Shown here piece after piece: positions 1 through 64,000 of a DNA stretch of 64,000 bases. Each line of letters starts with the position of its first letter. The first letter of the stretch is position 1. Under the pieces are notes generated by a model. It worked only from the letters and a program-made list of their open reading frames with translations. It was not told the DNA's origin and ran no database searches. A program made the position numbers and the translations under genes. The DNA is from Catellatospora vulcania (lineage in GTDB: Bacteria > Actinomycetota > Actinomycetes > Mycobacteriales > Micromonosporaceae): positions 124,001 through 188,000 of the forward strand of contig NZ_WARX01000007.1 in the NCBI RefSeq assembly GCF_009720385.1. The letters are read 5' to 3'.

Positions 1-1
1 G

Positions 2-583
2 GACAACCTGGCGCTGTTCCGCGCGGTGTTCGCCGGTGCGCCGGAGGGCCTGGCCGCGTTCCTGGCGCCGATGCCGCGGCAGGCGGGCGCGCTGCCGGTG
101 ACCGTGAGCTGGCACGGCAAGGAGGACTGCGCGACGTTCACCGACGGCGAGTGGACCGGCACTGCGACGGTGTCGGGCACGCTCCGGGTGGCCGGCGCGA
201 CGCTGCGGCCGGTCGGCGGTGATGTGACGTTCCGGCTGGTCGTTGCCGGTGGCAACGTGGTCGACGGCGAGGTGGGCCAGCTGACCGAGCTGTCCGGCAA
301 GGCAGGCGGCAAGCAGGTCGCGGCGACGCTGGACGGCGGTGGCCGACCGGCGGGCTCCGCCGCGGCGGCGAGCCTCGCGTACACCGGCAGCACCCTGGAA
401 TGGGGTGTCGGCGACCGGCCGGTCACCACGACACGGCTGGCGGTCGACGGGCGGTTCACGCCGCGGGCCGGTGACTGCTCGACGCTGACCGGTGACCTGT
501 CGCTGTCGGTTCGCGGAGCGCGAGCCGCCGACGGGATCTCCGGCACCCTCACGGCAGGGTTCACGGCCACCAGCGCCGGATGA
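2..583 (+). CDS. hypothetical protein, 5' end outside window
   Basis: The frame is open from base 2, so the gene starts before the window; an internal GTG at 26 need not be the start. The visible 193 residues are rich in Gly, Thr, Ala and Val and alternate short beta-like stretches with turns. Two cysteines (in KEDCATF and AGDCSTL) sit about 115 residues apart and could pair if the protein is exported. The two halves resemble each other weakly (both contain a C-[AS]-T-[FL]-T pattern followed by a beta-like run), which suggests two copies of a beta-domain. I do not recognise the family. The stop at 581-583 is followed by about 285 nt of regulatory DNA. Confidence 0.6.
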   Translation, partial: DNLALFRAVFAGAPEGLAAFLAPMPRQAGALPVTVSWHGKEDCATFTDGEWTGTATVSGTLRVAGATLRPVGGDVTFRLVVAGGNVVDGEVGQLTELSGKAGGKQVAATLDGGGRPAGSAAAASLAYTGSTLEWGVGDRPVTTTRLAVDGRFTPRAGDCSTLTGDLSLSVRGARAADGISGTLTAGFTATSAG

Positions 584-636
584 GGGCAGGCTGCGGCCGC
601 ACGGTCGACGGTCGCACTGTACGATGTGGACCGTTC

Positions 637-652
637 TCGAACATGTGTTCTA
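637..652. promoter_or_regulatory. LexA/SOS-box-like palindrome
   Basis: The sequence TCGAACATGTGTTCTA matches the actinobacterial LexA pattern TCGAAC-N4-GTTCGA at all but one position of the arms. It lies 32 nt upstream of the -35-like hexamer of the globin promoter, in an AT-rich stretch. SOS control of this cluster is inference; the palindrome itself is seen directly. Confidence 0.45.
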
Positions 653-683
653 AAACACACACCGTATATTAACCGACTACTGG

Positions 684-712
684 TTGACACCAAAGTGATG
701 CATCTATATATC
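684..712 (+). promoter_or_regulatory. candidate promoter of the globin cluster
   Basis: A perfect TTGACA (684-689) is followed after 17 nt by TATATC (707-712). It is the only AT-rich promoter-like stretch before the globin gene and would give a leader of about 150 nt, which contains the paired palindromes at 729-771. Confidence 0.45.
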
Positions 713-728
713 CTGCTAGTGCGCGGAT

Positions 729-771
729 AACCAGTGGTTTGATTGGCGGCCTTCGGGCAAACCGCTGGTTT
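729..771. promoter_or_regulatory. two similar palindromes, probable operators
   Basis: AACCAGTGGTT (729-739) and AAACCGCTGGTTT (759-771) are both inverted repeats of the form AACC-N3-GGTT. Their centres are 31 bp apart, about three helical turns, so a dimer-of-dimers could bind on one face. A looser relative with AACC and GGTT arms spans 671-685. They lie just downstream of the candidate promoter, as expected of repressor sites. The regulator is unknown; the EspR-like protein at 3122 is a candidate. Confidence 0.45.
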
Positions 772-868
772 TGCCGGTGTGCTCCACCACGTCCGAACCG
801 GGTGCGGGCCCGGACCGGGCGAATGCCGGCTCCGCGCAGCTCACCACTGCGATGACGGAGGCGGAACA

Positions 869-1264
869 ATGTCAGACAGTCCAGGAGCGACCACCACGGC
901 CAGCGCGTACGACCTCATCGGCGGCGCGCCGTCGGTGCGCGAGGCGGTTGACCGGCTCTACACCTACCTGCTCGCCGACGAGCAGCTCGCCGACTACTTC
1001 GACGGGATCGACCTGCCCAGGCTCAAGAGCCACATGGTCGCGCTGCTCACCCACGTGCTCGGCGGCCCCACCGGCTATCCGGTGGAGAACCTCGGCCCCG
1101 CGCACGCCCGGCTGAACATCAGCGCGGCGCACTACGAGCGGGTCGCGCAGTACGCCGCCGGGGTGCTGTTCGAACTGCACGTCCCGATGGACGTCATCCT
1201 CCAGGTCGGACAGGTGCTGGCCAGCGTGCAGCCCCTGATCGTGGCCGAGCCGGCGGCGGCCTGA
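869..1264 (+). CDS. truncated haemoglobin (group I-like)
   Basis: A 131-residue small globin. It begins with the truncated-globin hallmark YDLIGGAPSVREAVDRLY, followed by a YLLADEQLADYFDGID segment (CD region) and LKSHMVALLTHVLGGP (E helix). The proximal histidine is expected around AHARLNISAAHYERV. Truncated globins of this type bind O2 and NO and typically detoxify NO or act as redox sensors. The ATG at 869 is chosen because GGAGGCGG lies 7-8 nt upstream and the globin fold starts here. The flavohemoprotein gene follows after 2 nt, so the two are almost certainly co-transcribed. Confidence 0.88.
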   Translation: MSDSPGATTTASAYDLIGGAPSVREAVDRLYTYLLADEQLADYFDGIDLPRLKSHMVALLTHVLGGPTGYPVENLGPAHARLNISAAHYERVAQYAAGVLFELHVPMDVILQVGQVLASVQPLIVAEPAAA

Positions 1265-1266
1265 GG

Positions 1267-2427
1267 ATGGACGCCGCGCGCCTGCAACGCAGCTTCGCCG
1301 TCGTGTCCGCACACGGCGACCGTGCCGCCCAGCACTTCTACGCCTTCCTCTTCGTGGCGTACCCGGAGCTGCGCGACCTGTTCCCGGTGTCCATGGCCGG
1401 CCAGCGGGACAAGCTGCTGCAGGCGCTGGGGCACGTCGTGTCGCACGTCGACCGGCTCGACCAGGCCGTGCCGTTTCTGGAAGGGCTGGGCCGCGATCAT
1501 CGCAAGTTCTCGGTGGTCGGGGCGCACTACGGACAGGTCGGGCAGGCGCTGCTGGCCACCCTGGAGCACTTCCTGGGCGACCAGTGGACCGACGACCTGG
1601 CCGCACAGTGGTCGGCGGCGTACGACCTGGTGTCGGGCACCATGCTGCGGGCGGCCGAGCACGCCGCCCGCAGCCAGCCCGCCTGGTGGACCGCGGACGT
1701 GCTGGAGCACGAGCGACGCGGCCCCGACCTGGCCGTGTTCACGGTGCGCCCGACCATGCCGCTGACCTACCGGCCCGGACAGTCGGTGGCACTGGAGTGC
1801 CCGCTGCGGCCGCGGGTCTGGCGCTTCCTGTCGCCCGCGAACACGCCGCGGGCCGACGGCACCATCGAATTCCACGTCCGCGCCCAGTCCGGCGGCGAGC
1901 TCAGCCCGGCCCTGGTGCATCAGCTGCGCGAGGGCGACCAGGTGCGGCTCGGGGCGCCGGTCGGACGGCAGCTCACCCTCACCCCCGGTGGCGGCCGGGA
2001 CCTGCTGCTGATCGCCGCGGGCACCGGCCTGGCCCCGATGCGGGCCCTGGTCGAACAGGTCGAGGTCGAGACCGCCGCGGGTGTGCCGGCCCGGTCCGTG
2101 CAGCTGTTCGCGGGCGCGCGCAGCGTCGGCGACCTCTACGACCTGCCGACCCTGCGCGGCCTGGCGGCGGCGCACCGCTGGCTGAGCGTGCTGCCGGTGA
2201 CGCCGGAGGAGCGCGGCGGCGACGACGTGCTCGGCGCGGCGCTGCGCACCAGTCGGCTGGCCGAGCGAGAGGTGTACGTGTGCGGCCCGCCCGCGCTGGC
2301 CGGGCAGGCGCACGACGCGCTCGCCGCCGCCGGCGTGCCCGCCGCGCAGATCCATCTGGAGGACTACGACGGCACGCGTTACCTGCCGTCTCCGGAGCCC
2401 GCGGCGAGCACCGCCGCGGCCCGCTGA
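1267..2427 (+). CDS. hmp: flavohemoprotein (NO dioxygenase-like)
   Basis: 386 residues with the Hmp architecture. The globin domain (about 1-135) has the proximal-His segment GRDHRKF near 80. The ferredoxin-reductase FAD domain (about 145-240) has RPGQSVALECP and WRFLSPAN, a variant of the usual RxYS FAD motif. The NAD-binding domain (about 245-375) has LLIAAGTGLAPM and YVCGPP. Such enzymes oxidise NO to nitrate with O2 and NAD(P)H in the cytoplasm. Pairing with a truncated globin two bases upstream suggests a nitrosative-stress unit. The start ATG lies only 2 nt after the previous stop, so translation is probably coupled. Confidence 0.9.
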   Translation: MDAARLQRSFAVVSAHGDRAAQHFYAFLFVAYPELRDLFPVSMAGQRDKLLQALGHVVSHVDRLDQAVPFLEGLGRDHRKFSVVGAHYGQVGQALLATLEHFLGDQWTDDLAAQWSAAYDLVSGTMLRAAEHAARSQPAWWTADVLEHERRGPDLAVFTVRPTMPLTYRPGQSVALECPLRPRVWRFLSPANTPRADGTIEFHVRAQSGGELSPALVHQLREGDQVRLGAPVGRQLTLTPGGGRDLLLIAAGTGLAPMRALVEQVEVETAAGVPARSVQLFAGARSVGDLYDLPTLRGLAAAHRWLSVLPVTPEERGGDDVLGAALRTSRLAEREVYVCGPPALAGQAHDALAAAGVPAAQIHLEDYDGTRYLPSPEPAASTAAAR

Positions 2428-2455
2428 CCACCGGCCCGATGACCCAGGGGGACAA

Positions 2456-3079
2456 GTGAGCACTGTCAGCGCGTACGAGCAGCCGGACCTGCGCAAGCGG
2501 GTGCCGCACACGCCGGAGTCGATCGTCCGGCACCACCTGCCCGACGCCACCGGGCGGCGGCGCGGCTACGACAAGGAGGCGGTGGACCGGCTGCGGCGCA
2601 CGCTGGCCGAGGACGTCGACGCGCTCAACGCCTACATCGTGGCCCAGCAGGCGGAGCTGGACCGGGTCAAGCGGCTCGGGGACCGGCTGCAGCCCGTCGA
2701 CCCGGCAGCGCGGGCCCGGCAGGTCGCCGCGGAGGCGGTCACCCTCACCGCCCGCGCGCAGGCCCAGGCCGACACCGTGATCGCGGCCGCGCAGCAGCAG
2801 AGCCGGCTCATCGTGGAGAGCGCGGAGAAGCAGGCCGCGCACATCCTGGAGGCCGCCCGCCGCGACGCCGACCGGGCCGCGGCCAGCTACCGCGCCAGCG
2901 CCGGGGTCGGGTACAGCCCGGACCGGGAGCGCCAGGCCCGCGACGTGGCGATGCTGGCGACCTGCCTGCGTTCGCTGGAGGCGGCCCGGTCGAACCTGCC
3001 CGCCATCGAGGCGCAGTTCGACGCGGTGATCATGGCGTTCGCGCACCAGCTGCAGCACCTGACTCCGTCGCCCGACTGA
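2456..3079 (+). CDS. DivIVA-like coiled-coil protein
   Basis: 207 residues. The segment GYDKEAVDRLRRTLAEDVDALN (about 38-60) resembles the DivIVA N-terminal signature, in which a GYD turn is followed by an amphipathic helix. It leads into a long Ala/Gln/Glu/Arg-rich coiled coil (about 60-155) and a helical tail. Family members self-assemble at membranes and organise polar growth or septation; the role beside haemoglobin genes is unknown. The GTG start follows AGGGGGA by 4 nt, 28 nt after the flavohemoprotein stop, so it is likely in the same operon. Confidence 0.7.
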   Translation: MSTVSAYEQPDLRKRVPHTPESIVRHHLPDATGRRRGYDKEAVDRLRRTLAEDVDALNAYIVAQQAELDRVKRLGDRLQPVDPAARARQVAAEAVTLTARAQAQADTVIAAAQQQSRLIVESAEKQAAHILEAARRDADRAAASYRASAGVGYSPDRERQARDVAMLATCLRSLEAARSNLPAIEAQFDAVIMAFAHQLQHLTPSPD

Positions 3080-3121
3080 GCCGCGGACCGCCGACGATGT
3101 CGTGTCCAAAATGGAGTGAAC

Positions 3122-3559
3122 ATGACCGGCCCGGCCTGCCCGTCCGATGATGTCCAGATGCATGCACGATCCGTGTTGCCGATGTTCGCGCAGCGTTACA
3201 ACCGCCTGCTGGACGCGATCCAGCCCGACGGGGTACGCCAGACCGACGAGATGGTCGCCCGTGCCGTCGACGTGTCCGCGCAGTACATCGGCATGCTGCG
3301 TACCGGCAAGCGCACCAACCCGGGCCACGAGCTGGTCGGGCGGATCGCGGCCCACTTCGGCGTGGACGTGGCCTACTTCCTCGACCCCGAACGGGCCGCG
3401 GCCGTCGACCGGGAACTGGAGCTGCTCGGCGCGCTGCGCGACACCAAGGTGCGCCGGCTGCTGCACCGGATGAACGGCCTGTCCCCGGCGAGCCTCGACC
3501 TCGCCGCCGAGGTCGTCGAGCGGCTGCGCCACCTGGAAGGCCTCTACGACGACGAGTAA
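3122..3559 (+). CDS. EspR-like XRE-family nucleoid/regulatory protein
   Basis: 145 residues. An N-terminal helix-turn-helix (about 30-75, with SAQYIGMLRTGKRTNP) is followed by AAHFGVDVAYFLD and a C-terminal helical dimerisation region (LGALRDTKVRRLLHRM...). The order and the RTGKRTNP motif match mycobacterial EspR, which carries the equivalent LRSGNRTNP. EspR-type proteins bind DNA at many sites and bridge it. ATG 3122 is preferred over GTG 3116 because GGAG at 3113-3116 is correctly spaced only for the former. It probably ends the globin operon and is a candidate ligand of the palindromes at 729-771. Confidence 0.75.
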   Translation: MTGPACPSDDVQMHARSVLPMFAQRYNRLLDAIQPDGVRQTDEMVARAVDVSAQYIGMLRTGKRTNPGHELVGRIAAHFGVDVAYFLDPERAAAVDRELELLGALRDTKVRRLLHRMNGLSPASLDLAAEVVERLRHLEGLYDDE

Positions 3560-3642
3560 ACGAACGGTAACCTGCCCGTGGAACACTTCGGCTCGCGGCG
3601 GGCCACCGGAGCCGGCGCGACGGCAGTCATTGAGGCGGTCAC

Positions 3643-3987
3643 GTGGCGGATCACACGGTGCACCGGCTCTCCACGCCGCTGGGCCTGACGGCGAACCTGA
3701 CGATCGGCGCGCTCGTGCATGTGCTCGCCGCGCTCGTCTACGGTTCGCTTTCCATGCTGCTGCGGCTGGAGGGCTGCGACAGGGCGGGCGGGCTGGCCGC
3801 GGGCTGGGTGCTAGCCGTGCTGCTGGACCTGCTGCTCGGCGGGGTGCTGCTGGCGGGCGCGCTGCGCCGCACCGACGGCAACCGGTGGGCGGTGCTGGCC
3901 GGCTGGGCGGTTAGCCTGGTGCCGTTCGTGGCGCTCGCGGGTATGGCGATGAGGTATCTCGCGACCCTGCCCGGCAGCTGCGCCTAG
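3643..3987 (+). CDS. small four-helix membrane protein
   Basis: 114 residues with about three to four hydrophobic segments: LTIGALVHVLAALVYGSL, AAGWVLAVLLDLLLGGVLL, WAVLAGWAVSLVPFVAL and a short C-terminal stretch. It resembles generic small inner-membrane proteins of actinomycetes; the function is unknown. The GTG start follows GAGGCGG. Its stop codon overlaps the GTG start of the serine hydrolase by one base, so the two are translationally coupled. Confidence 0.7.
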   Translation: MADHTVHRLSTPLGLTANLTIGALVHVLAALVYGSLSMLLRLEGCDRAGGLAAGWVLAVLLDLLLGGVLLAGALRRTDGNRWAVLAGWAVSLVPFVALAGMAMRYLATLPGSCA

Positions 3988-4937
3988 TGCCGGCGGACGA
4001 GGTCGGGCGGCTGGCGCGCGCGTCGGGCTACGCGGCGGCCGATCCGCTGGCAGTGGGGATCTCGCGCCGGGGGCTGCCGCCGGTGTTCGTGTGCACAGGC
4101 CGCACGCCGACCGGGCAGCCGGTGTGCGAGGACACTCCCGTCTACGCCGCCTCGCTGTCCAAGCAGGTCACCGCCGCGCTGGTCGCGCTGGTCATGCGCC
4201 AGGGCGGCCTGGCCGTGGACGAGCCGCTGTCGCGGCGGCTGCCCGAGCTGCCTGGCTGGGCGGAGTCGGTGCGCCTGCGTCACCTGCTGCACCACGCCGG
4301 CGGCCTGCCCGGCGACGACTCGGTCGACCGCGCCCTGACCGGAGACCGGACCACGGCCGGTGTGCTGGCCGCGCTGCGCGCGCTGCCCGAGCCCGCACTC
4401 CCGCCCGGCACCGCGTACGCCTACTCCAACGCCGGTTACGTCTGCCTCGCCGAGGCGGTGCGGCGGGCCGCCGGGACCGACCTGCCGGCGCTCGCCGAGG
4501 AGCTGCTGTTCAAGCCGCTGGGGTTGACGTCGACCCGGTTCTGGGACGGCCCGGAGCCGTGTCCGCCGGGGGCTGAGCCGCTGTCGCCGGCCCATCCCGC
4601 ACCGCTGTCGCTGGGCGACGGCGGCGTCTGGAGCACCACCGGAGACCTGCTGCGCTGGGCCGATGCGCTCAACGACGGGCAACTCGGGGTCAGCGGGCTG
4701 CTGCAGGCGCCGGGCCGCCTCGACGACGGCACGACGCTGGACTACGCGTGGGGCATGGGGGTGCGCCGACGCCACGGGCTGACGGTGTACCGCCACGGCG
4801 GCGGCTGGCCTGGCGTGCGCGTCTTGTCGGCCAGGGTGCCCGACCGCGGGCTGAGCATCGTCGTCACCGCGATCGGCGACGACACCGAGCGCGCGGCGGC
4901 GCTCACCGACGGCCTGCTCGACCTGCTGCTGAGCTAA
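3987..4937 (+). CDS. beta-lactamase-fold serine hydrolase (class C/PBP family)
   Basis: 316 residues with the three active-site elements of the beta-lactamase/esterase superfamily: the nucleophile SxxK as ASLSKQ (about residue 53), YxN as YAYSNAGY (about 147), and HGGG in the KTG position near 272. No signal peptide is evident, so it may be cytoplasmic or membrane-associated through its coupled partner. It could be a beta-lactamase, a D-aminopeptidase or an esterase; sequence alone does not decide. The GTG start overlaps the upstream stop. Confidence 0.82.
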   Translation: MPADEVGRLARASGYAAADPLAVGISRRGLPPVFVCTGRTPTGQPVCEDTPVYAASLSKQVTAALVALVMRQGGLAVDEPLSRRLPELPGWAESVRLRHLLHHAGGLPGDDSVDRALTGDRTTAGVLAALRALPEPALPPGTAYAYSNAGYVCLAEAVRRAAGTDLPALAEELLFKPLGLTSTRFWDGPEPCPPGAEPLSPAHPAPLSLGDGGVWSTTGDLLRWADALNDGQLGVSGLLQAPGRLDDGTTLDYAWGMGVRRRHGLTVYRHGGGWPGVRVLSARVPDRGLSIVVTAIGDDTERAAALTDGLLDLLLS

Positions 4938-4945
4938 TACCGGGT

Positions 4946-4974
4946 TTGACTTATATAAGCGAGGGCTGTAGCTT
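4946..4974 (+). promoter_or_regulatory. promoter with embedded palindrome for the ArsR gene
   Basis: TTGACT (4946-4951) and TAGCTT (4969-4974), 17 nt apart, end six bases before the GTG at 4981, which suggests a leaderless transcript. The perfect 10-bp palindrome CTTATATAAG (4950-4959) sits between the two hexamers, where a bound ArsR dimer would block RNA polymerase. Autoregulation is inferred. Confidence 0.5.
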
Positions 4975-4980
4975 CGGTCC

Positions 4981-5361
4981 GTGCACGCCTTCGACGTACT
5001 CGGGGACCCGGTCCGGCGCCGGATCCTCGAACTGCTGGCCGGCGGGGAGCGGGCGGCCGGGGCGCTGACCGAGGTCGTCCAGGCGGAGTTCGGCATCTCG
5101 CAGCCCGCGGTGTCGCAACACCTCAAGGTGCTGCGCGACAACGGCTTCGCGACCGTGCGCGCCGAAGGAACCCGCCGGCTGTACACGGTTGACACCACCC
5201 CGTTAAGGGAAGTGGACAGCTGGCTGGACCACTTCCGCGGGTTCTGGAACCAGCGCCTGGACGCGCTGGGCACCGAACTCGCCCGGGGCCGCCGGGAACG
5301 CCGCCTGCCGGCACGACAGGACAAGGAGAAGCCCGATGAAGGACATCACCGAGCAGCTTGA
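4981..5361 (+). CDS. ArsR-family repressor
   Basis: 126 residues with a winged helix typical of the ArsR family: VLGDPVRRRILELLAGG, then the recognition helix in ISQPAVSQHLKVLRDNGF, and the wing RAEGTRRLYTVD. No metal-binding CxC motif is present. It belongs to the non-metal group that is usually encoded with SRPBCC proteins, as here: the downstream SRPBCC gene begins inside its last codons (26-nt overlap). It probably represses its own operon through the palindrome at 4950-4959. Confidence 0.88.
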   Translation: MHAFDVLGDPVRRRILELLAGGERAAGALTEVVQAEFGISQPAVSQHLKVLRDNGFATVRAEGTRRLYTVDTTPLREVDSWLDHFRGFWNQRLDALGTELARGRRERRLPARQDKEKPDEGHHRAA

Positions 5362-5953
5362 GGCGATCCGGCGCGAGGTCGCCCGGCGCGACGGCGACGC
5401 GGGCGAGACGGTCGCCGTGCTGGTGCGACGGACCTACCAGGCCGACGCCGACGACGTCTGGGACGCGATCACCAGCAAGGAGCGCCTGCCGCGCTGGTTC
5501 GCCCCGGTCAGCGGCGACTTCCGCGAGGGCGGCAGCTTCCAGGTCGAGAACATGGCCTCCGGCGACATCCTGCGATGCCGCCCGCCGGAGCTGCTGCGGA
5601 TGACATACGGCGGCCCGACCAGCATCGTCGAGGTGCGGCTGACCCCATCCGGCGCGGACGCCACCGACCTGGAGGTCGAGCACACCGTGCCGATCGAGAT
5701 GGCGGGCAGCGGCGCGGGCGCGCTCTACGTCGGCCCCGGCTGGGACCAGGGCCTGCTCATGCTGGCCCGCCACCTCGGCGGCGAGCCGACCGACGACCCG
5801 CTCGCCGACCAGAACTCCCTGGCCGGGCAGGAGTTCTCCCGGCGCTCCATCCAGGCCTGGGCCGACGCCATCCGCGCCGCCGGCGCCGCCACCGAGGACG
5901 AGACCACCGCCGCGGTGACCGCGGCCGCCACGCACTTCGCCCCTGACCTCTGA
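5336..5953 (+). CDS. SRPBCC/AHSA1-like domain protein
   Basis: 205 residues. The START/AHSA1 signature is clear: LVRRTYQADADDVWDAITSKERLPRWFAPVSG, then REGGSFQVENMASGDILRC. The family forms a hydrophobic pocket for small ligands; proteins encoded with ArsR partners are usually uncharacterised stress or detoxification factors. AAGGAG lies about 9 nt before the ATG. The ligand is unknown. Confidence 0.85.
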   Translation: MKDITEQLEAIRREVARRDGDAGETVAVLVRRTYQADADDVWDAITSKERLPRWFAPVSGDFREGGSFQVENMASGDILRCRPPELLRMTYGGPTSIVEVRLTPSGADATDLEVEHTVPIEMAGSGAGALYVGPGWDQGLLMLARHLGGEPTDDPLADQNSLAGQEFSRRSIQAWADAIRAAGAATEDETTAAVTAAATHFAPDL

Positions 5954-5999
5954 CGGTCGCTGCCCCACGCGCCGAAGATCGACGTCCTATCATGCGTGA

Positions 6000-6806
6000 A
6001 TGACTGATCGCCCCGTCGCCCTCATCACCGGAGGCGGCGGCGCCATCGGCGCCGCCTTCGCCCGACAGCTCGCGGCCCGCGGCTACCACCCCGTCATCGC
6101 CGACCTCGATGCCGAAGCCGCGGCCACCGTGGCCGCCGAGGTCGGCGGCACCGCCCATGGCCTCGACGTCAGCGACCACCAGGCCAACCGGGATCTCGTC
6201 GACACCATCCTGAGCAGGCACGGCCGCCTCGACACCGTCTGCCTGCACGCCGGCGTCCCCACCGGGCAGCGCGCCACCGAACCCCTCGACCTCATCCGCT
6301 ACCGGCGCGCCACCGCGGTCAACATCGACGGCGTCGTCTTCGGCATCGACGCCGCGCTGCCGGCCCTCAGCGTCCGCGGCGGCCACATCATCGTCACGTC
6401 CACCCTCGCCGTCCTCGACCCGAGCCGGGCCAACCCCCTCTACACGCTGACCAAGTCCGCCGTGCTCGGCTTCGTCCGCGCCCTGGCCAACCCCCTCAAG
6501 CCGCGCAACATCACCATCAACGCCCTGTGCCCCGGCTTCGTCGACACGCCGATGCTCGTCGCCCTGCGCCCGCTGCTGACCGAGCAGGGCTACCCCCTGC
6601 TCACCCCCGACGACGTCGCCGCCGCCATGGGCCACGTCATCGACACCGCAAGCACCGGCGACGCCTGGGCCCTCGTTCCCGGCCAGCCGCCGACCCGCTA
6701 CGAATACCTGCCCATCCCGCCGTCGCTCATGCCCGACGGCACCCCCGCGCCCGAGCTGCAGCTTCCCGCGCCTCTCGCGCCCACGCCCACGACAGGCCGA
6801 GTCTGA
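6000..6806 (+). CDS. short-chain dehydrogenase/reductase
   Basis: 268 residues, the usual SDR length. A Rossmann TGGGGAIGAAF motif (about 10-20) is followed by ADLDAEA (cofactor acidic residue), the catalytic serine in VTSTLA (about 139) and YTLTK (about 151-155). NAD is favoured by the aspartate after beta-2. TATCAT (5988-5993) lies 6 nt before the ATG, so the gene may be leaderless. The substrate cannot be told. Confidence 0.88.
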   Translation: MTDRPVALITGGGGAIGAAFARQLAARGYHPVIADLDAEAAATVAAEVGGTAHGLDVSDHQANRDLVDTILSRHGRLDTVCLHAGVPTGQRATEPLDLIRYRRATAVNIDGVVFGIDAALPALSVRGGHIIVTSTLAVLDPSRANPLYTLTKSAVLGFVRALANPLKPRNITINALCPGFVDTPMLVALRPLLTEQGYPLLTPDDVAAAMGHVIDTASTGDAWALVPGQPPTRYEYLPIPPSLMPDGTPAPELQLPAPLAPTPTTGRV

Positions 6807-6867
6807 TCGACAGCCGGCCGTAGGCCCGTCCTCAGGTCGCCGCGCCCGCTGCCGCCGTCGCGACGAG

Positions 6868-7722
6868 TCAGCCCACCACCAGGCGCAGCGGCCGCTGCTG
6901 TGGGCTGTTCAACCGGTCGAGGGCGGCGGAGGTCGCCGCGTCGGCGGGCAGGTAGACGAGCAGGCGCTGGTCGTCATCGGCGGACAGCTCCAGCGTCTCG
7001 TACGCCAGCCGGAGCACGCCGACCTCGGGATGGTCCAGCCGGAGGGCGCCGCTGGCCCTGCCCGGTGTGGGCACGGCGTCGACCCGCCGGGCGAAGGCGT
7101 CGCCCGCGGTGACCGTCAGCTCGTCGGCCAGTGCGGCCATGTGCGGGTCCGCCCGGAACGGACCCTGCTTGAGCGCGGCGACCAGCTCGTCGGCGACGTG
7201 GCCCCAGTCGGGGTAGGCGGTGCGGGCCCGGCTGTCGGTGAAGACGAACCGGGCGAGGTTCGGCAGCGCCGCGTCCAGCATGCCGATCGGCCGGGCCAGC
7301 CGGTCGTAGCCGGCGGTGTGGGCGACGATGTCGCTGAGCCGGTTGAGCAGCACCGCCGGGGTGGGCTCCAGGCGGTCGAGCAGGGCCTGCACGGTGGGAC
7401 GCACGGTGCGCGCCGGGGTGGTGTCGCCCCGGCAGTTGAAGCCGGGGTCGGCCGCCTTGGTGAGCCGGTGCAGGTGGACTCGCTCGCGGGCGCTCAGCCG
7501 CAGCGCGTCGGCCAGCGCGGACAGCACCTGCGGGGACGGCCTGCGGTCGCGTCCCTGTTCGAGCCGGGTCACATACTCCACGCTGACGCCGGCCAGCGCC
7601 GCCACCTCCGAGCGGCGCAGCCCGGCGGCCCGCCGTCGGGGCCCGGTGGGCAGTCCCACCTCGGCCGGGGTGACCGCTTCACGGCGTACCCGCAGGAACA
7701 GTCCGAGCTCGTTGTCGCTCAC
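6868..7722 (-). CDS. MmyB-like XRE-family regulator
   Basis: 284 residues. The N-terminal HTH (RRSEVAALAGVSVEYVTRLEQGRDRRPSPQ, about 35-65) is followed by a PAS-like MmyB ligand domain (about 105-275) with typical LNRLSDIVAHTAGY and LRLDHPEVGVLRL segments. The family often controls a divergently encoded oxidoreductase, and here an FAD-oxidoreductase gene starts 136 nt away on the other strand. GTG start. Confidence 0.85.
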   Translation of the reverse strand: MSDNELGLFLRVRREAVTPAEVGLPTGPRRRAAGLRRSEVAALAGVSVEYVTRLEQGRDRRPSPQVLSALADALRLSARERVHLHRLTKAADPGFNCRGDTTPARTVRPTVQALLDRLEPTPAVLLNRLSDIVAHTAGYDRLARPIGMLDAALPNLARFVFTDSRARTAYPDWGHVADELVAALKQGPFRADPHMAALADELTVTAGDAFARRVDAVPTPGRASGALRLDHPEVGVLRLAYETLELSADDDQRLLVYLPADAATSAALDRLNSPQQRPLRLVVG

Positions 7723-7858
7723 CGTTCGAACCTAACAGCGTGGGCGTCGCGGATGGTGTCCCTGCTGCTACCAGCCTCAGCCCGGCCTTCCTGACGGCAT
7801 CGGCCCCGGCCAGAGTCGTGGCAGGAAACAACTGCCGTCTTCGGGAGCGTGAGAAGTC

Positions 7859-8950
7859 ATGAGTCGTACAGTCGCGATCATCGGCGGAGGTTACGGGGGA
7901 TCGGCGGTCGCCAAGGCGCTGGACGCCGAGGCTGACGTCGTGCTCATCGACCCCCGCGACGCCTTCGCCAACTCGGCGGCGTCACTGCGCGCCCTGGTCC
8001 GGCCCGACTGGGCGGGCAATATGTTCTTCCCGTTCGACACGCTGCTCGCCCGGGGCCGGGTGATCCGCGACCGGGTGGTCTCGGCGGACCCGGGCGGCGT
8101 CATCCTGGCCTCAGGCGCGCGGGTCGAGGCGGACTACCTGGTCCTGGCCACCGGTTCCAGCTACGCCTATCCGGCCAAGCCCAGCGCCGACGCCACCGGC
8201 GAGGCGCTGGACGACCTGCGCCGGACCCACCATGAGCTGAGCGGCGCGCAGCGGGTGCTGATCCTCGGGGCCGGGCCGGTCGGCCTGGAACTGGCCGGGG
8301 AGATCAGGGAGGTCTGGCCGGACAAGCAGGTGATCGTCGTCGACCCGACCGAGCAGCTGCTGCCCGGCTTCGGGGCGGAGCTGCGCGAGGACCTGCACCG
8401 CCAGCTCAAGGAGGCGGACATCGAGGTGCGGCTGGGCGCCGGCCTGACCGCGCCGCCGTCGACCGGGCCCGGTCTGGCCGCGAGCTTCACCGTCGCCACC
8501 ACCGGAGGTGGCGAGATCACGGCCGACATCTGGTTCCGCGCCCACGGTGTACACCTCAACACCGACTACCTGGCCGACGGCCGGCTCACCACCCGTACCG
8601 CGCAGGGGCAGGTCCGGGTCACCGAGACCCTCAACGTGCACGGGCACGACCACGTGTACGCGGTCGGCGACATCACCGACCTGGCCGAGGCGAAGATGGC
8701 CGCGTACGCGATGCGCCATGCCGAGGTCGTGGCGCAGAACATCATCTCGCGGTTGCGCGGCGAGCAGCCCACGGCCGGCTACCGGCCCGCGGCCGACCCG
8801 ATGATCCTGCTCCCGCTCGGCACGCGCGGCGGCGTCGGTCAGTTCGCCACACCCGACGGGCCCGCGGTCGTCCCGGCCGCGACGGTCGCCGAGTACAAGG
8901 GGACCGACCTGTTCACCGGCCGCTTCGCCGAACTGTTCGGCACCGCCTGA
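7859..8950 (+). CDS. FAD-dependent NAD(P)H oxidoreductase (NDH-2/AIF-like)
   Basis: 363 residues with two nucleotide-binding motifs: FAD site VAIIGGGYGGSAVAKAL at the N terminus and NAD(P) site VLILGAGPVGLELAGE near 137. The ATG-type motif LVLATGSS and the C-terminal VYAVGDITD FAD-phosphate motif are present. It resembles AIF/FSP1-type quinone or ferredoxin reductases. It is divergent from the MmyB-like regulator, which probably controls it. Confidence 0.85.
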   Translation: MSRTVAIIGGGYGGSAVAKALDAEADVVLIDPRDAFANSAASLRALVRPDWAGNMFFPFDTLLARGRVIRDRVVSADPGGVILASGARVEADYLVLATGSSYAYPAKPSADATGEALDDLRRTHHELSGAQRVLILGAGPVGLELAGEIREVWPDKQVIVVDPTEQLLPGFGAELREDLHRQLKEADIEVRLGAGLTAPPSTGPGLAASFTVATTGGGEITADIWFRAHGVHLNTDYLADGRLTTRTAQGQVRVTETLNVHGHDHVYAVGDITDLAEAKMAAYAMRHAEVVAQNIISRLRGEQPTAGYRPAADPMILLPLGTRGGVGQFATPDGPAVVPAATVAEYKGTDLFTGRFAELFGTA

Positions 8951-8955
8951 ACCGT

Positions 8956-9045
8956 TCAGCGGGCGAAGTCCCAGCGGGTCGCGCCGTGGGGCTCGGCGGT
9001 GGCCACGCCGACGGCGGTGTGCAGGGTGAGGCGGTACAGGTGCCA
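8956..9045 (-). pseudogene. possible C-terminal remnant of a PPOX-fold protein
   Basis: Between two + strand genes the minus strand reads WHLYRLTLHTAVGVATAE and ends GATRWDFAR-stop. This looks like the C-terminal strand of pyridoxamine-oxidase-fold (split beta-barrel) proteins, which often end in TRWRF-type sequences. No start or upstream domain exists, since the neighbouring NUDIX promoter begins at once. It could be coincidence. Confidence 0.25.
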
Positions 9046-9118
9046 GGGCGCGGGGCCCCGCGGGTGGCGCAGGCACGGCTGCGGCAGCGGCGAGCGTGGC
9101 CGGACTAGCCTGGCCTCC

Positions 9119-9622
9119 ATGCCGGAACGTCACTCGCACTGCTCCTACTGCGGCAGCGCCTTCCCCGCCGACCTGGCCTGGCCCCGCCGCTGTGCGGCCT
9201 GCGAGCAGGTCAGCTATGTGAATCCGGTGCCCGTCGCCGTCGCCGTGCTGCCGGTCGGTGACGGGCTGCTCGGCGTGCGGCGCATCATCCCGCCGGGGGC
9301 GGGCCGGGTCGCGCTGCCGGGCGGTTTCATCGATCTCGGTGAGTCGTGGCAGGCGGCGGTGGTCCGCGAGCTGTGGGAGGAGACGGGCATCCGCGCCGAC
9401 GAGGCCGACGTGCGCCTGTACGACACGCTCAGCGCTCCGGACGGCACCCTGCTCGTGTTCGGGCTGCTGCCGCACCGCGAGGTCGCCGACCTGCCCGCGC
9501 CGGTCGCCAACGCGGAGTCGGCGGGCTGGGAGCTGGTCACCGCCGCCACCCCGCTCGCGTTCAGCCTGCATACCGCGGTCGCGGGCCGCTACTTCGGCGA
9601 GGCCGGCGCACCACCGAACTGA
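9119..9622 (+). CDS. NUDIX hydrolase with zinc ribbon
   Basis: 167 residues. Two CxxC pairs (CSYC, CAAC; about 8-30) form an N-terminal zinc ribbon like that of NADH pyrophosphatases. The NUDIX box is complete, from GGFIDLGE through RELWEETGI (about 63-85). Likely a nucleoside-diphosphate-linked hydrolase. TAGCCT (9106-9111) lies 7 nt before the ATG with no ribosome-binding site, so it is probably leaderless; longer upstream starts are therefore not favoured. Confidence 0.87.
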   Translation: MPERHSHCSYCGSAFPADLAWPRRCAACEQVSYVNPVPVAVAVLPVGDGLLGVRRIIPPGAGRVALPGGFIDLGESWQAAVVRELWEETGIRADEADVRLYDTLSAPDGTLLVFGLLPHREVADLPAPVANAESAGWELVTAATPLAFSLHTAVAGRYFGEAGAPPN

Positions 9623-9818
9623 CGGACTTTTGTCGATCTATCTAAAAGTTCGAACATTTGCAGTAGAAGATATGGACACGGTGTGGGAAAGCTCGTAACG
9701 TGTGCGACACCCAGCCGAGTCCGGCCTGATCAAGGTCGATCGGCCCGGTGCGTCATCGCCCCGGTGGCCGCCGGCGCACCTGCGATGGCGTCTCGATCCT
9801 GATGAATCGGAGGCCGTC
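9623..9818. other. intergenic region before the first transporter
   Basis: An AT-rich stretch with the palindrome GTTCGAAC (9648-9655) precedes the substrate-binding-protein gene. No convincing -35/-10 pair could be assigned. It probably carries the promoter of the 9.8-12.9 kb operon. Confidence 0.3.
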
Positions 9819-10859
9819 ATGGCAGGCCATTCGCGTCGCGCGGTCGTGGCGGGCACGGCCGTGCTGGGCGCGACCGCACTGCTGGCCGGCTGCTCCGGCG
9901 GGGAAGGTCCCCCGGCGGCGCAGACGCTCGCGGGCGACGCGACCGACCTGAGCGCGGCGCCCGGCAGGCGGGTCGTCATCGGTTTCTCCGCGCCGGCGGC
10001 GGATCACGGGTGGCTGGCCGCGATCACCAACAACGCCCGGCGGCAGGCGCGGGCGCTGCCGGACGTGGAGTTCAAGATGGTGGCGGCCGGTGCGAACGCC
10101 GCCGCGCAGCGGGCTGCGCTGTCCACCCTGATCGCCGAACGGCCGGACGTGATCGTCGTGCTGCCCTACGACGGCAAGGAGCTCAACGGGTTCGGGGTGG
10201 AGGCGATGCGGGCCGGCGTGCCGGTGGTCAACCTCGACCGGGCCTTTCCGAACCCCGCGGCGTTCCGGCTGCAGCTCAAGGGCGACAACTACGGCATGGG
10301 GGTGGCGGCCGCCAGGTACATCATCTCGCGGCTGCGGGCGCGGAAGGTGGAGCGCCCGGTCATCGGGGAGATCGCCGGGTTGGACTTTCTCGAACTGACC
10401 CAGGAGAGATCCCGGGGGTTCAAGGACACGCTGGCCGAGGCGGGGTGGTCGGTCGCCAACCGGCGCGCGGCCGCGTTCACGGTGGATTCGGGCCAGCGCG
10501 AGGCCGCGCACCTGCTCCAGGCGCTGCCGCACGTGCACGCCCTGTGGAACCACGACGACGATCAGGGTGTCGGCGTGCTGGCCGCCGTCGAGGCCGCCAA
10601 GCGGGGCGAGTTCTTCATGGTGGGCGGTGCCGGATCGCGGCAGGCGATGCAGACGATCAAGGCGGGTGGCACGGTCCTGGAGGCCACGGTCACCTACAGC
10701 CCGTCCATGGCGTCGTCGGCGATTCTGCTGGCCAGGCTGATCGCCCAGGAGCGGGGCCTGTCCGATCTGGCCGAACTGGCCGTCCCCAGGGAGATCGTGC
10801 TGGCCTCGGAGACGATCACCAGGGACAACGCCGACGCCTATCTCCACTTCGGATTCTGA
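9819..10859 (+). CDS. sugar-binding lipoprotein of ABC importer (Peripla_BP_4 type)
   Basis: 346 residues. A lipoprotein signal with an Arg-Arg pair ends in the lipobox LLAGC (Cys about 25). The mature part is a ribose-binding-like two-lobe fold: IGFSAPAADHGWLAAI, PDVIVVLPYDGKELNGF, VPVVNLDRAF, WNHDDDQGVGVLAAVEAAKR. This class normally serves CUT2 (RbsC) permeases, yet the next genes are CUT1 permeases, an unusual pairing. The ATG follows CGGAGG by 5 nt. Confidence 0.85.
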   Translation: MAGHSRRAVVAGTAVLGATALLAGCSGGEGPPAAQTLAGDATDLSAAPGRRVVIGFSAPAADHGWLAAITNNARRQARALPDVEFKMVAAGANAAAQRAALSTLIAERPDVIVVLPYDGKELNGFGVEAMRAGVPVVNLDRAFPNPAAFRLQLKGDNYGMGVAAARYIISRLRARKVERPVIGEIAGLDFLELTQERSRGFKDTLAEAGWSVANRRAAAFTVDSGQREAAHLLQALPHVHALWNHDDDQGVGVLAAVEAAKRGEFFMVGGAGSRQAMQTIKAGGTVLEATVTYSPSMASSAILLARLIAQERGLSDLAELAVPREIVLASETITRDNADAYLHFGF

Positions 10860-10910
10860 CGCGCTGTCCTACCGGTGGCATCTTTTGCATGATCGGACAG
10901 AAGTCAGGGT

Positions 10911-10925
10911 GGTTTCGGCGAAACC
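10911..10925. promoter_or_regulatory. perfect 15-bp palindrome in the gap between SBP and permeases
   Basis: GGTTTCGGCGAAACC has 7-bp arms around one base. It lies 52 nt after the SBP stop and about 150 nt before the permease start. It may be an operator for a second promoter, or a small stem that lowers permease expression relative to the SBP. Confidence 0.4.
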
Positions 10926-11076
10926 TCTGGACGTCATCGATGCGAGCCCATAACCTCACGACGACTCACCGGCGTGATCGGCGCACGCCCTGTTGGTACT
11001 CGTACTGCAGGAAGAGAGCACCGATCCATGCGCCTGTCCACCGCCCCTGCCGGCGTCTCATCCGGGGGAGCCGGCA

Positions 11077-12045
11077 GTGCCCGTCACTGAGCAGCCCGCC
11101 GTCCGGTTCTGGACCAAGCCGCTGCCTCTGCCGCACCGCAGACCCCGGCGCAGCCTCCTGCACCGGGAGGGCGTCGCCGGCTACCTGCTGCTCACCCCGT
11201 GGTTGACCGGGCTCGCCGCGATCACCGTCCTGCCGGTCCTCTACTCCCTGGCCCTGAGCTTCACCGACTACAACGTCATCACCGGCGAGCTCGACTGGAT
11301 CGGCCTGGCCAACTACGAGCGGATGTTCACCGCCGACCCCCGGTACTGGCGTGCAGTCCAGGTCACGGTCGTGTTCGTCGCCGTGTCCGTGCCCCTGAAA
11401 CTGATCATCGCGATGGCGGTCGCCGCGCTGCTCAACGGCCGGCGGCGCGGCGCGGGCACGCTGCGGGCGCTGGTCTACCTGCCGTCCCTGCTCGGCGTCA
11501 GCGTGGCACTGGCCATCACCTGGCGCACCATGTTCGACACCGGCGGCGCGGTCAACCAGGTGCTCGGCGTCTTCGGCGTGCCGGACCGGTCCTGGGCCAC
11601 CGAGCCGGACACGGCGCTGTTCACGCTCGTCCTGCTCGCCGCCTGGCAGTTCGGCGGACCCATGGTGATCTACCTGGCCGCCATGGGGCAGATCCCCGCC
11701 GACTACGCCGAGTCGGCCCGCCTCGACGGCGCGAGCCGGTGGCGGATCCTGCGCAGCGTCACCCTGCCCGCGCTCTCCCCGGTCATCCTGCTCACCGTGG
11801 TCATGGAGACGATCGCGGCGTTCCAGGGCTTCACCGCCGCCTTCGTGTTCGGCGACGGCGGCGGCGGCCCCGGCGACGCGACCCTGACATACACGCTGTA
11901 CCTGTACCTGCGCGGGTTCGCCGGGCTGGAGATGGGCTATGCCTCGGCGATGGCCTGGGTGTTCCTGGTCGCTGTGGGAGCCCTCACCGGGCTCATCTTC
12001 TGGACCAGCCGCTGGTGGGTCCACTACCCGGGAGGCCGACCGTGA
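11077..12045 (+). CDS. ABC sugar permease, MalF-like (CUT1)
   Basis: 322 residues, about six membrane segments from AGYLLLTPWLTGLAAI onward. The EAA loop is visible as YAESARLDGASRWRILRSVTLP (about 210-232), which contacts the ATPase. GTG 11077 is chosen because GGGGGAG is 8 nt upstream; the longer frame lacks a site. The downstream permease overlaps by 4 nt (GTGA). No ATPase gene accompanies it, which is common in actinomycetes using a shared MsiK-type ATPase. Confidence 0.88.
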   Translation: MPVTEQPAVRFWTKPLPLPHRRPRRSLLHREGVAGYLLLTPWLTGLAAITVLPVLYSLALSFTDYNVITGELDWIGLANYERMFTADPRYWRAVQVTVVFVAVSVPLKLIIAMAVAALLNGRRRGAGTLRALVYLPSLLGVSVALAITWRTMFDTGGAVNQVLGVFGVPDRSWATEPDTALFTLVLLAAWQFGGPMVIYLAAMGQIPADYAESARLDGASRWRILRSVTLPALSPVILLTVVMETIAAFQGFTAAFVFGDGGGGPGDATLTYTLYLYLRGFAGLEMGYASAMAWVFLVAVGALTGLIFWTSRWWVHYPGGRP

Positions 12046-12932
12046 GCGTGCCCGCTGTCGCCCCGCCGCGCACCGGCCGACTCGCCCGTGCCGCGGCCAC
12101 CATCGCCACGGTCGCCGTGGTGCTGGTCCTGGGCTACCCGCTGCTGTGGATCCTGGCCTCGTCGCTGCGGGCGGCGGGCGAGACGGCGACCGGCCTGAGC
12201 CTGTGGCCGCAGGAGTTCACCTGGTCGAACTACACCGCCGGCTGGTCCGGGAGCAACGGGGTCGGCTTCGGCAGGTTCTTCCTCAACAGCACCGTCGTGG
12301 CCGTCGGCGCGGTGGTCGGCAACGTCGTCACCTGCCTGCTGGCCGCGTTCGCCTTCGCCAGGCTGCGGTTCCCGCTGCGCCGCTTCTGGTATGCGGTCGT
12401 CATCGGCACGCTCCTGCTGCCGCAGCACGTCCTCATGGTCCCGCAGTACATGCTCTTCCGGGAACTCGGCTGGCTGAACACCCCGCTGCCGCTGATCGTC
12501 CCGAAACTGCTCGCCACCGACTCGTTCTTCATCTTCCTGATCGTCCAGTTCCTGCGGTCGCTGCCGGAGAACTACGACGAGTACGCCCGCACCGACGGCG
12601 CCAGCCCGCTGCAACTCTTCCGCCACGTGATCCTGCCGCTGAGCCGCCCGGCGATCACCGCCACCGCGATCCTGACGTTCATCTGGACCTGGAACGACTT
12701 CTTCCCGCAACTGGTCTACCTGCCGCTGGTGGAGGACTCCACGGCGCCCTCCGGGCTGCACCAGTACGCGATCGCGGGCGGGCTCAGCGCCCCGGGGCCG
12801 ATGTTCGCGATGAGCGTGCTGTCCCTGCTGCCCGTGCTGCTGTTCTTCGTCGCCTTCCAGCGGCTGCTCACCACGTCGACCACGACCGGCCGGATGGCGG
12901 CCCACCTGCCGCGTCCGCGCGGACGCCGGTGA
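12042..12932 (+). CDS. ABC sugar permease, MalG-like (CUT1)
   Basis: 296 residues with about six membrane helices. The EAA motif is seen as YDEYARTDGASPLQLFRHVILPLSRPA (about 182-208), preceded by the MalG-typical FIFLIVQFLRSLPE. It pairs with the upstream MalF-like permease, from which it is offset by a GTGA overlap, and is followed by a strong terminator. Confidence 0.88.
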   Translation: MSVPAVAPPRTGRLARAAATIATVAVVLVLGYPLLWILASSLRAAGETATGLSLWPQEFTWSNYTAGWSGSNGVGFGRFFLNSTVVAVGAVVGNVVTCLLAAFAFARLRFPLRRFWYAVVIGTLLLPQHVLMVPQYMLFRELGWLNTPLPLIVPKLLATDSFFIFLIVQFLRSLPENYDEYARTDGASPLQLFRHVILPLSRPAITATAILTFIWTWNDFFPQLVYLPLVEDSTAPSGLHQYAIAGGLSAPGPMFAMSVLSLLPVLLFFVAFQRLLTTSTTTGRMAAHLPRPRGRR

Positions 12933-12944
12933 CGGCGGCGTAGT

Positions 12945-12988
12945 CGGCAGCGGTCGGGTTCGCGCGAGGCCGAACCCGGCCGCTGCCG
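12945..12988. terminator. strong bidirectional terminator hairpin
   Basis: Arms 12945-12962 and 12971-12988 pair over 18 bp with a single G-T wobble around an 8-nt loop. It lies between the convergent permease and dehydrogenase genes. There is no U-tract, as is common in high-GC organisms. Confidence 0.8.
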
Positions 12989-12989
12989 G

Positions 12990-14270
12990 TCACGCACCCG
13001 TGCCGGCGTGGAACCGGTGGACCGCGCCGGCGGTGCGGGCCTGCTCGGCGGCCCAGACCACGCGGTGGCTGGCCAGGCTCGCGGCCGCGTCGGAGTGCAG
13101 CGCGGACGCGTCGCCGCTCGCCACGGCCTTGAGGAAGGCGTCCATGATGCCCTCGTCGCCGCCGCCGTGGCCGTCGCCGGCGGTGCCGCCGGCCAGGGTG
13201 CCGGTGTCGACGGTGTGCTGCTCACCGGTGCGGAAGTCGGTGACGTGCAGCAGCCGGCCGTCGCCGTCGACGTAGCCGTGGGTGCCGAACAGCCGGGTGC
13301 GCCGGTGCTCCATGGGCGTGAACGCGGTCATGGTGAATGTGCAGGTCGCGCCGTCGGGGAACTCCATCGCCACGACCTGGTGGTCGACGACGTTGTTGTC
13401 GCTGCCGTAGACGCAGCGCCCGTACGGGCCGGTGCGCAGCGCGGCGTCGATGCCGGCCTCGGTGTGGTCGGTGGTGACCGCGGACAGCGGCCAGAACTCG
13501 CGGGCCGGGTCGCCCAGGCAGGAGCGGTACAGCCGGGGCGCGGAGTAGGGGCAGGTCTGTTCGAGGGGGCAGTCCAGGCAGCGGTCGGCGGCCTCGGCCG
13601 GGCGCTGCTCGGACCGGAAGTGGGCGAGCCCGCCGAACGAGCTGATCCGGCTGGGCGCCGCGCCGATCAGGTAGAGCAGCCAGTCGATGTCGTGGCAGGA
13701 CTTGGTGAGCAGCAGCGGGGCGGAGGTCTCGGCGTTGTTCCAGTGGCCGCGGACGAACGAGTGCGCGAAGTGCCACCAGCCGATCGGCTCCAGGTGCTGG
13801 ACGTTGACCAGCTTGCCGATCGCGCCGCTGTCGAGCAGCCCTTTCAGGGCCCGGGTGTAGGGCGTGTAGCGCAGCACGTGGCAGACGGCGAGCATGACCC
13901 CGGCCGCGTCGACGGCGGCGGCGATGCGCAGCGCGTCGGGCTCCGTGGTGGCCATCGGCTTTTCCAGGAGTATGTGATAACCCAGTCCGGCGAAGGCCAC
14001 GGCCGCGTCGGCGTGCATGCGGTCCTGGGTGGCGATCACCGCGGCGTCGCCGAGCCGCCCGGCGGCGGCGAGCTCGGCCCAGTCGGTGAACACCTGGTCG
14101 GCCGGCACGTCGAACTCGGCGGCGAAGGCCGCGCGCCGGTCGGGGTCGGGTTCGGCGACGGCCACCACGCGGGCCGCCCCCGTGGCGGCCGCGCGGCGGG
14201 CGTATCCGATGCCGCGCAGTCCGGCACCTGCCACGACCAGCCGCACCCCGTCTACAGTCATCTCAGCCAT
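12990..14270 (-). CDS. Gfo/Idh/MocA-family oxidoreductase
   Basis: 426 residues. The N-terminal Rossmann motif VVAGAGLRGIGYARRA is followed by the EKP motif (ILLEKPMATT, about 97-106) and the substrate domain with SCHDIDWLLYLIG. A cysteine cluster CLDCPLEQTCPYSA (about 233-246) is typical of one subgroup. Enzymes of this family oxidise or epimerise sugars with NAD(P). GH109 alpha-N-acetylgalactosaminidases also have this fold, so a hydrolase is a less likely alternative. ATG 14261, three codons in, is as well placed to the AGGGG. Divergent from the ROK repressor. Confidence 0.85.
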   Translation of the reverse strand: MAEMTVDGVRLVVAGAGLRGIGYARRAAATGAARVVAVAEPDPDRRAAFAAEFDVPADQVFTDWAELAAAGRLGDAAVIATQDRMHADAAVAFAGLGYHILLEKPMATTEPDALRIAAAVDAAGVMLAVCHVLRYTPYTRALKGLLDSGAIGKLVNVQHLEPIGWWHFAHSFVRGHWNNAETSAPLLLTKSCHDIDWLLYLIGAAPSRISSFGGLAHFRSEQRPAEAADRCLDCPLEQTCPYSAPRLYRSCLGDPAREFWPLSAVTTDHTEAGIDAALRTGPYGRCVYGSDNNVVDHQVVAMEFPDGATCTFTMTAFTPMEHRRTRLFGTHGYVDGDGRLLHVTDFRTGEQHTVDTGTLAGGTAGDGHGGGDEGIMDAFLKAVASGDASALHSDAAASLASHRVVWAAEQARTAGAVHRFHAGTGA

Positions 14271-14293
14271 CCCCTGGAGGAGTTACTTTTGAA

Positions 14294-14312
14294 GGTCTCC
14301 ATAATTAGTAAC
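14294..14312. promoter_or_regulatory. candidate ROK operator, copy 1
   Basis: GGTCTCCATAATTAGTAAC lies between the divergent dehydrogenase and ROK genes. The core CTCCAT plus an AT-rich pentamer recurs at 15560-15578, before the SBP gene that the ROK protein would control. Confidence 0.5.
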
Positions 14313-14344
14313 ATGGCAGCGCGGTGTGCAAAAGGGGGCCGGTG

Positions 14345-15511
14345 GTGACCGAACAGCTAGCAGGCGGGGATCTCTCGCGGTTGCGGCAGCTCAACGCGCT
14401 CGCGGTGGTGCACGTGCTACGCGGCCGCCCGGCGCTGACACTGACCGAGCTGTCCCGCGACACCGGCCTGTCCCGGCCCTCGACCGAGGATGTGGTGCTG
14501 CAGCTGCAGCACCAGGGCTGGTTGGAGGAGGTGCAGCCCGCGTCCGGCGGGATGGGCCGCCCGGCCCGGCGCTACCGGTTCCGCTCCGACGCGGGCTGGG
14601 TGCTCGGCATCGACATCGGGGGCCACACCATCCGGGTGCTGGCCGCCGACCTGGACGGCGAGGTCAGGCACACGGTGCGCACGCCGGTGGCGATCACCGC
14701 GGGCCGGGCCGAGCGGCTCGCCGCGGTCGACGCCGCGGTCGCCGAATGCCTGGCCGCGGCCGGCCTGACCGGCGCGGACATCTGGGCGGCCACGGTCGGC
14801 ACGAGCGGCCTGGTCGACGCGGCGGGCCGGGTCGTGCTGTCGGTGGCGTTCCCGGAGTGGACCGGCGTGCACCTCGCCCAGCATGTGGGGCGCCTGGTCG
14901 GCGGCACGGTGCTGGTGGAGAACGACAGCCGGCTGGCCGCGCTGGCCGAGACCTGGCGGGGCGTGGCCCGCTACGCCCAGCACGTGGTGTACCTGCTGGC
15001 GGGCCTGCGCACCGGCACCGGCCTGATCATCGACGGCCGGCTGCACCGCGGCTTCGCGCAGGCAGCGGGCGAGATCGGGGCGCTGCCCGAGCTGGGCTGG
15101 ATCCGCGCGCAGGAGCACCTGCGCTCGTGGACCGGCGCGCCCGCCGGCACCGACCCCGACGACCTGGCCGGCTACGTGTTCGCCAGTGCCCGCGAGGGCG
15201 ACCGCAAGGCGGTGGCCGTGGTGCGCCGCTACGCCAAGGAACTCGCGCTGGGCGCGTCCGCGCTGGTCCTGGCACTGGACCCGCAGTTGGTGGTGCTCGG
15301 CGGCGGCTTCTCCCGCTCCGCGGACGTGCTGCTCGACCCGCTGCGCCGGGAGATCGAGAAGCGTTGCGTACGCATCCCGGAGATCGTCACCTCGACGCTC
15401 GGCGACGAGGCGGTGGCGCTCGGCGCGGTGAAACTCTCGCTGGAACATCTGCAGGAGCATCTGTTCGACGTGCGCACCGGGTTGGCTGCACCCGTCCGAC
15501 CTGCACGTTGA
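14345..15511 (+). CDS. ROK-family transcriptional repressor
   Basis: 388 residues. The N-terminal winged helix (LTLTELSRDTGLSRPSTEDVVLQLQHQGWLEE, about 32-64) is followed by the ROK ATPase-like fold with WVLGIDIGGHTIRVLAADL and LVENDSRLAAL. The zinc-binding cysteine cluster of ROK kinases is absent, as in pure repressors. GTG 14345 is chosen for its spacing to AAAGGGGG; GTG 14342 and 14324 are alternatives. It is likely to bind an incoming sugar and to control the dehydrogenase and the downstream import/hydrolase operon. Confidence 0.85.
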   Translation: MTEQLAGGDLSRLRQLNALAVVHVLRGRPALTLTELSRDTGLSRPSTEDVVLQLQHQGWLEEVQPASGGMGRPARRYRFRSDAGWVLGIDIGGHTIRVLAADLDGEVRHTVRTPVAITAGRAERLAAVDAAVAECLAAAGLTGADIWAATVGTSGLVDAAGRVVLSVAFPEWTGVHLAQHVGRLVGGTVLVENDSRLAALAETWRGVARYAQHVVYLLAGLRTGTGLIIDGRLHRGFAQAAGEIGALPELGWIRAQEHLRSWTGAPAGTDPDDLAGYVFASAREGDRKAVAVVRRYAKELALGASALVLALDPQLVVLGGGFSRSADVLLDPLRREIEKRCVRIPEIVTSTLGDEAVALGAVKLSLEHLQEHLFDVRTGLAAPVRPAR

Positions 15512-15543
15512 GACATCGGCATGCCGCAGGGCGGGGAGAGGTC

Positions 15544-15578
15544 TTGACAAACTTATTCAGGACTCCATTAATACTGGG
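15544..15578 (+). promoter_or_regulatory. promoter and operator copy 2 of the hydrolase operon
   Basis: A perfect TTGACA (15544-15549) is followed by TTAATAC around 15568-15574 as the -10. The candidate ROK operator GGACTCCATTAATACTGGG (15560-15578) covers the -10 region, consistent with repression. Confidence 0.55.
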
Positions 15579-15636
15579 CTAGCACATGAGACCCGGTGAA
15601 TCCCCGATGACGTTCTTGCGAAGAAGGGTTCCTCAG

Positions 15637-16899
15637 ATGTGGAAAGCAGTGCGGGTAGGCGCGGCCGCGGTTCTGGCCGCCGCCCTCGCCGTGTCCGCCG
15701 CGGGTTGCGGCGGCGAAGAGCCTGCCGCCAGTGACGACAAGGTCACCCTGTCCTACGCGGTGTGGGACAAGAACCAGGTCCCGGTGATGGAGGAGCTGGC
15801 CGCCGCCTTCACCAAGGACCACCCGAACATCACGATCAACGTCCAGCTCACGCCGTGGGCCGACTACTGGACCAAGCTGCGGGCGGCCGTCACCGGCGGC
15901 GCGGCGCCGGACGTGTTCTGGATGAACGGCCCCAACATCCAGCTCTACGCCGACAACGGCGTGATCATGCCGCTGTCCGACAAGGTCGACCAGGCCAAGC
16001 TGGACCTGAACGTCTACCCGAAGGCGCTGGTCGACCTCTACACCTTCGAGGGCAAGGTCTACGGGCTGCCGAAGGACTTCGACACCGTCGGCGTCTGGTA
16101 CAACAAGGAACTCTTCGACGCCGCCGGGGTGAAGTACCCCGCCGACGGCTGGACCTGGGCCGACTTCAAGGCCGCCGCGGCGAAGCTGAGCAACCCGGCC
16201 AAGGGCGTCTACGCGGTCGGCGCCAACCTCGCCGGCCAGGAATACTTCTACAACACCATCTACCAGGCCGGCGGCAACGTGATCTCCGCCGACGGCAAGA
16301 AGTCCGGCTACGACGACCCGGCCACCATCGAGGGTCTGCGCTTCTGGACCGACCTCATCAAGAACAAGCAGTCGCCGGACCTCAAGACCATGACCGACAC
16401 CGCCCCGCTGAACCTGTTCGAGTCGGGCAAGCTCGCCATGTACTGGGGCGGCTCCTGGAACGTCGCCGAGTTCGGCAAGAACGAGTACACCAAGACCCGG
16501 GTCGACGCGGCCCCGCTGCCCACCGGCGTCAAGCAGGCCACCATCATCCACGGCCTGGCCAACGTGGTGTCGGCGAAGACGAAGGCCCCGGCGCAGGCCT
16601 GGGAGTTCGTGAAGTTCCTCGGCTCCAAGCCGGCCGCGGAGATCCTCGGCAGGAAGGGCCCCATCCCGGCGCACACCGGCACCCAGGACGCCTGGCTGAC
16701 CGCCAACGCCCAGTTCAAGGGCAAGGTCTTCCTCGACGCGGTGAGCTACGCGGTGCCCTACCCGGTGTCGCGCAACACCGCCGCCTGGAACGACGAGGAA
16801 TTCAAGCAGCTCACCAAGGCCTACAGCGGCGAGGTCGAGGTCGACGCGGCCGCCAAGGAACTCGCCGCGCAGATGAACGCCCTGCTGGCGAAGGAGTAG
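15637..16899 (+). CDS. sugar-binding lipoprotein of ABC importer (SBP_bac_1)
   Basis: 420 residues. A lipoprotein signal (MWKAVRVGAAAVLAAALAV...) ends in a VSAAGC lipobox at Cys 23. The mature part is a CUT1 solute-binding fold: VTLSYAVWDKNQVPVMEEL, DVFWMNGPNIQLYADNG, MYWGGSWNVAEF. ATG 15637 gives a proper signal peptide and has AAGAAGG upstream; ATG 15586 and 15607 would add residues before it. First gene of a five-gene operon with its permeases and two secreted hydrolases. Confidence 0.9.
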   Translation: MWKAVRVGAAAVLAAALAVSAAGCGGEEPAASDDKVTLSYAVWDKNQVPVMEELAAAFTKDHPNITINVQLTPWADYWTKLRAAVTGGAAPDVFWMNGPNIQLYADNGVIMPLSDKVDQAKLDLNVYPKALVDLYTFEGKVYGLPKDFDTVGVWYNKELFDAAGVKYPADGWTWADFKAAAAKLSNPAKGVYAVGANLAGQEYFYNTIYQAGGNVISADGKKSGYDDPATIEGLRFWTDLIKNKQSPDLKTMTDTAPLNLFESGKLAMYWGGSWNVAEFGKNEYTKTRVDAAPLPTGVKQATIIHGLANVVSAKTKAPAQAWEFVKFLGSKPAAEILGRKGPIPAHTGTQDAWLTANAQFKGKVFLDAVSYAVPYPVSRNTAAWNDEEFKQLTKAYSGEVEVDAAAKELAAQMNALLAKE

Positions 16900-16908
16900 G
16901 ACCGCAAG

Positions 16909-17886
16909 ATGACGATGACCGTGACGGGTGCCGCGGACGACGTCCGCACCGCGGTGCCCGCCCCGGTGCCCGCCCGGCGGCGACGTCGCTGGCGCCACCG
17001 GGGAGCCGAAGCCGCCTGGGCGTACCTGCTCATCGCGCCGACCGGGCTGGGCCTGGCCGTGTTCTACCTGTGGCCGGTGCTGCAGACCGGCTACTTCTCC
17101 TTCACCGAATGGGGGCCGTTCGGCGGGCACGAGTGGGTCGGGCTGGACAACTACCGCACCCTGGCCGCCGACGACGAGGTGCTGACCGCGCTGCGCAACA
17201 CGGTCGCGTACACCCTGCTCGGCCTGCTCGGCATTCCGCTCGCGGTGCTGTTCGCGGCGCTGCTCAACCGGCCCCGGCTGCGTGGGGTGTCGGTGTACCG
17301 GGCGCTGTTCTTCCTGCCCGTGGTCACCATGCCGGTGGCCGTGGCGATGGTCTGGCGCTGGCTCTACAACGGCGACTACGGTCTGATCAACTACCTGCTG
17401 TCGCTGGCGGGCGTGGACGGACCGCACTGGATCGCCGACCCCGCGACCGCGCTGTACGCCATGGTCGCCGTCGGGATCTGGACCAGCCTCGGCTACAACA
17501 TCGTCATCTTCCTGGCCGGCATGCAGTCGATCCCGCGCGAGTACTACGAGGCCGCCTCGATCGACGGGGCCGGCGCGCTGGCGCAGTTCCGCCGGATCAC
17601 GCTGCCGCTGCTGTCGCCGTCGCTGTTCTTCGTGTCGGTGCTGTCGGTGATCGGCTCGCTGCAGCTGTTCGACCTGGTGTACGTGATGGGCGGCAGCGGC
17701 CAGGCGGCCCGCGCCAACCCGGCCTTCCCGCGCATCCAGACCGTCGTGCACCTGTTCTACGACAAGGCGTTCTACACCAACGACCGCGGCTACGCCGCCG
17801 CGATCGTGATGGCGCTGCTGGTGCTCATCGTCGTGCTCACGGCGATCCAGTTCCGGCTGCAGAAACGGTGGGTGCACTATGGCTGA
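16909..17886 (+). CDS. ABC sugar permease, MalF-like (CUT1)
   Basis: 325 residues with six membrane segments beginning at AWAYLLIAPTGLGLAVFYL. The EAA loop is YYEAASIDGAGALAQFRRITLPLLSP (about 214-239). An ATG six bases downstream is an alternative start. The C terminus overlaps the next permease by 8 nt. It forms the membrane channel for the binding protein encoded just upstream. Confidence 0.9.
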   Translation: MTMTVTGAADDVRTAVPAPVPARRRRRWRHRGAEAAWAYLLIAPTGLGLAVFYLWPVLQTGYFSFTEWGPFGGHEWVGLDNYRTLAADDEVLTALRNTVAYTLLGLLGIPLAVLFAALLNRPRLRGVSVYRALFFLPVVTMPVAVAMVWRWLYNGDYGLINYLLSLAGVDGPHWIADPATALYAMVAVGIWTSLGYNIVIFLAGMQSIPREYYEAASIDGAGALAQFRRITLPLLSPSLFFVSVLSVIGSLQLFDLVYVMGGSGQAARANPAFPRIQTVVHLFYDKAFYTNDRGYAAAIVMALLVLIVVLTAIQFRLQKRWVHYG

Positions 17887-18712
17887 GCCACCCCGTCCGC
17901 CCCGCGGCGGCCGCACGGCCACCCACGTCACGCTGCTGATCGGCGCGGCGGTGATGGTCGGCCCGTTCCTGTGGCAGTTCCTGACCTCGCTGAAGACCCT
18001 CACCAACGCCACCCGGGTGCCGCCCACGTTCCTCCCCGACTGGCGCTGGTCCAACTACGGCGACGTGTTCGAGCTGCTGCCCTTCGGCGACCAGTTCCTC
18101 AACACCGTGCTGATGACCGCCGCCCGCACCGCCGGGCAGCTGCTGTTCTGCTCCATGGCCGCGTACGCCTTCGCGCGGCTGCGCTTCCCCGGCCGCGGCC
18201 TGCTGTTCGGCGTGTTCCTGTCGGTGCTGATGGTGCCGCCGCCGCTGTTCGTCATCCCGCAGTACGAGATCATGGCCGACCTGGGCTGGCTCAACAGCCT
18301 GACCGCGCTCATCGTGCCCGGCCTGTTCTCCGCGTTCGGCGTGTTCCTGCTCCGGCAGTTCTTCCTCGGCCTGCCCAAGGAACTCGACGAGGCGGCCCGC
18401 CTCGACGGCGCCGGCCCGCTGCGCATCTACTGGTCGGTCATGCTGCCGCTGGCCAGACCCGGCCTGCTCGCGCTGGGCATCCTGACCGTGCTGTGGTCCT
18501 GGAACGACCTGTTCTGGCCGCTGATCGTCAACACCGACCCGGAGCAGATGACCCTGTCGGCGGGCCTGGCCTCGCTGCAGGGCCAGTTCCAGACCGACTA
18601 TCCGGTGCTCATGGCCGGTTCCCTGCTCGCCTCGCTGCCCGTCATCGTGCTGTTCACCGTGATGCAGCGCCACTTCATCCAAGGCATCGCCTTCAGCGGC
18701 AACAAGGGCTGA
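17879..18712 (+). CDS. ABC sugar permease, MalG-like (CUT1)
   Basis: 277 residues. Six membrane segments are predicted by eye; the EAA loop is LDEAARLDGAGPLRIYWSVMLPLARP (about 178-203). It is preceded by FLLRQFFLGLPKE, typical of MalG. The gene overlaps its MalF-like partner by 8 nt. As with the other two importers here, no ATPase gene is present. Confidence 0.9.
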   Translation: MAEPPRPPRGGRTATHVTLLIGAAVMVGPFLWQFLTSLKTLTNATRVPPTFLPDWRWSNYGDVFELLPFGDQFLNTVLMTAARTAGQLLFCSMAAYAFARLRFPGRGLLFGVFLSVLMVPPPLFVIPQYEIMADLGWLNSLTALIVPGLFSAFGVFLLRQFFLGLPKELDEAARLDGAGPLRIYWSVMLPLARPGLLALGILTVLWSWNDLFWPLIVNTDPEQMTLSAGLASLQGQFQTDYPVLMAGSLLASLPVIVLFTVMQRHFIQGIAFSGNKG

Positions 18713-18740
18713 ACCCATACCCCAGATCGGAGACACGACC

Positions 18741-20588
18741 ATGCTGCACCGGCATGGCCGCGGACGCCTGCACCTCCGGGCGGCGGCCGTACTCGTCACA
18801 CTGCTCACCGTCACCTCCGCCGCGACACCCGCGCAGGCCACCGGCACCCCGTCGGACGGCATCGCGCAGCAGCTCGCGGTGCCCGCGTACTTCTACCCGG
18901 GCGGCGACGGCAGCGCCCTCTGGCAGCAGCTGAACACCCCGGGTGTCGGAATCGCGGTGGCGAACCCGTTCTCCGGACCCGGCAAGACCCGCGACCCGAA
19001 CTACGCCGCCGCCATCACCGCCGCCAAGTCCGCGGGGGTACGCGTGCTCGGCTACGTCGCCACCGGCTACCTCGGCACCACCGGCCGCGCGACCAGGCTC
19101 AACGAGACCACCCCGGCCGCCTGGGCGGCGCAGGTCCAGCAGGACGTGTCCACCTGGTACCGCCTCTACGGCGCGGACGGGCTCGCCGGGATCTTCTTCG
19201 ACGAGGTGCAGAACGTCTGCGGCCCGCAGGACACCTACGTCGACACCTACCGGATGCTCGACCGGCACACCAAGCGGTCCCACCCCGGCGCGTTCACCGT
19301 GATCAACCCTGGGATCGACACCGAGCCCTGCTACGCCGACGCCGCCGACGTGATCCTCACCTTCGAGGGCGCCTACGAGACCTACCTCGGCTGGCAGCCG
19401 CCGTCCTGGCACCGCGCGCTCGACCCGCGCAAGCTGTGGCACCTGGTGCACGCCACCGACACCACGGCGCAGCTCGCGAACGCGGTAACGCTGAGCAAGC
19501 AGCGCAACGCCGGCTACCTGTACGTCACCCCGGACGTGCTGGCCAACCCGTGGGACTCGCTGCCGCCGCAGGACTACTGGACGCAGCAGCTGGCCGCCAC
19601 GTCGGCGGGCGGCGGCGACACGGCCGCGCCGCGCGTGTTCGGCACACCGTTCCCGGTCCGGACTCACTCGACCGAAGCCGTCGTCGCGTGGCTGCCCGCT
19701 GCCGACACACACGGCCGGGTCACCGGCTACGACGTGCAGGTCGACGGGGTGCGGGCGGCGGGCTCGGCGAGTGCCTTGCCGGTGGCGACGCTGTACGGCC
19801 TCGACCCGGGCCGGGCCTACCGGATCACGGTCACCGCGCACGACGCGGCGGGCAACGTGTCCGCGCCCGGCCGGGCCCTGACCCTGACCACGCCGCCCGG
19901 TGACGGGCAGCCGCCCGCGGCCCCGGCCGGGCTGCACGCGACCGAGACCAAGGTCGCCAGCGTGCGGCTGGCCTGGACGGCGTCGGCCGAGTCCGATCTC
20001 GTGGGCTACGACGTCGAGGTCGACGGGCAGCCGCTGCTGTCGCTGCCGTCGTGGCTGGTCACGCAGGGGGCCACGGTCAGCGTGCCGGTGAGCGGGCTGG
20101 AGCCGGGCACGGCTTACACCTTCACGGCGTACACCCGCGATCGCAGTGGGAACCGCTCGGCCGCCGCCGGGCCGCTCACCGTCAGCACGACGGCGCCCTC
20201 GGGCGACCCGATCACGGACGCCGCCGGCGTCATCGGCACCGCCGAGGCCACCTACCAGGCGCAGTACAACCTGCCGTTCGACTTCCACCACCTGTTCATC
20301 GACGTCGACAACGACGCGAGCACCGGGTTCGCCACCGCGGGCATCGGTGCGGACCTGCTCATCGAGAACGCCTGGTGCTACCGCCACGCCGGCACCGGCT
20401 GGAGCTGGGCTCCGGTCGACGGGCCGAGCCCGCTGATCTCCAGCGACGACGACCGCTACGTCTGGCGCGTGCCTGTCGCCGTGCTCCAGGACGTGCTCGG
20501 CGGCCAGCCGCCCGGCCCGCACCGGGTGGTGTTCCACGGCTCCGGCAGCTCGCCGGAGACCTACACCGCAGTGATCACCGTCAGCTGA
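18741..20588 (+). CDS. secreted spherulin-4/GH135-like hydrolase with FN3 domains
   Basis: 615 residues. Signal peptide about 1-34 (ends AQA). The catalytic domain (about 40-290) has the spherulin-4/Sph3 pattern: VPAYFYPGGDG, GIAVANPFSGPG, a DPNY segment, RVLGYVATGYLG and GIFFDEVQ, whose Asp or Glu is a likely catalytic residue. Sph3 (GH135) cleaves galactosaminogalactan of Aspergillus. Two FN3-like domains follow (about 296-485), then a beta-rich module (about 490-615) also found in the next protein. GGAGA precedes the ATG; 28 nt follow the permease, so it is in the operon. Confidence 0.82.
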   Translation: MLHRHGRGRLHLRAAAVLVTLLTVTSAATPAQATGTPSDGIAQQLAVPAYFYPGGDGSALWQQLNTPGVGIAVANPFSGPGKTRDPNYAAAITAAKSAGVRVLGYVATGYLGTTGRATRLNETTPAAWAAQVQQDVSTWYRLYGADGLAGIFFDEVQNVCGPQDTYVDTYRMLDRHTKRSHPGAFTVINPGIDTEPCYADAADVILTFEGAYETYLGWQPPSWHRALDPRKLWHLVHATDTTAQLANAVTLSKQRNAGYLYVTPDVLANPWDSLPPQDYWTQQLAATSAGGGDTAAPRVFGTPFPVRTHSTEAVVAWLPAADTHGRVTGYDVQVDGVRAAGSASALPVATLYGLDPGRAYRITVTAHDAAGNVSAPGRALTLTTPPGDGQPPAAPAGLHATETKVASVRLAWTASAESDLVGYDVEVDGQPLLSLPSWLVTQGATVSVPVSGLEPGTAYTFTAYTRDRSGNRSAAAGPLTVSTTAPSGDPITDAAGVIGTAEATYQAQYNLPFDFHHLFIDVDNDASTGFATAGIGADLLIENAWCYRHAGTGWSWAPVDGPSPLISSDDDRYVWRVPVAVLQDVLGGQPPGPHRVVFHGSGSSPETYTAVITVS

Positions 20589-20613
20589 TCCACTTTCAAC
20601 GAGGCGAGGTGCC

Positions 20614-23600
20614 ATGAACGACAGAGCTCATCCGCACCGCACCACTCGATCCGCACGCCGCGTTCGGGCCAGGCTGCTGGCCGGGGCGCTGGCCGCCGCC
20701 ACCGCGCTGACCGCCGGGATCGTCGCCCTCACGGCGGCCCCGGCGGCCGCGGCCGGCTTCGAGATCGGCCGGACCCCGTTCTACGGCAAGGTCCCCACGC
20801 TCGGCGCGAACAGCCGCACCGCGTTCTGGTACGGCGCGCTCGACCAGGCGAAAGTCAACCAGCTCAAGGCGTACGACCTGGTGGTCCTCGAACCGACGCT
20901 GCGCGTGCTGAACGTGACCGCCGACCACTTCTACTTCGAGTCGGTCACCTCAGCCCAGGTCCAGGAGATCAAGCGCGGCGTCGACGGGGTGCTGGGCAGC
21001 GCCGACGACGCGATCGTGCTCGGCTACCTGTCGGTCGGTGAGATGCTGCCGACGATCATCCCCGGGCACAGCGGGCACATGACCGTCCAGAAGGGCATCG
21101 ACCTGGGCCTGCTCCCGGCGGGTTACGGCGGCCCGTCGGGTCCGCTGCACGGCCCGAACCCGTGGAACTACAGCTCCTCCGGCTCCTACCTCAACGTCGA
21201 GGGCGGCGCGACCCCGGACGGCACCTACGCCGACGGCTACGCCAACTACGCCGGCACCTCCATCGGCGCGAACCACTCGTCCTGGGGCAACCGCCTGACC
21301 TGGCGCAACAACGGCGTCATGCCCTGGTATCTCGACCAGCAGGGCACCTGGGTCAACGACAGCCGCTACCTGTACGGCGGCTACTGGAAGGACGGCGACG
21401 GCACCGTCGACGTCAACCCGACCTACGGCGGCGGCTACATCAACGGCGGTGACCCGGCCTGGCAGAAGTTCGTCACGTACCAGGTCGACAAGATCGTGCA
21501 CGACGGCGACTACGACGGGGTCTTCCTCGACACCGTGGACACCCCCGACCCGGTCGGCGGCGCGGGGCCGGGCATCTCGTGGGGGCCGCGCGGCAACTTC
21601 GGCTTCACCGCGGGCGGCATGGTCGACCTGGTGGAGAAGATCAAGGCGGTCGACCCGAGCAAGGTCGTCGCGTCCAACCGGGGCTACTGGTACTTCAACC
21701 CCGACGAGGGCACCTCGCAGTTCGCCGCCCGCTACCGGCACGCGATCAACATCTTCGTCACCGAGTCCTGGTACTACAACACGTACATCCCGGGCTTCTA
21801 CGACACCAGCCCCGGTTTCGAGGCCAACTGGAACACCAACTCCGCCTCGCCGACCTACCGAAGTCGCGACAACTTCGGCGGCTTCTGGAAGGAGTACGTC
21901 AACGCCCAGGCCAACCAGGCCGACGGCTTCAACGTCGCGATCATCGACTTCCGGGTGCCCGCCGCGAGCACCCAGAAGTGGATGAACGAGGTCGTCGTCA
22001 ACTCGGGCTACCTCGGCTACGACGTGTCGGGCGCGAACCACTTCAACTCCGCGGTGTACGACGACGCCAAGAACTGGCTCGACGCCCAGGGGCTGGCCTC
22101 GCCCAGCCAGACCGGGGCACATCCGACGGACCTCTACGGCGGCTTCGTGGCCGACGGATCGGTGGGGGAGTGGTCCGCGGAGCTCCCGATCTTCAATGAT
22201 CCCGCGGGCGCGAACGCCAAGGGCATCACCAAGGTGTACGTGAAGTTCGTGGGCAACCGGTTCTTCATGATGGTCGAGGCGAAGCAGACGATCAGTCTCG
22301 CCCAGGAGATGATCTATTTCGACTACGACAAGGACGGGCCGGCCGGGTGGCAGCCGTCCTGGCCCACCTCGCCCGACTCGCGCCTCTACCTGGAGAACCT
22401 GAACCAGGCGTACCTGCTGCCGCACGCCGGGGCGGGCCAGGGCGACGTGTTCAAGTTCAGCAGCCCGAGCGCGCCGACCAACCGCGGCTGGCCGGTGCGG
22501 GTCGTGCAGTCCGGCACCCGGGCCGAGTTCGAGTTCGACCGCGACTACGTGTTCCCGGCCTCGATGGCGGGCACCGAGGTGTGGACGTGGCTGCGGGTGG
22601 CCAACTTCGGCGGGTCCTCGGTGAAGTTCACCGTGCCCGGCGGCGGCGCCCCGCCGTCGCCATCCCCGACGCCATCCAGCTCGCCGCCCCCGGCGCAGCC
22701 GCCGGTGATCTCGAACGTCCAGTACGCGAACGTGACCAGCACCGGTGCGACGGTCACGTGGACCACGGATGTGGCGTCGTCGTCGGTCGTCGAGTACGGC
22801 ACATCCACGGCCTACGGCTCCACGGCGACGGGTGCGAGCAACGTGACGAGCCACTCGGTGACGTTGTCGGGGTTGTCGCCGGGCACGGCATACCAGTTCC
22901 GGGTGCGGTCGGCGTCAGCCGGTGGCACCACGAACAGCCCCAACGGCACCTTCACCACAGGCTCGTCCGGCGGTTCCTATCCGGCGATCACCGTCGACGG
23001 CGCGATCGGGGACTGGGGGAGCATCACTGCCGTGATGACCGGCAGCACCACCGTGCAGTCGGTGTCGATCGCCAACAACGCTGCCAACCTCTACCTGCTC
23101 ACCCGCGGCACGGGGCTCAACGTGTTCGGGCAGTTCTTCCTGAACACCGACAACAACCCCGCCACCGGGTACAACGCCACCGGCTGGAGCAACCCGTCCG
23201 GCGCGGACTACATGCTGGAGAACGGCAACCTGTACCGCCATGCCGGGGGCGGCTGGGCCTGGACGTCGCTGGGCGCGGTCACCTTCGTCCGCAACGACAC
23301 CGCGGTCGAGGCGGCGATCCCGCTGTCCACGCTGAGCCTGAGCCCCGGCGCGCAGCTGCGGGCGGGCTACCTGAAGAACAGCTCCGCCACCGACCGGCTC
23401 CCTGCCGCGAGCGGCACGTTCCCGGTGGTAACCCTGCTCAACGGCTCCGGCGGCGGAGGCGGCGCACCTGTGATCTCGAACGTCCAGTACGCCAACGTCA
23501 CGAGCACCGGCGCGACGGTCACGTGGACCACGGACGTGGCGTCGTCGTCGGTCGTCGAGTACGGGACTTCCACGGCCTACGGCTCCACGGCGACGGGTGC

Positions 23601-24207
23601 GAGCAACGTGACCAGTCATTCGGTGACGTTGTCGGGGCTGTCGGCGGGGACGGCGTACCAGTTCCGGGCGCGTTCGGTGTCGGCCGGTGGCACCACGAAC
23701 AGCCCCAACGGCACTTTCACCACCGGTTCGTCCGGCGGCTCCTATCCGGCGATCACCATCGACGGCTCGGCCGGGGACTGGGCCGGCGTGAACCCGGTGC
23801 TGTCCGGCGGCACCGGAGTGCAGTCGGTGTCGGTGACCAACAACGGCACGACGCTCTACCTGTGCGTCAAGGGCACCGGCCTGAACGTCCTCGGGCAGTT
23901 CTTCCTCAACACCGACAACAACACCGGCACCGGCTACAACGCCGCAGGCTGGACCAACCCGTCCGGCGGCGACTACATGCTGGAGAACGCCAACCTGTAC
24001 GACCACGGCGGCAGCGGCTGGGCCTGGACCCCGCTCGGCGCGATGACGTTCGTCCGCAACGACACCGTCATCGAAGCGGCCGTGCCGCTGGCGAGCGTGG
24101 GCCTGGCCGCGGGTGCGCAGTTCCGCGTCGGGTACATCAAGAACAACACCACCGACCGGCTTCCGGCGGCGAGCGGCACGTTCCCCGTAGTGACACTGCT
24201 GAACTGA
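20614..24207 (+). CDS. large secreted GH114-like glycoside hydrolase, multidomain
   Basis: 1197 residues. Signal peptide about 1-48. The catalytic barrel (about 50-500) resembles the endo-alpha-1,4-polygalactosaminidase/TM1410 superfamily: VLGYLSVGEM (about 137), DGVFLDTVDTPD (about 300) and VTESWYYN (about 385) are strand-end acidic motifs expected in the active site. A beta-sandwich (about 505-675, VADGSVGEWSAELPIFND) resembles CBM9/DOMON modules. After a Pro/Ser linker come FN3, module, Gly linker, FN3, module. The last two pairs are internal duplicates, and the module matches the C terminus of the preceding GH135-like protein. Last gene of the operon. Confidence 0.8.
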   Translation: MNDRAHPHRTTRSARRVRARLLAGALAAATALTAGIVALTAAPAAAAGFEIGRTPFYGKVPTLGANSRTAFWYGALDQAKVNQLKAYDLVVLEPTLRVLNVTADHFYFESVTSAQVQEIKRGVDGVLGSADDAIVLGYLSVGEMLPTIIPGHSGHMTVQKGIDLGLLPAGYGGPSGPLHGPNPWNYSSSGSYLNVEGGATPDGTYADGYANYAGTSIGANHSSWGNRLTWRNNGVMPWYLDQQGTWVNDSRYLYGGYWKDGDGTVDVNPTYGGGYINGGDPAWQKFVTYQVDKIVHDGDYDGVFLDTVDTPDPVGGAGPGISWGPRGNFGFTAGGMVDLVEKIKAVDPSKVVASNRGYWYFNPDEGTSQFAARYRHAINIFVTESWYYNTYIPGFYDTSPGFEANWNTNSASPTYRSRDNFGGFWKEYVNAQANQADGFNVAIIDFRVPAASTQKWMNEVVVNSGYLGYDVSGANHFNSAVYDDAKNWLDAQGLASPSQTGAHPTDLYGGFVADGSVGEWSAELPIFNDPAGANAKGITKVYVKFVGNRFFMMVEAKQTISLAQEMIYFDYDKDGPAGWQPSWPTSPDSRLYLENLNQAYLLPHAGAGQGDVFKFSSPSAPTNRGWPVRVVQSGTRAEFEFDRDYVFPASMAGTEVWTWLRVANFGGSSVKFTVPGGGAPPSPSPTPSSSPPPAQPPVISNVQYANVTSTGATVTWTTDVASSSVVEYGTSTAYGSTATGASNVTSHSVTLSGLSPGTAYQFRVRSASAGGTTNSPNGTFTTGSSGGSYPAITVDGAIGDWGSITAVMTGSTTVQSVSIANNAANLYLLTRGTGLNVFGQFFLNTDNNPATGYNATGWSNPSGADYMLENGNLYRHAGGGWAWTSLGAVTFVRNDTAVEAAIPLSTLSLSPGAQLRAGYLKNSSATDRLPAASGTFPVVTLLNGSGGGGGAPVISNVQYANVTSTGATVTWTTDVASSSVVEYGTSTAYGSTATGASNVTSHSVTLSGLSAGTAYQFRARSVSAGGTTNSPNGTFTTGSSGGSYPAITIDGSAGDWAGVNPVLSGGTGVQSVSVTNNGTTLYLCVKGTGLNVLGQFFLNTDNNTGTGYNAAGWTNPSGGDYMLENANLYDHGGSGWAWTPLGAMTFVRNDTVIEAAVPLASVGLAAGAQFRVGYIKNNTTDRLPAASGTFPVVTLLN
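22705..23757 (+). repeat. two 288-bp near-identical direct repeats within the gene
   Basis: Bases 22705-22992 and 23470-23757 have the same length and are nearly identical by eye. They encode the FN3 domain beginning VISNVQYANVTSTGATV and the start of the following module. The near-absence of synonymous change indicates a recent duplication or ongoing gene conversion. Confidence 0.85.
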
Positions 24208-24215
24208 CGTCAGCC

Positions 24216-24245
24216 GAGCGGGTGCCGGACCGTCGGCACCCGCTC
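24216..24245 (+). terminator. operon terminator
   Basis: A perfect 12-bp stem (24216-24227 with 24234-24245) and a 6-nt loop begin 9 nt after the stop codon of the GH114-like gene. Confidence 0.85.
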
Positions 24246-24829
24246 ACCGCTCTCGGTGACCGTGGTGTCGATACGCCCGGCGAAGGCGGCGGATTACCGT
24301 CGCGATGGCTATTCGGGCCTACGGGAATGCCGGGTCGTCGGGTGCCGCGTGAGCGATCACTATTCATTGATCGTTATAGCGAGCCGCATCCTAAATCAAG
24401 ACTGCGTTGTGTCGCAGTCCGAAAAGTTACTTGAGTGAATCGACGATTCACTTGCTCGCCGGCGGGCCTTCCGGACGAATGTCGACACCGCCGCCGCCCT
24501 TCGGTGCGGGTTCGGTATTCCGCGGGCTTGAACTGCTAAAACCGTCCGTGCGGAGGGGATCGGCGACCATGGACCCGGTCAACTCGGTCCGAAGATGAGT
24601 CGGGTTGGCACCAGTGGCCATTTCTGCCTCAGCCGCATGTCGCGGGTGATCACTCGGGCCCGGAGAAAGGCCTGCTGACGCGATTCTCATCCGCAGTCGT
24701 GAATGGATCTCGCGAATTCTCGATCGGGTGGACCGCTGTCCTCGCCGAGCGTCACGCGTTAACGTCACTCATCGTCCGGCGCCTATAGGGCAAACCGCAG
24801 GACGCTGTCCCCGAATGGTGAGGTGTGCC
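24246..24829. promoter_or_regulatory. regulatory region upstream of the conflict operon
   Basis: This stretch without a gene has an AT-richer centre. It contains CGATCA (24354-24359) and TGATCG (24368-24373) as an inverted repeat with 8-nt spacing, and a perfect 19-bp palindrome AGTGAATCGACGATTCACT at 24434-24452. A weak promoter-like pair, TTGATC (24368) and TAAATC (24392), lies between them. The palindrome is a likely operator for an unlinked regulator. Confidence 0.45.
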
Positions 24830-27800
24830 GTGGGAGTTGACGCAGCCTGGGAATCGCAGACCTGGGCCTGGCTGACGAGCCTGGGGCGATTTCTCCACTG
24901 CGACCTGCCGGATCGTTCGCAGCCGGACGCATTCGACGCGGCCTTCGCGATCCTCGCCGCGAAGAGCGGCGGGCTGGGCAGCGAGACGTCGGCACACCTG
25001 CTGATGCAGGGCCTCTACTACCATGTCCGCCGGCGCACGGTCGTCACCGGCGCTGACGCGCTGTGCCAGCTGGCGGCCAGCGTCGGGCCGGACGTGACCG
25101 GCGGCACCGCCGATGCTCTCGCGGACCTGCTGGTCTCCGCCGCGATGGAAGTGGCGGTGGTCGACACCCTGGCCGGGCCGATCGGCTACCTCGCCACTCA
25201 ACTGCCTGATTCACCCGCGGTCCTGGCGGCCCGCACCGCCTGCCCGGCGGGCGAGGCGGCCCCGCATTCCGCCGACTCCGACAGCACCGACCCGCACGCG
25301 TCGGGCCCGTCGAGCCGGACGTCGAGCACGCTGACCGAGGAGGACGAGCGGACGTTCTGGGACTCCGTCTACCCGGAGCTGTTCTTCGAGAACGACAGTG
25401 CGCGCCCGCTCGGCTGGGCGCTGCTGAACCGCGGCCTGGCACGGGCGGTCAAGCAGCGCTCCACGCAGTCGGTCGCCGCCGCCCTGCTCCAGATACTCGC
25501 CGACAAGGCGGCGACCAGCGGGTCCCTTCCGAGGTCCGAGCACATGCTGGTGCCGGCGTGCGTGGCGGCGGTCCAGTCCGAGCAGGCCAACGTCGTCGCC
25601 GAGGCGATCGGCATCGTGGTCCGCCAGGCCACGCCGTCGAGCGCGCAGGTGAGCTCGCTCGTCACCGCCACCGACCGGTATACGTCGGTCGTCCGCCAGT
25701 TGCTGCTGCGCGCGCTGACGGGCGTCCTGGATACGGCCTCGGCCCGTCACGACCGCGCTCGTGCGGCGGGATGTGTGGAGCCCGCGGCGACGCTCGCCGA
25801 GTACTTGACCCAAGCCCAGGCCAAGAGCCTGGCGGACCGGTTCGACGTGTTCAAGCTGGAATCCAGCCTCGCCCTCGACGAGTTGCGGCAGCGGGCCGAC
25901 CCGTCGAAGCGCAGCGATCTGAGCGGGCTGTCCATCGACGACCGGACCGCCCTGCTCAACGCGAGCCAGTCGTTCCAGGCCCAGGTCGCGATGTCGGTGT
26001 GCCAACGCAATCGCGGGCTGCTGCTGGAGCAGGCCCGGACCTGGCTCGCGCAGCAGCTGGGCAGCAGCGTCTCCACCTACCGTGCGCCGGCGGCGCCGCA
26101 CCCCGCCACCCTGCTGCTCGGGCGCAACAAACTCCACCGGAACGAGATCGCCGCGGCGATCGACGGCAGCCCGCCGGCGATCGACCGGTGCCGGCAGGCG
26201 TTGGAGCAGTTCCTGGTCCGTGGCCGGAGCGCCGTGGCGGAAGAATGGGACGCCTACCTCGATACACACTCGGGGCGCCTACCTGATGCCGCGGACAAGT
26301 GGCGGCGGACGACCCAGCCGAGCCCCGAGGTCTGCTGGAATCTGGCCGTCTTCGACACCGGCCGCAAGTTCGCCGAGGCGGGCGCGTACAAGCACGTCGA
26401 GCAGGGGCTGAAGTCCTGGCGGGCCGACACCGACATGGTGCTGCAAGGCATCTGGCTCGCTTTGCAGGCGTCCGAGGACAGCGCGGAGGCCGCGCACGCC
26501 GCCCGTTTCTTCACCACCTGGGCGTGCGAGGTGCCCGAGCCGCGGGTGCTCCTGGCCGCGCTGGCCATGGCGGACGGGGACTCGCAGGAAGGGTTCGCGC
26601 TGGCGGAGCGGGCCCTGCGGCAGTGGGGGCAGCTCGCAGATCCACCAGCGCTGCAGGTCGGGCCCGGTCGCGCCTCCGTCGCGGCCATGATCGACGAGGT
26701 GCGCAAGGAGTCCCGTTACACCCAGCGCTGGCAGCGCTGCATCCTGGCCGGCGCGGCGACCCGCGTGTCGCCGGGTTCCCGGCTGACGGTGCTGGTGGCG
26801 CTGGCCGATCTGACCGAGAAGGACCCGGAGCAGTCGATCGTCGCGAGCGAGACGTGGCACCGCGTCGTGGAGCACGGGCGGGAACGACTCGACGAGCTTT
26901 CGTCCGACATGAAGCAGCTGGAACGCCGGATGGAACGGAGCACCGAGACCGAGTCACGCCGCAGCGCGGTGAAGGGCCAGATGCACCACGCCAAGAAGGC
27001 GCTGAGCGACGCGAAGCAACAGTTCCGCCCGATCGCGCAAGGCGCACTCCGGTTCGCCCAGCGGTGGCGGGACGAGCGGCTCGGCCGGGCAGTCACCGCT
27101 GTCACCAGTCACCACGGCATCAACCTGTCCAGCGAGCAGGAGAAGCTGCTCAAGAACCTGCTGCCCACGGTGCAGACTTCTCGGCCGGCCGAGATACGCC
27201 CAGAGATAGCGCAGCTCATCCCGCGGCTGACCGCGGCTACGGATCCGGCTTCGGTGGCGGCGCTGGCCAAGAGCGTCGAACCGGCCCTGGCGTACGTGGG
27301 CGCCGGTCTTCAGGTCCGTGAGCTCGTCCACCAGATGTTCGACGGCCTCGGGCGGCTGTCCCAGCGCGTGCAGCCGGATGAGGCGCGTGAACTGCTGGAC
27401 GGGGTCGGGCGCATCGCCAGCCAGCTGGAGTCGTCCGACACCGCCGAGGAGTCGCTTGCGGCGTTGCTGGGCGCGGTCCGCCGGGCCTGCGACTTCGCGG
27501 CGACCAACCTGGTCGACGCGCCACCGCCGGGGGCGTCGATTCCCGGCTACTGGGTCGGTCTGAGCCGTGAGTCGGACGTGCCGCAGGCGGTGTTGGAGGT
27601 CCGCGGCACCCAGGACGTGCATCTTCAGGACGTGACGCTGGCCGCAGGCCGCGAGGCCGTCCAGGTCGGCGATCTCGCTCCCGGTCAGGTGCTGACCGTT
27701 GCGGTGCCGGTCGCGACCGAGTGGCCGTCGGCCGGTGACACCGCGGGTATCGTCGTCAACCTCGGCTGGAGCTGGAACAACGTTACCGGCCGCAAGCGCA

Positions 27801-29608
27801 CGATCACCTTGGAGACACCGGTTTCCAGTTGGGATGCGCTGCTCGCCGACGCAGGCGTGTCCGGTCTGGAGATTCCCGACGACTTCGTGCTCAACGAGCC
27901 CCTGGACCAGAACCAGGTGGTCTCCGGCCTGTTCCAGGGCCGAGACGAGCATCTGGACCGGGTGCTGCGCGAATACACCGATCGGCTCCCCGCCGTTCCG
28001 GTGTGCTTCCACGGCATCCGTAAGGTCGGCAAGAGCAGCCTGCTCAACCGCATCGTGGTCGAGCTGAGGGAGACCGGGCGCCGGGTCGATCTCGTGACCG
28101 CGCAGGGACTGCAGCCCGCCTACCAGAGCCTCGGCGCGACGGTTGCCAACCTGTGCCGCCGGATCGCGCAACGAGCCGACTGTCCGCTGCCGGAGGTGCC
28201 CGCGCTGCCGGAGAACCCGGTGATGTTCTTCGAGGAGTTCATCAACGCCTACGCGTCAAGCGCCGGCCCGGTGCCGCCCGTGCTGATGGTCGACGAGTTC
28301 CAGTGCCTGTACACCGTGGAATGCGCGGCGATCCTCGACATCATGCGTATGGCCGCCGAGAGCCGCCAGTGCGGTTTCATCTTCGCGGCGGTGGAGGGAC
28401 CGAGCGGGCTTCCGCAGCAGACCGGGCTGCTCGTGGACCCGCGACGCGTCGACTTCCTGAAGCCGGACGACGTGATGAAGCTCATGGAGTCGGTCCTCGA
28501 TGAACGTCCGGTGACCGTGCCGCCAGACGTGCTCAACGCGCTGTTCGACGAATGCGCGGGCCACCCGAACTTCACCTCGGCCACGATCAAGGGCGCGCTC
28601 CGCCTCGCGAACGCCGGCCGGCGGAACATCATCTGCGTGAACGACGTCCGGGAGGCCTCCCGGCAGATCGCAGTGGATCAGCAGATCATGTTCGAGACGT
28701 CGTGGTTCTCGCCATCGGTCCTCAGCGAGTACGAGCGCTCGACCGCGATCGACCTGACGCACACGCTGACCCAGCCCCGGGCCTGGCTGCGCGTGTCCGA
28801 CGTACTCGGTCGCTTCGGCGACGAGGTCAGGTCGGCGTTGCGGGTGCTCGAGAACGGCTACGTGATCGAGTCACGGATGGGCTCCGACGGCGACCTGCGG
28901 ATCCGGATCCGCGGTGGTGTGCTGGAGCGCTACCTTCGGTCGCGGTACGGTGCCCGGCTCGAGATCTCGCCGGACAAGTCCAAGAAGGCCGTCGGCATGT
29001 TCATCGACGTCGAGAACGTCATCGGTGCGGCGCCGACGCCGGATCATCTCGCCGACCAGCTGCTCGCGTTCGCCCAGCGGTTCGGCTCGACGGTGCCTCC
29101 GGTGGCCGTCGCGACCAGGTATTCGCTCTCTCTCGCCGGATGGGACGTGCGTGCGGTCGAGGCCGCGTTCGTGGCTCGGAAGATGCGGTTCTCGATGCCC
29201 CCCGACAGCATCGGCTCGCGTGACAACGCGGCGGACATGACGCTGCAGCCGCTGATCACGAGCATGGCGGAGCAGTACAACCTCGCGGAGGTCGTCATCG
29301 TGTCGGCGGACCACTACTTTGTGCCGACGGCGTTGCATCTGCTCCAGGGGGCCGAAGGCAGCGTCGCCGCCGCGTCCGGTCGACGGGTGCACGTTGTCGG
29401 CGGGCGGGCCACCGGTGACCCGGCTCGGGCCGGCACCGGTCGGTTCGGACGGCCCTGGGAGTCGGCATCCCAGGCTCGCAACACGACTTGCCAGATCCTC
29501 GGATTGGACGGCCCGGATCTCCTGCTGTGGGATGCCGACGAGGTGCTGGCCGATCCGACAGGCGTACGGCCACTCACCTCGGAACGATTCACGGAGGCCC
29601 AGGCATGA
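24830..29608 (+). CDS. helical-repeat/STAND-type NTPase/NYN-nuclease fusion
   Basis: 1592 residues. The N-terminal ~900 residues are alpha-helical and repeat-like, with a basic coiled stretch near 690-740. A beta-rich domain (about 905-1010) is followed by the NTPase: NEPLDQNQVVSGLFQGRDEHL, Walker A GIRKVGKSSL (about 1064), Walker B VLMVDEFQ (about 1148) and a winged-helix tail. The C terminus (about 1388-1560) is a NYN (PIN-like) nuclease with acidic GMFIDVENV, NAADMTL and VIVSADHYF, keeping the expected Asp ligands. GTG 24830 is favoured because GGTGAGG is 6 nt upstream; ATG 24815 is possible. Probably an NTP-triggered RNase effector. The next gene overlaps by 4 nt. Confidence 0.8.
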   Translation: MGVDAAWESQTWAWLTSLGRFLHCDLPDRSQPDAFDAAFAILAAKSGGLGSETSAHLLMQGLYYHVRRRTVVTGADALCQLAASVGPDVTGGTADALADLLVSAAMEVAVVDTLAGPIGYLATQLPDSPAVLAARTACPAGEAAPHSADSDSTDPHASGPSSRTSSTLTEEDERTFWDSVYPELFFENDSARPLGWALLNRGLARAVKQRSTQSVAAALLQILADKAATSGSLPRSEHMLVPACVAAVQSEQANVVAEAIGIVVRQATPSSAQVSSLVTATDRYTSVVRQLLLRALTGVLDTASARHDRARAAGCVEPAATLAEYLTQAQAKSLADRFDVFKLESSLALDELRQRADPSKRSDLSGLSIDDRTALLNASQSFQAQVAMSVCQRNRGLLLEQARTWLAQQLGSSVSTYRAPAAPHPATLLLGRNKLHRNEIAAAIDGSPPAIDRCRQALEQFLVRGRSAVAEEWDAYLDTHSGRLPDAADKWRRTTQPSPEVCWNLAVFDTGRKFAEAGAYKHVEQGLKSWRADTDMVLQGIWLALQASEDSAEAAHAARFFTTWACEVPEPRVLLAALAMADGDSQEGFALAERALRQWGQLADPPALQVGPGRASVAAMIDEVRKESRYTQRWQRCILAGAATRVSPGSRLTVLVALADLTEKDPEQSIVASETWHRVVEHGRERLDELSSDMKQLERRMERSTETESRRSAVKGQMHHAKKALSDAKQQFRPIAQGALRFAQRWRDERLGRAVTAVTSHHGINLSSEQEKLLKNLLPTVQTSRPAEIRPEIAQLIPRLTAATDPASVAALAKSVEPALAYVGAGLQVRELVHQMFDGLGRLSQRVQPDEARELLDGVGRIASQLESSDTAEESLAALLGAVRRACDFAATNLVDAPPPGASIPGYWVGLSRESDVPQAVLEVRGTQDVHLQDVTLAAGREAVQVGDLAPGQVLTVAVPVATEWPSAGDTAGIVVNLGWSWNNVTGRKRTITLETPVSSWDALLADAGVSGLEIPDDFVLNEPLDQNQVVSGLFQGRDEHLDRVLREYTDRLPAVPVCFHGIRKVGKSSLLNRIVVELRETGRRVDLVTAQGLQPAYQSLGATVANLCRRIAQRADCPLPEVPALPENPVMFFEEFINAYASSAGPVPPVLMVDEFQCLYTVECAAILDIMRMAAESRQCGFIFAAVEGPSGLPQQTGLLVDPRRVDFLKPDDVMKLMESVLDERPVTVPPDVLNALFDECAGHPNFTSATIKGALRLANAGRRNIICVNDVREASRQIAVDQQIMFETSWFSPSVLSEYERSTAIDLTHTLTQPRAWLRVSDVLGRFGDEVRSALRVLENGYVIESRMGSDGDLRIRIRGGVLERYLRSRYGARLEISPDKSKKAVGMFIDVENVIGAAPTPDHLADQLLAFAQRFGSTVPPVAVATRYSLSLAGWDVRAVEAAFVARKMRFSMPPDSIGSRDNAADMTLQPLITSMAEQYNLAEVVIVSADHYFVPTALHLLQGAEGSVAAASGRRVHVVGGRATGDPARAGTGRFGRPWESASQARNTTCQILGLDGPDLLLWDADEVLADPTGVRPLTSERFTEAQA

Positions 29609-30618
29609 GCGACGACGGCGAACGCATCGTTCACGACATAGGGGAATTCGTGGCGATTCCGATGCCGGGCGGGCCGCCGCCCCCGCCGCCCCAGTTGCTT
29701 GCCGACGACATCGCTGACCGGCGGCCATGGCAAGCACAACCGGTGACCTCGCCCGCAGATCCGGTCGTTGCGCCGCCGCCCCCGCCGCCTGTCCTTTTGC
29801 CGGAGACCGTCGTGTTGGAGGAGGTTCCGCCTCCGCCGCCTCCGCCGGTGCTGGTGGCGGACGATGTCGTGCGGGAGGAGCCGTTGCTCCCGCCGCCGCC
29901 GCCTCCGCCGCCGCCGGTGCTGCTCCGGGACACCGTCGCGAGCGAGGAGGCTCCGCTTCCGCCGCCTCCGCCGCCTGTCCTTTTGCCGGAGACCGTCGTG
30001 GTGGAGGAGGCTCCGCCCCCGCCGCCGCCTCCGCCGCCTCCGCCGGTGCTGGTGGCGGACGATGTCGTGCGGGAGGAGCCGTTGCTCCCGCCGCCTCCGC
30101 CGCCGCCGCCGGTGCTGCTCCGGGACACCGCCGTGGACGAGGAGGCCCTGCCGCCGCCCCCGCCGCCGCCTGTCCTTCTACGGGAGACCGCCGCGGCGGA
30201 GGAGGCCCTGCTCCTGCGACCCGTGCTTCCGCCGCCTGGCGCTGTGGACGCCCCCGCACCGTCCCCGATCGCGACGTTTGACGAACCGTCATCGACATCC
30301 GAACCGGAGACCGTGCCGGAGCCGCACCCGGTGGCCTCAGCGACCCGGGGTGCGCCCGTGCCGTCGACTCGGTCGCAGGTCTCGGTCCCGGCACCCGCGG
30401 TGCGCGTCGTCCCCGACACCGGTGCGGAGCTCCAGGAGACGGTGATTCGCCTGTACCAGGCGCGCCTTGGCCTGCTGGTGCAGATAGCGGGCCGGGCGGC
30501 GGCCGATGTGGATGACGAGCTGCGTCGGGAGATCACCCGGGAGATGCAGGCGACCCGGGAATGGTGCGATGCCGTCGAGAACTGGCTCGAGGGCTCGGGG
30601 CGGTTCCACCTGCGATGA
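29605..30618 (+). CDS. polyproline tandem-repeat protein
   Basis: 337 residues. After a short acidic start come about seven units (about residues 55-205) of a 6-11-proline run followed by VLL or VLV and an acidic TVVxEE or DDVVREE segment, about 21-23 residues each. Units recur in a three-type order (PETVVxEE, ADDVVREE, RDTxxxEE). A 65-residue helical C terminus (ELQETVIRLYQARLGLLVQI...) may bind a partner. It overlaps the upstream gene by ATGA. No enzymatic motif is seen. It probably is an extended scaffold linking the two NTPase proteins. Confidence 0.8.
   Translation: MSDDGERIVHDIGEFVAIPMPGGPPPPPPQLLADDIADRRPWQAQPVTSPADPVVAPPPPPPVLLPETVVLEEVPPPPPPPVLVADDVVREEPLLPPPPPPPPPVLLRDTVASEEAPLPPPPPPVLLPETVVVEEAPPPPPPPPPPPVLVADDVVREEPLLPPPPPPPPVLLRDTAVDEEALPPPPPPPVLLRETAAAEEALLLRPVLPPPGAVDAPAPSPIATFDEPSSTSEPETVPEPHPVASATRGAPVPSTRSQVSVPAPAVRVVPDTGAELQETVIRLYQARLGLLVQIAGRAAADVDDELRREITREMQATREWCDAVENWLEGSGRFHLR
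29770..30225 (+). repeat. CCG/CCT-rich tandem repeats coding for polyproline units
   Basis: The DNA behind the proline units is an in-frame ~66-nt tandem repeat with long, nearly identical blocks (for example the VADDVVREEPLL-encoding segments at about 29850 and 30052). It will be prone to expansion and contraction by slippage or recombination. Confidence 0.75.
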
Positions 30619-30661
30619 GCGTCGGCCACACCATCACTGGAAAGCGGGCGGAGGGATACTG

Positions 30662-30985
30662 GTGAGCGAAGAGCTGGTGAGGATCGGCGACGTCGAATTC
30701 TTCGTTCAGGTCAGGGACGGCGGCGGTGCGCAGAACGTCGGCATCGAGGACGTCTTCTCGTTTGACGGCGTCCGCGACACCGTACGGGCCATCGGCAGCC
30801 AGCTGGCCGAATCGCTCAGCGGCATCGCGATCAGCGAGGCGAGCGTGGAATTCGGGTTGTCGATGACGGCGAAAGGCGGGCGCCTCACCGGGCTGATCGT
30901 CGACGGCGAAGGGGCGGCCAGCATGAACGTCATGCTGACCTGGCAGCCGGCCAGGGCAGCGGAGGGTTCGGCACCTGGCGAATGA
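30662..30985 (+). CDS. trypco1-like (trypsin-co-occurring) domain protein
   Basis: 107 residues. The pattern (IGDVEFFVQV at the N terminus, a helix FDGVRDTVRAIGSQLAESLSG, then ASVEFGLSMTAKGGRLTGL and a final MNVMLTW strand) matches the CU044_2847/trypco1 family as I know it. These small proteins are encoded beside trypsin-NTPase proteins in predicted conflict systems, possibly as sensor or protease substrate. The GTG start follows GGAGGG. Its stop overlaps the start of the giant trypsin-NACHT gene by 4 nt. Confidence 0.75.
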   Translation: MSEELVRIGDVEFFVQVRDGGGAQNVGIEDVFSFDGVRDTVRAIGSQLAESLSGIAISEASVEFGLSMTAKGGRLTGLIVDGEGAASMNVMLTWQPARAAEGSAPGE

Positions 30986-33900
30986 GCGCCACCCTCGACT
31001 CACGCCTGCTTCGCCGGTTCGTCGTCCGGCTGTCTCCGGTCGACCGTCGTGGCATCCCCGGCACCGGATTCTTCATCGCCCCGGGTCTGCTGCTCACCTG
31101 CGCGCACGTCGTTCGTGATGCCGACTTCATGGACGTGACGGCCGACCAGGCGGTTACCGCACGGCGCCTCACGGCTCAGGTGGTGGCCCGGTCGGGGATC
31201 GCGACCACCGGGACGCTCTGCCCCTATCCGGATCTTGCCGTGCTCTCGTTCGACGAGCGGATCGACCATCCATGGGTGCGCCTCGACCCGGCGGACCCTG
31301 CCGGCGAAGTGGACTGCCACTCCTGGGGATTCTCGGCGCGAGAACGCCATCAGCTGCCGCCGGGCTCGCCGGCGTCGTTCCGCTTCGAGGGCGTCGAAGG
31401 CGACGGTTTTCTCAAGCTGAAATCCGGCCAGGTCGCGCCAGGGCTTTCCGGTGCTCCGCTGGTGTGCACGGTGCGGCAGGCGGTCGTCGGGGTGATCACG
31501 GCGACCCGCCACCGCGAGACCGATCTGGGCGGCTGGGCCGCGCCGGTTGCCGCGCTCATCGGCACGTCGATTCTTCCGGAACTGGCGGAAATCGCCGATC
31601 GGATCCGCGAAGCCGGAACGCAGGGTTCGGACGCCTGGCCGAAGGTCTTCAGCCGGCAGCGGACGCCGGGTGTCGCCGCCACTGGGGCGGCGGCGCGCCG
31701 AGACCCTTCCTCGATGACCCTCCTGCACCTGGCCGATCTGCGATTCGGCGACGACGCGGTCGGCGGCGACGCCATGCGGGAAGCAGACCCGTATGGACAG
31801 GACCTGGACCTCGACCTGACGCGCCTGATCGATGAGCAGAAGCTGCGGCCGGATCTCGTGGTGGTGACCGGTGACCTCACCGAGCGCGGCATGCCGGCCG
31901 AGTTCGCCCGCGCCGACAGGTTTCTCCGCGGCCTCACCGCGACCCTCGGCCTGTCTCGCGACCGGCTGATCGTGGTGCCTGGCGACCATGACGTCAACCG
32001 GATCGCGTGCGAGGGGTACTTCAAGTCACAGCAGGCGGACGGGGTGGAGCCGCTAGCGCCGTTCTGGCCCAAGTGGCGGCATTTCGCGGCGATGTTCCGG
32101 CGCCTGTACGACGGCGTCGACTCGGCGGAGTTCACGCCGGACCGGCCGTGGACGCTTTTCGAGGTGCCCGGCCTGTCCGTCGTCGTGGCCGGTCTCAACT
32201 CCACGATGGCCGACAGCCACCAGCCGGAGGATCACTACGGGTTTTGCGGTGACGAGCAGCTCGCCTGGTTCGCCGAACGGCTACGCCGGTACCGGTCGCG
32301 GGGCTGGCTACGCATTGGCGCCGTCCACCACGACCCGCTGCAGGTCGCGGGCCGGGAGGAGGAGCATCTGCGCGACGTGGACAGGCTCGTCCGGATCCTC
32401 GCGCCCGAGCTCAACCTGCTGCTGCACGGCAACGCCCATGACGGCCAGAGCTATCACCTGCCCACCTGGCTACCGGCGCTCGCGGCTGGGCGCCGTGGGG
32501 ATGCCATCGGAACGGACCACGCGGACGCCCCGAGTCGATATCACCTGGTGTCGCTGCGCGGCGACGGCTTCACCCGCTACGGGCGCTGCTACTGGCCGGT
32601 GCTGCGGCGGTGGGAAGACGATCTGAGCATGACCCCGTCGGGCGTCACGTGGCGCCAGGATCTGGTGCACGGATTCGCCGACGCCGCCACCACGTTCGAC
32701 GCCGCGCATACGGACCCTGTGGCCATGCCACCGGCGACCGCGCCGACCTGGGACACCGACTGGGTCAACGGGCTCATGGAACGTGTCCACGACCTTGTCC
32801 CGCTGCGGCATCCCAACGCCCGGATCGCCGAGACGGTTCACGCCATCGCCGACCAGCCGCCCTATTTCCGCATCGTTCAGCGCGCCGGCTCCGCCGCCGG
32901 GTCGTGGCCGGTCGGCGTGATCAGCAGCGTCGACGATCGTGCCGTGGCTGCGTTCGCGCAGGTGCACCAGCGGTTCGCCGCGGACGACCCGCACCTCAGT
33001 TCGGAACTGGTCTACGGAGGCCGTGAGCCCGCGGGGCCTGAACTCATCGACGCCGCCCGGCGCGCGAGCATCAAGCTGCTGAGTCTCACCGAATACCAGG
33101 GACTCATAGATTTCCGGCCGTTCGTCGCCGGCCAGGCCGAACGGCTTCGCGCCGAGACGAATTACCCGTCCTCGCTGTACGTGCCGCAGCGGTTCCGGAT
33201 GCTCAACGAACATGCGGAGGCCGCCCGGACCGGCCTGATCGAGACCCTGGTCGGCTGGTTCGACGAGGACCAGCCGAACTTCTCGCTGCTGCTGGGCGAC
33301 TTCGGACACGGCAAGTCGTTCCTGCTGCGCGAGCTGACCAGGCAACTGCCCACCCGGCTGCCACATGTCATACCGGTGCTGATCGAGCTGAGGCATCTGG
33401 AGAAGGAGCCGACGCTCGACCAGCTTCTCGTCGCACACCTGGTCGGGGCGAACGTGGCCCGCATCGATGTGGACAAACTTCACAGCATGGTGAGCACCGG
33501 CCGGCTGGCGCTGCTTTTCGACGGGTTCGACGAGCTGGTCGTGCGGACCAACTACACGCAAGCCGCCGACTACCTGAAAACACTGCTCCAGCCGCTCGAC
33601 GTCCCGAACAGCCAGGCGAAGATCGTGGTCACCAGCCGCACGCAGCACTTCGGGTCGACGGAGCAGATCCGGGCGGTGCTCGGCGAGCAGCCCAAGGTCC
33701 GGCGCGGGCTGGTTCGTGTCGCCGTCATCGACAGCTTCACCGATGAGCAGATCCTCGACTACCTGACCAATCTCTACGGCGGGGACGCCGCCGCGGCGCG
33801 TGCCCGCCATGACGCGCTGGCCGCCGTGCAGGACCTGCTCGGGCTGGCCGCCAACCCTCGCATGCTCAGCTTCCTCGCCGCGATGCCCCAGGAGCGGCTT

Positions 33901-36867
33901 GACCAGGTCCGCCGGCAGGAGGGCGTAATCGGTGCCGCGGACCTCTACCGTGAGCTGATCGGGTGGTGGCTCGGCTTCGAGACGGGCCGACTGCGGCACC
34001 AGCGGGCGGGACTCGGCGACGAGGACCGTTTCACCGCGGTCACGCGCCTGGCGATCCAGCTGTGGACCAGCGGAGCTTCCGGTCTGGCGCTGAACGATCT
34101 GCTGGCCCGGGTCGAGGCTGACCTCACCCATCTGCATGAGCAGGACTTCACCACACCGCAGGCGGCACATGCGATCGGCTCGGGCACGTTGCTCGTGCGC
34201 CGCGACGACGACACCTTCGCGTTCGTCCACCAGTCGGTCCTGGAGTGGCTCGTGGCGAATGCCGCGGCGATCGAGCTGTGCGACACGGGCCAGACGGCGC
34301 TGCTCGAGGTGCGGGCCGTGTCGCCGCTGATGGCGGAGTTCTTCGTCGACCTGGCTGGTCACGCGAACGCCCGTGCATGGGCGAGTGGAGTCCTCACCGA
34401 GCCCACGTCGTACCCGCTGGCGAAGGAGAGCGCCCTGACGCTGACGCGGCGGTTGCCGGTCGACGCCACCGTCGACCTGTCGGCACGGGATCTGCGTGGC
34501 GCGGATCTCTCCGGCCTCGCGCTGCGGGGCGCCGACTTGAGCTCGACGGTTCTGGCCGGAGTGGTGCTGATGGACATCGACCTGTCCGATGCGCGGCTGA
34601 GCTCGGCTGATCTGTCCGACACCCGGCTCGCCCACGTCGGCCTGGCCGGCGCCGACCTCGCCGGTGCCAAATTCGACCGCGCCCAGCTCATCGACACGGA
34701 CCTACGGGAGACCAGGGTGGTCGGCAGCTCCTGGAAGCGTGCGGCCATCCTCGGCACCGCGTTGGACGTGCCGGCACTCCACGCCCCCGAGCTTGCCGAC
34801 GCGGCGGTCGCGGCCCGGGACGACGTCGACGTCATGACCTCGGTCGCGTTCGGCGCGAATTGCGTGACTGTCGTCGACTCCCTGGGCGTCATCGTCGTCG
34901 GCAGGGGCCCGCTCGTCCAGGTTCGCGATCTGGCGAGTGGGCGACCGCTTCGCAATCTCGTCGGCCACACGGGTTCCGTCACGTCGGTGACGACGGTGGA
35001 GGTCGGCGGGAGGCTGCTGGTCGTCTCCGGCGACGACGCCGGGGACGTCCGACGATGGGATCTGGTGACCGGGCGACCGGTGGGCGAGGTGTGCTCGCAT
35101 CATGGCGGCGTGGTGTGGTCCGTCACCACGGCGGTGCTCGCGGACGGACCCGTCATCGTGTCGGGCGGAGCGGACGGGCATCTGTGGGTCTGCGACGCGG
35201 CGACGGGCCGGCACATGCATCGGATGATTCATGCCGGTCAGGGGCGAGTGGTGTTCGCTGTCGTTTCTGCTCAGGTCGACAGCCGGCCGTTGGTGGTCGC
35301 CGGTGCCGCCGACGGGACCGTCCGGGCGTGGGACCTCACGACGGGCGATCCGGTGGGTGAGTCGTGGTCCGGGTTCGGCGGTCCGGTGTGGTCACTGGCG
35401 CTGGTCGACGTCGGCGGTCGCGCTGCGGTAGCCGCTGCCGGGCGCGGAGGACTCGTCCGCGTTTTTGATCTTCGCTCCGGGCAGCCGATCGGCCCGGCAT
35501 GGCACACCCAGGACGGTCCGGCGTGGTCATTGGCGGCCGCTACGGTCGCCGGATCCCCCGTCGTGGCAGTGGCCTGCGGCAGCGGAGCGGTGCGGACGAT
35601 GAACCCGGTGACCGGGCAACCCGCCGACAGCGTCTGGCTCGACCGGCCCGGTTCGCAGCTCTCGCTGGCATCCGCCGAGCTCGACGGACGTCGCGTGATC
35701 GTGGTCTGCGACGACGACGGCGGCCAGGTCCGAGTCCTGGACCTGGAACACCTGGACGTCGTGGGCGAACCGTGGACCGAACAGGTTGACTCGCACCGAA
35801 TGCTGGAGGTGGCGGGTTTGAAGGGCCGGGTCGTCATCGTGGCGACGGAGGGCCGTGAAGGTACGGTCTGGGCGTGGGATGCGGTGACCGGATCTCCGGT
35901 CGGGGAGCGCAGCCGTGCGGGGTTCGGATCTGCGGTGTCCATGGCGATCGGCGACCTGGACGGACGGCCCGTCGTGGTGTCCGGGGGCAGCGACGGCTAC
36001 ATCCGGACCGCTGACCTCGACACGGGAGCGGCGGTGGGCCGGCCGTGGCCCGCTCACGTCGGAGCGGTTCGGATGATGGCCACGGCCCGCTTGCAGGGCC
36101 AGCCGGTGATCATCGTGGGAGGCGTCGGCCCCGCATCGCTGTCGGTCTGCGATCTGGCGACGGGCCGGTTGCTGACGACCCTTACCGGGCCGGCCGCATC
36201 GCTCGACTCGCTCACCGTCAAGACCATCGGTGAGCAGACGATCGTCGTCGCGGCCGGTGACGGGGTGCTGTCCTGGGACCTGGACAGCGGCGACCTGATG
36301 CTCGCCGACCTCTGGACGCGGGACGGCGTCACCGGACGATCGGCGGTGGTCGGTGTCAACGGTGAGCCTTTTGTGCTATGGGAAGCCGATGGCGTGCTTC
36401 GCGTGCTGGACCTGTCCGACCAGCGCTTGGCGGGCCGGCCGTTGCGCCACCCGGGATCGGTGCGGTGCGTGGCGGTGAGCAGCCTCGCCGGTGGCGCCGT
36501 CATCGTCGCGGGCGGGCAGGACGGACTGCTGCGGCTGTCCGAGCTGGCGACCGGGGAGCCGATCGGCGAACCGTTCCAGGCGCACACCGGCCCCATCTGG
36601 TCGGTGCGGGTGGTCGACGTGGACGGAAGCCCTGTCGTCGTCACCGGCGGCGGAGACGGGACCATCCGGGTGTGGGACCTCGCGCACGACCGGTGCCGGC
36701 TGACGATCGTGCCCTTCGAGGACGGGGAGTCGGCCACGCTGCACGCGGACGGGTCCTACCGCCTGACCGGTGACGCCGGCGGCCGATTCTGGTGGGCGAT
36801 GAAACTCTGCCGGTTCGAGCCCGGCGAACTCGATCCGTACGTGGCGACGGTCAGCCGTCGGCACTGA
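30982..36867 (+). CDS. trypsin/phosphoesterase-like/NACHT/pentapeptide/WD40-like giant protein
   Basis: 1961 residues. A trypsin-like protease (1-200) has the triad visible as LTCAHVV (His42), PDLAVL (Asp84) and GLSGAP (Ser156). A calcineurin-like phosphoesterase fold (about 245-500) has LHLADLRFG, TGDLTERG, VPGDHDV and LLLHGNAH. A linker with LLSLTEYQGLIDFRPF (about 700) is followed by a NACHT NTPase: Walker A GDFGHGKS (about 772), Walker B LLFDGFDEL (about 848) and VVTSRTQHF. Pentapeptide repeats (about 1163-1260, A[DA]L-type) and about 14 WD40-like blades (about 1300-1935) form the C-terminal sensor. No signal peptide. Last gene of the operon. Confidence 0.85.
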   Translation: MSATLDSRLLRRFVVRLSPVDRRGIPGTGFFIAPGLLLTCAHVVRDADFMDVTADQAVTARRLTAQVVARSGIATTGTLCPYPDLAVLSFDERIDHPWVRLDPADPAGEVDCHSWGFSARERHQLPPGSPASFRFEGVEGDGFLKLKSGQVAPGLSGAPLVCTVRQAVVGVITATRHRETDLGGWAAPVAALIGTSILPELAEIADRIREAGTQGSDAWPKVFSRQRTPGVAATGAAARRDPSSMTLLHLADLRFGDDAVGGDAMREADPYGQDLDLDLTRLIDEQKLRPDLVVVTGDLTERGMPAEFARADRFLRGLTATLGLSRDRLIVVPGDHDVNRIACEGYFKSQQADGVEPLAPFWPKWRHFAAMFRRLYDGVDSAEFTPDRPWTLFEVPGLSVVVAGLNSTMADSHQPEDHYGFCGDEQLAWFAERLRRYRSRGWLRIGAVHHDPLQVAGREEEHLRDVDRLVRILAPELNLLLHGNAHDGQSYHLPTWLPALAAGRRGDAIGTDHADAPSRYHLVSLRGDGFTRYGRCYWPVLRRWEDDLSMTPSGVTWRQDLVHGFADAATTFDAAHTDPVAMPPATAPTWDTDWVNGLMERVHDLVPLRHPNARIAETVHAIADQPPYFRIVQRAGSAAGSWPVGVISSVDDRAVAAFAQVHQRFAADDPHLSSELVYGGREPAGPELIDAARRASIKLLSLTEYQGLIDFRPFVAGQAERLRAETNYPSSLYVPQRFRMLNEHAEAARTGLIETLVGWFDEDQPNFSLLLGDFGHGKSFLLRELTRQLPTRLPHVIPVLIELRHLEKEPTLDQLLVAHLVGANVARIDVDKLHSMVSTGRLALLFDGFDELVVRTNYTQAADYLKTLLQPLDVPNSQAKIVVTSRTQHFGSTEQIRAVLGEQPKVRRGLVRVAVIDSFTDEQILDYLTNLYGGDAAAARARHDALAAVQDLLGLAANPRMLSFLAAMPQERLDQVRRQEGVIGAADLYRELIGWWLGFETGRLRHQRAGLGDEDRFTAVTRLAIQLWTSGASGLALNDLLARVEADLTHLHEQDFTTPQAAHAIGSGTLLVRRDDDTFAFVHQSVLEWLVANAAAIELCDTGQTALLEVRAVSPLMAEFFVDLAGHANARAWASGVLTEPTSYPLAKESALTLTRRLPVDATVDLSARDLRGADLSGLALRGADLSSTVLAGVVLMDIDLSDARLSSADLSDTRLAHVGLAGADLAGAKFDRAQLIDTDLRETRVVGSSWKRAAILGTALDVPALHAPELADAAVAARDDVDVMTSVAFGANCVTVVDSLGVIVVGRGPLVQVRDLASGRPLRNLVGHTGSVTSVTTVEVGGRLLVVSGDDAGDVRRWDLVTGRPVGEVCSHHGGVVWSVTTAVLADGPVIVSGGADGHLWVCDAATGRHMHRMIHAGQGRVVFAVVSAQVDSRPLVVAGAADGTVRAWDLTTGDPVGESWSGFGGPVWSLALVDVGGRAAVAAAGRGGLVRVFDLRSGQPIGPAWHTQDGPAWSLAAATVAGSPVVAVACGSGAVRTMNPVTGQPADSVWLDRPGSQLSLASAELDGRRVIVVCDDDGGQVRVLDLEHLDVVGEPWTEQVDSHRMLEVAGLKGRVVIVATEGREGTVWAWDAVTGSPVGERSRAGFGSAVSMAIGDLDGRPVVVSGGSDGYIRTADLDTGAAVGRPWPAHVGAVRMMATARLQGQPVIIVGGVGPASLSVCDLATGRLLTTLTGPAASLDSLTVKTIGEQTIVVAAGDGVLSWDLDSGDLMLADLWTRDGVTGRSAVVGVNGEPFVLWEADGVLRVLDLSDQRLAGRPLRHPGSVRCVAVSSLAGGAVIVAGGQDGLLRLSELATGEPIGEPFQAHTGPIWSVRVVDVDGSPVVVTGGGDGTIRVWDLAHDRCRLTIVPFEDGESATLHADGSYRLTGDAGGRFWWAMKLCRFEPGELDPYVATVSRRH

Positions 36868-36997
36868 ACCTCACGTTCCGGAACACCTCGCGACCATGCC
36901 CGGAGGTGCCGGTGACACCGCGACGACATGGGCCCGCCGTCAACCGTCGGCGCACCGTGCCGGGCACCCGCGGACACATCACCACAGGCGCGGTCGG

Positions 36998-38173
36998 TCA
37001 CCGCGGGATCCGGGGCGCGTCCCAGTCTGCGTGGCGGGCCATCGACCGCAGGGCCAACCGGGACGGGGTCAGCCGCATCATCGTGTTGCGCAGGCCTACG
37101 GCCAGCGGGTTCGCCAGCTGCTGGCCGATCCGGCCGATCTGTACGGCGGCGCGGGCGACCTGCTGCGACCGGGGACGGCGTTGCCGGTCGTATTCGGCCA
37201 GTGCGGCCGGGATGGCGTCTCCGGGGCCGCAGACCGCGGCGAGCACCACCGCGTCCTCGATGGCCTGGTTCGCGCCCTGGCCCAGGTTCGGGGTCATGGC
37301 GTGGGCGGCGTCGCCGAGCAGCGCAACGTTGCCGCGTACATAGGACGGCAGGGGAGCGGCGAGATGGCGCAGGTCGGTGCGGATCACCGCCGCCGGGTCG
37401 GTGGCGTCGAGCAGGCCGGGAACCGGATCGTGCCAGCCGCCGAATCGCTGGCGTACGGCCGCCATCTCGTCTTCTACGCGCCATTTGGCGGGGGCGTTCA
37501 CCGCGGCGAACCAGTAGACCCGGCCGTCGCCGAGCGGGACGGTGCCGAACTCGGCGCCTGGGCCCCAGCTGATCGCGGCCGCGCGTTCCCCGGCCCAGGG
37601 TCCGGTGACGCCCAGCCACGCCGTCGAGCCGGAGTGGACTGGCCCTGGGTGGTCGGGCCACAGTTGGGCGCGTACGGCGCTGTCAATCCCGTCCGCGGCC
37701 ACGATGAGCGCGGCCCGCACGGTCACCGTCTTGCCCGCGTGCTGGTAGACGACCTGCCGGCCGGTCGGCTCGTCGCCTCGGGCCTGCGGGCCGAGGCCCG
37801 TCACCTGCGCGCCGGTGAGGATGGTCCCGGCGGGCAGCGCTGCCCGTAGGATCTCGTGCAGGGTCGCCCGGTGGATGCCGAGCGCGGCGGTGCCCAGCAG
37901 CCGGGTCATCGCTTCGGCGTCGATCCGCGAGATCCATCGGCCCGACGAGGCACGCGTGCCGCCGGGCGCGTCGGCCCGTCCTGCGGCCCGTACGGTGTCG
38001 CCGATCCCGAGCACGTCCAGCCCGCGCAGGCCGTTGGCCATCAGGGTCAGGCCCGCGCCGACCTCGCTGAAGGCGGCCGCGCGTTCCAGCACCGTGACCT
38101 GCCAGCCGCGTTGCCTCAGTCCGATGGCCGCGCACAGCCCGCCGATGCCCGCGCCGATGACGATCGCGTCCAT
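36998..38173 (-). CDS. FAD-dependent aromatic-type monooxygenase
   Basis: 391 residues of the PHBH family: N-terminal IVIGAGIGGLCAAIGL, the DG motif VAADGIDSAVR (about 165) and the GD motif LLGDAAHAMTPNLGQGANQAIEDA (about 288-311). Such enzymes hydroxylate phenolic or polyketide compounds, and some inactivate antibiotics. The gene is divergent from a TetR regulator, with a clear operator between them. Confidence 0.88.
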   Translation of the reverse strand: MDAIVIGAGIGGLCAAIGLRQRGWQVTVLERAAAFSEVGAGLTLMANGLRGLDVLGIGDTVRAAGRADAPGGTRASSGRWISRIDAEAMTRLLGTAALGIHRATLHEILRAALPAGTILTGAQVTGLGPQARGDEPTGRQVVYQHAGKTVTVRAALIVAADGIDSAVRAQLWPDHPGPVHSGSTAWLGVTGPWAGERAAAISWGPGAEFGTVPLGDGRVYWFAAVNAPAKWRVEDEMAAVRQRFGGWHDPVPGLLDATDPAAVIRTDLRHLAAPLPSYVRGNVALLGDAAHAMTPNLGQGANQAIEDAVVLAAVCGPGDAIPAALAEYDRQRRPRSQQVARAAVQIGRIGQQLANPLAVGLRNTMMRLTPSRLALRSMARHADWDAPRIPR

Positions 38174-38183
38174 GCCACTCCTT

Positions 38184-38199
38184 TTCTACATCTGTAGAA
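38184..38199. promoter_or_regulatory. TetR operator between divergent genes
   Basis: TTCTACATCTGTAGAA has perfect 7-bp arms around two bases. It lies 10 nt before the monooxygenase start and 35 nt before the TetR start, so one dimer could repress both. Confidence 0.7.
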
Positions 38200-38234
38200 G
38201 CGGCATACTACAGGCGTGGAAAGCGAGGGTTAAC

Positions 38235-38897
38235 GTGGTCACCCGGTACGCCGTCATCACCGACGCCGCCATCGCACTCGTCGCCGAGCAGGGCATGCGC
38301 GGTCTGACCCACCGCGCGGTCGACGCGCGCGCCGCACTGCCGACGGGCACGACCTCCGCCTACTACCGCACCCGCAAGGCGCTGATCGAGGCGCTCGTGC
38401 AGCGGCTCGCCGACCTCGACGCGGCCGACCTGGCGGCGGGCAGCCTGCCGAGCGACGACGTGCCTGCGTACCCCCCGAAACTGACCGGGGCCGACCTGGA
38501 CGGGATCGCGGCCGCGACCGGCGCGCTGCTGGACCGGTGGCTCACCGAGGGGCGTGACCGCGCCCTGGCCCGTTACGCCTGCGTGCTCGAAGCGACCCAC
38601 CACCCGGAGTTGCGTGACATCCTCGGTCACGGCGCCGCCTCACGCGTGCAGGCGCGCGCCATGCTGGCCGCCGCGGGCGCCGCGGACCCGGACCGGGCCG
38701 GCGACCATTTCGTGGCCTGCGTGGACGGGCTCCTGTTCGACCGGCTCGCCGGTGCGGGCGCGTTGACGGCCCCGCCGCCCGGTACCCCGGAGAGCCGGGC
38801 GGACCTCGCCGCCGCCGTGGGCGCTCTCCTCCACGCCCTGACCACCCGACCCTCCCGCAACCAGCACAAACCCGAACGCCGCGTGACGCGCGGTTAA
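38235..38897 (+). CDS. TetR-family regulator
   Basis: 220 residues. The N-terminal HTH is clear: ITDAAIALVAEQGMRGLTHRAVDARAALPTGTTSAYYRTRKALIEALV. The variable C-terminal domain (about 60-205) would bind the inducer, possibly the monooxygenase substrate. GTG 38235 is chosen from the GCGAGGG 5 nt upstream; the long open frame before it runs antisense through the monooxygenase gene and is not coding. Confidence 0.88.
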   Translation: MVTRYAVITDAAIALVAEQGMRGLTHRAVDARAALPTGTTSAYYRTRKALIEALVQRLADLDAADLAAGSLPSDDVPAYPPKLTGADLDGIAAATGALLDRWLTEGRDRALARYACVLEATHHPELRDILGHGAASRVQARAMLAAAGAADPDRAGDHFVACVDGLLFDRLAGAGALTAPPPGTPESRADLAAAVGALLHALTTRPSRNQHKPERRVTRG

Positions 38898-38944
38898 GAA
38901 GGCACCCTTCCTCTGCGTATACCGATGGGAAGGCGCCCTTTCTT
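38896..38944. terminator. imperfect bidirectional terminator
   Basis: Arms AAGAAGGCACCCTTCC (38896-38911) and GGGAAGGCGCCCTTTCTT (38927-38944) pair with small bulges and end in a T-rich or A-rich tail on either strand. It separates the convergent TetR and LacI genes. Confidence 0.55.
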
Positions 38945-39956
38945 ATGCGGAGTCGCGGGGGACGAGTTCGGTGGCGAGGATGACGTTCTCGACCGTGTCG
39001 GCGCCGTCGATCAGCTCAAGGAGGAGGCGGACGGTTTCGGTGGCGACCTGCTCCAGGGGTTGGCGGACGGTGGTCAGCTTCGGGTGGGTGGAGCCGGCGA
39101 TGGCCGAGTCGTCGAAGCCGCCGACGGCGACGTCCTCCGGGACACGGCGGCCGCGTTCGCGCAGGACAGCCAGGGCGCCCGCGGCCATGAGGTCGGAGCC
39201 GACGAAGACGGCGTCGAGGTCGGGGACGCGGTCGAGCAGCTCGCGCATGGCGGCTTCGCCGCTGTGGCGGGAGTAGTCGCCGTGGGCGATGAGCTTCTTG
39301 ACCGCTTTGCGGCCGAGCACGTCGCAGAAGCCTTCGAGGCGGTTGAGGCCGCCGGGGGTGTCGAGCGGGCCGGTGATCGTGGCGATCTTCCTACGGCCCT
39401 GGTCGACGAGGTACTGCGCCATCTGGCGGGCGCCTTCGCGGTCGTCGGCGGCGGCGTACGGGATCACGCCTTCGCGGCCGAGGACCGCGCCGCAGGCCAC
39501 CGCCGGGATGGCGAGGCCTTCGAGCTCGGCGAGCAGCGGGTCGCCGGAGTGGGCCGACAGGAGCAGGACGCCGTCGGCGTGGCCGCCGCGCAGGTAGCGG
39601 ACCACGCGCTCGCGGTCGCCATCATCGCCGGCGACCATCATGACCAGGGCGACGTCGCGCTGAGCGAGCCGCCGGGTGGCGACCCGCAGCAGCACGCTGA
39701 AGTTCGGGTCCTCGAACAGCTTCTCCTGCGGCTCGCTCAGCACCATGACGACGGTGCCGGTGCGCTGGGTGACCAGGCTGCGCGCGGCGCGGTTGACGAC
39801 GTACCCGGTCTCGGCGACGGCGCGGGTGACGGCGGCGAGCGCGGCGGTGCTCACGTACGGGTCGCCGTTGAGGGCGCGGGACACCGTGCCCCGGGAGACT
39901 CCCGAGGCACGGGCCACGTCGTGGATCGTGGGACGCCGCTTGTTGGTCACAGCCAT
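38943..39956 (-). CDS. LacI-family repressor of galactan utilisation
   Basis: 337 residues. The LacI DNA-binding domain is at the N terminus (RPTIHDVARASGVSRGTVSRALNGDPYVS), followed by a periplasmic-binding-type effector domain with DAVFVGSDLMAAGAL and VAVGGFDDSAIA. The ATG overlaps the stop of the MalG-like permease (TGATG), so it is the last gene of the importer operon. It is the obvious ligand of the CTGTGAACGTTCACAG palindromes at 43052, 43295, 45361 and 47070. It probably senses a galactooligosaccharide. Confidence 0.9.
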   Translation of the reverse strand: MAVTNKRRPTIHDVARASGVSRGTVSRALNGDPYVSTAALAAVTRAVAETGYVVNRAARSLVTQRTGTVVMVLSEPQEKLFEDPNFSVLLRVATRRLAQRDVALVMMVAGDDGDRERVVRYLRGGHADGVLLLSAHSGDPLLAELEGLAIPAVACGAVLGREGVIPYAAADDREGARQMAQYLVDQGRRKIATITGPLDTPGGLNRLEGFCDVLGRKAVKKLIAHGDYSRHSGEAAMRELLDRVPDLDAVFVGSDLMAAGALAVLRERGRRVPEDVAVGGFDDSAIAGSTHPKLTTVRQPLEQVATETVRLLLELIDGADTVENVILATELVPRDSA

Positions 39957-40804
39957 CAGCTTTTCACAGACCCGCCGGACAGGTCCGTACGCCAGTACCG
40001 CTGCATGGTGAGGAAGAGCGCGATCAGGGGAATGATCGACAGCAGCGCGCCGGTGATGACGAGGTTGTAGAGCGCGGGCTGGTTGGCCCCGGTGGCCAGC
40101 AGCGTGTACAGGCCGACGGTGAGCGGGAAGCGTTCGTCGTCGGCGAGCATGATGAACGGCAGCAGGAAGTTGTTCCAGATCGCGACGAACTGGAACAGGA
40201 AGATCGTCACCATGCCGGGCAGCATCAGCGGCACCGCCACCACCCGCAGCAGCCGGTTTTCGCCCGCCCCGTCGATGCGCCCGGCCTCCAGCAGCGCGTC
40301 CGGGATGGCCGCCGACGCGTAGATGCGGGCCAGGTAGATGCTGTACGGGTGCAGGATGCTGGGCAGCAGCACCGCCCAGTAGGTGTTGGCGAGCCCGGCC
40401 TTGGCCAGCAGCAGGTACTGCGGCACCGCGAGCACCACCGCGGGCACCAGGATGCCGCCGATCAGCACGTTGAAGATCACGTTGCGGCCGAAGAACCGGA
40501 ACTTCGCCAGGGCGTACCCGGCCAGCACCGACACCGCCGTGGACAGCAGCGCGCCGACGCCCGCGTACAGCGCGGTGTTGGCCATCCACTGCCAGAAGAT
40601 CCCGTCGCGGTACTCCGACAGGTCGGCGATGTTGCTGAAGAATCCGGTGCCCGGGGTGAACGCGTTGGTGGTGAACAGCTCCCCGCGCGTCTTGGTCGAC
40701 GCGGCTAGCACCCAGCACACCGGCAGCAGGCAGTACAGCGCCCCGAGCAGCAGCACCGCGGTGGGCGCGAGCCCGAGCGGTCTGCGTACCCCCTTGGTCG
40801 TCAT
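39956..40804 (-). CDS. ABC sugar permease, MalG-like (CUT1)
   Basis: 282 residues, six membrane segments starting LAPTAVLLLGALYCLLPVCWVL. The EAA region is LLEAGRIDGAGENRLLRVVAVPLMLP (about 178-203). It overlaps the MalF-like gene upstream by 4 nt and the LacI gene downstream by one base, so all are one operon. Confidence 0.9.
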   Translation of the reverse strand: MTTKGVRRPLGLAPTAVLLLGALYCLLPVCWVLAASTKTRGELFTTNAFTPGTGFFSNIADLSEYRDGIFWQWMANTALYAGVGALLSTAVSVLAGYALAKFRFFGRNVIFNVLIGGILVPAVVLAVPQYLLLAKAGLANTYWAVLLPSILHPYSIYLARIYASAAIPDALLEAGRIDGAGENRLLRVVAVPLMLPGMVTIFLFQFVAIWNNFLLPFIMLADDERFPLTVGLYTLLATGANQPALYNLVITGALLSIIPLIALFLTMQRYWRTDLSGGSVKS

Positions 40805-41727
40805 CTTTCCTCCCCGAAGGCCTGGCGGCGCACCAGGCGCATGAACAGCAGTGACGGCACGACCGAGATCGCGGCGATGACCAGCGACGTGGCGGCGGCG
40901 CTGTAGAGGTCGCCGGTGACGAACGCGTCGCGGTAGACCTTCATCAGCGGGCTCCAGGTGGAGCTGACCGCGTTCGAGATGGGCCGCAGCGTCATCGGCT
41001 CGGTGAACACCTGGATCGTCGCGATGATGGAGAACACCGTGGTCAACACCAGGGCCGGGGCCAGGATCGGCACCTTGACCCGCAGCGCGATGGCCAGCTC
41101 GCCCGCGCCGTCGATGCGGGCGGCCTCGTAGTAGTCGCGGGGGATGGCCCGCAGCTGGGTGTAGAGGACCAGCATGTTGAAGCCGGTGCCGCCCCAGATC
41201 GCGACGTTGACCATGGAGAACATGACCGTGCTCGGGCTGAGCAGGTCGACGTTGTCGAACCCGAACGCGCGCAGCGTGCCGTGGATCGGGCTCAGGCTCG
41301 GCAGATAGAGGAAGCCCCAGAGCAGGGTGGCGACCACGCCCGGCACCGCGTACGGCAGGAAGATCGCGATCCGGGAGAAGCGGGCCAGCCGCACCCGCGC
41401 CGAGTCCAGCAGCAGCGCGAACACCAGGGCCAGACCCAACATCAAAGCCAGCACCAACGTGGCGTATCCGAGCACCCGCAGCCAGCCCGCCCAGAACTCC
41501 CCGTCGGCAACGGCCGTGCGGTAGTTGTCGAGGCCGACGAAGATCTCGGTGCGCGACTTCTTACCGAGCCCCAGTCCGGAGAACTGCACCCGGCGCAGGC
41601 TCAGGTCCGGGGTGTACCCGCGGGGCGCGGCGATGAACAGGGTGAACAGGACCACCGCGGGAGCGAGGTAGAGGTAGGGGGTGGCGCCCGCGCTGTACGC
41701 GCGGGCGCCCCGGTTTGCCTTGGTCAT
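40801..41727 (-). CDS. ABC sugar permease, MalF-like (CUT1)
   Basis: 308 residues. Membrane segments run from PYLYLAPAVVLFTLFIAAP to the C terminus; the EAA loop is YYEAARIDGAGELAIALRVKVPILAP (about 200-225). The gap to the SBP gene upstream is only a few bases. It probably imports beta-1,4-galactooligosaccharides released by the GH53 enzyme (inference from context). Confidence 0.9.
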   Translation of the reverse strand: MTKANRGARAYSAGATPYLYLAPAVVLFTLFIAAPRGYTPDLSLRRVQFSGLGLGKKSRTEIFVGLDNYRTAVADGEFWAGWLRVLGYATLVLALMLGLALVFALLLDSARVRLARFSRIAIFLPYAVPGVVATLLWGFLYLPSLSPIHGTLRAFGFDNVDLLSPSTVMFSMVNVAIWGGTGFNMLVLYTQLRAIPRDYYEAARIDGAGELAIALRVKVPILAPALVLTTVFSIIATIQVFTEPMTLRPISNAVSSTWSPLMKVYRDAFVTGDLYSAAATSLVIAAISVVPSLLFMRLVRRQAFGEER

Positions 41728-41730
41728 CTA

Positions 41731-43026
41731 TCAGCTCGCCAGCGTGAAGCCGGACTTCTTCATGTCGGCGACGGTCGCGTCATGCATCGCGCCCAGCGCG
41801 TCCGTGAAGGAGGACTTGTTCTGCAGCGCCTTGTCGAAGGCGTCCTTGTACGCGCTGTACGCGACGTTCACGTTGGGGCCGAAGGTGAAGCCCCGCGCGG
41901 TGCCGGCGATGTTGGTCGCCTGCTGCCAGAAGTCGGCCTGGTTGGTGAAGTACTCCGGCGCGGTGGTCATCAGAGCCTGGCCGCTCTTGGCCGCCGGGTA
42001 GATCGCGGCCTCCTTGATGAGCAGGTCCAGCGCCTTGGCGTCGGTGTTCAGCCAGGACGCGAACTGCGCCGCGGCCTGCTTGTGCTTGCTGCCCTCGGCG
42101 ATCGCGATGGACGAGCCGCCCCAGAAGCCGGAGTAGTTCTCCCCGGCGCTCCACTGCGGCAGCGGCGCGATGGCCCACTTGCCCTTGCCGTCGGGGGCAT
42201 TGCTGCTCAGCACACCCGGTGCCCAGACCGCCGACGCCCAGCTCAGGATCTTGCCGCCGTTGAGCGCCGCGTTCCACTCCGGCGTCCACGGGGCCTGCGT
42301 GTCGACGACGCCGTCCTTGGCCAGGCCGCCCCAGAAGTCGGCGACCTTCTTCGTCGCGTCGTCGTTGATGCCGACCTTCCAGGCCTCGCCGGTGATGGAC
42401 CACCACTGCGCGCCGGCCTGCTGCGACAGCCCGGCGAACCAGCCCGGGTCCTTGCTGGAGAAGCCGCCCAGGTAGACGGACTTGTCCTTGGCGTGCACGG
42501 TGCGGGCCGCGGCCGCGTACTCGTCCCAGGTCTTGGGGACCGCGATGCCGTACTTGGTGAACAGGTCGGTGCGGTAGTAGAACATCATCGGGCCGCTGTC
42601 CTGCGGCAGGCCGTAGACGCCGTCGGTGCCCAGGGTCACCAGGTTCCAGATGCCGTCGGAGAACTGGTCGCGCACTCCGGCGACCTCGCCCTTGATGTCG
42701 GCCACGGCCTCGGCGGCCACGAACGACGGCAGCATCTGGTACTCGGCCTGCACCAGGTCGGGCGCGTTGCCCGCCTTGGCCGCGGTCAGGAACTTCGCCG
42801 CCGCCTCGTCGCCGCCCGCCTGCTTGCTGACGGTGACCTTGATGTCGGGGTGCGCCGTGTTCCACACCGCCGCGATCTTGTCCATGTTGGGAGCCCACGT
42901 CCAGAACGTCAGCTCGACCGGGCCGGTCTCCTGCGGGGTCTGTTCCTGCCCACCGCCCGAACAGCCCGCTGCCAGGGCGCCGACCAGCATTGCGGACATC
43001 ACCATCCTGAGCCGCTTCGTACGCAT
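41731..43026 (-). CDS. sugar-binding lipoprotein of ABC importer (SBP_bac_1)
   Basis: 431 residues. Lipoprotein signal MRTKRLRMVMSAMLVGAL with lipobox LAAGC (Cys 22). The mature domain is a CUT1 binding protein: VELTFWTWAPNMDKIAAVW, PDLVQAEYQMLPSF, GLPQDSGPMMFYYRTDLF. The ATG follows GGAGGACCT. A perfect LacI-type operator lies 26 nt upstream at 43052-43067. Confidence 0.9.
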   Translation of the reverse strand: MRTKRLRMVMSAMLVGALAAGCSGGGQEQTPQETGPVELTFWTWAPNMDKIAAVWNTAHPDIKVTVSKQAGGDEAAAKFLTAAKAGNAPDLVQAEYQMLPSFVAAEAVADIKGEVAGVRDQFSDGIWNLVTLGTDGVYGLPQDSGPMMFYYRTDLFTKYGIAVPKTWDEYAAAARTVHAKDKSVYLGGFSSKDPGWFAGLSQQAGAQWWSITGEAWKVGINDDATKKVADFWGGLAKDGVVDTQAPWTPEWNAALNGGKILSWASAVWAPGVLSSNAPDGKGKWAIAPLPQWSAGENYSGFWGGSSIAIAEGSKHKQAAAQFASWLNTDAKALDLLIKEAAIYPAAKSGQALMTTAPEYFTNQADFWQQATNIAGTARGFTFGPNVNVAYSAYKDAFDKALQNKSSFTDALGAMHDATVADMKKSGFTLAS

Positions 43027-43051
43027 AGGTCCTCCGTCAAAGGCGAATTCT

Positions 43052-43067
43052 CTGTGAACGTTCACAG
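43052..43067. promoter_or_regulatory. LacI operator of the importer operon
   Basis: CTGTGAACGTTCACAG is a perfect 16-bp palindrome with the central CG expected of LacI-family sites. It lies just upstream of the SBP start. Confidence 0.85.
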
Positions 43068-43165
43068 TGCGGCACAGTGTGCTCGCCACGTAACCGACCC
43101 GTCAAGACCCCGTATCCGAGGCGTTACACGCCCCGCCCGCCGCCCGCCGCCCACCCCCCCCTCGG

Positions 43166-43228
43166 CGCAACTCTTAAAGACTTGGCCTGTCAGGGGATCG
43201 CCGATGCCGCGACTCTTTAAGAGTTGCG
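43166..43228. repeat. long inverted repeat between divergent promoters
   Basis: CGCAACTCTTAAAGA (43166-43180) and its exact reverse complement (43214-43228) have 15-bp arms with 33 nt between them. It is in the middle of the divergent SBP/GH42 intergenic region, away from the LacI operators. It could form a stem or be paired sites of a second regulator. Confidence 0.6.
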
Positions 43229-43294
43229 GCAGAGGGGCGGGCGGGGCGCGGTCGGCGACGGGAGGGTGCTTTGCGGGGGGCGGGCGGTCGGTTA

Positions 43295-43310
43295 CTGTGC
43301 ACGTTCACAG
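43295..43310. promoter_or_regulatory. LacI operator of the beta-galactosidase gene
   Basis: CTGTGCACGTTCACAG differs from the perfect operator at one position. It lies 26 nt before the GTG of the GH42 gene. Confidence 0.8.
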
Positions 43311-43336
43311 ACGTGCCGTGCTTGTCAGGGGGATTC

Positions 43337-45322
43337 GTGTCCGAGACCGAACATGTGGTGCCGCGCCTGCGCGGGCTGGCCTTCGGCGGCGACTACAACC
43401 CGGAGCAGTGGCCCCGTGAGGTGCAGGAAGAAGACGTCGCGCTGATGCGCGACGCCGGAGTCAACCTGGTCAGCCTCGGCATCTTCGCGTGGGCGCTGCT
43501 GGAACCGGAGCAGGGCCGCTACGAGTTCGGCTGGCTCGACGAGATCATCGACCGGCTGCACGCGGGCGGGGTCAGCGTCGACCTCGCCACGCCCAGCGCC
43601 GCCCCGCCCGCCTGGTTCGCCCGGAAGTACCCGCACACGCTGCCGGTCAACCGGGACGGCGTGCGCATCGGCTTCGGCAGCCGCGAGACCGCCTGCCCCA
43701 GCTCGCCCGAGTACCGCCACGCGACGGTTGAGCTGGCACACCGGCTCGCCGAGCACTACCGCGATCATCCCGGCGTGGTCATGTGGCACGTGCACAACGA
43801 GTACGGCGCGCCGCTCGGCGAGTGCTACTGCGAGGCCAGCGTGCAGGCGTTCCGCGGCTGGCTGCGCGAGACCTACCACGGCCTCGACGCGCTCAACGCC
43901 GCCTGGGGCACCACGTTCTGGAGCCAGCGTTACGGCGACTGGGACGAGATCGACGCGCCCCGCGCCAACCACACCGTGGTCAACCCGGCGCAGCGGCTCG
44001 ACTTCGCCCGCTTCAGCTCCGCGGAGAACCTGGCCTGCTTCACGGCGCAGCGTGACGTGATCCGCGCGGCCACCCCGCACCTGCCGGTCACCACGAACTT
44101 CATGGTCACCAACTGCAAGTCGATGGACCTGTGGCGCTGGGCGCCCGAGGTCGACGTGGTCTCCAACGACCACTACCTCAACGCCGATCAGCCCGACAAC
44201 CACATCGACCTGGCCATGGCCGCGGACCTGAGCCGCTCGCTGGGCGGCGGCCGGCCGTGGCTGCTGATGGAGCACTCCACGGGCGCGGTCAGCTGGCAGC
44301 CCCGCAACATCGCCAAGCGCCCGGGGGAGATGCGCCGCAACAGCCTCGCCCACGTGGCGCGCGGTTCGGACTCGGTGCTGTTCTTCCAGTGGCGGGCCTC
44401 GCGCGCCGGAGCGGAGAAGTTCCACTCGGCGATGCTGCCGCACGCCGGCACCGACTCGGACCTGTGGCGCGACGTGGTCGCGCTGGGCGGTGAGGTCGAC
44501 CGCCTTTCGGGGGTACGCGGCGCGCGGGTCGCCGCCGAGGTGGCCGTGGTCTGGGACTGGGAGTCCTGGTGGGCGCTGGACCTGGAGTGGCGGCCGAGCG
44601 TGGACCTGCGCTTCCGGGAGCGGGTCGAGGCGTACTACGCGGCGCTGTGGCGCGAGCACGCGACCGTCGACTTCGTGCACCCGGCGGCGGATCTTTCGGC
44701 GTACAAGCTGGTGGTTGCCCCTAGCGCTTACCTGCTCGGGGAGGCCTCGGCGAAGAACCTGCGGTGTTTCGTCGAGTCGGGCGGGCACCTGCTGGTGTCG
44801 TACTTCTCCGGGATCGTCGACGAGCACGACGCCGTACACCCGGGCGCGTACCCGGGGGTCCTGCGTGACGTGCTGGGGCTGTCCGTCGAGGAGTTCCACC
44901 CGCTGCGCGAGCACGAGACGGTCGCGCTGTCCGACGGGGGCACGGCCCGGGTCTGGTCGGAGCGGGTCCGCCCGGCGGGCGCGGTGACGGTGACCGGGTT
45001 CGCGGCGGGCCCCGACGCCGGGCATCCGGCGGTCACCCGACACGAGCTGGGCCGGGGCACCGCCTGGTACGTCGCCACCAGCGTGGACGGGCTGCGCCCG
45101 CTGCTGTCGCAGGCCCTCGACGCGGCCGGGGTGTCGCGCCCGCGCGGCCTGCCGGACAGCGTCGAGGCGGTGCGGCGCGGCGAGTACCTGTTCCTGTTGA
45201 ACCACGGCGACGAGCCGGTCACCGTGCCGGACGTGTCGGGCGTCGACCTGCTCGACGGGGCGGTCTTCGCCAGTGGGGGAACGGTCCCGCCGGGCGGCGT
45301 GCGGGTGATCGGCCCGGCGTAG
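43337..45322 (+). CDS. GH42 beta-galactosidase
   Basis: 661 residues, the normal GH42 length. It opens with LAFGGDYNPEQWP, a family signature. The acid/base glutamate is in WHVHNEYGAP (about 154) and the nucleophile in LLMEHSTGAVSW (about 312). The middle and C-terminal domains (trimerisation and beta domain) follow. No signal peptide, so it acts in the cytoplasm on imported galactooligosaccharides. The GTG start follows AGGGGGA. Controlled by the LacI site upstream. Confidence 0.92.
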   Translation: MSETEHVVPRLRGLAFGGDYNPEQWPREVQEEDVALMRDAGVNLVSLGIFAWALLEPEQGRYEFGWLDEIIDRLHAGGVSVDLATPSAAPPAWFARKYPHTLPVNRDGVRIGFGSRETACPSSPEYRHATVELAHRLAEHYRDHPGVVMWHVHNEYGAPLGECYCEASVQAFRGWLRETYHGLDALNAAWGTTFWSQRYGDWDEIDAPRANHTVVNPAQRLDFARFSSAENLACFTAQRDVIRAATPHLPVTTNFMVTNCKSMDLWRWAPEVDVVSNDHYLNADQPDNHIDLAMAADLSRSLGGGRPWLLMEHSTGAVSWQPRNIAKRPGEMRRNSLAHVARGSDSVLFFQWRASRAGAEKFHSAMLPHAGTDSDLWRDVVALGGEVDRLSGVRGARVAAEVAVVWDWESWWALDLEWRPSVDLRFRERVEAYYAALWREHATVDFVHPAADLSAYKLVVAPSAYLLGEASAKNLRCFVESGGHLLVSYFSGIVDEHDAVHPGAYPGVLRDVLGLSVEEFHPLREHETVALSDGGTARVWSERVRPAGAVTVTGFAAGPDAGHPAVTRHELGRGTAWYVATSVDGLRPLLSQALDAAGVSRPRGLPDSVEAVRRGEYLFLLNHGDEPVTVPDVSGVDLLDGAVFASGGTVPPGGVRVIGPA

Positions 45323-45360
45323 AGATGCCGGATGGATGTCCATGATGTTACCGATGTGTC

Positions 45361-45374
45361 TGTGAGCGTTCACA
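45361..45374. promoter_or_regulatory. LacI-type palindrome between convergent genes
   Basis: TGTGAGCGTTCACA matches the operator core with one change. It lies 39 nt after the GH42 stop and 71 nt after the end of the convergent GH53 gene, where no promoter is expected. It may be an auxiliary site that helps looping. Confidence 0.5.
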
Positions 45375-45405
45375 TACTCGCAACAGTCGCGTCGGCTGTC
45401 AACGG

Positions 45406-45441
45406 CGGCGTCGCCGGGTGCCCTACCACCCGGCGGCGTCG
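45406..45441. terminator. bidirectional terminator
   Basis: Arms 45406-45420 and 45427-45441 pair over 15 bp with two G-T wobbles around a 6-nt loop, between the convergent GH42 and GH53 genes. Confidence 0.75.
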
Positions 45442-45444
45442 CTC

Positions 45445-47001
45445 TTACATGGAGCCGTACACCGACATCGCGGTCAGCGCCCGCGAGCTGTAGTCGAACA
45501 GGGCCTGGTTCTCCCAGCCGTTGCCCGACGACGGGTTGGCGGGGTCCCAGCCCGAGCCGGCCTGCGCGGTCCACGCCGGCTCCCAGTAGAAGACGCCCAT
45601 GCCGCGGCCGTTCGGCACGTTCTTGACGATGTTCACCACGGCGGCGAACGCGTCCCGCTGTCCGGTCGCGCTCGCCGGGTAGCCGCAGGTGCTCGCCAGT
45701 GACGAGGTGAAGATGTTGGTCTCGCCGTCGTCCTGTGCCGTGGTGAAGCCGTACGCCGTCTCGGCCACGATGACCGGCTTGCCGTACCGGGACGCCATGT
45801 CGTTGAGGTTGGCCTGCAGCCCCGACAGCGGCCCGTGCCAGTAGCAGTAGAACGACGCCCCGATCACGTCGAACGGCACGCGGTACGCCACCGCCTGGTC
45901 GAACCACCAGCGGAAGGTGGCGTTGTCGCCGCCCTCGGCCAGGTGCAGCATCACCAGCGTCGAGGAGTTGACCGCCTTGACCGCGTTGACGCCCGACTTC
46001 AGCAGCTGCGACAGGTTGTCCCAGTTGGACGTGCTGCCGGTGGGCAGCAGCATGCCGGGGTTGATCTCGTTGCCGACCTGCACCATGTCCGCCGTGGTGC
46101 CCTGCGCCTTGAGCGCGTTGAGCACGTCGTAGGTGTGGTTGTAGACCGCGGTGTTCAGCTGGGCGAGGGAGTAGTTCGCCCACGCCGCCGGGGGCACCTG
46201 CTTGCCCGGGTCTGCCCACGAGTCGGAGTAGTGGAAGTCGACCAGCAGCTTCAGGCCCTGCGCCTTGATCCGCTGTGCCATGGTCAGCACCCGGGCCTTG
46301 TTGTTGTACCCGTCGGCCGGGTTCACCCACACCTTGAGCCGGGCGTAGTTCATGCCCGCGTTCTTCAGGATGGCGATGGCGTCGCCCTGCGTCCCGGAGC
46401 TGGTGTAGTACAGCGCGCCGAAGTCCTCGTTCTTCTTCAGCGACGACAGGTCACCACCCTTGACCTGCAGCGACGTGCCGCCGGTGGCGCCCTTGACGAA
46501 CGTCACGTCGTCCAGGTTGAGCCACTGGTTGGCGGCGGCGCTGGAGTAGACGCTCAGCGTGCACGACGTCGAGCTGACGTTGGCCGTCACCGACACCTGC
46601 ACCCAGGCGCTGGTGCTGGTCGGGATGTTGACCTGCGCCTGGGCGCCGCCGCAGTTCTTCATCGCCAGGTACGCCGCCGACTGCCCGCCGCCCGAGCGCA
46701 CCCACGCGCTCAGCGTGTACGAGCCGGTGCTCAGGCCGGTCAGCGTCTGGTATGTCTCGACGGTGTACGCCGAGGCCGACCAGTGCGTGCCGCGGTAGCT
46801 GCCGCTGCGCCCGCCCGCCTCGCTCTTCGACGCGGCCACCGTGCCCGACTCGGACCAGCCGGTCGGGGTCTGGCTCGCCCCGTTGGACTCGAACCCGGGG
46901 TTGGTGACCGTCGACGCCGCCGCGGCCGGCAGCGCGGGCGCGGCCAGCGCCGCCACCGCGGCGAGTGCCGCCGCGGCCAGCAGTGCCTTTGCTCTGTGCA
47001 T
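45445..47001 (-). CDS. secreted GH53 arabinogalactan endo-beta-1,4-galactanase
   Basis: 518 residues. Signal peptide about 1-29 (ends AAA). An N-terminal jelly-roll CBM (about 32-165; VTNPGFESNG...LNLDDVTFV) precedes the GH53 barrel (about 170-515). The acid/base Glu is in VQVGNEINPGMLLP and the nucleophile in VIVAETAYGFT. It cleaves beta-1,4-galactan outside the cell, supplying the ABC importer and GH42 enzyme. Two palindromes upstream (47026-47085) imply LacI control. Confidence 0.92.
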   Translation of the reverse strand: MHRAKALLAAAALAAVAALAAPALPAAAASTVTNPGFESNGASQTPTGWSESGTVAASKSEAGGRSGSYRGTHWSASAYTVETYQTLTGLSTGSYTLSAWVRSGGGQSAAYLAMKNCGGAQAQVNIPTSTSAWVQVSVTANVSSTSCTLSVYSSAAANQWLNLDDVTFVKGATGGTSLQVKGGDLSSLKKNEDFGALYYTSSGTQGDAIAILKNAGMNYARLKVWVNPADGYNNKARVLTMAQRIKAQGLKLLVDFHYSDSWADPGKQVPPAAWANYSLAQLNTAVYNHTYDVLNALKAQGTTADMVQVGNEINPGMLLPTGSTSNWDNLSQLLKSGVNAVKAVNSSTLVMLHLAEGGDNATFRWWFDQAVAYRVPFDVIGASFYCYWHGPLSGLQANLNDMASRYGKPVIVAETAYGFTTAQDDGETNIFTSSLASTCGYPASATGQRDAFAAVVNIVKNVPNGRGMGVFYWEPAWTAQAGSGWDPANPSSGNGWENQALFDYSSRALTAMSVYGSM

Positions 47002-47025
47002 GATTCCTCCTGATGTGTGAGTCGC

Positions 47026-47085
47026 TCACAGACACATCGGGGGAACATCCACAGCAGCCCGGGCGGCAGCTGTGAACGTTCACAG
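47026..47085. promoter_or_regulatory. two operator-like palindromes upstream of GH53
   Basis: CTGTGAACGTTCACAG (47070-47085) is identical to the importer operator. TGTGAGTCGCTCACA (47026-47040) has similar arms but an extra central base. Centres lie about 44 bp apart. Confidence 0.75.
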
Positions 47086-47140
47086 AAAACATCGACACGG
47101 GTACGTTGTCAAGAGCGGCGGCCCCGACCTGCGGTTCCAT

Positions 47141-47488
47141 TCAGGCGGTGTACGCCAGGGCCATCGAGGCGACGACCGGGCCCAGGTAGAGCAGCGGGAA
47201 CGGGACGTGCGAGTAGGACCGCGCCCGCAGCACGGTGATCACCGCGCCGGTGAAGTAGAGCACCAGCCCGATGCCCGCCAGCAGACCGACCACCGGCTCG
47301 AACAGCCCGGCCAGCAGACCCAGCGCCCCCGCGGCCTTGGCGACGCCGAGCCAGGTCCACCACGAACGGGGCACCCCGTACTCGGCCAGCGGCTCGACGA
47401 CCCACCTGGCCCCGGCGAGGACGGAGGCGGCGGAGAAGCCGACCCAGGCGGCGGCGAGGACGGTGACGACGGTGTGAGTGGTGGACAT
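47141..47488 (-). CDS. DoxX-like membrane protein
   Basis: 115 residues with four membrane helices: VVTVLAAAWVGFSAASVLAG, WWTWLGVAKAAGALGLLAG, VVGLLAGIGLVLYFTGAVI and LLYLGPVVASMALAY. This is the DoxX/DoxX-like layout. GAGGAG precedes the ATG. The function is unknown; related proteins join thiol-redox or quinone complexes. The truncated RHS frame begins less than 100 nt upstream on the other strand. Confidence 0.8.
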   Translation of the reverse strand: MSTTHTVVTVLAAAWVGFSAASVLAGARWVVEPLAEYGVPRSWWTWLGVAKAAGALGLLAGLFEPVVGLLAGIGLVLYFTGAVITVLRARSYSHVPFPLLYLGPVVASMALAYTA

Positions 47489-47566
47489 CAGGTGCTCCTC
47501 ATCGGGCTGTGAACTGCTCTTCACCGGTATGACTCGGCCCGCCACCCGTTTGTGACAGCGCGGTGA

Positions 47567-50500
47567 GATCTTGTCCGGACAGGCACAGCGTCCCTGCAGC
47601 AAGCAGCCGCCCGCGCCATCTCGTTCGTCGGCTACAACACCTTCGGCGAGCAGTCGGAGGTGAAGGACCCGAACGGCAACCGGACCACCATCGAGTTCGA
47701 CGCCGAAGGGCGCGAGACGGCGGTGCGGATGCCGGCGTACACCCCACCGGGCACCTCCACGCCGCTGAACCCCGTCGCCCGCACCGAATACGACGACGCC
47801 GGGCGCATCACCAAGAGCATCGACCCGTCGGGCATCGAGACCTGGCTGTACTACGACCAGCAGGACCGCATCTCGAAGCTGCGCACCCCGGCGCCCGACG
47901 GCGGCTACGCCTACACGCGGTACACCTACGACAAGAACAGCAACGTGCTGTCGACCACCGACCCGCTCGGTGCGGTCAGCTCGGCGACCTACGACTTCAT
48001 GGACCGTCGCAAGACGGCCACCGACGCCGGGACACACACCACCAACTACGAGTACAGTGCGGGCGGCTGGCTGTCGAAGGTCACCTCGCCGTCGGGCATC
48101 GTCAGCCGTACGCAGCACAACGCCGCCGGTCAGACCGAATTCGCCTGGGACGCCGCCGGCAAGCAGAGCACCGTCGAATACGACAAGGCCGGCCGCCCCC
48201 TGCGCACGATCAACCCGGACCTGTCGTACACCCGCGTCGAATACGACATGCTCAGCCAGGTCGTCGAGAAGCGGCTGCACGCCGCCGGCGGCGCGGAGCA
48301 GGTGCACACCTCGTCCAGGTACGACCGGGCAGGACGCCTCACCTCGGCGATCGACGGCCTGGGCCACACGACAGAATTCGGCTACGACGACACCGGCCTG
48401 CTCGTCCGCCAGTCCGAACCGATCAGCGCAGCCGATGCGATCGTGTCCACGTTCGGCTACGACCCGGCGGGCAACCGGACCCGGTTCACCAACGGCCGCG
48501 GCTACTCCTACGTCACCACCTATAACACCCTCGGCCTCGAAGAATCCACGATCGAGCCGACGACCACCGCATTCCCCAACCCCGCAGACCGCACCTACAC
48601 CAAGATCTACGACGGTGGCGGCCGCCTGGCCCAGCTTGTCGAGCCCGGCGGCGTGACGGTCGGCTTCGCCTACAACGCGGCCGGACAGCTCTCCGAGCAG
48701 ACCGGCACCGGTGCCGAAGCCGCCACCAAGACACGCACCATCACCTACGACGCCGCCGGTCGGGTGAAGGCCTTCTCCGGCGCGGGCGCCGCCGACAACA
48801 CCGTGGAGTACGACCCCCGCGGACTCGTCGCCTCGATCAGCGGGGCGGCCTCCGGCGACACCGCGTTCACCTACACCGCCGACGGGCAGCTCAAGACCCG
48901 CACCGACGCCGCAGGAAACACGGTCTACGAATACGACGGCGCGGGCCGCCTGCACGAGGTCACCAACGGCACGCTGAAGCAGACCTACGACTACGACGAC
49001 ATGTCGCGAGTCAAGCGGATCGACTACGGCACCGGCGGCGACTACCGGGTCCTCGACTACTACCCGACCCAGCGACTCAAGAGCGACAAGCTCTTCACCC
49101 TCGGTGGCGCCACGGTCGCCTCACTCGAATACGAGTGGGACGCCAACGGCAACCCCCTGAAGAAGACCACCACCGGGGTCAGCGGAGCCGCGACCAACGT
49201 CTACACCTACGACTGGGCCAACCGGCTCACCTCCTGGACCGCCACCCCGCAGGGCGGCAGCACCCAGCCGAGCGTGCAGTACGAATACGACAAGGCGGGC
49301 AACCGGACTCTCGCCGGTGCGAAGGTCTTCGCCTACGACGCCCGCAACCGCCTCACCTCAGCCGCGGGCGACCAGTACACGTACACCGCCCGGGGCACGC
49401 TGCGCACGGTCTACGACGGCACCAGCAGCACCACGTCGGCTGACGCCTTCGGGCAGATCCGAAGCCAGGCCGGTCCGGGCGGCACCCAGACCTACGACTA
49501 CGACGCACTCGGCCGGGCCATCCAGCCGGGTAAGAAGTTCACCGGCCTCGACAACGACCTTGCCGAGGACAGCACCGCCAAGTACGTCCGCGACCCGGCG
49601 AACCGCGTCATCGGCCAGAAGGACAACACCGGCGCGGGCAGCTACGCCTGGACCGACCTGCACGACGACGTCATCGCACAGTTCGGCGCGAGCGACACGA
49701 CCGTGACCCGCTCGGTCACCTACGACCCGTTCGGCGCCGTCATCGCCGGCGGCAACCTGGTCGGGTCGCTGGGTTACCAGTCGGAGTGGACCGACACGTC
49801 GACCGGCCGGGTCAACATGGCCGCACGGTGGTACAACACCGAGACCGGGCAGTTCGACTCCCGTGACACGGCCAGCAACAGCCCGTCGCCGTCGTCGGCC
49901 AACGCCAACCGGTACGCCTACGGCAACGCCAACCCGCTCGTGCACACCGACCCCAGCGGGCACGTGGCGACGGCCGTCGATCCCGGGTACACCAAGACCG
50001 AGGAGGAGGTGGAAGACCTCTGCGCGACGGATGCTTCGGCCGCGTCCATCTGCGGCGACAAAGCATCCGCGCCACCCCCGCCCTCGGGCGGCGGACCCAG
50101 CAACAACCCCGATGACGGGCCGCCCACGACGAAGGCCGAGATCGAGCGGCTCAAGGCCGAAATCGAAGCCGCCCAGAAGATGGCCAACAAGTCCTTCCTG
50201 GACGTGCTGATCGAGTGCGGCGTCGGGATCCTCCTGGACTTCCTCGGCATCACCGACATCATCAACTGCTTCACCAAGGGCGACCTGTGGGCATGTGCCG
50301 ACATGGTGATGGGCATCCTGCCGGTCAGCAAGCTCTTCACGATGGGCAAGAAGATCTTCAAGGCCGTCGATGCCGCCTTCTCCGCCTACAAGGCGTGGAA
50401 GAACGCCATCAAGGTCGCCGAACAGATCATCGAGCAGGGCAAGAGAGCTCTCGAGGCACTCGAGAAACTCAACGACATCGCCGACACCGTCAACACGCTC

Positions 50501-51712
50501 GGTGAACTGGCCGGCATCGACACCGGCCTGCCCACACTGCCGCTGATTCCCTTCACCGGCGGTGGAAACAAAAAGAAGCCGTCCAAGCACTCAGACGGCT
50601 CCGGCGCACCGTCCAAGCCAAAGCAGCAGGATCCGGCCAAGCCGGCAGCCAACGCCCCAGCCAACACTGCCCCGCACCAGCCGGTCCAACCGAACCCGGC
50701 GAACACAGGAAACGGCGGCGGCACTCAGCCTGACCATGACAATGGTTCTGGCGACGGCCCGAGCTGCCCACGCCTCCACAGTTTCGACCCGAAGACGCCG
50801 GTGCTCATGGCCGACGGCTCGGTGCAGCCGATCGAAGATGTCGAAATCGGCGACGAGGTGCTCGCGACCGATCCCGAAACTGGAGAAGACACCAGCCAGG
50901 AGATCACGCATCTCCATCTCAACTACGACGTTGACCTGACCGACCTCACCGTCAGCACCGTGGCTCCAGAGGGCTCGGCACCACATTCTGACGGTGAAGA
51001 TCTCGGTGCGGGGACAATCCGCGGACCCACGACCACCACGCTGTACACCACCCAGCACCACCCCTTCTGGGACGCAACCCTTGGCGAATGGGTCGACGCA
51101 GCCGACCTAGAACCCGGCCACGAGCTGACTGGCCCGCTGGGCGAGAAGCAATACGTCACCGCCGTACGCAATTACGTGGGTGGCAAGGACATGCGCGACC
51201 TAACGGTCGCAAACGTCCACACGTACTATGTGATCGCCGGCAATGATCCTGTTCTGGTCCACAACAATGATCCAGGGCTTATCAACCTCGGAGTTACCGG
51301 TGAATCCTGTCCCATCGGAGGACGTCAGGGATGGGTGCCGGACGCTGCGGAAGGATTCCCGAGTTACGATAAGACCGGTGGTTGGGTAGAAGGAATGGGG
51401 CCGGCCAAAGACTTCGCTGGGCCGGGTGAGACCCTAAACTGGGAGCATGTTGTTGAGCAACGGCAAGGCTTGCCTGCAAACTCCAACTTCCCTCAGGAAT
51501 GGATCAACCATCCAGACAACATGATGCTGCTGGATAGCGCTACTAACTTCGCGAAGAATGGATACTACTCCAAGAAATTTAATTGGACTGGTGGGCAAAA
51601 GGTTAGAGACTTCCTCACCGGTATGCCATTCAACCAGCAATGGGACTTCGGAATGTACGTAATCAATACAATCAGAACGCATGGTAAACAAGGCTTGGTT
51701 GGGGACGTGTAA
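47567..51712 (+). CDS. RHS/YD-repeat polymorphic toxin, 5'-truncated, with Hint and HNH-like toxin
   Basis: The frame is open from just after a stop at 47564 and is RHS-like almost at once (GYNTFGEQSEVKDPNGNRT), but there is no signal, N-terminal delivery domain or ribosome-binding site; GTG 47660 is merely the first GTG. About 770 residues of YD repeats end in the RHS core signature ARWYNTETGQFDSRD...NPLVHTDPSG. A hydrophobic helical segment follows, then a Pro-rich linker, a Hint autoprotease-like domain (from Cys at 50764 to VHNN at 51258) and the toxin (WEHVVEQRQGLP...NHPDNMMLLDSATNFAKNGYYS), an HNH/EndoVII-like pattern. Probably broken by rearrangement, or a stored 3' cassette. Confidence 0.8.
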   Translation, partial: DLVRTGTASLQQAAARAISFVGYNTFGEQSEVKDPNGNRTTIEFDAEGRETAVRMPAYTPPGTSTPLNPVARTEYDDAGRITKSIDPSGIETWLYYDQQDRISKLRTPAPDGGYAYTRYTYDKNSNVLSTTDPLGAVSSATYDFMDRRKTATDAGTHTTNYEYSAGGWLSKVTSPSGIVSRTQHNAAGQTEFAWDAAGKQSTVEYDKAGRPLRTINPDLSYTRVEYDMLSQVVEKRLHAAGGAEQVHTSSRYDRAGRLTSAIDGLGHTTEFGYDDTGLLVRQSEPISAADAIVSTFGYDPAGNRTRFTNGRGYSYVTTYNTLGLEESTIEPTTTAFPNPADRTYTKIYDGGGRLAQLVEPGGVTVGFAYNAAGQLSEQTGTGAEAATKTRTITYDAAGRVKAFSGAGAADNTVEYDPRGLVASISGAASGDTAFTYTADGQLKTRTDAAGNTVYEYDGAGRLHEVTNGTLKQTYDYDDMSRVKRIDYGTGGDYRVLDYYPTQRLKSDKLFTLGGATVASLEYEWDANGNPLKKTTTGVSGAATNVYTYDWANRLTSWTATPQGGSTQPSVQYEYDKAGNRTLAGAKVFAYDARNRLTSAAGDQYTYTARGTLRTVYDGTSSTTSADAFGQIRSQAGPGGTQTYDYDALGRAIQPGKKFTGLDNDLAEDSTAKYVRDPANRVIGQKDNTGAGSYAWTDLHDDVIAQFGASDTTVTRSVTYDPFGAVIAGGNLVGSLGYQSEWTDTSTGRVNMAARWYNTETGQFDSRDTASNSPSPSSANANRYAYGNANPLVHTDPSGHVATAVDPGYTKTEEEVEDLCATDASAASICGDKASAPPPPSGGGPSNNPDDGPPTTKAEIERLKAEIEAAQKMANKSFLDVLIECGVGILLDFLGITDIINCFTKGDLWACADMVMGILPVSKLFTMGKKIFKAVDAAFSAYKAWKNAIKVAEQIIEQGKRALEALEKLNDIADTVNTLGELAGIDTGLPTLPLIPFTGGGNKKKPSKHSDGSGAPSKPKQQDPAKPAANAPANTAPHQPVQPNPANTGNGGGTQPDHDNGSGDGPSCPRLHSFDPKTPVLMADGSVQPIEDVEIGDEVLATDPETGEDTSQEITHLHLNYDVDLTDLTVSTVAPEGSAPHSDGEDLGAGTIRGPTTTTLYTTQHHPFWDATLGEWVDAADLEPGHELTGPLGEKQYVTAVRNYVGGKDMRDLTVANVHTYYVIAGNDPVLVHNNDPGLINLGVTGESCPIGGRQGWVPDAAEGFPSYDKTGGWVEGMGPAKDFAGPGETLNWEHVVEQRQGLPANSNFPQEWINHPDNMMLLDSATNFAKNGYYSKKFNWTGGQKVRDFLTGMPFNQQWDFGMYVINTIRTHGKQGLVGDV
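51217..51240 (+). repeat. cassette junction repeat, copy in the main RHS gene
   Basis: This 24-nt segment beginning CCACACGTACTATGTG encodes the end of the Hint domain (HTYYVIAG). It recurs at 54822-54845 (24/24), 56266-56289 (22/24) and 60216-60237 (22/22), each time as the exact start of homology to the RHS gene. Confidence 0.9.
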
Positions 51713-51714
51713 GC

Positions 51715-52089
51715 ATGAAATCGCTAGATGATCTGTATAACGAGGCGGTCGACTACGGCGTCGAGGGTGCCGTGCCTGCTGGTACGCCCGTCGGTGTGGC
51801 AAAACTCTCGCATGTCATGCGGGTATTCAATGCCATAATGAGCGGCGGACTGGGTTTTGCGGTAGAAGTTATCGAGCCCGACGAGTTCGATCGTGCCGTG
51901 GAAGGTTTCCGATACCTTAATCTAGGCGAGATTGCGAACCTTCTCGCGGAACTGGTCGAAAGTTATGGCGGTTCCAACTATGACTTGCAGAAAGAAGATG
52001 CCCTAGATCAAATGCTAAACGATGGTGACCCGGTCGATGACGCTTTTCGGAGGAAGGCTGTCGAGGTTCCATCTGAATTCGGATTGTGA
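51715..52089 (+). CDS. probable immunity protein to the HNH-like toxin
   Basis: 124 residues, acidic, helical (LSHVMRVFNAIMSGGLGFAVEVIEPDEFDRAVEGF). The layout resembles DMP19/DUF4375-type immunity proteins, with moderate certainty. It begins 2 nt after the RHS stop. Base composition is clearly lower in GC than the flanking genes, as for the toxin. Confidence 0.65.
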   Translation: MKSLDDLYNEAVDYGVEGAVPAGTPVGVAKLSHVMRVFNAIMSGGLGFAVEVIEPDEFDRAVEGFRYLNLGEIANLLAELVESYGGSNYDLQKEDALDQMLNDGDPVDDAFRRKAVEVPSEFGL

Positions 52090-52293
52090 TAGTTGAAGGT
52101 TCTAGATGATCCGGCGATTCGTGTGGGTCGGCTATCAATCCGGCTGAACCCATCGGCCGGCTCGGCACCTGTGACGGTCTAAATGATCAGGATCATGGTG
52201 CGGTAATTAAAAGCGACGCATTGGGCTCAGTACGAAATGCCGCCTCCAGCCGAAGCGGTATCTCAAAATGCGCCCTACGATTGATGTCCTGCA

Positions 52294-52672
52294 CTCCGAA
52301 AAGTAGTGTTGCCATTACGGTGTGCATTGGCGGTCGTGGCTGTGCGGTGGGGTTGCCGTCAGCGTTGCCGTCAAACGTAGACATAACATGTCGATAGATC
52401 GATATAAAAGTCCAATGTGGACACAGCCCCCATTGTTTGTGATCGTTACGGCTTGCTGACTGCGGGACGGGCTGACGTATCCGGTGGCGTGCCGCGTCAG
52501 CGGTGCGGCGTCGATCGCCGGTTGCCGCTGCTCGGCTCGACCGCCCTGGCGATCGTCACGGCCTCGGGTTCAGCGGATCGCTTCGGGCATCTCTGTCGCC
52601 TTATTGCGTGGGCGCGTGCGCGCGGGCCGGAACGGCGTAGCGCGTGCGCGTGCGTCCGGCGTAGCCGGGCGC
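52294..52672. repeat. spacer repeat element R1
   Basis: Related to R2 (57212-57585) and R3 (62208-62543). Order: GCCATTAC motif, tandem decamer GTTGCCGTCA twice (52352-52373), an AT-rich patch (CGATAGATCGATATAAAAG), a GC-rich block and a hairpin GCGTCCGGC-GTA-GCCGGGCGC (52652-52672) followed by CTCTTGAT. The minus strand reads LTATLTAT and then a stop, as in the other copies. Confidence 0.75.
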
Positions 52673-52734
52673 TCTTGATGCTTTTTGTATAGCAACTTTG
52701 AGCCCACTCGGGACTTCGGCTTGGTCGGTGGCGG

Positions 52735-54102
52735 TCAGGTCAGGTTGGAGGCGCGGTTGTCGAGGCGTTGGGCTGTGGTGAGTCCGCGTCGTCGGTAGGC
52801 GGCGAGGTGGGCGCGCATCGAGGTGATGGCGTCGCGGGTGCGGGCGGAGCGGATGCCGGTCATGCCGTCCAGGGCGGTGTTCCAGGTGTGGCAGGCGGCT
52901 TCGACGTTGCCTCGGGCGCATTGGATCTCGGCGAGGTCGGCCAGGGTGAGGGCGTGGATACGCGGGTGGGTGGCCGGGTTCCAGCAGCGGGCCGAGCGTC
53001 GTAGCTGGTCTTCGGCTGCGGTGAGGTCGCCCATGGCTTGGAGGGCTTTGCCGGCCTGGTTGGCCAGCCGGGCTTCGGCGGGTCCGCCCAGCGACGCCCA
53101 CTCGGGTGCGGCGTCGCCGCGGCTGCGGTCGAGTAGCCGTTCTGCGGTGGAAAGCGCTGAGCGTGCCTGCTGGTTGTCGCCGTTGGTGGCGTGGGCGCGG
53201 GCGGCGGTGAGCCAGAACAGGCTTTCGGTGTCGGGGTCGGTGCGGCCTTTGACCCGGTCGAGTGCGGCGTCGGCCAGGTCGACGCAGTGTTCGCGGCGTC
53301 CGAGGTCCATGGCCTGGTGGGCGAGGATGCGTAGCCCGTATGCGGCGTGCGCGTGGGGGTCGGCCTCGGCGGCGAGTTGGTAGGAGTGCAGGTAGTAGCG
53401 CTGTGCCAGCCCTGGCAGGCCCAGGTCGTGGGCCTTCCACCCGGCGAGGTAGGCCAGTTGGGCGGCGGCGGCGAACATCGAGCGGCGCAGTGCGTCGGTG
53501 GCGAAGGTGGCGCGCAGGTAGGCGGTGACGTCGGTGGTGAGGTATTCGACGACGGCGGTGCGGGCGTGGCCGCCGCCGAGGCGTTCGTCTGCGGCGTTGA
53601 ACGCGGCGGTCATCTGCCGGACGGCGTCGATCTCGCCCTGGCCGACGGTGACTGTCGGTCGGGTGCGGGCGGTGTGGGCGCGGGCGGCGATCTCGGGCTG
53701 TTGCAGCGGCAGCAGTAGCGCGGCGACCGAGTACGCGGCGCCGGAGATCAGGGTGCGGCGGTCCACGTCGGCTCTGCCCAGGTGCGCGACGGCGGCCACG
53801 GCGTCCGGCGGCAGGCTCGCCGGGTCGTAGACGGGTTCATCGCCTGAGCCTAGCCCGAGATCGGCTGGCGTGAGTGGACGCGCCAGCCGTCGTGACAGGG
53901 CTTCGGCGAGGTAGCCGACGGTGCGCGGCTGGGGGCGGGTGCCGGCGATCCAGTGCGCCACCGAAGACTTGTTGGCCCGCAGCCGGTTGTCGCCGTTCTC
54001 GGCGGCGATGTGGCACACCGACCGGGCGAGGGCTTCGTAGGAGATGCTGGCCTCGGCGATGAGCTGGTGGAGCCGGTCGTTGGGTGCGGTGCTGGCGCGC
54101 AC
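52735..54102 (-). CDS. XRE-type regulator with TPR-like domain
   Basis: 455 residues. The N-terminal part (RLHQLIAEASISYEALARSVCHIAAENG...KSSVAHWIAGTRPQP) is an atypical HTH, and the remainder (about 140-450) is TPR-like helices. This class is widespread in actinomycetes and regulates nearby small genes. GTG 54102 is chosen because AAAGGGCGG is about 6 nt upstream; GTG 54162 would extend it by 20 residues. High GC, unlike the toxin cassettes on either side. Confidence 0.78.
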   Translation of the reverse strand: MRASTAPNDRLHQLIAEASISYEALARSVCHIAAENGDNRLRANKSSVAHWIAGTRPQPRTVGYLAEALSRRLARPLTPADLGLGSGDEPVYDPASLPPDAVAAVAHLGRADVDRRTLISGAAYSVAALLLPLQQPEIAARAHTARTRPTVTVGQGEIDAVRQMTAAFNAADERLGGGHARTAVVEYLTTDVTAYLRATFATDALRRSMFAAAAQLAYLAGWKAHDLGLPGLAQRYYLHSYQLAAEADPHAHAAYGLRILAHQAMDLGRREHCVDLADAALDRVKGRTDPDTESLFWLTAARAHATNGDNQQARSALSTAERLLDRSRGDAAPEWASLGGPAEARLANQAGKALQAMGDLTAAEDQLRRSARCWNPATHPRIHALTLADLAEIQCARGNVEAACHTWNTALDGMTGIRSARTRDAITSMRAHLAAYRRRGLTTAQRLDNRASNLT

Positions 54103-54309
54103 GTGTCCGCCCTTTCGTGAGCGTGGTTCATCAACGTGGTTAAACCTGTGAAACGCTCGCACCGGCCCGTGAGCCTACAGTCCGGGCGTGGTCGCCGGTT
54201 GACTGTCGGTAGGGGTGATTCGCACCCGCCCCGATCGGCGCGGCGGCCGGACGCATCCCATGGCACCGACCGCCGCGCCTCGTCACCACGCCAGGGGAGG
54301 GGCACGGTC

Positions 54310-54591
54310 ATGGGCAGAGCGCTGACAGCCGCGCAGTTCGAGGCGTACGCGCGACGGCAGATCACCGTCGCCCTGGACATCCTCGACGGCCACCACGCCG
54401 ACCTGTTCGGACTGTGCGCGTGCGGCAGGCCGCAGCCGTGCTCGGTCGCGGCCACCTGCCAGGCCACGATCGACCACTACCGGGCCAAGCTCGCACTGGT
54501 CGAAGCGACCCAGCCGCTACGGCTCGTCGTGTCGAAGCCATCGTCGGCCCCACACCGCCCAGGCATCGCACTACCGGCGATCGGAACCTGA
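54310..54591 (+). CDS. small cysteine-motif protein
   Basis: 93 residues: LTAAQFEAYARRQITVALDILDGHH, then CACGRPQPCSVAATC (possible zinc ligands, about 38-52) and a helical DHYRAKLALVEA. Divergent from the XRE-TPR gene, a common arrangement. The ATG has AGGGGAGGGG about 9 nt upstream. Function unknown. A decayed relative is seen at 55909-56066. Confidence 0.65.
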   Translation: MGRALTAAQFEAYARRQITVALDILDGHHADLFGLCACGRPQPCSVAATCQATIDHYRAKLALVEATQPLRLVVSKPSSAPHRPGIALPAIGT

Positions 54592-54713
54592 GACCGACCG
54601 ACGTCCAAGCCGCGCCCGCGTACCGCCGCCCATCGACGCTCGCGAGATCAGTAAGCGGCCGGTATTGACGTCTGGCGATGCTGTTTCCGGGATCACCGGC
54701 GACGTGCGCTCAC

Positions 54714-54735
54714 GTTGCCGTCACGGTAGCCGTCA
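54714..54735. repeat. tandem decamer repeat, left of cassette 2
   Basis: GTTGCCGTCACGGTAGCCGTCA is one of seven copies: 52352, 54714, 55794, 56141, 57273, 60094 and 62239. It lies 108 nt upstream of the cassette-2 junction. One change in the second unit. Confidence 0.75.
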
Positions 54736-54821
54736 GGGAAGGTGTCCGGTTCCATCCGCCGCAAGAAGCCGCAGGTAGCAGCCAAAATGCATCGATCACT
54801 GCCTGCGTGAGGTCAACTTTC

Positions 54822-54845
54822 CCACACGTACTATGTGATCGCCGG
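54822..54845 (+). repeat. cassette junction repeat, copy 2
   Basis: Identical over 24 nt to the end of the RHS Hint domain at 51217-51240; homology then continues in protein (PVLVHN). Confidence 0.9.
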
Positions 54846-55317
54846 TGACTCGCCGGTCCTCGTGCACAACTGCGATCCGGAAATTCAGGACCTTGGTTCG
54901 ATTACCGGAGCGGGCCAGACTAATCTTTGGGATTTGAAGGTTAGGGACAGAGGTCTTGCTTTCGAGGAACACCTAGGAATGTCGAACCTGCCCGACGGTT
55001 TCAAGACGTTCGACCACCTGGAAGCAGATTCAGGTATTGGCATTAGTCTTAAGACTGTCGACACCCGCAGAGCCTCAACTCAGACTGGCACTGGGTTGTA
55101 CAACCGGCTCAAGGGCTTCATCGACGATACGGCAAACTATAATGGCGATCATCGCCATCCCGGGGTTGCTCCGGCCAACTGGATGGAGCATCGTGTTCTT
55201 TATGTGGTACTACATTCCGATCCGTTGACAAAGGGTCAGCTATCGCAACTCGCGAGGCTCCAAAACGACGGTGCGCTCAAGGGAATCACAGTTCTCTTCG
55301 GGGCCTCATCTGGCTGA
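54835..55317 (+). CDS. orphan toxin cassette 2: CdiA-like PD-(D/E)XK nuclease
   Basis: About 160 residues from a formal GTG that is really the end of a Hint domain (VIAGDSPVLVHNC). The toxin part has RGLAFEEHLG, LPDGFKTFDHLEADSGIGISLKT (acidic and Lys catalytic pattern, about 60-82), YNRLKGFIDD and a C-terminal ALKGITVLFG, which matches the CdiA-C/contact-inhibition endonuclease type as I know it. No ribosome-binding site, so it is silent unless recombined into the RHS gene. Lower GC than neighbours. Confidence 0.72.
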   Translation: MIAGDSPVLVHNCDPEIQDLGSITGAGQTNLWDLKVRDRGLAFEEHLGMSNLPDGFKTFDHLEADSGIGISLKTVDTRRASTQTGTGLYNRLKGFIDDTANYNGDHRHPGVAPANWMEHRVLYVVLHSDPLTKGQLSQLARLQNDGALKGITVLFGASSG

Positions 55318-55334
55318 ATAAGGAGGATCTTGCA

Positions 55335-55637
55335 GTGGGATACGCATTTCACATCACGCGTGCCGAAAACTGGTTTGACAGCGAAAGCGCTCCGATATCT
55401 CGCGAAGAGTGGGAGCGACTTGCAGATGAGTTCGCTGCACTACGTGCGGATGAATTTGTCGACTGGACCGATATTGGCCCGCAAAAGCTCTACGTTATTG
55501 AAGGCGAAACGGCTTCGTTCTCGTGGCGCAAGGGAAAGGTTGATATTGAGGGGTCGTATACGGATGTCGTAGAGGAGATTGCCAACGAACTCGCGAGCCT
55601 GCTTGGGGGAAAAGTGCAAGGGGACGACGAGGATTGA
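55335..55637 (+). CDS. immunity protein for cassette 2
   Basis: 100 residues, acidic: GYAFHITRAENWFDSESAPISREEWERLA at the N terminus, then LYVIEGETASFSWRKGKVDIEG. This opening recurs in immunity proteins paired with CdiA-type nucleases. Its own AAGGAGGA 8 nt before the GTG shows that it can be translated even when the toxin is not. Confidence 0.68.
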   Translation: MGYAFHITRAENWFDSESAPISREEWERLADEFAALRADEFVDWTDIGPQKLYVIEGETASFSWRKGKVDIEGSYTDVVEEIANELASLLGGKVQGDDED

Positions 55638-55793
55638 TGGATTGGTGGATGTAGTGCTTAAGGATGCACTTCCGGTGCGGCCCTGCAGGCTGAAATAGGG
55701 GCTTTGTAAGACCGCGAGGTTGAGGGGCCGCACCATTACCGCAAGTTCAGGTGCCATTACTTTGGGCGCCGAGGGGTGTGGTTGTGTGCCCGC

Positions 55794-55815
55794 GTTGCTG
55801 TCACGGTTGCTGTCA
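55794..55815. repeat. tandem decamer repeat, right of cassette 2
   Basis: GTTGCTGTCACGGTTGCTGTCA. The T changes relative to GTTGCCGTCA are synonymous in the minus-strand frame LTATVTAT, which here ends RAHNHTPRRPK-stop. Confidence 0.75.
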
Positions 55816-55908
55816 GACGCTTTGTATATATGTAAATGGGTCGATAGAACAACCTGGACGGGTTGTCGGGAGTGGCTGGGACAACTGCGCCGGAGGGCGG
55901 GAGTAATC

Positions 55909-56066
55909 GCGGTGGCTCGCTCCGGGCTGCCCGGTGGCACGGCGCGTAGCGTATCGCCCACTACCAGGCCACGCTCGCCATCACCGACACCACCATGCCC
56001 ATGCCGACCATCACGCCCCGCGAGACGAGCCCCGGTGCTGCCGACGACCGGCAGCCATCCGCATAG
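55909..56066 (+). pseudogene. decayed copy of the small cysteine-motif gene
   Basis: Reading GCPVARRVAYR and, after a frameshift near 55961, RIAHYQATLAITDTT to a stop at 56064. This aligns with CSVAATCQATIDHYRAKLALVEAT of the gene at 54310. The N-terminal half is missing. Confidence 0.4.
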
Positions 56067-56140
56067 CCGAACCGGGCTGACCCACGCTCTATCGACGCTC
56101 GTGGTTGCTGTGGCGGCCGACACGTGTGGTGTTCCCCTGC

Positions 56141-56162
56141 GTTGCGGTCAGCGTTGCTGTCA
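56141..56162. repeat. tandem decamer repeat, left of cassette 3
   Basis: GTTGCGGTCAGCGTTGCTGTCA, 104 nt upstream of the cassette-3 junction. Otherwise the 55.6-56.27 kb stretch holds only the pseudogene remnant and no intact gene. Confidence 0.7.
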
Positions 56163-56265
56163 ACATCGCACAGGGTCTATGTGCCTGATTGCCCGAGGTC
56201 GAGCTAAGCCCATGTAGTCGGCACACTCCGAGCCGAGAGCCATTGTGCTGATCATGGTGCTGAGG

Positions 56266-56289
56266 CCACACGTACTATGTGATGGCTGG
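56266..56289 (+). repeat. cassette junction repeat, copy 3
   Basis: Matches 22 of 24 nt of the Hint-end segment; the two changes give VMAG in place of VIAG. Confidence 0.88.
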
Positions 56290-56689
56290 CGAAACGCCAG
56301 TCCTGGTTCATAACTGCAACGTTGATTATTTTGATCCAAATAATGACCTGTTAAACGCGGTGCACAACCAGCGAATAGCCGATAATAACAGGGGCAATCT
56401 TTATGCCGCGATCACTTATCGCGATGGCAACAAGATTCGCACGGCAGTGGCGCATTCGGATAGTGTCGGCCATGCGGAAGAGCATTTGCTCAACCAGTAC
56501 GGCAAGGAGAATATCATTGAGATGTACTCCGAGTTCCAGCCTTGTAGTGGTAGGAAGAACTGCTGGGCAGCAACGGATGGAATCAAGCGTTCATGGACAT
56601 GGGATTGGACTGTCTCTGCTGCGGGTGGCTCCGCGCAAAAGGAGCGGAAGGACGCCATGACGATATTGTTTGAACTCGCACGTATGTAA
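56279..56689 (+). CDS. orphan toxin cassette 3: cytidine-deaminase-fold toxin
   Basis: 136 residues from a Hint-end start (AGETPVLVHNC). The toxin shows the deaminase zinc site: HAE in SVGHAEEHLL (about 63-65) and PCxxxxxC in FQPCSGRKNCWAA (about 86-93). Deaminase toxins of this polymorphic class act on nucleic acids. No ribosome-binding site. AT-rich for this genome. Confidence 0.78.
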   Translation: MMAGETPVLVHNCNVDYFDPNNDLLNAVHNQRIADNNRGNLYAAITYRDGNKIRTAVAHSDSVGHAEEHLLNQYGKENIIEMYSEFQPCSGRKNCWAATDGIKRSWTWDWTVSAAGGSAQKERKDAMTILFELARM

Positions 56690-56719
56690 GTCGTCGCCAA
56701 TCCGATTAAAGGAATCATT

Positions 56720-57190
56720 GTGAAATACGAAGAGTTGGCATTGAGGCGACTTGACGATCGTTGGGCTGCGGACATGCTGTCGCGCGAGGGGTTGCCCGAC
56801 GATCATCTTCTCTTCCGTGCGCGTCCTGCGGATGCAGACAGTTGGGTGCAGTCGGCTGACGGGCGATCATGGCTGCGGCTCGGCGACATTGGCCCGGCTA
56901 GGGGACTCTTCATCTGCGACGTTGGCGGAGAGATTGCTGATGTGCTTTCGCCCGATGGCTATGTTTGGCATATAAACCAGTCCCTACATCATTTCGTCGC
57001 GTCGGTTGCTGCGTTCGATGCCTCGTACCCATTCTGCGAGACAAGTAACGACCTGGACGAAGCATCGAGCGCTGCTAACGGATTCGAGCAGGATTTGATG
57101 CGCATAGACCCAACCGTTTTTAGTGAGGAGGGTGGATTCTGGAAATCTGTAGTATTCGATATCGAGTCCGGAGACTTTAGTGCCGAATAG
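56720..57190 (+). CDS. SUKH-like immunity protein for cassette 3
   Basis: 156 residues. LFRARPADADSWVQSADGRSWLRLGDIG, LFICDVGGEIADVLSPDGYVWHINQSLHHFVASVAAFD and a C-terminal EEGGFWKSVVFDIESGDF fit the SUKH-4 type: a small beta core with a late helix. Immunity proteins of this superfamily bind and block toxins. The GTG start has AAAGGAA upstream. Confidence 0.68.
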   Translation: MKYEELALRRLDDRWAADMLSREGLPDDHLLFRARPADADSWVQSADGRSWLRLGDIGPARGLFICDVGGEIADVLSPDGYVWHINQSLHHFVASVAAFDASYPFCETSNDLDEASSAANGFEQDLMRIDPTVFSEEGGFWKSVVFDIESGDFSAE

Positions 57191-57211
57191 CCGCACGCCG
57201 GGTTGTGACCG

Positions 57212-57585
57212 CTACTCCGAAGAGTAGTGGTGCCATTACCTCGTGCGCTGGGGTACGTGTTCGTTCGCCTGGGTTGCCGTCACGGTTGCCGTCAAGCACA
57301 CATATAACATGTCAATGCATCGATCAAGGGGTCCAATGTGGACGTGGTTGTCATCGTGCGTGATCGCTACCGTTCGCTGGCTGCGGGACGGGCTGCGGTA
57401 TCCGGTGGCGCGCCGCGTCAGCGGTGCGGGCGTCGATCGCCGGTTGCCGCTGCTCGGCTTGACCACCTCGGCGATCGTCGCGGTCTTGCGTATGGGCTTC
57501 GACTCGTCTGATGCCTTGTTGCGTGGGCGCGTGCGCGCGGGCCGAAGGCATAGCGCGTGCGCGTGCGTCCGGCGTAGCCGGGCGC
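57212..57585. repeat. spacer repeat element R2
   Basis: Starts with the hairpin CTACTC-CGAA-GAGTAG (57212-57227), which may terminate the immunity transcript. Then come GTGCCATTAC, the decamer pair (57273-57294), an AT-rich patch and a GC-rich block, and the hairpin at 57565-57585. Same order as R1 and R3. The minus frame ends LTATVTATQANEHVPQRTR-stop. Confidence 0.75.
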
Positions 57586-57621
57586 TCTTGATATCCGTAA
57601 AGCGTTTTTGGACCAGGCTGG

Positions 57622-57768
57622 TCAGAGGCGATGGTTGTCGGGCCAGTGGATGTCGCCGTGGAAGGTAGGCCCGATGGGTGACCGGTCGACAGGTGTCGTG
57701 GCTGCGCGGGTGAGTTCGGCGAGTCGATCAGCGATGCGCTCGCCGGCGAGTCCGACGGCCCGGATCAT
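57622..57768 (-). CDS. very small conserved-looking protein
   Basis: 48 residues: MIRAVGLAGERIADRLAEL, then TRAATTPVDRSPIGPTFHGDIHWPDN. AGGG lies 5 nt before the ATG. The order behind the two small cysteine proteins on the same strand suggests one operon. Function unknown. Confidence 0.35.
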   Translation of the reverse strand: MIRAVGLAGERIADRLAELTRAATTPVDRSPIGPTFHGDIHWPDNHRL

Positions 57769-57846
57769 GCCGACCCTGACGCCGGTGATCCCGTGCCTGC
57801 GTGACGCGGTGAACCGACGCCCCGGCTGGACGACTCCGCCGGGGCG

Positions 57847-58041
57847 TCAACCGTTTCGCGGGCTGGTCGGCACGCCTGCCGGTGTCGCGGTCGTCGATAT
57901 GATCTGCCCCCAGCGGTCGCGGCATACGTAGGACAGGCTCGCGTGAATGGGGGTGCCGTCGTTGTCGCGCAGCACCGGGACCCCGCAGTGTAGACACGGC
58001 GACACCCGAGGCCAGGTCGGACGGTCGAGAGGGGTGTTCAC
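57847..58041 (-). CDS. small cysteine protein
   Basis: 64 residues. CLHCGVPVLRDNDGTPIHASLSYVC has a CxxC plus a later Cys and His, a probable zinc site. The GTG start has GGAGGG upstream and overlaps the stop of the previous gene (GTGA). A recurrent actinomycete type found beside XRE regulators. Confidence 0.55.
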   Translation of the reverse strand: MNTPLDRPTWPRVSPCLHCGVPVLRDNDGTPIHASLSYVCRDRWGQIISTTATPAGVPTSPRNG

Positions 58042-58220
58042 CGGCGGCCCTCCTCGCCGCCGCTGACGGCTGCGCGTTCCTCGGCGGCGATGCGTGCGAA
58101 CCGCTCCGGTGAGCACCAGGGACACAGGTGCGTGCCCTTGCGTGGTCGCCGCCGGTAGAGGTCGAGCAGCCACGGCTGCCGCGCGATCAGGTCGTCCACG
58201 GCCAGGTCAAGGTTCTGCAT
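58038..58220 (-). CDS. small CxxC protein
   Basis: 60 residues: MQNLDLAVDDLIARQPWLLDL, then HLCPWCSPERFARIAAEERA. GAGGAGG precedes the ATG by about 6 nt. Overlaps the next small gene by 4 nt. Function unknown. Confidence 0.55.
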   Translation of the reverse strand: MQNLDLAVDDLIARQPWLLDLYRRRPRKGTHLCPWCSPERFARIAAEERAAVSGGEEGRR

Positions 58221-58410
58221 CCGCATCCTCCTCGTCGCGTGGATGCCGGCCGGGTACGTCGGTGCCACCCCTTGTCACACCGACGATCCGGCCGGCCCGG
58301 CGCAGCGTCCGTGCCACGCCGATCCCGCACCTCCGCGGCCTGTCTCGGCGAGCGCGGCGACACGGGTGTCGATGTCGGACGCTACCCGTCTCCCGAGTGC
58401 GGACTAGTAC

Positions 58411-59646
58411 TTAAAGTGCGGGTCGATGGCTGAGGGTGAGCCCGCAGCGGGCGGCCAGCTCCCGCAACGCCGAGTCGGTGCGCATCGGCGTCCGGGCCAG
58501 ATCCAGCAGCAGCGAGCGCACCAGCCGGTGCCGGCGCACCTGCTCCGGCGTCAGCTCCTCGGCGTCGATCAGCGCCCGGACCGCCTGCTCCGGGTGATGG
58601 CGCTGCAGGTGCGCGCGGGCCACGTCGATCAGCAGCCGCGCCTGCCGCTCCGGCGACACGCCACCCGTGTCGATGCGTGCCGCCGCCCGCAGCGCGCTGC
58701 CCGCGTCACCCAGCTCGACCAGCACCGCGACCTCCTGGATCGCAACGTTCGTCGGCCCGAACTCGGTGTCGTGGTCGTCGCGACCCTCACCCAACCGGCC
58801 GCCGAGCTGCCGCGCCTGGGCCAGCCGCTGGTGGGCGGCATCGGCATCGTTGCGCCTGGCCGAGATCAGCGCCGCCTGCAACCACAACACGCCCTGCACC
58901 GAGACCGCAGCCGGGTCCCCGGCCGCGACCAGCGGCACCAGCGCGTCGATCGCGGTCATCGCGGTGTGCTCGGCCTGGTCATGACGCCGATCCGCCTGGA
59001 ACACCAACACCAGCCGAAACGCGCCCTCCGCCATCAGCAGCCGGTCCCCGACGTGCTCGGCGACCCCGATGGCCCTGTCCGCGGCCACCCACGCCGCATC
59101 GGACTCGCCCAGCTTCGCCAGCGCCGCCGCCGTCGCGTGATAAGCCCTGGCCAGCGCCGCACCAGCTGACCTGCGCGCGGCACCCTTCGCGGTGCGGGTC
59201 GCCGCTTCCAGGCGCGGGATCAACTCAGTCAGCAGCGGCAACAGCCGTTCGTAGTCGGCGGCGTGCGCCAACTCCCACGCACGGGCCACCTCAGCGCGGG
59301 CCTGCTCCAGATCGACCGGCTGCGCGGGCGGCTGGACAGCCAGCCCCAGGGCCAAGCTCGACGACAGCAGCATCCGCAACGCCACCGCCGGCTCCGGCCG
59401 CTGATGTACCGCCGCCACCACGGGCGTGTCCGCGGCCAGTTCCCCCAGCGGCACGCCGAGCACGTCGGCGACCCGGCGCAGCATCGTCATCCGGTCGATC
59501 CGCCGTGCGCCGCGTTCCACCTGCGACACCCACGTCTCCGACCGGTCTATCATCGCCGCGAAGTCCCGCTGCGACAGGCCGCGTTGAGAGCGGTAGAACG
59601 CGATCCGCCGCCCCAGCGCCCGCGCGCCCGGATCGTCGCCACTCAT
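58411..59646 (-). CDS. XRE-family regulator with TPR-like domain
   Basis: 411 residues. A canonical HTH at 11-66 (RRIAFYRSQRGLSQRDFAAMIDRSETWVSQVERGARRID) is followed by helical TPR-like repeats (about 105-395). The start overlaps the stop of the upstream monooxygenase-like gene (ATGA), so the two form an operon, perhaps controlled from the palindrome at 59983-59999. Confidence 0.85.
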   Translation of the reverse strand: MSGDDPGARALGRRIAFYRSQRGLSQRDFAAMIDRSETWVSQVERGARRIDRMTMLRRVADVLGVPLGELAADTPVVAAVHQRPEPAVALRMLLSSSLALGLAVQPPAQPVDLEQARAEVARAWELAHAADYERLLPLLTELIPRLEAATRTAKGAARRSAGAALARAYHATAAALAKLGESDAAWVAADRAIGVAEHVGDRLLMAEGAFRLVLVFQADRRHDQAEHTAMTAIDALVPLVAAGDPAAVSVQGVLWLQAALISARRNDADAAHQRLAQARQLGGRLGEGRDDHDTEFGPTNVAIQEVAVLVELGDAGSALRAAARIDTGGVSPERQARLLIDVARAHLQRHHPEQAVRALIDAEELTPEQVRRHRLVRSLLLDLARTPMRTDSALRELAARCGLTLSHRPAL

Positions 59647-59951
59647 GCAGGCAGCCCCTTGGCCGCGGCCGGGGCCAGGAACTCCACCCGATGCGAGACC
59701 AGCAGAGGGTTCTTCGCCGCATGGAACGCGATCACATGCTCTGCCGTCTCATGTGCCTGAAACGCCGCATCGTCGGCGTAGACCTCGTAGAACAGGCGCG
59801 CCAGCGGCTCACCGTTCACCTTGTGCGTGGCGTACACCAGCGTGCCCGGCTCCTTCGCCCGGATCTGCTCCACCGCCTGCTCCGTCAGCTCGTCGAAGCG
59901 GACCGCCGACTCCTCATCACGGATGTCGAACCGCACCACCAGGCCAAACAC
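59643..59951 (-). CDS. ABM/quinol-monooxygenase-like small protein
   Basis: About 102 residues of ferredoxin-like fold: FGLVVRFDIRDEESAVRFDELT, PGTLVYATHKVNGEPLARLFYEVYADDAAFQAHETAEHV. This matches the antibiotic-biosynthesis-monooxygenase domain. GTG 59951 is favoured since GGAGG lies 5 nt upstream; GTG 59957 is too close. Coupled to the XRE gene. Confidence 0.75.
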   Translation of the reverse strand: MFGLVVRFDIRDEESAVRFDELTEQAVEQIRAKEPGTLVYATHKVNGEPLARLFYEVYADDAAFQAHETAEHVIAFHAAKNPLLVSHRVEFLAPAAAKGLPA

Positions 59952-59982
59952 AGCCACCTCCGAAAACCGTCACCGAAACGAG

Positions 59983-59999
59983 CCGCACTAATTGTGCGG
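59983..59999. promoter_or_regulatory. palindrome upstream of the ABM-XRE operon
   Basis: CCGCAC-TAATT-GTGCGG, perfect 6-bp arms, 32 nt upstream of the operon start. A likely operator of the XRE protein. Confidence 0.45.
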
Positions 60000-60093
60000 G
60001 TCGCCACCGGGGTGTGCGCAAGACCCTGCGACCGATCTCCACATCCGACGGCAACCCGGTGACGCTGCGACGCCCACAAGTCCGTGCGCTGAC

Positions 60094-60115
60094 GTTGCCG
60101 TCACCGTTGCCGTCA
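60094..60115. repeat. tandem decamer repeat, left of cassette 4
   Basis: GTTGCCGTCACCGTTGCCGTCA, both decamers intact, 101 nt upstream of the cassette-4 junction. Confidence 0.75.
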
Positions 60116-60215
60116 ACAACGCCAAAAGCGCCCACAGCCGAGAAGTCCCGAACTCGTCAGCGCTGGTAGACGGCCTGACTGCCGTGGAAATTGGCGGTCA
60201 TCCGGGCAACGCGCT

Positions 60216-60237
60216 CACACGTACTATGTGATCGCCG
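60216..60237 (+). repeat. cassette junction repeat, copy 4
   Basis: CACACGTACTATGTGATCGCCG is identical to the corresponding 22 nt of the RHS Hint end. Confidence 0.9.
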
Positions 60238-60695
60238 ATGACTCGCCGGTGCTGGTCCACAACAACAACATGTGTGGAACGGCCAGCACGCAAGCGGTCA
60301 ATCACGTCGATTGGGCGCGAGAAGGTGGTGGCCCATACGCTAACGCGGCTCGGCAGCGCGCATTCGAGTACGAATCGCGTACGCCGGGTGCCCGCACCGA
60401 TCCAGTGACCGGGCAGAACCTTGTGCCGCGGCTGTCGATGCCATCCGCCGATGGCATCAATGTCACCGCCAAGTTCGATGGCCTCCTAAATGACGAGATT
60501 ATCGATCGCAAGAACAACGTTCTACCATTCACTACGGATAGCATGATAGACGAAGCCAGGCGACAATCCGGAACCTCGGCTTACCATGGCCTCCAGGCAG
60601 TCTGGGAAGTGCCGGATGCGGCGGTTCTGGCCAAGGCGCAACGTTGGCTAAGCGACGCCAAGGTTACAAATATCAATGTCAGGGTGGCTCCATGA
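60228..60695 (+). CDS. orphan toxin cassette 4: REase-fold nuclease
   Basis: 155 residues from a Hint-end start (VIADDSPVLVHNNN). The toxin part has RAFEYESRTPGA, then VTAKFDGLLNDEIIDRKNNV (FDG...IIDRK, a PD-(D/E)XK pattern at about 82-100), and GLQAVWEVP. This resembles restriction-endonuclease-fold RHS toxins. No ribosome-binding site. Its stop overlaps the start of the immunity gene. Confidence 0.72.
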   Translation: MIADDSPVLVHNNNMCGTASTQAVNHVDWAREGGGPYANAARQRAFEYESRTPGARTDPVTGQNLVPRLSMPSADGINVTAKFDGLLNDEIIDRKNNVLPFTTDSMIDEARRQSGTSAYHGLQAVWEVPDAAVLAKAQRWLSDAKVTNINVRVAP

Positions 60696-60949
60696 ACTTC
60701 GACCCCGTAATTGTTGCCATGATCTCGGCCATTCAAATGCTGGACCATGCGACTGAAGAGGAAGCTGACCCGAGCTTCGTGGTCGAGGTCCAACAGATCA
60801 TGGGCGACTATCTGGATGAATTGACCAGTGACGATGTGCGTGAGTTCCGAGAAATCCTGCTCCGCATCGCCGACGAGCGTTCCTCCGGGGACCCATTGAT
60901 ATCGCAGTACCTTCGAAGGCTTGCCGACGGGTATGCGCCGAGAGATTAG
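60692..60949 (+). CDS. immunity protein for cassette 4
   Basis: 85 residues, strongly acidic and helical (IVAMISAIQMLDHATEEEADPSFVVEVQQIMGDYLDEL). The ATG overlaps the toxin stop by 4 nt, with AGGGTGG upstream. The family is not recognised; assignment rests on position. Confidence 0.6.
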   Translation: MNFDPVIVAMISAIQMLDHATEEEADPSFVVEVQQIMGDYLDELTSDDVREFREILLRIADERSSGDPLISQYLRRLADGYAPRD

Positions 60950-60964
60950 ATAGGCAGCTTGGCG

Positions 60965-61258
60965 ATGGCTGGTGGCGGCGTCCTGCAAGTCGAGCGGGTC
61001 GAACATCTATCAGATGCCGACACGGTGGTTATCGTGCGGTGTCTGAGCGGAGCCGCGAGGGTCGGGGATGTCGTTAGCGTCCTCGACCCCGAGGTTGAGG
61101 TCTTTGTGGGCGAGGGTGCCCCGCCTATTTTGGGGTTGTGGCGGTACGGGAGATCTGTTGATTTCATAGATCCGCCTCACGTTGCAAAAGCTAAGATAGA
61201 CGGCAGGATTTCGGGTCTTGGTGGTGGTAGGCGCCTTATTGTCAAGGATCACGATTGA
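60965..61258 (+). CDS. small protein, possible second immunity gene
   Basis: 97 residues, beta-rich: VLQVERVEHLSDADTVVIVRCLSGAARVGDVVSVLD, then RRLIVKDHD at the end. It looks like small single-domain immunity proteins in RHS arrays. ATG 60965 is preferred over the TTG at 60959. Low GC. Its toxin may be the one at 60228 or a lost one. Confidence 0.5.
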   Translation: MAGGGVLQVERVEHLSDADTVVIVRCLSGAARVGDVVSVLDPEVEVFVGEGAPPILGLWRYGRSVDFIDPPHVAKAKIDGRISGLGGGRRLIVKDHD

Positions 61259-61343
61259 CGGCGCTTTGCGGATCATCGCGATTGGTTATGACGTCTTTGG
61301 GCGGCGGCTGATATCCGAATGAATGGTAATTGGCGAGACGTAA

Positions 61344-61505
61344 TTTAAGACGGACGTCAAGCATGAGCAACGTGGCCTTGAGGAAATAGTCGAGAATTGG
61401 TTCAATCCGATGCTCAGGGACAATCGAGCCATTGATATTAAGAAGAACAAAAAGCGCCCGATTTATATTGAAGCTGCCCGTGGCTTCTTTAGAAAATGGA
61501 GTTGA
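61344..61505 (+). pseudogene. C-terminal remnant of a fifth RHS toxin
   Basis: A 53-residue frame with no start, after a stop at 61341, reads KTDVKHEQRGLEEIVENW, NRAIDIKKNKKRP and YIEAARGFFRKW to the stop at 61503. The RGLE...N(K/R)-x-I...Y-x-x-AA-x-x-F pattern is seen at the C termini of RHS-type toxins. A DUF4259-like immunity gene follows at once. The 5' part and the junction repeat are missing. Confidence 0.5.
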
Positions 61506-61513
61506 TAATAGAT

Positions 61514-61927
61514 ATGGCCTATGGAATTGATCCACTCGAAAATGATGGCGCGTTGGACCTCTGTCATGAGCTACGTGAGGCTTCACGTGGAGGGGCGCGC
61601 CGTGTATTGGAGGAGGCTTTGGCTGTCGCTATTGAAGCAGGTGAGGACGAATACCTGGAGAAAGATTGCGGTGAGGCTGCCGTTGCTGCCGCGGCTATCA
61701 TCAGCGCCCTCGGCCGCAATGAACTTGCTGTCCTTGAACGTCGCCGGTTGGAGAGTGTCGAGTTCGGCTTAGTGGATGACCTGGCTGCGCCGGCACTAGT
61801 GGCGCTTACCCGTGTGGGAGGGACGGAATCTGAGCTATTAGACCTGTGGGAGGCCGAGGGAAGGGAGCAAGAATTTCGGACCTGCCTCCAGGACATTTCC
61901 AACTCGCTTCGTTCCCTTCAGAGCTGA
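61514..61927 (+). CDS. DUF4259-like immunity protein
   Basis: 137 residues: YGIDPLENDGALDLCHELREA, a helical VLEEALAVAIEAGEDEYLE and EAAVAAAAIISALGRN match the DUF4259 layout, in which a short turn motif with Asp precedes a helical domain. ATG 61514 gives the family-like N terminus; ATG 61496 is an alternative. Found just behind the toxin remnant, so probably an orphan immunity gene. Confidence 0.6.
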   Translation: MAYGIDPLENDGALDLCHELREASRGGARRVLEEALAVAIEAGEDEYLEKDCGEAAVAAAAIISALGRNELAVLERRRLESVEFGLVDDLAAPALVALTRVGGTESELLDLWEAEGREQEFRTCLQDISNSLRSLQS

Positions 61928-62207
61928 TTGCCAGCTCGGCGGTTTTGTTCGCGGGTGGGCAATGAGCCAGGCGGGCGGCCTATTTGTTCAGTGCCACCCC
62001 AAAGGAGCTTAGTCGAGGAGAGAACTGCCGCTTCGTTCAACATTACGTAGATCCGTCTCGCATCGCCTTAAATACGAACTGCCGATGGGCTGTGGTTAAG
62101 ATGATGTGCTCAGGCAGCGTTAGCTTTGTCTCAACCTTTGAAGGTCCTATGAATGGCTATCGCGATAGTCCGGTCAACTACTCCGCTGCGTGGCGACACT
62201 GCGACAT
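61928..62207. other. AT-rich stretch without an assignable gene
   Basis: A TTG-started frame (61984-62265) runs into the repeat element R3, has odd composition and matches nothing known to me. I see no ribosome-binding site. It may be a decayed cassette. Confidence 0.3.
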
Positions 62208-62543
62208 AGTGCGCTGGGGTGCGTGGTCGTGCGCCTGGGTTGCTGTCACGGTTGCTGTCAGATAGCTAGGTAATATGCGAATTGATCAATGGATGGCTGT
62301 CGGCTGTGCCTGCGACTGTTCGGGGGAGGCTCTCGGCGAGTCGGCCGGTCGGTGGCACGGCGCGTAGCGTCGTGGCGTCGATCCCCGGAAGCCAGCGCGG
62401 TGGCTGACCGGTGAAGGGATCGTCGCGGCGCTGACCGCCTCGGCCGCGGAGGCGTCGCCGGGTCGATGTGGTGGTTGCGTGGGCGCGTTCGCGCGGGCCG
62501 GAACGGTATAGCGCGTGCGCGTGCGTCCGGCGTAACCGGGCGC
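62208..62543. repeat. spacer repeat element R3
   Basis: Contains GTGCGCTGGGGT, the decamer pair GTTGCTGTCA (62239-62260), a short AT patch, a diverged GC-rich block and the terminal hairpin (62523-62543) followed by CTCTTGAT. Same order as R1 and R2. Confidence 0.7.
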
Positions 62544-62644
62544 TCTTGATGTTCTTTGTATAGACGTTTTGAGCCAGCCTACGATCTTGCGCGGTGCCGG
62601 ACCTCAGTGCAGCTCTCGTCTACGTGGTTCGCGGCGTCAGCGCG

Positions 62645-62881
62645 TCAGTGGTCGGTAGGGATATGTGCGGGCCAGCCGAGGAAGCGTTCGTGCAGCGTGC
62701 CTGCGGCGGCGTGGCGAAGGTCCTGGCAGGCTTCGATGAAGTACCCGGACAGGTAGATCATGAGCGAGACCGGTGCTTGGTGGTAGTGCGCGATCAGCTG
62801 CCGTTGGCGGGTCGGGCACGGCCAAGCGGCTGCGCAGCCCGCGCAGATCCAGTCCGGCCGGATCGGCTGGTGCATCGACAC
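62645..62881 (-). CDS. small cysteine protein of a GntR-linked cluster
   Basis: 78 residues: PDWICAGCAAAWPCPTRQRQLIAHYHQAPVSL, with CxxC plus Cys, and a C-terminal RFLGWPAHIP. This is a recurrent actinomycete type encoded beside GntR or XRE regulators. GGAGG lies 7 nt before the GTG. Function unknown. Confidence 0.6.
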   Translation of the reverse strand: MSMHQPIRPDWICAGCAAAWPCPTRQRQLIAHYHQAPVSLMIYLSGYFIEACQDLRHAAAGTLHERFLGWPAHIPTDH

Positions 62882-62895
62882 GGGATGGCCTCCGT

Positions 62896-63084
62896 TCAGT
62901 TGTCACTGCGTCGTCGTGCGGCCTGCTGTTTGTGCTCGTGGCACAGGGCGGAGGTCGGCTGGCCGCAGTTGCCGCACCAGGTGATCGGCACCCCGTCGTG
63001 GCGTTGGCGGGTTCGGTGTGGTCGTGCCAGTAGCCCGGCGAGGACGCCGACGATGAGCCCGGCGATGGTGTCCAGGGCGTGCAT
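62896..63084 (-). CDS. small membrane-anchored zinc-ribbon-like protein
   Basis: 62 residues. One hydrophobic helix (LDTIAGLIVGVLAGLLA) then WCGNCGQPTSALCHEHK, a CxxC...CxxH zinc-type motif. Fourteen nt from the next gene on the same strand. Confidence 0.55.
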   Translation of the reverse strand: MHALDTIAGLIVGVLAGLLARPHRTRQRHDGVPITWCGNCGQPTSALCHEHKQQAARRRSDN

Positions 63085-63161
63085 GTGCTGCCTGCTTCCG
63101 GTGGGTGTGGGGTGCCGGGACGGGGTGGGGTGCGAGCCACGGGCCGTCCCGGCACCGGCTC

Positions 63162-63416
63162 CTACAGCGGCCCGCCGTCCCTGCCGACGCAGGGCTGCTC
63201 CAGCGGTGCGGGTGCCTGCGCGCCGAGGTGGGCGATGACGCGGGCGGCGGCCTGTTCGGCGTGTTCGAGCAGGGTCCGCAGCGGCGAGTAGGCCACCCTG
63301 CCGGCGAGTCTGCGGGCGGTGTCGGCCTGGTCGAGCCCAGCGACGAGCACGCGGGCGTGTTCAAGGGCGCGCAGCACCGTCTGCATCTCGTGGGCCAGGT
63401 CGGCGGGACTGCTCAT
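63162..63416 (-). CDS. small helical protein
   Basis: 84 residues: LAHEMQTVLRALEHARVLVAGLDQ and LRTLLEHAEQAAARVIAHLG form amphipathic helices. First gene of the minus-strand set, divergent from the GntR gene. Function unknown. Confidence 0.55.
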   Translation of the reverse strand: MSSPADLAHEMQTVLRALEHARVLVAGLDQADTARRLAGRVAYSPLRTLLEHAEQAAARVIAHLGAQAPAPLEQPCVGRDGGPL

Positions 63417-63462
63417 GTGCGACTCCTCGTCGACCGGTGATCAACACACTGTGACATCAGAT

Positions 63463-63474
63463 AGGTAATTACCT
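63463..63474. promoter_or_regulatory. GntR-operator-like palindrome
   Basis: AGGTAATTACCT is a perfect 12-bp palindrome in the divergent region, 47 nt from the minus-strand start and 76 nt from the GntR start. GntR/HutC-type sites often have such AT centres. Confidence 0.6.
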
Positions 63475-63549
63475 TTGCATCGTCCTGTTTGGTCCGTCAA
63501 CCCTTGGCGCTAGATTGGTTAGGACGTTTCCGTGGGAAGGTGGGCCGAC

Positions 63550-64000
63550 GTGCCGGGACAGCCGAAGTACCAGCGCATCGCCGAACAGCTACGCCGCCAG
63601 ATCGACGACGGCGCGCTGCCACCCGGCGCGAAACTGCCCACCGAGGAGGAGCTCCAGGCCGCATACGGCGTGTCCCGTCCGACCGTGCGCGACGCCACCG
63701 ACGTGCTCCAGGCCGCCGGGCTCGTCGAACGCCGCCCCGGCAGAGGCGGTGGTGTCTTCGTCCGCGAACGCGTGATGATCGACGCGTATGCGTGGCGTGA
63801 CGACCAGCCCATGAGCACCACATCCGAGGCCGACCTGTTCTTCCGCACCGTCCGCGAGCAGGGCCACGAACCCAGCCAGGAGTTCTCCACCCGCGTCGAG
63901 CCGATGCCCGCCGACTACGCCACCCTGCTGCACGTCCAGCCCGGCAGCACCGCGGCGGTGCGCCGCTGCCTGCGGTTCGTCGACGGCGTGCCCCACTCGA
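63550..64000 (+). CDS. GntR-family (HutC-like) regulator, 3' end outside window
   Basis: The first 150 residues are visible. The winged helix (YQRIAEQLRRQIDDGALPPGAKLPTEEELQAAYGVSRPTVRDATDVLQAAGLVERRPGRGGGVFV) is followed by the start of a UTRA ligand domain (TVREQGHEPSQEF, LHVQPGSTAAVRRCLRFVDG). The GTG has GGAAGG 9 nt upstream. It probably controls the divergent small-protein genes. Confidence 0.88.
   Translation, partial: MPGQPKYQRIAEQLRRQIDDGALPPGAKLPTEEELQAAYGVSRPTVRDATDVLQAAGLVERRPGRGGGVFVRERVMIDAYAWRDDQPMSTTSEADLFFRTVREQGHEPSQEFSTRVEPMPADYATLLHVQPGSTAAVRRCLRFVDGVPHS

Follow-up and report, generated by a model that had tools for sequence, protein, structure and literature searches.

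Biofilms of Aspergillus, Pseudomonas, Bacillus and streptococci are held together by galactosamine polymers. Enzymes that cut these polymers are studied as anti-biofilm agents and are so far known mostly from organisms that make the polymer. The Pel hydrolases PelA (GH166), B. cereus PelAH and SIR_1591 are found in or beside synthesis operons (PMC7112168, PMC12345266). Gram-positive pel loci include DUF4832 genes (PMC7112168), and GalNAc-rich Pel aggregates of S. intermedius are disrupted by the DUF4832 enzyme SIR_1591 and also by PelA and Sph3 (PMC12345266). The TM1410 family is now classified as GH191; Env-GH191 is active on Pel with a preference for GalN-rich stretches, whereas TmGH191 is inactive on oligomers of galactosaminogalactan (GAG), and Pel, for its part, contains no Gal (PMC12054363). 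Clusters for GAG-like synthesis in actinobacteria and fungi combine Uge/GalE, Gtb/PelF, Agd3, Sph3/Spherulin-4 and Ega3/GH114, and actinobacterial GAG-like operons with Spherulin-4 and GH114 genes are likely biosynthetic (PMC7229062). Utilization of GalN/GalNAc, in turn, is represented by genes of the AgaS, AgaK and NagA type. A literature search of limited scope returned no polymer-degrading, importer-linked GalN/GalNAc locus.

The window analyzed here, a 64,000-nucleotide stretch of Catellatospora vulcania DNA, contains a gene cluster that resembles these systems in part. On the (+) strand, and separated by small gaps or overlaps, lie genes for a ROK-family regulator with an N-terminal helix-turn-helix (14324..15511, true start possibly about 14345; PF00480 110.6 bits, HTH 31.1 bits), a 437 aa solute-binding lipoprotein of an ABC importer (15586..16899; PF01547 155.9 bits), ABC permease 1 of the MalF/UgpA type (16909..17886; PF00528), ABC permease 2 of the MalG/UgpE type (17879..18712; PF00528), a secreted 615 aa Spherulin-4/GH135-type enzyme (18741..20588; PF12138 7e-41, 5c5g Sph3 8e-10), and a secreted 1197 aa enzyme, denoted GHx, with a GH191/TM1410-like profile and motifs (20614..24207). 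A 425 aa Gfo/Idh/MocA oxidoreductase is encoded divergently (12990..14270, (-) strand; PF01408 8e-17) and is kept in the block across other genera. Every operon gene is confirmed by Pfam except that of GHx, which matches fn3-type modules only; signal peptides and a lipobox were seen by eye in the translated sequences. The first-pass annotation had proposed an importer–hydrolase operon with a ROK regulator and a sugar dehydrogenase next door. The genes are indeed present and co-directional, and both neighbors are Pfam-supported, but its starting point, 15637, is an internal ATG of the lipoprotein gene. With its solute-binding lipoprotein, two permeases, secreted hydrolases and a regulator accompanied by a repeated operator-like site, the cluster has the make-up of an ABC-type sugar utilization locus.

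Spherulin-4 is shared with the GAG-like synthesis clusters, and DUF4832 relatives of the Pel hydrolases replace or join Spherulin-4 (Sph4) and GHx in related operons. Conversely, synthase, epimerase and deacetylase are missing here, the second enzyme is not GH114, and the hydrolases are accompanied by an importer and a ROK regulator instead. Two further features of the flanking DNA were recorded. Upstream, an importer (9702-12943) has MalF/MalG-type permeases together with a lipoprotein that is RbsB-like (Peripla_BP_4), which is unusual; it was dropped as a part of the locus, being present among the genus loci only in G109, with most stretches ending before that point. Directly downstream (24728-29608), a 1626-aa ORF without a Pfam match is followed by proline-rich ORFs.

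We read the locus as a regulated system for the uptake and use of a foreign alpha-1,4-linked GalN/GalNAc exopolysaccharide, putatively of the Pel/galactosaminogalactan class, and assign this reading a probability of about 0.6. It draws on GH135, the GH191-like enzyme and DUF4832, each of which is a link of its own to GalN(Ac) polymers. In the proposed sequence of events, two secreted enzymes with CBM9-like modules, an N-acetylgalactosaminidase of the GH135 type and a galactosaminidase of the GH191-like type, would cut the polymer outside the cell, presumably in endo fashion. The lipoprotein and two permeases would import the resulting oligosaccharides, using an ATPase encoded elsewhere, and the Gfo/Idh protein may act on them inside the cell. 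The ROK protein would act as a repressor via two predicted operators, one over the importer promoter region, until released sugar derepresses the genes under its control.

The first enzyme matches the Spherulin-4 family far above the threshold (PF12138, 140.8 bits vs. a cut-off of 30.2), bearing out an earlier GH135-like assignment. Its catalytic domain (residues about 43-290), for which Sph3 structures are the nearest solved relatives, is followed by two fn3 domains and, at the C terminus, a CBM9-like module (about 487-615). The dyad D154/E209 aligns with Sph3 D166/E222 (numbered from a chain offset of 50 plus family knowledge), which we take to be the catalytic residues, and is invariant in 15 aligned bacterial relatives and Sph3. 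The adjacent E155 aligns with Sph3 E167 and is common to Sph3 and the closest importer-linked proteins, with Q, R or D found at this position in other bacterial Spherulin-4 copies. For Sph3, Asp196 is printed in PMC12054363; as the residue aligned with it here is non-acidic, we take this as a misprint for Asp166. Judged by sequence, the protein is a predicted GH135-type N-acetylgalactosaminidase; the activity that marks GH135 is of the retaining endo-alpha-1,4 kind. The family match, the dyad and E155 connect it to fungal Sph3 (GH135, PDB 5c5g) and bacterial Spherulin-4, whereas, unlike Sph3, it is bacterial, equipped with fn3 and CBM9-like modules, and encoded behind an ABC importer outside a polymer synthesis cluster.

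For the second enzyme, the proposed GH114-like identity was not upheld. Neither the 1197-aa protein nor its homologues match PF03537, for which the single match of the genome lies elsewhere; comparison with a profile of 21 bacterial GH114 sequences gave an hhalign probability of 2.9. GH114 (Ega3) was rejected, the protein being nearest to TM1410/GH191. Against TM1410-like actinobacterial proteins hhalign returned a probability of 97.2 (E 3e-11), with an aligned region of 88 columns surrounding the nucleophile. The TIGR01370 (TM1410) model gave 17.7 bits, far under its cut-off of 181.25, and matched 8 of the 17 homologues weakly. Moreover, the motifs YDLVVLEPT, GYLSVGEM, YDGVFLDTVD, SNRGYW and VTESW follow the same order as the TM1410-type motifs. 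The residues D306 and E384 are the same in all 17 homologues, which come from two phyla, and fit the expected motifs by eye; the profile alignment spans the Asp only, not E384. About 160 residues separate the SVGE Glu from the candidate catalytic Asp, vs. about 63 in a TM1410-like sequence, and the enlarged insertion may occupy the position of the clan's ligand-binding loop. The catalytic region extends from residue 48 to about 505, with the long insertion past the SVGE motif, and beta modules and fn3 domains follow. In GH191, the catalytic Asp and Glu lie at the ends of strands 4 and 6 of a (beta/alpha)8 barrel, which has a three-stranded insertion after strand 3. An AF2 model of GHx computed with 17 homologues (pLDDT 43.6) was too poor for geometry and displayed alternating strands and helices only; a PDB profile search with GHx gave no match. 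On these grounds GHx appears to be an unclassified GH191-like family with D306/E384 as candidate catalytic residues. It shares with GH191 (TM1410, Env-GH191; PMC12054363) the succession of SVGE, YDGxxLDxVD, NRG and a next-strand E, with a conserved Asp and Glu in these motifs as judged by eye, but differs in its sub-threshold score, in a stretch from the SVGE Glu to the Asp that is longer by about 100 residues, and in large C-terminal beta modules.

GHx is rare. It was found in this genome only in a sample of the phylum, and in 8 of 251 genomes of the family. Copies in Catellatospora coxensis, sichuanensis, bangladeshensis and paridis are 94-98% identical, and homologues at 63-86% identity occur in Nonomuraea, Paenibacillus and Cohnella. 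The copy of Paenibacillus sp. 1011MAR3C5 (L044:10001-11887) is 74-78% identical to Catellatospora GHx, compared to 63-70% for other Paenibacillus and Cohnella copies. This distribution suggests a transfer of GHx between phyla; no relatives were found in viral contigs.

A module of 145 residues occurs twice in GHx (copy 1, 22981..23415, AF2 pLDDT 93.5; copy 2, 23746..24177, 70% identical to copy 1; both (+) strand). Related modules are found at the C terminus of Sph4, at the N terminus of actinobacterial DUF4832 proteins and, in several copies, in Paenibacillus DUF4832 proteins. Structural alignment of the module model with the CBM9 structure 1i82 (VIA-align) gave Z 9.4 and an rmsd of 3.4 for 125 aligned residues, with Z 9.3 to 7nwn, Z 10.5 to the CBM74 region of Sas6, and unrelated entries at 6.5 or below. 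PF06452 (CBM9) matches 4 of the 54 module copies, with a best E of 1e-4. The module is modelled with a CBM9-like beta-sandwich fold, and its presence on all three catalytic types suggests that they may have a common target.

The block of Gfo/Idh, ROK regulator, solute-binding protein and two permeases recurs in other genera, where the enzymes encoded downstream vary. Sph4 and GHx follow the block in seven Catellatospora genomes (7 of the 11 of the genus), and all three enzyme types do so in Nonomuraea soli. GHx is joined by DUF4832 in G032, and Sph4 by DUF4832 in G024; Sph4 stands alone in G184, as does DUF4832 in G190, G196 and G232, and a broken Sph4 is present in G112. Counting Catellatospora once, at least one of the three enzyme types is encoded behind 9 of 17 blocks and none behind the remaining 8 (G244, G216, G192, G155, G006, G906, G717 and G749). 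A rough independence estimate places the association of enzymes and block far below chance, for loci that are related and with N. soli found through GHx. The gene arrangement is beyond chance, the block being kept in 7/11 genomes of the genus and also, with other hydrolases in their place, outside it. In Paenibacillus and Cohnella, the usual neighbors of GHx are a DUF4832 protein with an S-layer anchor, a different Gfo/Idh protein and a non-orthologous importer; this is the same set, assembled independently. The G112 locus (L106:10458-12419), with its hydrolase part decayed, retains a Spherulin-4 fragment, along with a PfkB gene and a ROK kinase that is shortened.

Beyond the hydrolases, the G032 operon encodes an SIS-type protein and a ROK kinase; the SIS start and the DUF4832 stop overlap. 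The SIS-type protein scores best with models of the GlmS, GlmD and AgaS family, and the kinase with glucokinase and ManNAc kinase models. By sequence they represent amino-sugar catabolic functions, an SIS deaminase and a ROK kinase, with no model cut-off reached that would fix the sugar; they link this relative to GalN/GalNAc utilization of the AgaS, AgaK, NagA type and support the galactosamine-polymer reading. Within the window itself, no amino-sugar kinase or deaminase adjoins the operon, and the Gfo/Idh protein is the sole in-cluster candidate for an intracellular sugar step. Its 51 phmmer matches among solved chains were all generic Gfo/Idh proteins, none named as a GH109 enzyme, and thus gave no sequence support for a GH109-type NAD-dependent alpha-N-acetylgalactosaminidase. 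The protein (12990-14270) also contains a Cys-rich motif, RCLDCPLEQTCPYSA, as a possible metal-binding site. Taken further, the system could be a dedicated catabolic one for galactosamine biofilm polymers, in which three sequence-unrelated hydrolase families, namely GH135, a new GH191-related one and DUF4832, with a common CBM9-like targeting module are exchanged across genera behind one regulator–importer core and Gfo/Idh carries out intracellular cleavage, a tentative proposal that we rate somewhat short of even odds.

Regulation by the ROK protein is suggested by a repeated sequence, ACTTWTNNAGGNNTCCATNAWTANT, of which two copies flank the ROK gene. Predicted operator 1, ACTTTTGAAGGTCTCCATAATTAGT (14285..14309), lies in the Gfo/Idh–ROK gap, and predicted operator 2, ACTTATTCAGGACTCCATTAATACT (15551..15575), before the importer genes and immediately 3' to a conserved TTGACA-like box. 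Other genera have related sequences at the two corresponding positions, and there too a TTGACA-like box directly precedes the second. A scan for sigma-70-type promoters yielded nothing at its threshold. Within the window there are two operator-like matches vs. none in shuffles, and across the 8.8 Mb genome, at up to three mismatches, one further operator-like site only (reversed control: 0). This third site, with three mismatches, is located between an importer and four DUF4832 genes, and the probability of a random site so near is about 0.001. The corresponding sister locus (L177:1200-17223, G000:C2) encodes a ROK paralogue 53% identical to that of the window, a GH36-type enzyme, a binding protein and two permeases, with the operator-like site and the four DUF4832 genes in tandem. 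As the operator scan was blind to DUF4832, this one site, mismatched at three positions, provides independent support. The postulated coupling of secreted enzymes, importer and ROK regulator is thus backed by synteny, by the common operator-like site and by the amino-sugar catabolic genes of one relative.

The hydrolases might instead remodel or release the organism's own exopolysaccharide, as Sph3, Ega3 and PelA do in biosynthesis, with the importer recycling fragments. The pairing of Spherulin-4 and GH114 genes in actinobacterial GAG-like biosynthetic operons (PMC7229062) would fit, and Micromonosporaceae clusters of the order GalE – Agd3-like – PelF – Spherulin-4 – GH114 were found here (L165, L178), in which Spherulin-4 is paired with a true GH114. 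PelF is also present in 3/11 genus genomes. However, a search at 1e-30 detected no PelF in this genome, and four genomes of the genus carry the operon but lack PelF. The operon itself contains no synthase (PelF/Gtb), deacetylase (Agd3/PelADA), glycosyltransferase or multi-spanning synthase gene. We consider an own polymer very improbable; from the absence of PelF and of synthesis genes in the operon, a foreign polymer is probably the better reading. As an observation in its own right, the L165/L178 clusters correspond, in bacteria, to the galactosaminogalactan cluster of fungi (outlined in PMC7229062). Elsewhere, a short GH114 gene adjoins a short Spherulin-4 gene beside rnc and fpg (L038:4717-5933, G000:C1:304716-305932), away from any synthase; the GH114 match is limited to the first 146 of 231 positions.

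Scavenging of a galactosamine exopolysaccharide is likely on this sequence evidence. The first-pass annotation had specified fungal galactosaminogalactan, and the uptake of a galactosamine polymer is supported by synteny and operator; the qualifier "fungal" is not, since Sph3, a DUF4832 enzyme and the characterized GH191 enzyme also act on Pel (PMC12345266, PMC12054363). By our analysis, at least two polymers are candidates, galactosaminogalactan being one of them. In the special case that galactosaminogalactan were the substrate, the bacterium would feed on or weaken hyphae. Sph3 (GH135) does come from a fungal GAG cluster, and an alpha-galactosidase-type enzyme such as the GH36 of the sister locus would suit Gal-containing GAG and not Gal-free Pel (PMC12054363), so this enzyme speaks for a polymer with Gal. 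What is known of GH191 and DUF4832 enzymes speaks for Pel: the one characterized active GH191 enzyme acts on Pel, TmGH191 is inactive on GAG oligomers (PMC12054363), and DUF4832 enzymes occur in bacterial Pel operons. Furthermore, the window operon contains no alpha-galactosidase, and the GalE–Agd3-like–PelF–Sph4–GH114 clusters of other Micromonosporaceae represent a bacterial source of such a polymer. A specifically fungal substrate is accordingly rather unlikely.

The importer points in another direction as well. The nearest solved chain to the solute-binding lipoprotein is 5f7v, Lmo0181 (E 2.8e-41), presumably a binder of the alpha-glucan cycloalternan. Together with the GH36-type enzyme of the sister locus, and with a more distant importer relative (G062, 56%) that precedes a 1206-aa secreted protein resembling GH31 by eye, this would be consistent with a different alpha-linked glycan, an alpha-galactan or alpha-glucan, to which the Spherulin-4 and GHx domains have drifted. 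Such drift appears unlikely to us, as the catalytic residues of the first enzyme and the candidate ones of GHx are kept, and the links of GH135, the GH191-like enzyme and DUF4832 to GalN(Ac), together with the SIS deaminase and ROK kinase of the relative, argue against it. Counting against the galactosamine-polymer reading that we prefer are the Lmo0181-like binder, the 8/17 blocks without any of the three enzyme types, the absence of an amino-sugar kinase or deaminase beside the window operon, the 88-column extent of the GHx match, the poor GHx model and the mismatched third operator.

If this reading is true, enzymes feeding an importer would show which soil organisms eat galactosamine polymers. 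It would also make new enzyme families, GHx and the importer-linked DUF4832 proteins, available for testing along with their binding modules, and the sugar-responsive regulator with its named predicted operator would offer a handle on the system.
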